Below are positions 1 to 26,124 of a DNA stretch of 26,124 bases, piece by piece. The number at the start of each line of letters is the position of its first letter. The first letter of the stretch is position 1. This stretch comes from Saccoglossus kowalevskii (taxonomy: Eukaryota; Hemichordata; Enteropneusta; Harrimaniidae). Location of the stretch: contig NW_003151757.1 of NCBI RefSeq assembly GCF_000003605.2, positions 169,502 through 195,625 of the forward strand. Reading direction: 5' to 3'. Both the position numbers and the translations under genes were made by a program. The notes under the pieces are model-generated. The model saw only the letters and a list, made by a program, of their open reading frames with translations. It was not told the origin of the DNA and did not search any database.

Positions 1-465
1 GTGTTGTCACTTTGTAATACCGTATTCAGTATGGCTATATTTTACTGTATCACTCTATATTCCTCGATTCTACGAATGTGTAAATTGCATGAGTTAAAAT
101 AATCAACCACACTTGACATCCTTCCTTATTTAGCATTGATAGAAGTTGCAATAACATACGCAACAATACAGAAAAACAAAACAAGCTATTTTCTGATTGG
201 TCTGACTGTTAGATGTTAAAAGTAGGTAGCCAATCAGGAACAATCTTGCAAATAGCTTTGCATTACCTTTGACTCTAATCTAGGAACTGAAGAAGTCCGA
301 GAACACAAAACACTCCACTGATTATAATCTACACAACAAACCATAAGAACACACTAGTACACGGCACAAAACAGTCAAACCAGTAAGATGAAGATGAATT
401 TAAGACATGTACAGTAAGTTGCATAGTGTATACATGTTAATGCATATATAATGTTCAATCTTCAG
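1..465 (+). other. Intron sequence upstream of the first recognised exon
   Basis: No exon is visible here. The block 189..419 is closely similar to 2725..2936 in the intron after exon C, sharing a TTCTGATTGGTCTGA start, a GTCCGAGAACACAA centre and a GATGAATTTAA end. The first recognised exon begins with a phase-1 acceptor, so at least one more exon must lie to the left of the window. Confidence 0.6.
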
Positions 466-543
466 ATACCAGTACGAATTTCACCACTATATTCACCACC
501 GATGCGGGTTCTGCATTTGATATGACGACTACGATAAAATCAG
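466..543 (+). CDS. Stalk mini-exon A (phase 1-1, 78 bp)
   Basis: The exon lies between acceptor TTCAG and donor G|GTAAAT and reads as 26 codons, starting with a split codon (G+AT, Asp). It is rich in Thr and Ser, contains an N-glycosylation sequon (Asn-Phe-Thr), and ends Met-Thr-Thr-Thr-Ile-Lys-Ser. That ending is nearly the same as exon C's, marking A and C as related copies. It would form part of an extended, O-glycosylatable stalk. Confidence 0.75.
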
Positions 544-3500
544 GTAAATACACTCAGTCACGTAGGTAGGTACATTAATATATAGTTCTCTCAATGATTT
601 GTTAATTTCTTGAAGATATATGTCAGTCATATATTTGGTTGTCCATTATTATTTTGTTATTTTCTGTTATATTTTATATTGTATGAATTATTAATGCGGG
701 TATCAGTGTTGTATGACGATCTTTTCACGTATTTATATTTTTCAAGTCATGTTGCTACTGTACATGTGGAACACTCTGACCACGATCACACGTGCGATCT
801 AGACCTATTTTTAGAGTAGGTGACGTAGAACTATAATTCACGTTTCATTTCGTGTTTGTATATTTAACTATATAGTTGTCATGAGTTGTCAAGATTTCTA
901 GTCCAGTCAAATATAAATCTCGATAGCGTCTGAAGGAATTTGTTTTATTCGTGCAAGTGTGTGTGTACGAAAACAGTAGGATTATTCCTAGAGGGACCCT
1001 ATAGGCAGGCATTTTACCCATGTAAGGGAATGATTTCATGGTTTTCGAATTACTATAATTCCAAGAAATTGTTGAAATGTTACCTCAATTTTCCGCAAAC
1101 TGTTTGTATCACTTAATTTGTGACCTTTCACATCCGTTTGCAGAATATATTATTCTTAGCCAATAAATAGCAATGAATAAAAATACACATAGATAACCAG
1201 TCGACCGTAAAGTACGGATTAATGCGGTATTCAAAGCATACCTGGGGTAAAAACGCAAAAAGCAGTTGACCCGTATTCTAATGTGTATTTCGCATACTGA
1301 ATGGTGAGACAATAGACCCATCCAGATACATCAAATGATGTTCTTATTGTAACGGATGTGATGTTTGGGAATAGAGAACAAAATTAGCATGCGTCATTCT
1401 CACACACTGTCAGGTACATGTAACAGGCAGAAATTAATGTATTACAGTTACCATACAGAGACTATTATACCAAAACCAAATATCCGTCGAGATCTCGTTC
1501 AACGCGGGAATACCATGATTATATTGATCAGCGGAATACTGAGTGGAATAGCATTAGAAGTACAAAACAAATCACGTGAATTCTCGCCTTCAACGAGATC
1601 TCGGAAGTCTTGAGTACAAGAAAAAGACATTTAAATAGAAATTTAATAAATAAAACCCACTTATTGACCAGTTTATATTGTGATATACACAATGCGACTG
1701 CAATGTCAATGACATTGTGCACAGTATTGTATATTATTTGTGCATTTGCTATACAATGATATGTTGGTAAAAAGATGCAGTCTCCTAACGTAGACTGAAG
1801 CTACTAGTCACAAGTCAAACCACTGCTTCTTAAACAATCACCAAATATTAGCCAAATAACCAAATAACCGCACAATTCTCATTATTATTTCTCTCATAGA
1901 TGGAAGTTCACTTGCGTATACTGCAAGCGTTTTCGCCACAGATATGAAAATTCAATACAGTTCGAACATTCCAACTACACTGGAGCAAGGTATATATGAC
2001 ATTTTTAATTAACTAACAGAACAGATAAAGACAACGATATAATGTAACAAAAAATGTGTCAATATGTCAATAGCCGATCAATACGTATTTGGCAGTTGTA
2101 CAATTATATAAATGCAAACAATAGAATCAAACACATAAGACCTTTTTGATGAACGCAAAAACAATTGTATAATATTGAAAAACACAACAGTAGTAAATCA
2201 TCATAAAAATGGTCGTCAACTTACATTTTTGGATGAGTACAAGTAACCAATATGAAAACCGGTCAACGGAGTTTAGTGGGTCAACCCCTACCCTGGGTTA
2301 GTGTGCCACAGACGCAATAAAAATGCCAATTCCACTGGCAGAGATTGAGATGAGTATAAGTAACCAATATGAAAACCGGTCAATGGAGTTTAGTGGGTCA
2401 ACCCCTACCCTGGGTTAGTGTGCCACAGACGCAATAAGAATGCCAATTCCGCTGGCCGAGATTCATTTACTATGCGACTCCTGAGGAACCTTGGTTAAGG
2501 TCTGCAGGTGCATCAAGTAACCAATATGTCGTGGTTATTAAAGGTTGAGCGATCTAGTATCTTCAAACCAATAAAGAGCGATACACACGCCTGATCTGTA
2601 TTTTAATTTGTGTATTTCTTGATTTCCGTAGAGAGAAATACAGAGCTGGAAGAAACAACTCTTGGTATGACAACGATTAAATCAGGTAATATGTCACGTG
2701 ATACATTGGCATTATATATTATCGCTTTCTGATTGGTCTGAATGTTGCTAGGGCAATAGGTAGCTAATCAGGAATAATCTTGCGAGTATCTTTGCATTGA
2801 CTCTGAATCTAGATATAGTGATTCACGAGGTCCGAGAACACAACACAATCCAAAAGAACAAAACAATTGACTAGTACACTACACAATAAAGTCAAATCTG
2901 TACGATGAGGATGAATTTAAATTATGTACAATCAGTAGAAGAGTTCTCATTGTCGTGTGATACCGCAAAAACCAACAAAATCTTAAAAGCATGGAAACGC
3001 CGAAATATCGCTGAGAGCGAAAAAGCCATGTGATATTTTTACTTTAAAAATAGTATTTTGTTACCATGGCCTTATGTAACCTTGGTATGCAATTTTATTT
3101 ATTTGTTGCTACCCTTTTACATCAAGGGCTTACTAATACGTAATTAGGAGCAGCAATACAATTACTGGAAACAGACAATTTAAAACTTAAAGGAAGTACA
3201 AGAAATTGGAACTTTCAAAACTTAAAGAAAATACAAAAAAATGAATCTTTTAAAGAATAAAAATGCAATACAAATGATGCTAACACTATAATCAATGTAA
3301 AAAAAAAACGGTTTCAGGAACCAAAATAATTTGTGTGACATTCTCGCTCTCAAAGCGGTTTTGCAACAAGACAAATTGTTCGCCACCATATCTCCCTCCC
3401 AGATGAAATTAATGACGATTTCCTTGGCTGTTCTATTTGGAGATCTGCAAGAATTAAAAGTCAGTGTAAACATAGTCACATGACACCGAGGGTTTGACAT

Positions 3501-6500
3501 AAATCCAAGAGTATACAGAAGACCCCTTAAGTTGACAGTGATTTGAAAAGCATTGAATATTTGTGAGTTCTGTTCTTCTCTAGACATTACTACATCAGAT
3601 ATGCCTACTACTATTCAGATGGCACCGACAACGGTTATTTCTACTGCAGAGGTACTAGCAGGTAGGCAGCATGTACATCAGTAAAACAGTGCAAAACTTG
3701 TATCAGGTAGACAACGCTTTTTATCGCTTGTAATCGTCGTACATATATTTTTGACGCGATGATCTTTTACTCTTGAAATTGGAGAAATAATGTTTTTTCG
3801 ACATTGTTCCAATCATTTTACATACAGTCGTAACTAAAATAAATATTAATTTGACAATTATTATTATGCTAATGCAAAATAGCGAAGAATTATATTTCTG
3901 TGACTTTAGCTTTGACTAATATTCAATGTCCTTGAGAATTACTTTGTTTGTATAAAAAGGAAAATAAACAACCACACACGTCGACGGTAAACCAAAAAGT
4001 GACCAAAACCCTCAGCTTTCTTACGCAAAGCATTGTGGATTCAAAAACGCCATCAACGGCCAAAACCACATTTAATCAGACTCGGTGGAGGGCGCTATTT
4101 AATTGAATTTCTAAATCAAAATACATTTAAATCTGTTTGTAATATTTTCTATTTAACTTGTGCCATACATAACACTCATATGTGTGTTGTTGAACTTCAC
4201 AAGTTTTTATTTGTTAAGAATAAGTTTCGTGTGCATGTAAGTTTCATGTCTGACACCACCTCTGGTTTTCTCTCAACAATTTCTCTCAACACATCTCACG
4301 ACTCGATTAATTTATAGTATATTTCCGTTTGATTTAATTTACACCTTTCAAAGCATTGTAATAGTAATATTCCGAGTTACTGCCTTTCCTAATTGTGTAA
4401 ATACACACCACAGTGAATAAGACAGATATTTCCCGTGACAGGGCGCTATTAGAGCTTAATAATTCAAAGAAAATTTGCAAACAGATCTGCCCCCCCCCCC
4501 TCCAAAAAAAACAAACATGTTTTTATGGAAACCAGGGTATATTGGCATGTCAGCTCTGTTTTCGTTGTTTTTTGTCCGAAATGTTTCTGAAAAAAGTATT
4601 TGGTTACTGATCATGAGTAAATACAATGGGCCGGCGTATGTTATTGTGCGTTGATTGTTCGCTGCTGCATGCATATACCCTATTAACTAGCCCCATTTTT
4701 GCAGTAGAGTAAAAAAACAGTATTCCAGAAATTGTCAACAACGCGTAGTACACTTTATGTCACAGGAGTAAATATGTCATCACCGATTCAATAAATCAAT
4801 AAAGCTAATAAAATAAAAAATAAAAAAAAATAAAAATAAAATACCCAATAAAGCACCAGGTTTAAATTCAATGATATGATATTTTTTTAAATACATTATT
4901 TGCAAATGCAAACATAAAGTTTATACATTTTACTTATTAATTGAGAAATTTGTTTGAATCTTATATCATATTATAAAATAGTATACATTATGCTCTTCTA
5001 TAGAGATTACTACTATGGGCTCAGCTACTACTGAGATGGGAATACCAACATATATTTCTACAACACCCGAACCAGGTACACAAATCTATTATTACATTAT
5101 GTAATTTGTTTAAAGCAAACAACAGACACAGGGCAAGGTGTGTGAACAACTTGGTCAGCATATTAAAATTATAAAAGTTTGGGCTAATAATTTTCATTGA
5201 AAATAAATACATACTTGTATATTTAATGTCGTCCGAACTGAAACATATTATAGATAACAACAAAAGTATTAGCATTAATAATATATTTAATTTGTTATTA
5301 ATTTTTGAAAACCACATTAGCCATTTTATAACTGCATTATTTTTTGATCACTTTACATGCCTCGTACTATACTTTGACTATACTTTCTTTTGTATATGAA
5401 CAGAAAAAGTCTGTAAATGTCTCACCTTATACAATAGTTGTCAATGTTTATTAGACATTTGTTTGTGTTCACATAGCGATCAGTACTACCAGCTCAATTG
5501 TTACTGATATGGGACTGCCGACTGCTATTGCTACAACATTGGAGCCAGGTATGCAAAACATCATCAGCAAAAACACATACTATTAGAACGTGTGAGGTGG
5601 TCTGATTTCAGGAATCTTTTTAGCAAAAGTAGTAGGACACCGTCGCCAATATTTTACATGCAACATCGGACAATTAATTATTATATAAATCAATATTAAT
5701 TTTACAAATTCATTATTATGCTAATGACAAATCAGCGAAGAATGATTTTTGGGACTTTGAATTCGAAAAGTAATCTTCAATGTCTTTGATAATGTTTGTA
5801 TTCATATGTATGTTGCTGAACTTCACAAGTTTTTATTTTTTTAGAATAAGTTTCATGTGTAAGTAGGTTTCATGTCTGATACCACTTCCGGTTTTCTCTC
5901 AACAATTTCCCTCTTCAACACATCTCACAACTCGACTATTATTCTATAATGAATTGTTAACCCATTAACGATAAAAAAGTCAACTACCTTGAAATAATTG
6001 AATATAAAATCAGTATGGTAAGTTCCAATTTTCCAGTGAATAGACAGAGGTGAACTGATTTCAAGAATCTTTTTAGTAAAAGTAGCAGGACACCGTCGCC
6101 AATATTTTACATGCAACATCGGACAATTAATTATTATATAATGAATTGTTAACCCATTAACGATAAAAAGACAAGTAGCTTGAAATAATTCAGTATGAAA
6201 TCAGTATGGCAAGTTCCAATTTGCAAATTTATTTTTTATTGTGTACAATGTTCTCATGATGAAATCAACATATTTATTCATTCGATGTTATAATGGTCTA
6301 TATAGTGAGTTAAAAACGTTGATATGGGTATTGTTAACAGACATGAAGACACATGGCACTGTCACTACTGTCCAATGGACACTACCGAGCGTAAGTACAA
6401 TGGGATGGGCAACGTCGTCAAAGCCGTTCACTGACATGAAACTAGCAACTGGTATGTATCATTTGTCAATGAACTAATTATTCAACATACCATATAAATT

Positions 6501-9500
6501 GAATCCATGCCTTTTTATTAATTTACATAATAGTTATTTGTTGCGGTTATTCTTTTCACCGCCAGAATTTCTTGTTCAAATGTGTGTGCACGTTTTTTAA
6601 CATTCTTCAATATTTTATGAGATGAACCCTAATTTAAGTTTCGGCCAATATCCAGCTTGTATTCAACAAATTTGGTTATTGTCGTTCCAATCGTTTGTCG
6701 GAAAGTGCAGATTATAAACAGGACCATTTTGTCAATGAAAAAAGGTACTGGTGGTAAAGAGGTTACGATTTACCAAATAATTTGCACACAACTACAAATT
6801 GATTTCCCGTAGCCAGATATCATAAAACATTTCTTAAGAAATAATTATGGTTGGCGATGTCAAGCCCAATTATAAACATTAGGATTGTCAATATCATGAA
6901 GATGTTATACTCCAGCAACTTCACAGCCTTTTTATACGTTCAAAATTACAGTCTGAACACGTGTATGTCACGTGTTCTTAACACAAATTACTCTAAACCG
7001 TTTGATATATACACAACACAAAAATATTATTATATGATCTGTCACAGACGCCTTGGAACTATAATCCCAATTGTCCAATTTATTGTTGTTCAATAATTTC
7101 TATGAATGGGATTTTCATTACACCATGAAATTTATGAAACTGGGTCGTCATTGTTATTTAATATTGAAAAATGTGGAAACTTTATAAAGAAAATAATTAT
7201 ATTCATTCTTAAGTTGTAGTCTTTACAAAAAAAATATAAAATAAATAAGTTAATATATTGGCACAGTATTGAGAGTGTACATTTACGTTTAAGTCAGCAG
7301 AACTATTTTGTTATATTTAACAAAGAAAGCAATCAACGCACAAAAAAAGATACTCTGGATATTCACGCTGCTATGTGGTTAATTAAAAATACTGCAGTGT
7401 GCGCACGAAGGCAGTAAGACAATCAATCAACCCGTCGCGAAGATCAATGCGTTTTCGGACTGTGCGCGTCCGATGTAAACAAAAGAAGGTTTTCTCTAGT
7501 GACGTATACGTGAAGTGTATTTCCAAATGAGGGAAACCTTTTTAATGAAAACATCCATAGAGCAGATGGACTGTCGACATGCCATAACGGACAGTGTGTA
7601 TATATTCGTAATCAGTTAAGAGTTCGACCACGGCGTGTTGGGGTGTTTTTCTTGCAACTGTTTGCGACCTCTGGTCAGCACTCCGTAGATTGTACACCAT
7701 GATAAAGACACCACAATATACGGCTATTATATGTCAGTTTAAATTTTTACTTGCAGATGTTTCCACCCAGTCGATGTCTACACACATCCAAACAACTGCA
7801 ACTATCTTAACAACATCTATTCAAGGTAATACATAGTGATCAGATCAATTGAAAATTAAACTTTTGTTCTTATATTACGCAAAATATAATAATCTATAAC
7901 TATATTTACAACTATTAATCGTTTATTAATAGAATTATTGATTGATTGGTTGGTTATCGATTGACTTATTATTATTAACTGATTGATTGTTGATTGATTG
8001 AATAATTTATTGATTTGTTCATCAATTATTTGAGTAATTGAATTGTTGACATTTTGAGGTGCATCTGTTTTATCTGCCCAGATCGTCGGTACATTGATAT
8101 AGGGTGCACTCGATACCGTGTGTACAACGATACACAGTCATGGGAAAGTTCAAAGATACTCTGTGAAAAACGTGGTGCGGTGCTTGCTTCATTAAGCACC
8201 AGTACCGTCAGCGATGGTGTCATACAATTCATCATAGATAATAATATAGACGATGGTTTGGTTGACTATTGGATTGGACTCAATGACATTTCACAAGAAG
8301 GGAGTTACATATGGATCAACGGTGACCCATTCGTTTACACGAGCTGGTCACGAGGCAATCCGAATAATTTTAGAAATCAGGACTGTGGCCAGCTGTGGTA
8401 AATGTAAAAAGAGTTATAGGAAAAAAACATTTAACTTTCTTAAACCACTATATTTTTGTGAGAACAAGATTGGCATACATATTTTCCATACTACCCTAGT
8501 GCACCATTTGTTGATTGGACACTCTATCCTCACGAACAAAACGTTTGTTTACTAACCGTTTTGCTGTGTAGTCATTTGTCTGATACATATTATACCGTAC
8601 TGTTGCCATTGTTAGAATAATATGTTACGCCATTTCTATATTTATTAGATGAAAATATATTGTGTTCATTCTGTCCTAAATCTGCAAAACATTTTAAAGT
8701 TAAAATAAAGCAAAAAGTCAGTACAACATTTATCGCATTGTTTGACTTGAAAATAAAAAGTATATTCATACTGTAACAACTGAAGCACCTTAAAACTCGT
8801 TTTACTCCGTGTTTTGTCTGTATGTTTTAGAATGATATTATCTTTGAACAGCACATACGATGAGCAAAATATACAAGCGACGACATAGTGCCATGTTCGA
8901 TTTTACCTTTAATAATTTGCACGTCGTGTCGCAAAAATAAATAAAAACAAACTTTTCTACTATAATATCAACACCCGACTGTGGCTTGTTCTGTAGTTCT
9001 GCAGGTAAAACAAACCTACAAAATATGGCTAATCATTTATGACAGAAATGGTTCGGCGTTAAATGGCATAACGTATATAAAAAAAGTGAATTATCTTCCA
9101 ATTATGTATCTGTGTACCATATTAAACTAAGATAATTAATATATAATCAATAAAACTAATTAAAATATACACAAACAATTGGATATAAAAATATGTGAAA
9201 TCATTCAGTTAAAAAGGTTTCACTTAAATGAGTGGTATACTTAAAACTGTATATACTGAAATACAAATTACGTAATATACATATAACTATTTCACTGTAC
9301 AGGACTTCTCGAAACTTCCAATGGGACGATGCTGCATGTTCTCGTAGCAAGGGTTACATATGTCAAAGGTAAGTTGTTGTGTAGTTTATCTATCTAATGT
9401 GGTCAACTATTTATTTATTCATCATGATTTTTATTAAGTATAATTAATTCCAAGTAGGCGCTCGCGCCCATGGCTAGGTTTTACGAATTCGAATCAAATT

Positions 9501-12500
9501 ATCCAGAAATCTTGGATAAGATTAAATTAACTAGGAAAAATTATTTCCGTGACAGGAGCTTTTCCTGTTGCATAACGACATAGAGGAACCCGTTCGATGT
9601 TAACAATGCTAGACATTATAGGCCCACGAAACAGTTGTATATCTATATTATTCATGTATTCATTGCGATGTGTCATTTTGAAGACACATTTACGTTCCCA
9701 GCCCTCTACTAATCAATCATCACTCCTACTAGCTCAATCGATCATTGTGGTGACGTTACTACACCGGGATTGACAACTGGTAAGTGACCTTCATCCATGA
9801 GAATAATTTAGATGATAGAGAAATATAATATATTTGGAACTAATCAAATATATATTATATTCGGAATTGGCCTCTGAGACCTTGTTCATAGTTTGATGGC
9901 CACGCGAATAGGTTTGGTGCCCTCCCCTAATGTTGTTCTCTTGACGTTTGTAATGCCATTTGGAGAAGTGAACACGCTGGCATTCTAAATCAACTTTGGT
10001 AAATGAACGTGTGTCCTCGCGTCACAGGAATGATCAGATAAAAGCTTATCACTCGCCACCTCAATATTAAGAGCACTGCCTTGTTTTAAAATTACTAAAG
10101 ATAGTTCCAAACGAAATGTGCATCCTGAACGCATGTTGTTTATATTTCTGTCCCACTATTGCTTTCTCATCTCTAATATTCCAAATATCATGATTACAGT
10201 GATCAGACAAACACTGAAAACTATTTTTTTTTAGTTTTGTCCCACTCAAATCATTTATTGTTTCGGTCTAACAGGTATCCTCACTATTATAATCCATAAG
10301 ATATCATATGAGGTTATTACGAGGATACCGCAAAGTGTGCACGAAGACTGTACAGCGAAGTATCAACTGACGCGCAGCGGAGGTCGATGCAACCGTGAAC
10401 TGTCTGAAAGCCTACTTGCGGTATCCTCGTAATAACCTATTATTATACAACTTTTCCTCCCAAAGATACATCATGGGAATGCCAAAATACAAAAAAAAGT
10501 TTAGAACAGATTGAGCGAACTACTTTGTATGGGGTCTAATCAAACTCTGGGGCTGCCTTGTTTATTTTTATTATTAGAGAACGCTTAGGCGCGTAGTTGT
10601 TCCATATTTGGAATTCGAATTTTCCTAATATGGTAGCATAGAAATACCCAATGCAATACCACAAAATTACTACACGCTGTAACTTGTGGCGTTACGCTGA
10701 CAGAAGTATAATAATAGTTTGTACTTTTTATTTTTTCAGATGCCATCAGCACGCACGTTTCATCTACTGCAATGGTCTCAACTACACCTGATCCAGGTAT
10801 GATGTAACGATAGGATTGCAAGAAATGTTAGCCTTGTTAACAAGAACATTGATGTTCTTAATTATTCACCACTGAAGACTGACTAGCGGCGCCAATGTGA
10901 ATTCGGGGATACAAAGATACTAACTTGCTTACACGCTCATTAGACCCCCCCCCCCACACACATACCAACCACCAACTGACTCTCCGGTTAAACAACCAAC
11001 CGGCCAACTATCTGACCTATTGATCAATAGGTGATTTTCCGTACAATTGCGAGATCTCGCGAGATGTATGAAAGACGCGCGTCGAACGTCTGCCGCAAAA
11101 GTCGAACGATTTGATTTTAAACTAGAATTTTTTTATTTTGTAACTCGCACCGACCGGCCGATCTTCGACAGAGGAATATTGCTTCCGAATACCCTCATTT
11201 AATTGAAATTGCCTATCATGAAATGTGGACAGCACATTATTAAGCATGGAAATGCCCCCCAAAGTACTTCGCGTTTGTCGAATCCCACGCGATGTTTGAC
11301 GCCACTACGACGATATGACCTTTGTTTGTCCTGTTTTTACGCTCGATTTCACGCATAACGCGTGATTCTCGCAGTGGAGAAAAATGGTCTATTAGCCGGT
11401 TGATATGATTTTGTTTTACCTATTTAGATCGCCGGTACATTGATATCGGTTGCTATCGATACAGTTTTCATAACGACACCCATTCATGGGAAAGTTCTAC
11501 CACACTCTGTCAACAAAATGGCGCCGTGCTGGCTTCATTAAGCACAAGAACCGTCAGCGATGGTGTCATACAATTCATCATAGATAATAACATAGACGAT
11601 GGTTTGGTAGACTACTGGATTGGACTCAATGACATTTCACAAGAAGGGAGTTACATATGGATCAATGGTGACCCATTCGTCTACACAAACTGGTCACGAG
11701 GCAATCCGAATAATTTTAAAAATCAAGACTGTGGTCAGTTGTGGTGAGTCTAAAGAGAATCGTATGAAAACAGGTGACTTTTTTAAACCGCTGACAATTT
11801 GTATTAGAACAAACCCGACTTAAAATGTTGATTTTAAATACTGTACCAGTTAAATAAAAACGTGGAATAATAATAAGAAAAATGTTAAGTTTCTGCTGAT
11901 AAAAATAAAATTTAAAGTAAATTAGCTCATTTAAAATTGAATTCGCACATAGATATATATGCATTTAAACAATGCTATTTAAATTTCTTTAAGTATGTTA
12001 GGGTAAGCGTAATTAATTAACAAACTTCCACATAGTAGACTGAGTATAATAGTATTCAGCAATCATGGATGGTCGCTTGACCTTTTAATTTCGACTCGCT
12101 CGTTTCGTTGTATAACATTCCTTTTCAATCATGAACTGCGTATAATCTCATTGTGAATATAGCTAAGCTATACTCGGTGTAACGAAATTACAATTAAGAT
12201 AATTTGCATAAAACAAATTTTATTTAAAATTAACATGTCTCATGTTTGCGATTAGTATCTATTTCTACTGACCAGTCTTGCCGTGGATTATTTTGACATT
12301 TAGTTTAAATTCACTTACCGTTATTGACATTTTGTGCAACGCGGACATGTGAAAACACTCATTTTGGTTCTTCTTGTATGTGACTTTGTTGAAATGAAGT
12401 TTTGAGGTCATCGATATGAATGCAAAATATTGCTCGAATTGCCGAACCCTGCGGTAAACTAATAGTCGGTTTGCAGGAATTAGTTGGTGGCGTTACAGTT

Positions 12501-12991
12501 TCTGTCACATTATGATAAATATAAAAAGAATTCGGGGATACAAATACTTTTCAAAGTTAACTAAAAGATAATAAAAACTAATAAAACACACATACACTAG
12601 GATAGGAATACATGTCAAACTAATTTAATTGGTTTAAAATGTGTCACTTGAATAATGAGTGATAACCGTATACAATGTAAATACAAGATACGTAATATAC
12701 ATGAGTTTGTATAACTACTTCACACTACAGGACTTCTCGAAACTTTCTATGGGACGATGCTAAATGTTCTCGTGACAAGGGATACATATGTCAAAGGTAT
12801 GTTTGTGTTTTACTCATTCCCAGCATGCAACCTTGATGATAGTCGGTGGAGATCTCTTGAGGTGATGTAATTTCCGTTTGCCATTGCGCATGCGCATTAA
12901 GACAGACATGTCGTCTTGTTTATGCATTTTTAGTAGTCCCCTTAAGCGCTTGCAGATTAATCGTATTTATTTATATACATACATATATATA

Positions 12992-13083
<92 letters not shown>

Positions 13084-16000
13084 ATAGTATTGCAAATCAG
13101 GTTAAATCCGGTAAAAAAATCTTATGAATAATCGATACAGGGTATTTCCATTCCATTCAAAGTGAATTCCGGATTATTTGAACTCTATAATTCGAATAGG
13201 GTGTTTTATTCCACTCAATTACGTAATTATTCTTTGCTAATAATCTCTTGAATGAAACGTGTTGAATCATAGAAGCTTTGTAGTTTGTATACACTAGTGG
13301 CCCACGGCTCAATTGTGCGTTTAGACTATCGAAGCGTACATTGCAATTTTGAAGATTAGAACAAAGTTTGATTCACGCGACCACTTTTACCTTTTTTGCA
13401 TCTACTAATTAGTTCTTATCACTATTGTTATTAGCTTCCTCGATAAATGCAGCGAAGTTACTACACTAGGATGGACAAGTAGTAAGTAACTCGATTTGTT
13501 CTACAATATTCTTATGAGTTATTCAGGTGATAGGGCATACATTATTCTGAATCGATCGCTGTGACCTCGTTAAATGTGAGATGGCTACACAAATAAAGTG
13601 ATTTGTCGTTCAACTGTGAGGTTTCGTATATTGCGTGAACGATTTCAATGATTTGAACTTTGAAGTTCCGTTTTTATAGACCAACACGGAACTGCCGGTC
13701 TTCCAGACAGGACTACGGCTTTGAGATATTCTGATTTAATTAAAATTAAACACCAGTATATGTATACAGCACATTATTGAGTATGGAAACAAGCTCAAAA
13801 TACTTCGCGTTTGTCGAATACCACGCAATGAACGAAAAACGGTGTATTGTCTGTGCCTTCTGTCGCAAAAAAAAATCCGTTCTTTTTCATGGTCGAATCC
13901 ACTGTTATCCAGACGTATGTAACTACGGTGTTTACAACAGTGAACGCAAAAGCGATGGCGGTAGAGAATGGAAATTGAAATGGACATTTTTTTTGAGAGG
14001 GCAATTATTATTGTTAATTCTATTAAACAATGGTTGACAGTAATTACACATTCTAATCATGGACACATTAGTATTTGGTTCATGATCCGTAAATCCAAAT
14101 TGTTGTTGAACAAAATATTCATCACGGTGTCCACTGAATAATGAAAATAATCATTTAAAGCGCGGTGGTCGTCGCGCAGCGCGTGTTCGAATTTCATGTA
14201 AATAAACAATGTATTTTACACGCGTTGTATACGTCGCTATGAGTCCCATATCGAACAGGACGCGGCGCGACGACTGCCACCCTTTAAATGTCGCAGCTCA
14301 ATGACAAAACACGACTTTGTTTTGAACATACTAAAAGTTGATGACAAACAAGACAAGCTAAACGCATGCATGTCAGTTTCCGTTGGCCAGAGATGTTCGC
14401 TATTTTGGTATTTCATTTTGTTAAACATAACCCAAATATAATCTGCCGCAGTTAAAAATGCGATAATTTCAAAATAGCAATTCACTTCTCATGAGTATCG
14501 AGAGGTATGAATGAAATAAGTTTCGTTCTCACTCGAAGGCCTAAAAAATACTTGTTCGCATTGTCTATATGTAGACGGTCTTGTCTTCACTTTGGTGAAA
14601 TTTGTGTTTTGTAGTTAGTCAGGAAAGTTCAAAATTCAAATTGTTAATGTGGTTATGTGTTAAACAATGTGTAAGCCACGTAAATAAAACTAATAATAAC
14701 AGTTTTTATTTTTTATGTTACGTTGTTGTTTGATATAAACAAACTGAACGTCCCGTTCTTTAGGAACGTGCTGTCCGCAAGTGTGATGATCTAGGCGCAA
14801 TTTGTTTATTATACATGAAATATACACCACTGTGTATATAATATACTTAATATGTTTTGATATTTTAAATTACTCTTTTTAGTAAAGCTGTACAATATTG
14901 AATATAAATATACACACAAGCATAATATTTGGGTTTTTGGTGCTCATGTTTCTTAAAATACATTCAAATGTATTACTTAGTAAAAGTGAACTATTCTCAG
15001 GAGCGGACATCCGGGCATTTTCACCGTATGGCAACCATCACGGTGAAAACAAAGGCCGAAAACTCTCAGAAAACGATACTTTGGGATGGTTGTTGAGACT
15101 CCCCTGAGCAGTGTAATAAGGTTACCCCTGCGTGTATAACGCTTATAAATTTGATTGTTCAGGATTGCTTTAAAGTTGAGTTCCTGTTGTTTTCTTTAAT
15201 TTTCACCGGCCCCCCCGCTCGGCGTTCTGCGTTCCTCCAGCAGCGCGCGCAGAGCCCTTAGAAATGCGTGGTACAGTGGTGCGCGTCTTAGCAACGTGGA
15301 ACGTCTTGTGACGTAGCTTCGCCCCTGAGGATATAACTGAATTGATCCACTCTAAAAATGCGCCCTCTAGTGACAGAAAATTACGTATATGGTTGAGAGC
15401 AATGTTACTCAAATCGATCACGGTGTTTAATTAGATTAAAATTTCCACTGAAAAACAACTACTAATCAAAGGAATATATACCACTTTCTCGGAAGTAGTG
15501 AAACTGGGGTGCAGTAATACTCCTGTTTTATCATATGGATAGTCGATAGAATTGAACTTAAAGTCGATTGGTACACCAAGAAACACAATATCACGCGTTA
15601 CGTTACACCCAAAAACGATATGCGCGCGCGCATGTGAAACGCCGTACCTTCGACTTCCGGGAATGTGGTCCATGGACCGATGGAGAAATGTATTACAAAT
15701 TATCATGTCACAGGTGCTCAATAATTGCCCAGCATTCGCGGCGGATATTTGCTTCTGGTGTGTATTGTATTGTGTACAGGTATATTTGCTACAATCCATA
15801 AAATGTCACAGTTTGTTTTTATTTTTACTTTCAGATGCCATCAGTACACAATTTATACCTTCGCACGTTTCATCCACCGCAATGATCCCAACCTCACTGA
15901 TCCAGGTATGATAGACTGATAAGATTACACGAAATGGTAGCGATTGTCAATAAAGTCTTGGATGTTTATAATTATTAATAGAGAATCAATCAATAGTGTT

Positions 16001-18294
16001 CAGTGTGACGTCAGGATTGCAAAGTCTTTTCTGAGCTACATACTAACTAACTCGCACGCTCACATACCCCCCCCCCAATCCACCCATTGACCCACCGACT
16101 AACCAATAAAATGACCAAACGGCCAGCTATCCGACTTATTTATTGATTTTTGTTTAATCTGATCAGATCGCCGGTACATTGATATTGGTTGCAATCGATA
16201 CAGTTTTCATAACGACACACATTCATGGGAAAATTCTCTCACGCTCTGTCAACAAAATGGCGCTGTGCTGGCTTCATTAAGCACCAGTTCAGTCAGCGAT
16301 GGCGTCATACAATTCATCATAGATAATAACATAGACGATGGTTTGGTTGACTATTGGATTGGACTCAATGACATTTCACAAGAAGGGAGTTACATATGGA
16401 TCAACGGTGACCCATTCGTTTACACAAACTGGTCACGAGGCAATCCAAATAATTTTAGAAATCAAGACTGTGGTCAGTTATGGTAAGTATAAAAAGAATC
16501 GTATTTGAAAGAAAATAGCTCGTTGAAACAGCATTTGCACATAGAAATATATACATTTAAACAATGTTATTTTCAATATGATGTCGCATGTGTACTATTT
16601 TGTAATGTAATGCGTTATTATGTACTAACTGGTCGATGGTCTTGTGAACAAATTAAAAACATAAATTGTGAAAATTTGTTACTTTACTTCTGTTTCAAGT
16701 TTTGCATTTATTTAAAATTCTACTCTTTAGTCTTTTTCAATCACTTAAAAGTTTGTCAAGTCTTCTTGTGTGAAAAACATACCACGAATACAATTTTTTT
16801 AGATCACCTTATATTTGATATATAATCTGTGGCAATGATTTTCAAATACTTCATATGCTACACAAAAATACACAATTGAACCTACAGTTGTCTTTACCTC
16901 TGTTGAAAAGCAATTCATATCTGAGCCAGATACATTGCTTGAACAACAATATTAAATAACTATCTGCATAACATTTTTACGAAAAGTAAAAACAAAACAA
17001 AAACATGTTGATACAAATTAAGCACTTTTAACAAGCGTTTTACTCCAGTGTGTTGTTTTTATGTTTCAGTCAAGAAAGAAGCGATTATAATTGATTAAGA
17101 ATCAAACATATACTGAGATTAAACTATAAAAACATGAAAATTACAACAGTGCCACATTGAACTCGTAGTCAATTCTACGTCTGATAGCGTGCTCATCATC
17201 TCGCGGAAAGTACCTCGAGCTCTCAAGATAGCGCTGTCTTTTGCCCAGTAATAATCCTACAAAACGACTGTGTTTATTTGAGGAAGAATACAGATAAAAT
17301 TAAACTAAACTATAGATATCATTCAATCATTTACGGCAAAAATGTGTCCGAATTAGAGAACACAACTTACATAAAAAGTGTAGTATCTTTCCAATTATTT
17401 ATCCTGATATCACATTAAACACCCGAGCTAAGAAAATTAAAATAAGAATAATAAGAACATAATCAAAATATAGACAAAGTATAGGATATGAATACATGTC
17501 AAATGTATTAGTTTAAAACGTTTCATTCGTCTTGTGACGAGTATACCTAATACTGTATACACCTGAACGGATTACCTTATTCCTTAACACGAGGTAATTT
17601 ACATATATCTGCTTACCTTATTCCTAAACACGAGGTAATTTACATATATCATAACTACTTCACTGTACAGGACTTCTCGAGACTTTCTATGGGACGATGC
17701 TGCATGTTCTCGTAGCAAGGGATACATTTGTCAAAGGTGAGAAGATATTTGTTTGTTTGTTTGTTTGTTAAAACAGCACGTTTTTAAAATTTACAAATGT
17801 ATTTTGCTCTGTAATGTTCTGTTAAGTTCAGTTCGACTTTTAAAACAACACCTTTAACCTTATATGCAAATGCTGCCGAGACCTCGTTGATTGTAAGAAG
17901 CTTAAGGCTATGGAACCTATTTCCTCCATTTAGTGTTTCAATGTGAAACTAGTAAATATACATCTGACACTTGTTTTGCAAATTTATTTGCATAGTGGGT
18001 GTACACGGCTCAGACGTTTCATAATTTAATCAATTCTCCAAAATTGAGCTTTCCAAACATCCACTTGTTTTCTTGATGTTCAATTTCATTGGTGGATTTC
18101 CGAGCACATGCAAATCATGCGGAAAGACTTCTTCATCGTATATTGCACAGTATTGGTATTGCCCATTTCTGTTAGGTGAATCGATATAACAATAAAACGC
18201 AATTTGTGATTAGGAAGTCGTTAACTACAACTTTAAATTTCCTCTTTCATTTTACTGTTATTTATTTTACAGCATGACGTGTTTGGATGAATAA
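466..18294 (+). CDS. Gene 1 (5'-partial): mucin-like stalk plus three C-type lectin-like domains, multi-exon
   Basis: This span covers all exons assembled here; the introns are not coding. The order is eight Ser/Thr-rich mini-exons, CTLD1 (two exons), linker, mini-exon, CTLD2 (two exons), linker, a broken mini-exon, CTLD3 (two exons) and a terminal exon with TAA at 18292..18294. The 14 other internal exons have GT..AG borders and join in a continuous frame if the mini-exon at 15835 is skipped. The stalk is about 208 residues and each CTLD about 127. CTLDs are extracellular folds used in carbohydrate or protein recognition. With no membrane helix before the stop, a secreted lectin is the likely product, but the start codon and any signal peptide lie left of the window. 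The family call is firm from the WIGL, W-x-NG, NPN, DC, WDD and YIC motifs. The ligand and biological role are unknown; innate immunity or mucus are possibilities only. Confidence 0.85.
544..1899 (+). other. Intron A-B, no exon recognised
   Basis: AT-rich intron of about 1.36 kb. Short open frames occur on both strands, but none has a motif or suitable splice borders. No repeat partner was noticed elsewhere in the window. Confidence 0.5.
1900..1989 (+). CDS. Stalk mini-exon B (phase 1-1, 90 bp)
   Basis: The acceptor CTCTCATAG and donor CAAG|GTATAT enclose 30 codons in phase 1-1. The product is Ser/Thr/Ala-rich with scattered Tyr residues and ends Pro-Thr-Thr-Leu-Glu-Gln. It is less Thr-dense than the other stalk exons, so it is called from phase, length and position as much as from composition. 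Confidence 0.65.
2232..2463 (+). repeat. Direct tandem duplication, 117-bp period
   Basis: Two adjacent copies start at 2232 and 2349 with only a few substitutions, for example AGTACAAG against AGTATAAG and TCAACGG against TCAATGG. Each copy contains CCCTACCCTGGGTTAG, a self-complementary core. The repeat lies in the intron between stalk exons B and C and has no coding frame of its own. Confidence 0.9.
2632..2685 (+). CDS. Stalk mini-exon C (phase 1-1, 54 bp)
   Basis: The acceptor TTCCGTAG and donor TCAG|GTAATA enclose 18 codons, beginning with split G+AG (Glu). The product is Glu/Thr-rich and ends Gly-Met-Thr-Thr-Ile-Lys-Ser, matching the end of exon A. The acceptor is followed by AGAG, so nearby AGs could shift the start, but only the first keeps the shared phase. 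Confidence 0.7.
2725..2936 (+). repeat. Intron block duplicated from or to 189..419
   Basis: About 210 bp are collinear with 189..419, with substitutions and small indels. The matching ends are CTGATTGGTCTGA on the left and GATGAATTTAA on the right. The two copies flank exons A-C, which indicates that exon-intron modules, not only exons, were duplicated during stalk growth. Confidence 0.75.
3584..3661 (+). CDS. Stalk mini-exon D (phase 1-1, 78 bp)
   Basis: The acceptor TTCTCTAG and donor GCAG|GTAGGC enclose 26 codons, beginning with split G+AC (Asp). The product is dense in Thr, Ser and Pro (Ile-Thr-Thr-Ser, Met-Pro-Thr-Thr, Ala-Pro-Thr-Thr). An internal GAG|GTACTA could act as a donor but would end in phase 0 and break the frame. 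It resembles exons E and F. Confidence 0.75.
3840..4318 (+). repeat. Intron block, copy 1, with a ~220-bp insertion
   Basis: The parts 3840..3953 and 4174..4318 match 5690..5948 in the intron after exon F (TATTATGCTAATG, TTGAACTTCACAAG and GGTTTTCTCTCAACAATTTC are shared). About 220 bp at 3954..4173 are absent from the other copy, so they were inserted here or deleted there. The extra segment contains GGAGGGCGCTATTTAAT and a short open frame that I do not regard as coding. Confidence 0.7.
4488..4520 (+). repeat. Poly-C / A-rich low-complexity tract
   Basis: A run of about ten C is followed by CTCC and an A-rich stretch. Similar poly-C runs occur at 10947, 16068 and 21602, which suggests recurrent slippage tracts in this genome. 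Confidence 0.85.
5004..5075 (+). CDS. Stalk mini-exon E (phase 1-1, 72 bp)
   Basis: The acceptor TTCTATAG and donor CCAG|GTACAC enclose 24 codons. The product is Thr-rich and ends Ser-Thr-Thr-Pro-Glu-Pro. It has the same length as exon F and aligns with it residue for residue (Glu-Met-Gly-Ile-Pro-Thr against Asp-Met-Gly-Leu-Pro-Thr), so the two are recent copies. Confidence 0.8.
5477..5548 (+). CDS. Stalk mini-exon F (phase 1-1, 72 bp)
   Basis: The acceptor CACATAG and donor CCAG|GTATGC enclose 24 codons, beginning with split G+CG (Ala). The product is Ser/Thr-rich and ends Ala-Thr-Thr-Leu-Glu-Pro. It is a tandem paralogue of exon E only 400 bp upstream. Confidence 0.8.
5598..6226 (+). repeat. 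Overlapping direct repeats in intron F-G
   Basis: The segment 5598..5687 recurs at 6049..6142 (GACACCGTCGCCAATATTTT in both). The segment 5937..6035 recurs at 6130..6226 (TGAATTGTTAACCCATTAAC in both). The order of shared blocks shows stepwise local duplication of about 200-450 bp. The block 5690..5948 also pairs with 3840..4318. Confidence 0.85.
6341..6451 (+). CDS. Stalk mini-exon G (phase 1-1, 111 bp)
   Basis: The acceptor TTGTTAACAG and donor AACTG|GTATGT enclose 37 codons, the longest stalk exon. The product is Thr/Ser-rich with three Trp residues and the ending Lys-Leu-Ala-Thr. An inner GAGC|GTAAGT at 6394 is a strong potential alternative donor, but it would leave phase 0 and break the downstream frame. 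Confidence 0.75.
6452..7756 (+). other. Intron G-H, no exon recognised
   Basis: A 1.3-kb AT-rich intron. Apart from a diverged foldback-like segment at about 7391..7480, nothing coding or repetitive is recognised. Confidence 0.5.
7391..7480 (+). repeat. Possible diverged copy of the foldback repeat
   Basis: The pattern ATACTGCAGTGTGCGCACGA, then GGCAGTA, then CCGTCGCGAAGATCAATGCG follows the same order as the interior of the foldback at 10311..10438 and its relative at 23171. Similarity is by eye and the terminal arms are lost. Confidence 0.4.
7757..7825 (+). CDS. Stalk mini-exon H (phase 1-1, 69 bp)
   Basis: The acceptor TTACTTGCAG and donor TCAAG|GTAATA enclose 23 codons. About half of the residues are Ser or Thr (Val-Ser-Thr-Gln-Ser, Thr-Thr-Ala-Thr, Leu-Thr-Thr-Ser). 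It ends in phase 1, exactly as needed to join the CTLD1 exon at 8082. Confidence 0.8.
7917..8044 (+). repeat. GATT-rich simple repeat
   Basis: Irregular GATTGATT / TTATTGATT repeats run up to about 40 bases before the CTLD1 acceptor and may supply its branch-point and pyrimidine-rich context. Confidence 0.8.
8082..8397 (+). CDS. CTLD1, first exon (316 bp, phase 1-2)
   Basis: The exon starts after CTGCCCAG and stops at CTGTG|GTAAAT, the Trp codon being split across the intron. It encodes CTLD residues 1-105: Cys9, a sequon at Asn16-Asp-Thr, Trp21, Cys28, the WIGL core at 64-67, Trp78 with Asn-Gly at 80-81, the Asn-Pro-Asn loop at 93-95 and Gln-Asp-Cys at 100-102. Compared with CTLD3 the first 125 bases differ at 27 positions and the remaining ~190 at about 9 (hand count). 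Unlike the other copies, position 88 is Ser rather than Asn, which removes the Asn-Trp-Ser sequon. Confidence 0.92.
8398..9302 (+). other. Intron within CTLD1
   Basis: AT-rich. Its last ~200 bp resemble the ends of the corresponding introns in CTLD2 and CTLD3 (TTTCAC..., AATATACAT, ...AACTATTTCACTGTACAG), so introns were copied with the exons. Nothing else is recognised. Confidence 0.6.
9303..9368 (+). CDS. CTLD1, second exon (66 bp, phase 2-2)
   Basis: The acceptor CTGTACAG and donor CAAAG|GTAAGT enclose the end of the fold: Trp113-Asp-Asp, Cys118, Gly-Tyr-Ile-Cys126-Gln. The first G completes the split Trp106 codon. Trp-Asp-Asp takes the place of the usual Trp-Asn-Asp calcium motif. Confidence 0.92.
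9733..9779 (+). CDS. Post-CTLD1 linker exon (47 bp, phase 2-1)
   Basis: The acceptor CTACTAG and donor AACTG|GTAAGT enclose the exon. Only phase 2 is open; the phase-1 reading meets TGA. It adds Ser-Ser-Ile-Asp-His-Cys right after the CTLD and then a short Thr/Pro tail. It has the same length and phases as 13435..13481, and converts phase 2 back to phase 1 so that the next module fits. Confidence 0.8.
10311..10438 (+). mobile_element. Foldback element with perfect 23-bp inverted arms
   Basis: The arm 10311..10333 is the exact reverse complement of 10416..10438; the core is TTATTACGAGGATACC. The inside is also partly self-complementary (GACTGTAC against GAACTGTC), so the 128 bp can form a long hairpin. 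It is the left part of a longer dispersed repeat (to about 10713) whose second copy is at 23160..23545. There is no coding capacity, so it is a non-autonomous element. Confidence 0.85.
10439..10713 (+). repeat. Dispersed repeat body attached to the foldback, copy 1
   Basis: This segment aligns along its length with 23283..23545 (TACATCATGGGAATGCC, TTCCATATTTGGAATTC, TGCAATACC and CGCTGTAACTT shared). It contains a near-palindrome at about 10602..10633. It ends about 26 bases before mini-exon 10740. Confidence 0.85.
10740..10796 (+). CDS. Mini-exon before CTLD2 (phase 1-1, 57 bp)
   Basis: The acceptor ATTTTTTCAG and donor TCCAG|GTATGA enclose 19 codons, Ser/Thr-rich, ending Ser-Thr-Thr-Pro-Asp-Pro, like stalk exon E. 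It is the intact counterpart of the broken mini-exon at 15835..15905. Confidence 0.8.
10947..10959 (+). repeat. Poly-C run
   Basis: About thirteen C, followed by ACACACA. The surrounding intron (about 10906..11030) is homologous to 16010..16160, which also has a poly-C run, so the tract predates duplication of the CTLD module. Confidence 0.85.
11030..11396 (+). mobile_element. Candidate inserted element in the intron before CTLD2
   Basis: The matching intron before CTLD3 runs straight through this point with about 370 bp fewer. The ends are imperfect inverted repeats: GTGATTTTCCGTACAATTGC on the left against the complement of GCAGTGGAGAAAAATGGTC on the right, each bordered by an AATAG-like sequence. 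The interior (11090..11310) resembles 13610..13835, suggesting a repeat family. No coding frame. Confidence 0.6.
11428..11743 (+). CDS. CTLD2, first exon (316 bp, phase 1-2)
   Basis: The exon lies between CTATTTAG and GTTGTG|GTGAGT. It has the same length, phases and motifs as CTLD1: Cys9, Trp21, Cys28, WIGL, Asn-Pro-Asn at 93-95 and Gln-Asp-Cys at 100-102. It has two sequons, Asn16-Asp-Thr and Asn88-Trp-Ser. Its N-terminal third is close to CTLD3 (12 differences in 125 bases by hand count) and far from CTLD1. Confidence 0.92.
11744..12730 (+). other. Intron within CTLD2
   Basis: AT-rich, about 1 kb. The end (ACATGTCAAACTAATTT..., AATATACATGAG, ACTTCACACTACAG) matches the CTLD3 intron. GAATTCGGGGATACAAA at 12531 repeats the sequence at about 10901. 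No exon recognised. Confidence 0.6.
12731..12796 (+). CDS. CTLD2, second exon (66 bp, phase 2-2)
   Basis: The acceptor CACTACAG and donor CAAAG|GTATGT enclose it. It encodes Trp106 (completed), Trp113-Asp-Asp, Cys118 and Gly-Tyr-Ile-Cys126. Lys117 and Asp121 differ from Ala and Ser in the other two copies. Confidence 0.92.
12972..13081 (+). repeat. (TA)n / (CATATA)n microsatellite
   Basis: CATATA-type units pass into a pure (TA) run of about 60 bases at 13021..13080. The open frame across it is meaningless repeat translation. It is likely to vary in length between individuals. Confidence 0.95.
13435..13481 (+). CDS. Post-CTLD2 linker exon (47 bp, phase 2-1)
   Basis: The acceptor TTATTAG and donor AAGTA|GTAAGT enclose it. 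It reads Ser-Phe-Leu-Asp-Lys-Cys after the CTLD, then a Val-Thr-Thr tail. It is paralogous to 9733..9779, with Cys in the same place. Its final A joins AT of the CTLD3 exon to give Asn if the mini-exon at 15835 is skipped. Confidence 0.8.
13610..13900 (+). repeat. Diverged relative of the 11030..11396 element
   Basis: Shared words in the same order include GAACGATTT, CAGCACATTATT, TACTTCGCGTTTGTCGAAT and CCACGC. An 86-codon frame crosses it, but the counterpart at 11245 has a one-base shift in the same place, which argues against conserved coding. Confidence 0.6.
14155..14287 (+). mobile_element. TTAA-flanked MITE (short)
   Basis: TTAA at 14155..14158 and 14284..14287 flank inverted ends: AGCGCGGTGGTCGTCGCGC on the left against AGGGTGGCAGTCGTCGCGC read from the right (about 18 of 23 matching, including a 10-base identical block). 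The TTAA target suggests piggyBac-type mobilisation. No coding capacity in about 125 bp. Confidence 0.8.
15209..15310 (+). other. GC-rich patch in an AT-rich intron
   Basis: It contains CCCCCCCGCTCGG, CAGCAGCGCGCGCAG and several CpG, well above the local GC level, followed by GCGCCCTCTAGTGACAG at 15360. It may be the edge of an old transposon. No gene or RNA is recognised. Confidence 0.4.
15835..15905 (+). pseudogene. Frameshifted mini-exon before CTLD3 (71 bp)
   Basis: Borders TTTCAG and TCCAG|GTATGA match the intact mini-exon 10740..10796. Relative to it there is a 15-base insertion near the start and a net one-base loss near the end (ACTACACCTGATCC against ACCTCACTGATCC), giving 71 bp instead of a multiple of three. 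Included in phase 1, it would shift CTLD3 and reach TAA around 16279. It is either always skipped, or used to make a shortened protein, or the site carries an error. Confidence 0.7.
16167..16482 (+). CDS. CTLD3, first exon (316 bp, phase 1-2)
   Basis: The acceptor TGATCAG and donor TTATG|GTAAGT enclose it. It has the same layout as the other copies: Cys9, sequons Asn16-Asp-Thr and Asn88-Trp-Ser, Cys28, WIGL, Asn-Pro-Asn and Gln-Asp-Cys. From codon 43 on it is nearly identical to CTLD1 even at synonymous sites, whereas the N-terminal third matches CTLD2. Confidence 0.92.
16483..17670 (+). other. Intron within CTLD3
   Basis: AT-rich, 1.19 kb. The right end is homologous to the CTLD1 and CTLD2 introns. 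An open frame of 106 codons just after the exon is low-complexity intron translation. A 41-bp tandem duplication lies near the acceptor (17572..17651). Confidence 0.6.
17572..17651 (+). repeat. 41-bp tandem duplication beside the CTLD3 acceptor
   Basis: TTACCTTATTCC followed by ACACGAGGTAATTTACATAT occurs twice, starting at 17572 and 17613. The second copy ends about 20 bases before the exon. The other two CTLD introns have one, more divergent, version. Confidence 0.85.
17671..17736 (+). CDS. CTLD3, second exon (66 bp, phase 2-2)
   Basis: The acceptor CTGTACAG and donor CAAAG|GTGAGA enclose it. It encodes Trp113-Asp-Asp, Cys118 and Gly-Tyr-Ile-Cys126, ending in phase 2. The donor is followed by GTTTGTTTGTTTG repeats. 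Confidence 0.92.
18273..18294 (+). CDS. Terminal coding exon with stop
   Basis: After the acceptor TTATTTTACAG, phase 2 reads Ser-Met-Thr-Cys-Leu-Asp-Glu-stop. It is the counterpart of the linker exons, with a Cys shortly after the CTLD, but ends the protein. No downstream exon is needed. Confidence is limited by how short it is. Confidence 0.75.
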
Positions 18295-18295
18295 A
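18290..18295 (+). terminator. AATAAA poly(A) signal overlapping the stop codon
   Basis: AATAAA spans the last Glu codon and TAA. If used, the 3' UTR would be only about 15-30 bases. Other AATAAA-like hexamers at about 18882 and 19160 could give a longer transcript, so use of this one is uncertain. Confidence 0.45.
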
Positions 18296-21200
18296 AATTA
18301 TCAAGTTATAGGCTCATTAAATCTGTGGAGAATATATGGTGTGTAATACGTTCACTACACTGTCGGTAAAGCGCCCGCCATCGATTATGTTTTTAGCAAT
18401 TGTTAGTTGGATTAGTTCAATATCTGATTTCGCTTGTTCGCAAATATTAAGTTCTTTAAACCTGTAACAGGTGAAAGGTTATGCATATAAGTTGAAAGAA
18501 TTGTAATAATTCAGAATATAATATTGTAGAATGTTGTTTAATTGCTTTTCTAATGCGAGATTCATTCCTTCGATACAGCTGACATTTGTGCTCATTTTTT
18601 CAACTATTTATTTATTTTAAGGATACATTAATAGATTATGTCAGGCGAATTTGGGTGTTGTAATATCGTGCAAACATCTAGTTTTAGATGTTGTGCATAT
18701 AAATGTTGTATAATATAATTGATCTATTCGTTATTTTTTTCTGTTTTGAATATGCATCTAATTTAATTATGAACTACATATATTTAGAGTTATTGTTGAT
18801 ATATTCATTTATAAAACTGATTTGTAATGTTCACATAACGAATACAACCAAATCCGAAAACAGATGCATCAAGAGATTGTTAATAAAAATGTACAATTTA
18901 ACTACGTACAAATATGTGTATACGAGGGTACGTGGTGTTGGATATAAGATCTCTTCATGGAGGGTCATATTTTATTGAAATGAATGTGCCCGCATAAATA
19001 TGTGTGTAACTGTGATACAAATGACATAAATGACTCTCAAAAACAGCATAGTTATTTTGTATTTGTTTTTTTGTTTTTTATTTGTTTTTACAACCTTGTC
19101 AAAAAGATGCTATGCTTTCCTGTCGTAGTTCCTTAAAGACGTTTTTGATTTGGATAGACGAAATAAATAAAAAAGAATGTAACAAACTGGCATAACTGCT
19201 CAAAAGTGTTATGTTGCTTAACGACTTCGTTCAGACTGACAACATACATCACAAGGACCCACGTTGACCATGTCGGAGCTGCATTCACTCACTGATGGTG
19301 CCTGAGAAGAAAACGCCAAATAAGTAAATTGAAGGAATAACAAGTCAGTTGGTGGCGCGAATGTTGCAGTGCAACGAATCGAAAGCAATCTAACGCCCAC
19401 CTATGTGTACAGACTAATAGTTTGAATGTAAACAATTGCATACTATACGTGTCACAAATGTAATCTATTGGCTTATGGATATGGTGCTTGAAACGTATTT
19501 GCGTTTTTCTCCACAAAAACAAACTACATCGAATGTGTCTTGTCTTATTCAATGATGTCAAGTCGATGAGCATGCGAAAGACATAAAAACTGCTCTAATC
19601 AAAGTAGTTCCGATAATAGAAGGACAATTTTAGAACATACCATTATTCAATAGTTGACACCTTTTAGACGATTTATTCCGAAAAAGTAATTATTCCAATT
19701 CAAAGACTGACATGTGTACAAATGGTTCAATGAACTGGGAATTGTGACCCAGAAATTATCAACCATCAGTCTAAAGGCGGTTTTTTCGTACATAGACACC
19801 TGTATTTGTTTGACCATAAGATTACAAATGGCTAAGTAGAGGCTTTTTAAATGTCTACAATTCATCAAAATCAAGCATTTCCCTCAGATTTTTGTCAGTC
19901 GGACATCAAGAGTCATTTATGCATGCCATTTTGCTTTTAGCATTAGATTTAAAATGATAAAATGGCAGTCATTTTGTACGAATTAATGCTGTTCCAGACT
20001 CATTTCTCTGATTTACCGTAATAGCAATTCCCAACTAAGTGCTGAATATATATATACAAACCAATTCCATTTCCATAAAATATAAAGTACATTATTTTCA
20101 ATTGATAGTTGTATTGTATGAACCTTATTAATCTGCCAAAACCTATATGATCACGTGTGTCCCACACGCTGTTTGTTTTTTAGAAAGTGAATTAAAAAAA
20201 ATCGTCTGTGACATTTTTAACGACTGTGACAATATTCGATATCCCCTGCTAGGCAGTTCACACTGTATAATTGCTTAGCATATTGTGTTATTTACCAAAT
20301 TCTCGCATCTAATTAAACATTTGTCGTTAACATGTATACTGCTTTAAATATTGATAGAACATACAGTAATCATATTAATGTCATCGCACTTTGAGGTTAT
20401 CTGTGTACATTGTTTACCACGTTGTCCGTTATGCAAATCATGGACAACAATTACAGGCCTTATTGTAGTATGTCCCCAGAGCAAAAAAAAAATCATGGCT
20501 TGTGGAAATGAAACGTATCTACACTTGTCCCAAAATTTGAATCATTATTTATGTGTGGTAAATTGTATAAAAATGTGGAGAAGTAGAGCAATGTTACATT
20601 TTATGAGTAACAATCTTTCCCAACACAACCAGCATTTAAGTGGAACAGCCGGTCGAAATGCAGACAGGTTATTGACATACAGTAAGTTTTGTTGCCAATA
20701 GATATTATTCACTATATATAAATAAATACTGCAATTGTAAAGGTAGGCGAAACGCTTGTGTCATGTAAATCAGATGTAAAACAGATGTCATCGGCTTGTT
20801 TGTCCATTCAGCTCAGATAAATATCCGAATATATATATTTATATGCGTTTGCTTACTAACAGCTAACAATACAAATCGAATTGATTGATTGATCAACCAT
20901 AAACATTAGCACTGCCTCGCTTCAGAATATGCTCTCATTTAATTGACACTACCGGGGGTGCATGACGTGATTGGTTGAAAAACAAATCGTCTCATTTACA
21001 TAAATTAATATTCATGAGCAATGAAAAACTCGTCATTTCAGTGAAACTGTTTCAAATGCTTGACTTATTTTATCACTAAGAGTTGAAATAAATATCGGAA
21101 AACTGATGTAAACGTGTTTTTGAGGCGCGTTTTTGACCAGAATCCAGCAAACTGTTGAAAATAACGACAGGTTTTTCTTTACCGTGATCATAACAAGTTG

Positions 21201-23159
21201 CGAAATTCATGGAGAATGCGTACTTTTGCACAACATTTCTCAACATTTGCTCAGTAACTTTTATCAGTGACAAGTTACCTAATTAGTAAGCATTTCGATA
21301 AGCCACAGTGTGTGTGTGTGTGTGAACGCAATAATAACACGGTAGAACTCAGGCTCCATCAAGAAATTGGGGCGTCAAACTGTTTGTTTTAAGAGCCTGT
21401 GTTTTTTCGACTTCGAAACGCTCCATTCAGATCGGTCGACACCCGCTGTGCCAATCCCCCGGGTCACTAATAAAATGGGGATAACAAAATATGATATAGT
21501 GCTATGACAATATTAGATGGAGAAATTTGCCATGAATTACATTGAACCATGATAAAAAAGAATCATCGGATTGAAAAGAAAGAAAGAGATGAAGAACAAA
21601 CACCCCCCCCCCCGAAATGAACCAAGATGAAACTCAAACCTGGACGTTTTTAATCACAGGCGGATTGATTTATCTTGGTGATTACACCTCGGATAAAGCA
21701 TTGCTACCATAAGGTAACATATCCGTCAGCGTTGCACCCCAAAACACGTTGTCGTGTTAGTTCGTTTGAAGATATTACTGATGCGTCGATAAGTTTGATG
21801 ATCAATAGCCTTCTCCATAATATTAAAATATTTGCCTTTGGTGATCACAACTGCATACAAAGATGGTACTATCAAACTAACAGGGTATCAGATTTGGGAA
21901 GGGCGAAGTTTTCACTGATGGACAGAGTGCAACATTTACATCATGCGTGTTGAAAAGTAATCCTTTGCTGTTGCGATGTATGCAAGACTATGACCAACTT
22001 ATGTTTTTTTAAACATCACTTCACCCATTAACGATCTACCTCTAGACGTGATAATTTCATCTCATTTGTGAAAAATCCGTCGTCAAAACTCTAAATTAAC
22101 CCGGAAGAATAAAACTAACCTTTGCACTAGCAGGGTTGTAACGTTCGGTTGACAAAATGGATGATACAATAGTACATCATACAGCGAATTTCACAAAATC
22201 ATTTTTTTTTTGCTTATTCCGATTACGTAAATTATTTTTGGTGATAACTCCAAAAGATAAGTCCCCAATTTTCAACAGAACAAACTGTTCATTGACCAGC
22301 CTCCAAATATACTAAATTTAACATATAACGTTTATTTATGAAGCCTTTTAAATTATTTATTTATGTCAAGCTCTGTTCGATTCAAACGGAACACAGTACC
22401 GGTCCATCAGCATATTGTGGAACACGGTCCATTCACGTAACAAAAGGTCACAGTTCATGTTGCGTTCGCGCACGATACAAATCGTCATAATGCCATAGAT
22501 TTGATTCGTTATGGGATTAATAATAGTTAATACTCGTTGTATTCCCAAACTTTACCATTAGAACCACCATTTCGACCACTCATGCGCAAGTGATCAGTGT
22601 TTGGGCGAGCGGTCGGTGTTTTCAATAAGCGAGCGAGAAAAGAAAGCGGTAAAAATGTGGTGGTTTTCCAGTCGGAAAATTAAGCAATAAGCGGGCGATG
22701 AAAAAGCGATAAAATAGGGAAAAATGAGTACTTTAACCCGTGAAGACCTGATAGGAAAAGTTGGTAGTACACGCGGGGAGGGAGTCGAGAGAGGGAACAG
22801 CCAACACGCCTTTACGAGGAAAACGTGTATTTACGTTATTGCATATAATATTAGGGTTTGAGAGATGCTGAATCCAATTCAAAAAAGTACACTAAATGAA
22901 CCGAAAAACGGGCGGTAGAGACACACCCATGCTGAATTTGATTTGCAAGTACTTAATCCATTTTAACACCTTGTTTACTCTATTGACATTGCCTGTTTAC
23001 CCTACAGGTTTAGTAACTGATAAGCCGTGTCGACACGGATTAAAAATCAGCTGTAAGCAAACATTTTCATATGAAGTTGGATCATTTCAATCAAGACTCG
23101 ATCATATTCATATAAACAATTTTATAATTGTATATATTTATTATTATTGTATGAACTGT
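18295..23159. other. Region between genes with no gene recognised
   Basis: About 4.9 kb of AT-rich sequence. It contains a short (TG)n at 21308..21324 and a poly-C run at 21602..21613. Scattered open frames of 60-116 codons on both strands lack domains, start context and splice partners. A somewhat GC-richer part lies at 22553..22810, with GAGCGGTCGG and GCGAGCGAG words but no recognised element. Confidence 0.5.
21602..21613 (+). repeat. Poly-C run
   Basis: Twelve C (CACCCC...CCGAAATG context), the fourth such tract in the window. Confidence 0.85.
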
Positions 23160-23545
23160 ATATATTATGAAGTTATTACGAGGATACTGCGAAGTTTGCA
23201 CGAAGACAGTACAGCGGTGTATCGACCGACGTGTAGCGGGTGTCGATGTGACGGCGTACTGTCTGAATGTATATATCCGAGTATTATACATCTTTTTCTC
23301 CCAGGAATACATCATGGGAATGCCGAAATCCAAACGTTTATAATAGATTGAGCAAACTTCTTTGTGTGGGGTCCGGTCAAACCCTGTGGCAGCCATGTTT
23401 TTTTTTGTATTATTAGAAGACGCTTACTCCCGTAATCGTTCCATATTTGGAATTCCCGTTTTCTAATATGACAGGATGAAAATACCCAGTGCAATACCGC
23501 ACGCTGTAACTTATGTCGTTACGGTGACATATGTATAATAATTAT
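23160..23545 (+). repeat. Dispersed foldback-containing repeat, copy 2
   Basis: Homologous to 10311..10713 over its whole length. The left part keeps GTTATTACGAGGATACTGCG and an inner palindrome (AGACAGTAC against GTACTGTCT), but the right arm is mutated to TATATCCGAGTATTATAC. The body shares AATACATCATGGGAATGCCG and TTCCATATTTGGAATTCC. A 151-codon open frame (22896..23351) runs across it and is rejected as a gene. Confidence 0.85.
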
Positions 23546-23984
23546 ATATATTGTATAACAGAATCAACACAATTTTTATTTAATAACTAATAAAGCATAA
23601 CGTAAAGAGTTACGTGATGGCATTTCAGTAAAACATGTCAAGACAGACAGACAGTTTGAATGCAGTTTATTAACAATCGCTTGTTCAATTATCATCTATA
23701 CATTGCATTATGCAAAACCTTTGTTTATACTTTATTTGACGGAAGTTTCAATGTTTTGTTTAAACATGTTTACCTCATTCTCACATTCGACGAGTGTATT
23801 ACTTGCTGTTAGTGTTGTAATGCACGAATTCAAGCGAATTCAGAAGTGCATCATTTCACCTGCTTATTTATGGGGAGACGTGGGAGTTTGACATTTGATA
23901 GTCCTACGAATTTGCATACAGACGGTATTTCTTTTCAATAAGAAGATTATCTATTTTACTCCCTTTTGCATAAGCGTACTCAAC

Positions 23985-24052
23985 ATGGCGGAGGAAGGCG
24001 AGACTAATGGTACATCTTCACTGGAGGATATCACTGACAATGCAGAAGATAT
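23985..24052 (+). CDS. Gene 2 exon 1, start codon to phase-2 donor
   Basis: ATG lies in CAACATGGCG, a good animal start context, with no in-frame ATG upstream. It encodes 22 codons, 7 of them acidic, plus AT of a split Ile codon. Donor GATAT|GTGAGT is strong. Confidence 0.7.
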
Positions 24053-25572
24053 GTGAGTACATGAAAGTGGGATGACCCGGCACAACATGCACAACAACGG
24101 CACAACAATTATATGCTTACACACATGTTTAAACCATCGACTGAAGTGCAAATTATTCAGGCACCTCCGCCAGCCATATTCATGTAAAACAAGTGATTGA
24201 CTAATGTGTTTAACGGTTTGTGATGGATTTTGTGTCGATCAGGCTTACTATTGAACCAAAATGTCCTTTCTCCCAAGATTAGTTAGCAAAGGAGTATGAC
24301 ATGGTTCAATGTTTTCATGACGATCTATTTCCGATTCACCGATACATCAATGTTACTGACCTATCAACAAGCTATACTGTTTACTACAAAACATTTCCCG
24401 GGCGATAATAACTTGAACACATTAACATAGTAAGACACATAGTATTCTTTTTTTAAATATGGGCAACGTGGCTACAGCTGATTGCTGAAGTGCCAGTGTG
24501 TATTAGTGAGCAACGTGTTGGTGACCGAAGAAGTGAATTATGCCATGTGTCATATGAACAAAACTCGTTAACATTCATTTACGTGGAACACATATCAATC
24601 ATTTCACGTTCTTAATATAACTGATACAAGTATTAAACTATATTCATTCTTTGTTGACAGATGGAAATATTTTAAAAAAGGGCTGAAAGAACTCGTAAGT
24701 CTAAGTGTAACCCATATTAAGTATCTTAAACATAACTTACATGATCAAAGTCAAATATTGTTGCCATATTTGATTTGTTTTACATAAATGTTATACACAG
24801 CAAAAGCCAAGAACACAATAATTGTTATTATCTTTAATTATTTTTATTTATTAATTGGAATTTAACTGTCATATATTCAGGACATATTTGCGATGGTTAT
24901 CAGTTATTTGTTGGTGTTATGAAATTTCACTCACTGAACTGTGGCTGTTACTACTCGTATTTCCGCTTCCCCATTCTGAAACGATCATGTCTGAATATGT
25001 TCTGCCATTTTCCTTCCCAGAGTTGTGATTGAACAATTAGTATAATATATATGCTCTTATCGAGTTTTCCTGATTTAAAGGGCGGTGGTCGTCCGCCACG
25101 CATGCGCGAGATATGGGTTTCATATAAACAAAGATGGCGGCTTTGACTGGTGTGCATACCAACGAATACAAACTGAGAGGTTACCAAGCTTTAATTAGAT
25201 CATTTTTTGTAATTGAAAGGTATTGAAGGGATCATAGACAGTAATTAGTGCAAGCCGCGCCAGGTTAAAACTCGTACTCATAATTTCATTGGAAGAGCGC
25301 ATTGGATTGCGGACAAATCTATGTTTATCAACACATATGTTGCGCAAACGTAGCGCGGCGACTACCGCCTTTTAATTTTATTTTTTTGTTTTTGTAAAAA
25401 CCGTTGCAGCGAGAGCGTTGCAATTGTTGCAAGAATGCCTCCACAACCAATGTTGCTACAGCAACAGCTGCCGCCGTGGTTCTTGTTGCGGTTATCGCTG
25501 GCATTATTGTTGCAGTTGTACTTGTCACTGGTACAACTGCAGAAATTTCAAGTAACGTAACAAACACTGCAA
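23985..25572 (+). CDS. Gene 2 (3'-partial): small membrane protein of unknown function, exons 1-3
   Basis: The three exons join in frame: 23985..24052, 24661..24694 and 25410..25572. They give 88 complete residues and then continue to the right. Residues 1-22 are acidic (Glu/Asp-rich). Residues 23-37 are basic and probably helical. Cys38, Cys40 and Cys41 form a cluster. Residues 49-73 are an Ala/Val/Ile membrane segment. Sequons occur at Asn43 and Asn83. The lack of a signal peptide and the positive charge before the helix suggest a cytosolic N-terminus. The short basic helix, Cys, and Ala/Gly/Val-rich segment faintly recall the start of the apolipoprotein-L membrane domain, but this is a guess and needs the missing exons. 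It is unrelated to gene 1 and transcribed in the same direction. Confidence 0.65.
24053..24660 (+). other. Gene 2 intron 1
   Basis: About 600 bp of AT-rich sequence. No repeat or exon recognised. Confidence 0.55.
24661..24694 (+). CDS. Gene 2 exon 2 (34 bp, phase 2-0)
   Basis: A micro-exon between TTTGTTGACAG and ACTC|GTAAGT. In phase 2 it reads Trp-Lys-Tyr-Phe-Lys-Lys-Gly-Leu-Lys-Glu-Leu, a basic amphipathic stretch. Both splice sites are strong and the phases fit the exons on either side, which is the main support. Confidence 0.65.
25075..25375 (+). mobile_element. TTAA-flanked MITE in gene 2 intron 2
   Basis: TTAA at 25075..25078 and 25372..25375 flank inverted ends: AGGGCGGTGGTCGTC on the left against AAGGCGGTAGTCGCC read from the right. 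The ends and the subterminal TTTCATATAAACAAAGATGG match the element at 14155..14287, so both belong to one family. It is about 293 bp with no transposase. Confidence 0.8.
25410..25572 (+). CDS. Gene 2 exon 3, Cys cluster and transmembrane segment
   Basis: The acceptor CCGTTGCAG and donor CTGCAA|GTAAGT enclose 54 codons plus one base (phase 0-1). It begins Arg-Glu-Arg-Cys-Asn-Cys-Cys-Lys-Asn-Ala-Ser-Thr-Thr, then about 25 Ala/Val/Ile/Leu residues, then a Ser/Thr/Asn-rich tail. The hydrophobic run is unbroken in this frame, while the opposite-strand frame is a mirror of it. Confidence 0.75.
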
Positions 25573-26124
25573 GTAAGTAGTTCATTACAACTTTTCCGTA
25601 CAGTAAAATCGACAACAAATATCAATTTTAAACTATTTATGTAAATAATGTTATCACAAATGTACAGATGCTAAAATAAATAAGCAATTATTTCTGGTGA
25701 AAGATTGAATGCTTCTAAATAAGCCCTAACAAGTAGAGAGAAGTGGACCGTAACTCGATTTCCGATATCAAAAAAACTGAATTTACATCCTAGTAAACAG
25801 TCATCAAATCACGTGTTGCACTTTGTATTTAAAAATATGATCGTATGAATAGTTGTCTATAGACTGTCTTTACATATATGAGGGTTAAAAAAACACCTGT
25901 TCGAAAAATACTACTTCTACTGGCCTACTAGTATCAAAAATGTATTCTACATTAACAAGTCGATGCCTAGATGGCTATCATGAACATATAAACTGACTTT
26001 TGAATTTGAGTTGTTCTACGAAGTTCGTCGGTCGAGTAACAACACGAGACACCACACGAGTCATCACACGAGTCATCACACGAGTCATCACACGAGTCAC
26101 CACAAGATTCACAACACGAGTCAT
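25573..26124 (+). other. Gene 2 intron 3 (start), runs out of the window
   Basis: AT-rich, no further exon recognised. It ends in the 12-bp minisatellite. The next exon should start in phase 1. Confidence 0.5.
26042..26124 (+). repeat. 12-bp minisatellite reaching the window edge
   Basis: About seven units of ACACGAGTCATC, the middle ones perfect and the outer ones changed (GAGACACC, AAGATTCACA). The array is cut by the right edge, so its full length is unknown. As 12 is a multiple of three, all frames stay open through it. Confidence 0.95.

Follow-up and report, generated by a model that had tools for sequence, protein, structure and literature searches.

Symmetric mini-exons encode a Thr/Ser-rich stalk in a C-type lectin gene of Saccoglossus kowalevskii

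Eight short Thr/Ser-rich open intervals precede a set of C-type lectin domains in the hemichordate Saccoglossus kowalevskii, raising the question of whether they constitute a genuine protein stalk and, if so, whether their shared codon phase reflects alternative splicing or the way in which the stalk evolved. The window, meaning the whole stretch of DNA that was analysed, comprises 26,124 nucleotides of contig NW_003151757.1 (positions 169,502 to 195,625). All exons of genes A and B described below lie on its + strand.

Stalk exons and lectin heads of gene A

The stalk of gene A includes eight exons, all in phase 1-1, termed e1 (466..543, 78 bp, DTSTNFTTIFTTDAGSAFDMTTTIKS), e2 (1900..1989, 90 bp), e3 (2632..2685, 54 bp), e4 (3584..3661, 78 bp, with an alternative in-frame acceptor at 3599), e5 (5004..5075, 72 bp), e6 (5477..5548, 72 bp), e7 (6341..6451, 111 bp, whose acceptor is the weakest of the eight) and e8 (7757..7825, 69 bp). 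An upstream AG, a downstream GT and an open phase-1 reading were found in 8/8, which bears out the positions, lengths and Thr/Ser-rich character proposed in an earlier, sequence-only reading of this DNA. The eight are not the full set, as gene A also holds two inter-head stalk exons, m2 (10740..10796, 57 bp, phase 1-1), the ninth symmetric unit, and m3 (15835..15905, 71 bp), the tenth unit and a frame-broken relative of m2. The last base is G in every stalk exon and the junction residue is D, E or A; its identity is thus fixed by the downstream exon alone. The combined product of e1-e8 comprises 208 residues, including 54 Thr, 24 Ser and 10 Pro (S+T 37.5%, P 4.8%), against an S+T background of ~15% in overlapping open 24-codon windows outside the exons of the same DNA, 3.6% of which (n = 1515) reach 30% or more. 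The eight exons are Ser+Thr-rich enough to be classed as a mucin/PTS stalk, but their low Pro content (10/208) makes them less typical of mucins than a classical PTS domain.

The exons e1-e8 lie N-terminal to the C-type lectin domains and join the first of these in frame, in agreement with the earlier placement of the stalk next to lectin heads. Domain 1 is encoded by exons 8082..8397 (phase 1 to 2) and 9303..9368 (phase 2-2), domain 2 by 11428..11743 and 12731..12796, and domain 3 by 16167..16482 and 17671..17736. Between them stand two similar linker exons, lk1 (9733..9779), which contributes one Cys, and lk2 (13435..13481), both phase 2 to 1. A predicted terminal coding exon (18273..18294, SMTCLDE plus stop) was picked by eye without independent support. 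The three heads match Pfam PF00059 at 63.9, 66.3 and 67.6 bits (cut-off 22.6; E-values 2.6e-17 to 1.8e-18). With respect to possible calcium and sugar binding, by eye they display NPN in place of the usual EPN-type motif and WDD for WND. Among the best 60 of 135 lectin-domain matches, PLA2 and mannose-type multi-head receptors rank at the top, with CD209 and langerin lower. Processed copies of gene A, the fossils of spliced RNA, were sought among the 135 genomic matches listed (150/298 candidates scored), and no match at or above 45% identity extended from the first lectin exon through the whole of the second.

The 8.8 kb immediately upstream of the window consist of N, and the 5' end of gene A, if the gene is intact, must therefore sit there. 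At least three such genes (A, B and C) are clustered in tandem on this contig, and both B and C open with exons for a cytoplasmic tail and a membrane segment. In gene B these comprise an ATG exon encoding the cytoplasmic tail (23985..24052), a second cytoplasmic exon (24661..24694) and a membrane-spanning exon (25410..25572) that ends in phase 1 and suggests a type II orientation; a genome search with the membrane exon matched genes B and C only. Because both neighbours begin with a short cytoplasmic tail followed by a membrane exon, the product of gene A is most likely a type II membrane protein.

Included as a 71-bp exon, m3 brings a stop inside lectin domain 3, while its skipping keeps the frame. 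The third head of gene A consequently needs m3 skipping, a longer alternative exon or an assembly error in m3. The frame-breaking length of m3, together with a one-base insertion in the second lectin domain of the neighbouring gene B, could also mark gene A as a decaying pseudogene with the stalk exons as its remnants. We regard this as quite improbable: the three lectin domains are open and diverge from one another with a dN/dS of ~0.18-0.19, the eight stalk exons are all open with both splice sites present, and the one-base changes in m3 and gene B could themselves be assembly errors.

Chance controls and the origin of exon symmetry

Several stalk splice sites are weak when scored with a generic matrix, and a strict exon scan with a high score limit recovered 1/8, e4 only, as might be seen if the exons were chance open intervals with no gene behind them. 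A second scan of positions 1-8081 relaxed the splice-score limits just enough to admit e1-e8 and treated the - strand and shuffled sequences under identical limits. Of the 26 candidate exons on the + strand, 10 combined symmetry, an open phase-1 reading and an S+T content of 29% or higher; these were e1-e8 and two variants, of e1 and e4, that use alternative sites. On the - strand none of 10 candidates qualified, and 200 dinucleotide shuffles presented a mean of 9.6 candidates and 0.015 qualifying (maximum 1). The same pattern recurs in genes B and C and in three other loci. Across four loci of the 572-Mb genome, out of many contigs with lectin matches, S/T-rich candidate exons of any phase and of length 42-150 were phase 1-1 in 113/134 cases, a count that includes some non-stalk readings, versus 1/12 on the opposite strand. 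The strand asymmetry, the shuffles and this recurrence leave the likelihood of a chance origin negligible, and the eight-exon pattern is not chance.

Some of the 113 phase 1-1 readings were not taken as stalk exons. One such reading, at window positions 2342-2413, lies within a 117-bp tandem repeat and has low scores, and another falls inside the membrane exon of gene B.

The stalk exons are in part related to each other. When the ten stalk exons of gene A were tested in all 45 pairings, 11 pairs had a similarity reached by no more than 20 of 1000 shuffles, where ~1 pair would be expected by chance, and four had one reached by 0/1000. Exon e5 is related to e6 and more weakly to e4, and e8 is related to m2 and m3; e7 has no relative among the ten exons in the shuffle-tested pairs, and shared descent of all eight is unsupported. 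For e5/e6, dN (0.38) is close to dS (0.41; 24 codons, single pair), as would be expected for a spacer in which composition matters more than sequence. A DNA match between e8 and m3 was rejected as exon homology as it mainly spans the acceptor tract. The identity of e5 and e6 within the exon (0.69) and in the flanks (0.71 and 0.68), obtained by forced gapped alignment, revealed no exon-specific conservation and was not used.

Since some stalk exons are related, and gene B has copied such an exon along with its intron, the eight lengths cannot be counted as independent events. The earlier contention that their agreement is unlikely to arise by chance stands in that the exons outperform the - strand and the shuffles, but not as a tally of separate coincidences. 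Divisibility by three was likewise rejected as a stand-alone argument, duplicates not being independent, and a count of 25/26 exons divisible by three was set aside as biased, all but m3 having been drawn from the symmetric scan; the any-phase scan was relied on instead. Tandem exon duplication itself requires symmetric exons. Exon symmetry, previously read as a pointer to alternative splicing, therefore does not demonstrate it, because tandem duplication can spread symmetric exons only. The accompanying claim that any subset can be skipped without a change of frame proved correct, as 256/256 subsets of e1-e8 are open and in frame, giving 117 different stalk lengths of 0-208 residues. Described as freely spliceable, the stalk would thus present a structural possibility.

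Stalk length in evolution and in splicing

One exon per repeat is clear in gene B and in two other loci, C1739 and C1416, while the units of gene A have diverged and can be recognised as repeats only in part. In gene B, four exons of 60-63 bp are carried by a tandem repeat of exon plus intron with a period of 162 bp. At C1416, a profile built from 30 of the copies revealed 125 copies of a 96-bp exon family, all on the same strand, of which 89 are intact and symmetric by a mechanical test and 36, including short fragments, are not. Segmental copies within C1416 differ at single donors in exons P and Q (131858 and 140082): exon P reads gtaatt in two copies and ttaatt in the third, and exon Q likewise reads gtaaat twice and gaaaat once. 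Similarly, the donor of one exon has been lost in gene B, whereas gene C retains that exon intact. Within the stalk introns of gene A itself, no convincing decayed exon relatives were found. The duplication in gene B and the donor losses favour an evolutionary modularity in which exon+intron units are duplicated and drop out singly when a splice site mutates.

We therefore hold, with considerable confidence, that e1-e8 form the stalk in a C-type lectin receptor gene with several heads, and that stalk length has been set mainly in evolution through duplication and in-frame loss. Each exon would add 18-37 Thr/Ser-rich residues, probably O-glycosylated, and the stalk may serve to hold the lectin heads off the membrane. 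Tandem duplication of exon-plus-intron units would lengthen the stalk, while a splice-site mutation would remove a single unit in frame; the stalk of gene A itself presumably arose by such gains and losses. As the units are in phase 1 at both ends and close with G, either event preserves the frame, and the exon that follows still determines the junction residue. Regulated alternative splicing may overlay this process, although the phases are explicable without it.

Two accounts of present-day splicing were weighed. In the first, e1-e8 are all constantly included, and their symmetry simply reflects past duplication and the tendency of extracellular modules towards phase 1-1. The kinship of e5 with e6 and of e8 with m2 and m3, and the duplicated exon+intron units of gene B, fit this account, and no DNA feature requires skipping of e1-e8. 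It has to accommodate stalk splice sites that are on average weaker than those of the lectin exons and a 71-bp m3 that, if included, stops head 3, and we rate it at close to an even chance. In the second account, which is compatible with evolutionary length setting, cells pick subsets of e1-e8 and so produce many stalk lengths and glycan densities. The 256 in-frame subsets and 117 lengths would permit this, m3 skipping is the simplest route to reading the third head, and Schistosoma mansoni SmPoMuc provides a precedent in cDNA with in-frame exon deletions (PMC2576457).

The splice sites of e1-e8 are weaker than those of six lectin exons (one-sided p 0.01), but this comparison omitted both linkers as well as m2 and m3, whose scores (10.7 and 12.0) exceed those of most lectin exons. 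Across the four loci, 121 mini-exons have a mean score of 6.67 versus 8.16 for 24 lectin exons (one-sided p 0.002), after 10/34 lectin exons were dropped where a fixed geometry failed; C1739 runs in the opposite direction (6.71 for mini-exons versus 3.93 for two lectin exons). Both comparisons use the generic matrix on related, non-independent exon copies, and weak sites would equally fit the slow decay of dispensable exons. Regulated splicing of e1-e8 is accordingly a plausible prospect to which we assign somewhat less than an even chance. A broader extension is rather unlikely in our judgement: that the lectin family as a whole maintains an extensive stock of symmetric mucin exons (more than 100 readings in four loci) working on two time scales, with duplication and splice-site death in evolution and combinatorial skipping that would tune stalk length and glycan density within one animal, for example in answer to microbes.

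Comparison with known exon-built stalks

A close layout is that of chicken Muc13, where the PTS/mucin domain is spread over many short exons, one per repeat (PMC1552070). We liken the present stalk to it in its many short exons, one per repeat being clear in gene B, C1739 and C1416 and traceable in part in gene A, by exon layout and not by family membership. The authors of that paper (2006) raised alternative splicing as a length control, mentioned zebrafish as unpublished, and described a Muc13 protein comprising a signal sequence, SEA domain, membrane segment and C-terminal tail (PMC1552070); this contrasts with the C-type lectin heads described here and the N-terminal membrane exon of genes B and C. 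In SmPoMuc a short exon is tandemly duplicated with introns, in variable copy number and with in-frame exon loss in cDNA (PMC2576457). It differs in its 27-bp exon within ~1-kb repeats and in encoding parasite mucins, lectin heads being unmentioned in the sections consulted, and the evidence is RNA-based there and genomic DNA alone here. In schistosome micro-exon genes, long introns separate numerous short exons, most of a length divisible by three (PMC10526429), but as described there the exons are mostly of 15 bp and the products mostly secreted proteins, not S/T stalks on lectins. In CD45 the variable exons (PTPRC exons 4-6) supply a portion of the extracellular domain that is O-glycosylated (PMC4730250). 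For these and for the variable exons of CD44 alternative use is established, whereas gene A is known from its DNA, and the protein families differ.

The vertebrate C-type lectin receptors (mannose receptor family, CD209/DC-SIGN and langerin) share lectin-domain matches with gene A among the best 60 of 135. Set beside them, gene A has three heads and stalk exons also between the heads. Among open-licence papers, judged on titles and abstract openings, no description of such a stalk on C-type lectins was found, nor anything relevant on frog integumentary mucins.

Many-exon mucins, exon+intron duplication and variable stalk exons are thus known already, with Muc13, SmPoMuc, CD45 and CD44 as precedents. 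The symmetric mini-exon stalk on a C-type lectin gene is real. According to the Muc13 paper, the PTS domain of all previously described mucins is contained in a single large exon (PMC1552070). Length change in those mucins accordingly proceeds via repeat recombination. The lectin receptor family described here divides its stalk among many frame-neutral exons, and its near-identical segmental copies include individual exons that a one-base change has deprived of a splice site. This makes directly testable both the exon-by-exon evolution of glycan stalk length and splicing variation within one animal.

Stalk exons and lectin heads of gene A

The window contains three C-type lectin domains of two exons each, the heads of gene A. 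Eight mini-exons 5' of the first lectin exon (e1-e8, within 466-7825) lie where the sequence-only reading had placed them, all with canonical AG/GT sites and an open phase-1 reading, and e8 joins the lectin exon at 8082 with the frame kept. Their 208 residues include 54 Thr, 24 Ser and 10 Pro, in agreement with the Thr/Ser-rich character claimed, and the proposal that any subset can be skipped without frame damage was borne out, as 256/256 subsets enter the lectin frame, giving 117 distinct stalk lengths. The structural half of that reading, in-frame skippable Thr/Ser-rich exons, holds.

The heads are connected by 47-bp linker exons (phase 2-1; 9733-9779 and 13435-13481) and by the stalk exons m2 (10740-10796; 57 bp, symmetric) and m3 (15835-15905; 71 bp, frame-broken). 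A short stop-containing exon at 18273, predicted by visual inspection, would be the terminal one. The linkers keep a single Cys in gene A and in its downstream neighbours, genes B and C (SIDHC, FLDKC, PLDDC, PLNNC), a possible candidate site for a disulphide between heads or chains. The usual C-type lectin motifs are EPN/QPD and WND; the heads at 8082-9368 and in paralogues carry NPN and WDD instead, making sugar binding uncertain. The dN/dS ratio between gene A's heads is ~0.18-0.19; e5 and e6 (24 codons) present a dN of 0.38 and a dS of 0.41.

Region 1-8081 was scanned with splice-score limits lowered just far enough to admit e1-e8, since a strict scan recovered e4 alone of the eight. The + strand yielded 26 candidates, ten of which combine symmetry with an open phase-1 reading and a Ser+Thr content of 29% or more (background 15% in open 24-codon windows), namely e1-e8 and two alternative-site variants. 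Under the same limits the - strand gave 10 candidates, none of this kind, and 200 shuffles averaged 9.6 candidates and 0.015 of stalk kind (maximum 1). The stalk-exon pattern is real and far beyond chance.

Exon symmetry and splicing

Tandem-duplicated exons spread intact only when symmetric; otherwise the gene is broken. Clear relatedness was observed between e5 and e6 and among e8, m2 and m3 (0/1000 shuffles as good), and lesser relatedness for e4/e5 and e2/e6, while the e1/e3 match rests on 21 bp of DNA; the shuffle comparison detected no relatedness of e7 to other gene A stalk exons. The pattern itself is beyond chance by the strand and shuffle controls, but since spread by duplication needs symmetry and several of the exons are related, the eight lengths cannot be counted as independent coincidences. 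Length symmetry alone is thus no argument for alternative splicing. The final base is G in each of the 26 stalk exons called across genes A, B and C. Joining them in all 676 ordered pairs therefore gives a D, E or A residue at the junction and creates no stop.

Regulated alternative splicing of the stalk exons is possible, with the balance tilted slightly against it. Splice sites of e1-e8 are weaker than those of six lectin exons (one-sided p 0.01), although this test omitted m2 (10.7) and m3 (12.0), both high-scoring. Sites of 121 stalk exons are likewise weaker than those of 24 lectin exons (one-sided p 0.002), although 10/34 lectin exons were excluded as failing the fixed geometry, and contig C1739 runs in the opposite direction. 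The splice matrix is a generic one, and the exon copies are related to one another.

Exon m3 has the top summed splice score (12.0) among the 18 window exons scored, though lectin domain 3 goes out of frame when m3 is included. Head 3 is readable only if m3 is skipped or swapped for a 126-bp non-S/T-like reading, or if the assembly is in error. Compared with the first lectin domain of gene B, the second (C4174:208949-209264, L012) carries one inserted base, which reflects a defect of either the gene or the assembly and makes assembly error a realistic possibility.

Chicken Muc13 has each PTS repeat in its own exon, with splicing proposed to control length (PMC1552070), SmPoMuc genes have multiplied a 27-bp exon together with its introns and produce cDNAs with in-frame exon deletions (PMC2576457), and variable exons are also known from CD45 and CD44 (PMC4730250). 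Unlike these systems, as described there, the present stalk family bears C-type lectin heads, is spread over several loci and displays visible exon deaths. No mini-exon stalk of such type on C-type lectins was found among the open-licence papers listed, judged by titles and abstract openings.

Exon losses

A search of C1416:106001-166000, on another contig of the genome, with a profile from 30 copies of a 96-bp exon family revealed 125 copies, all on one strand, 89 with the symmetric reading intact and 36, including some fragments, without. Among collinear segmental copies (92-97% identical) of this contig, one has ttaatt at the donor of stalk exon P where the other two have gtaatt, and at the donor of exon Q one has gaaaat against gtaaat in the other two. 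One gene B exon lacks a donor, its gene C counterpart being intact. These single-splice-site losses amid similar surroundings are what frame-neutral units allow, and the affected exons would presumably be skipped in RNA. No dead unit of this kind was found in gene A's own stalk introns.

The stalk family across loci

The assembly comprises 572,110,611 bases in 4830 contigs, the window being C4174:169502-195625. It is bordered by N runs of 8824 and 3802 bases, so gene A's 5' end is out of view. A 12-bp minisatellite (CGAGTCACCACA-like; 26033-26123) adjoins an N run at the extreme window end. A dispersed repeat resembling a mobile element occurs at 10301-10715 and again at 23160-23542, with 75% identity between the copies; the one at 10301-10715 contains an internal inverted repeat. 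Intronic repeats near stalk exons (190-427/2726-2944 and 3837-4321/5687-5948; 71-86% identical) are either duplicated segments or dispersed elements.

Downstream of gene A lie two more genes of like design, B (starting at window 23985) and C (at C4174:214765), which also contain S/T-rich symmetric stalk exons. Gene B opens with its tail exon and another short one, followed by a membrane-spanning exon whose genome-wide matches are confined to genes B and C; basic residues before and a Thr/Ser-rich stretch after the membrane segment suggest a type II topology. Four near-identical 60-63-bp exons of gene B sit within an exon-plus-intron tandem repeat with a period of 162 bp (3.4 copies by repeat finder).

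Stretches of C1416, C1739 and C4317, chosen as the next best lectin matches, display a like design. Across these and C4174, a scan for non-overlapping candidates of any phase (lengths 42-150, at least 30% Ser+Thr) assigned phase 1-1 to 113/134 S/T-rich candidates on the coding strand, some of them no stalk exons, and to 1/12 on the other. The remaining 21 comprise the four 47-bp linkers of C4174, m3, nine of phase 0-1, three within lectin exons and four outside these classes; all eight phase 0-1 candidates of C1416 use the donor of some 1-1 reading.

Near-identical lectin matches recur about every 8 kb on both strands of C4110:4287-36623, apparently a recent tandem array. Region C1416:113000-162500 (L016-L021) contains eight lectin domains with dozens of ~96-bp Thr/Ser/Pro exons between them and, if one gene, would be a very large mucin-lectin.
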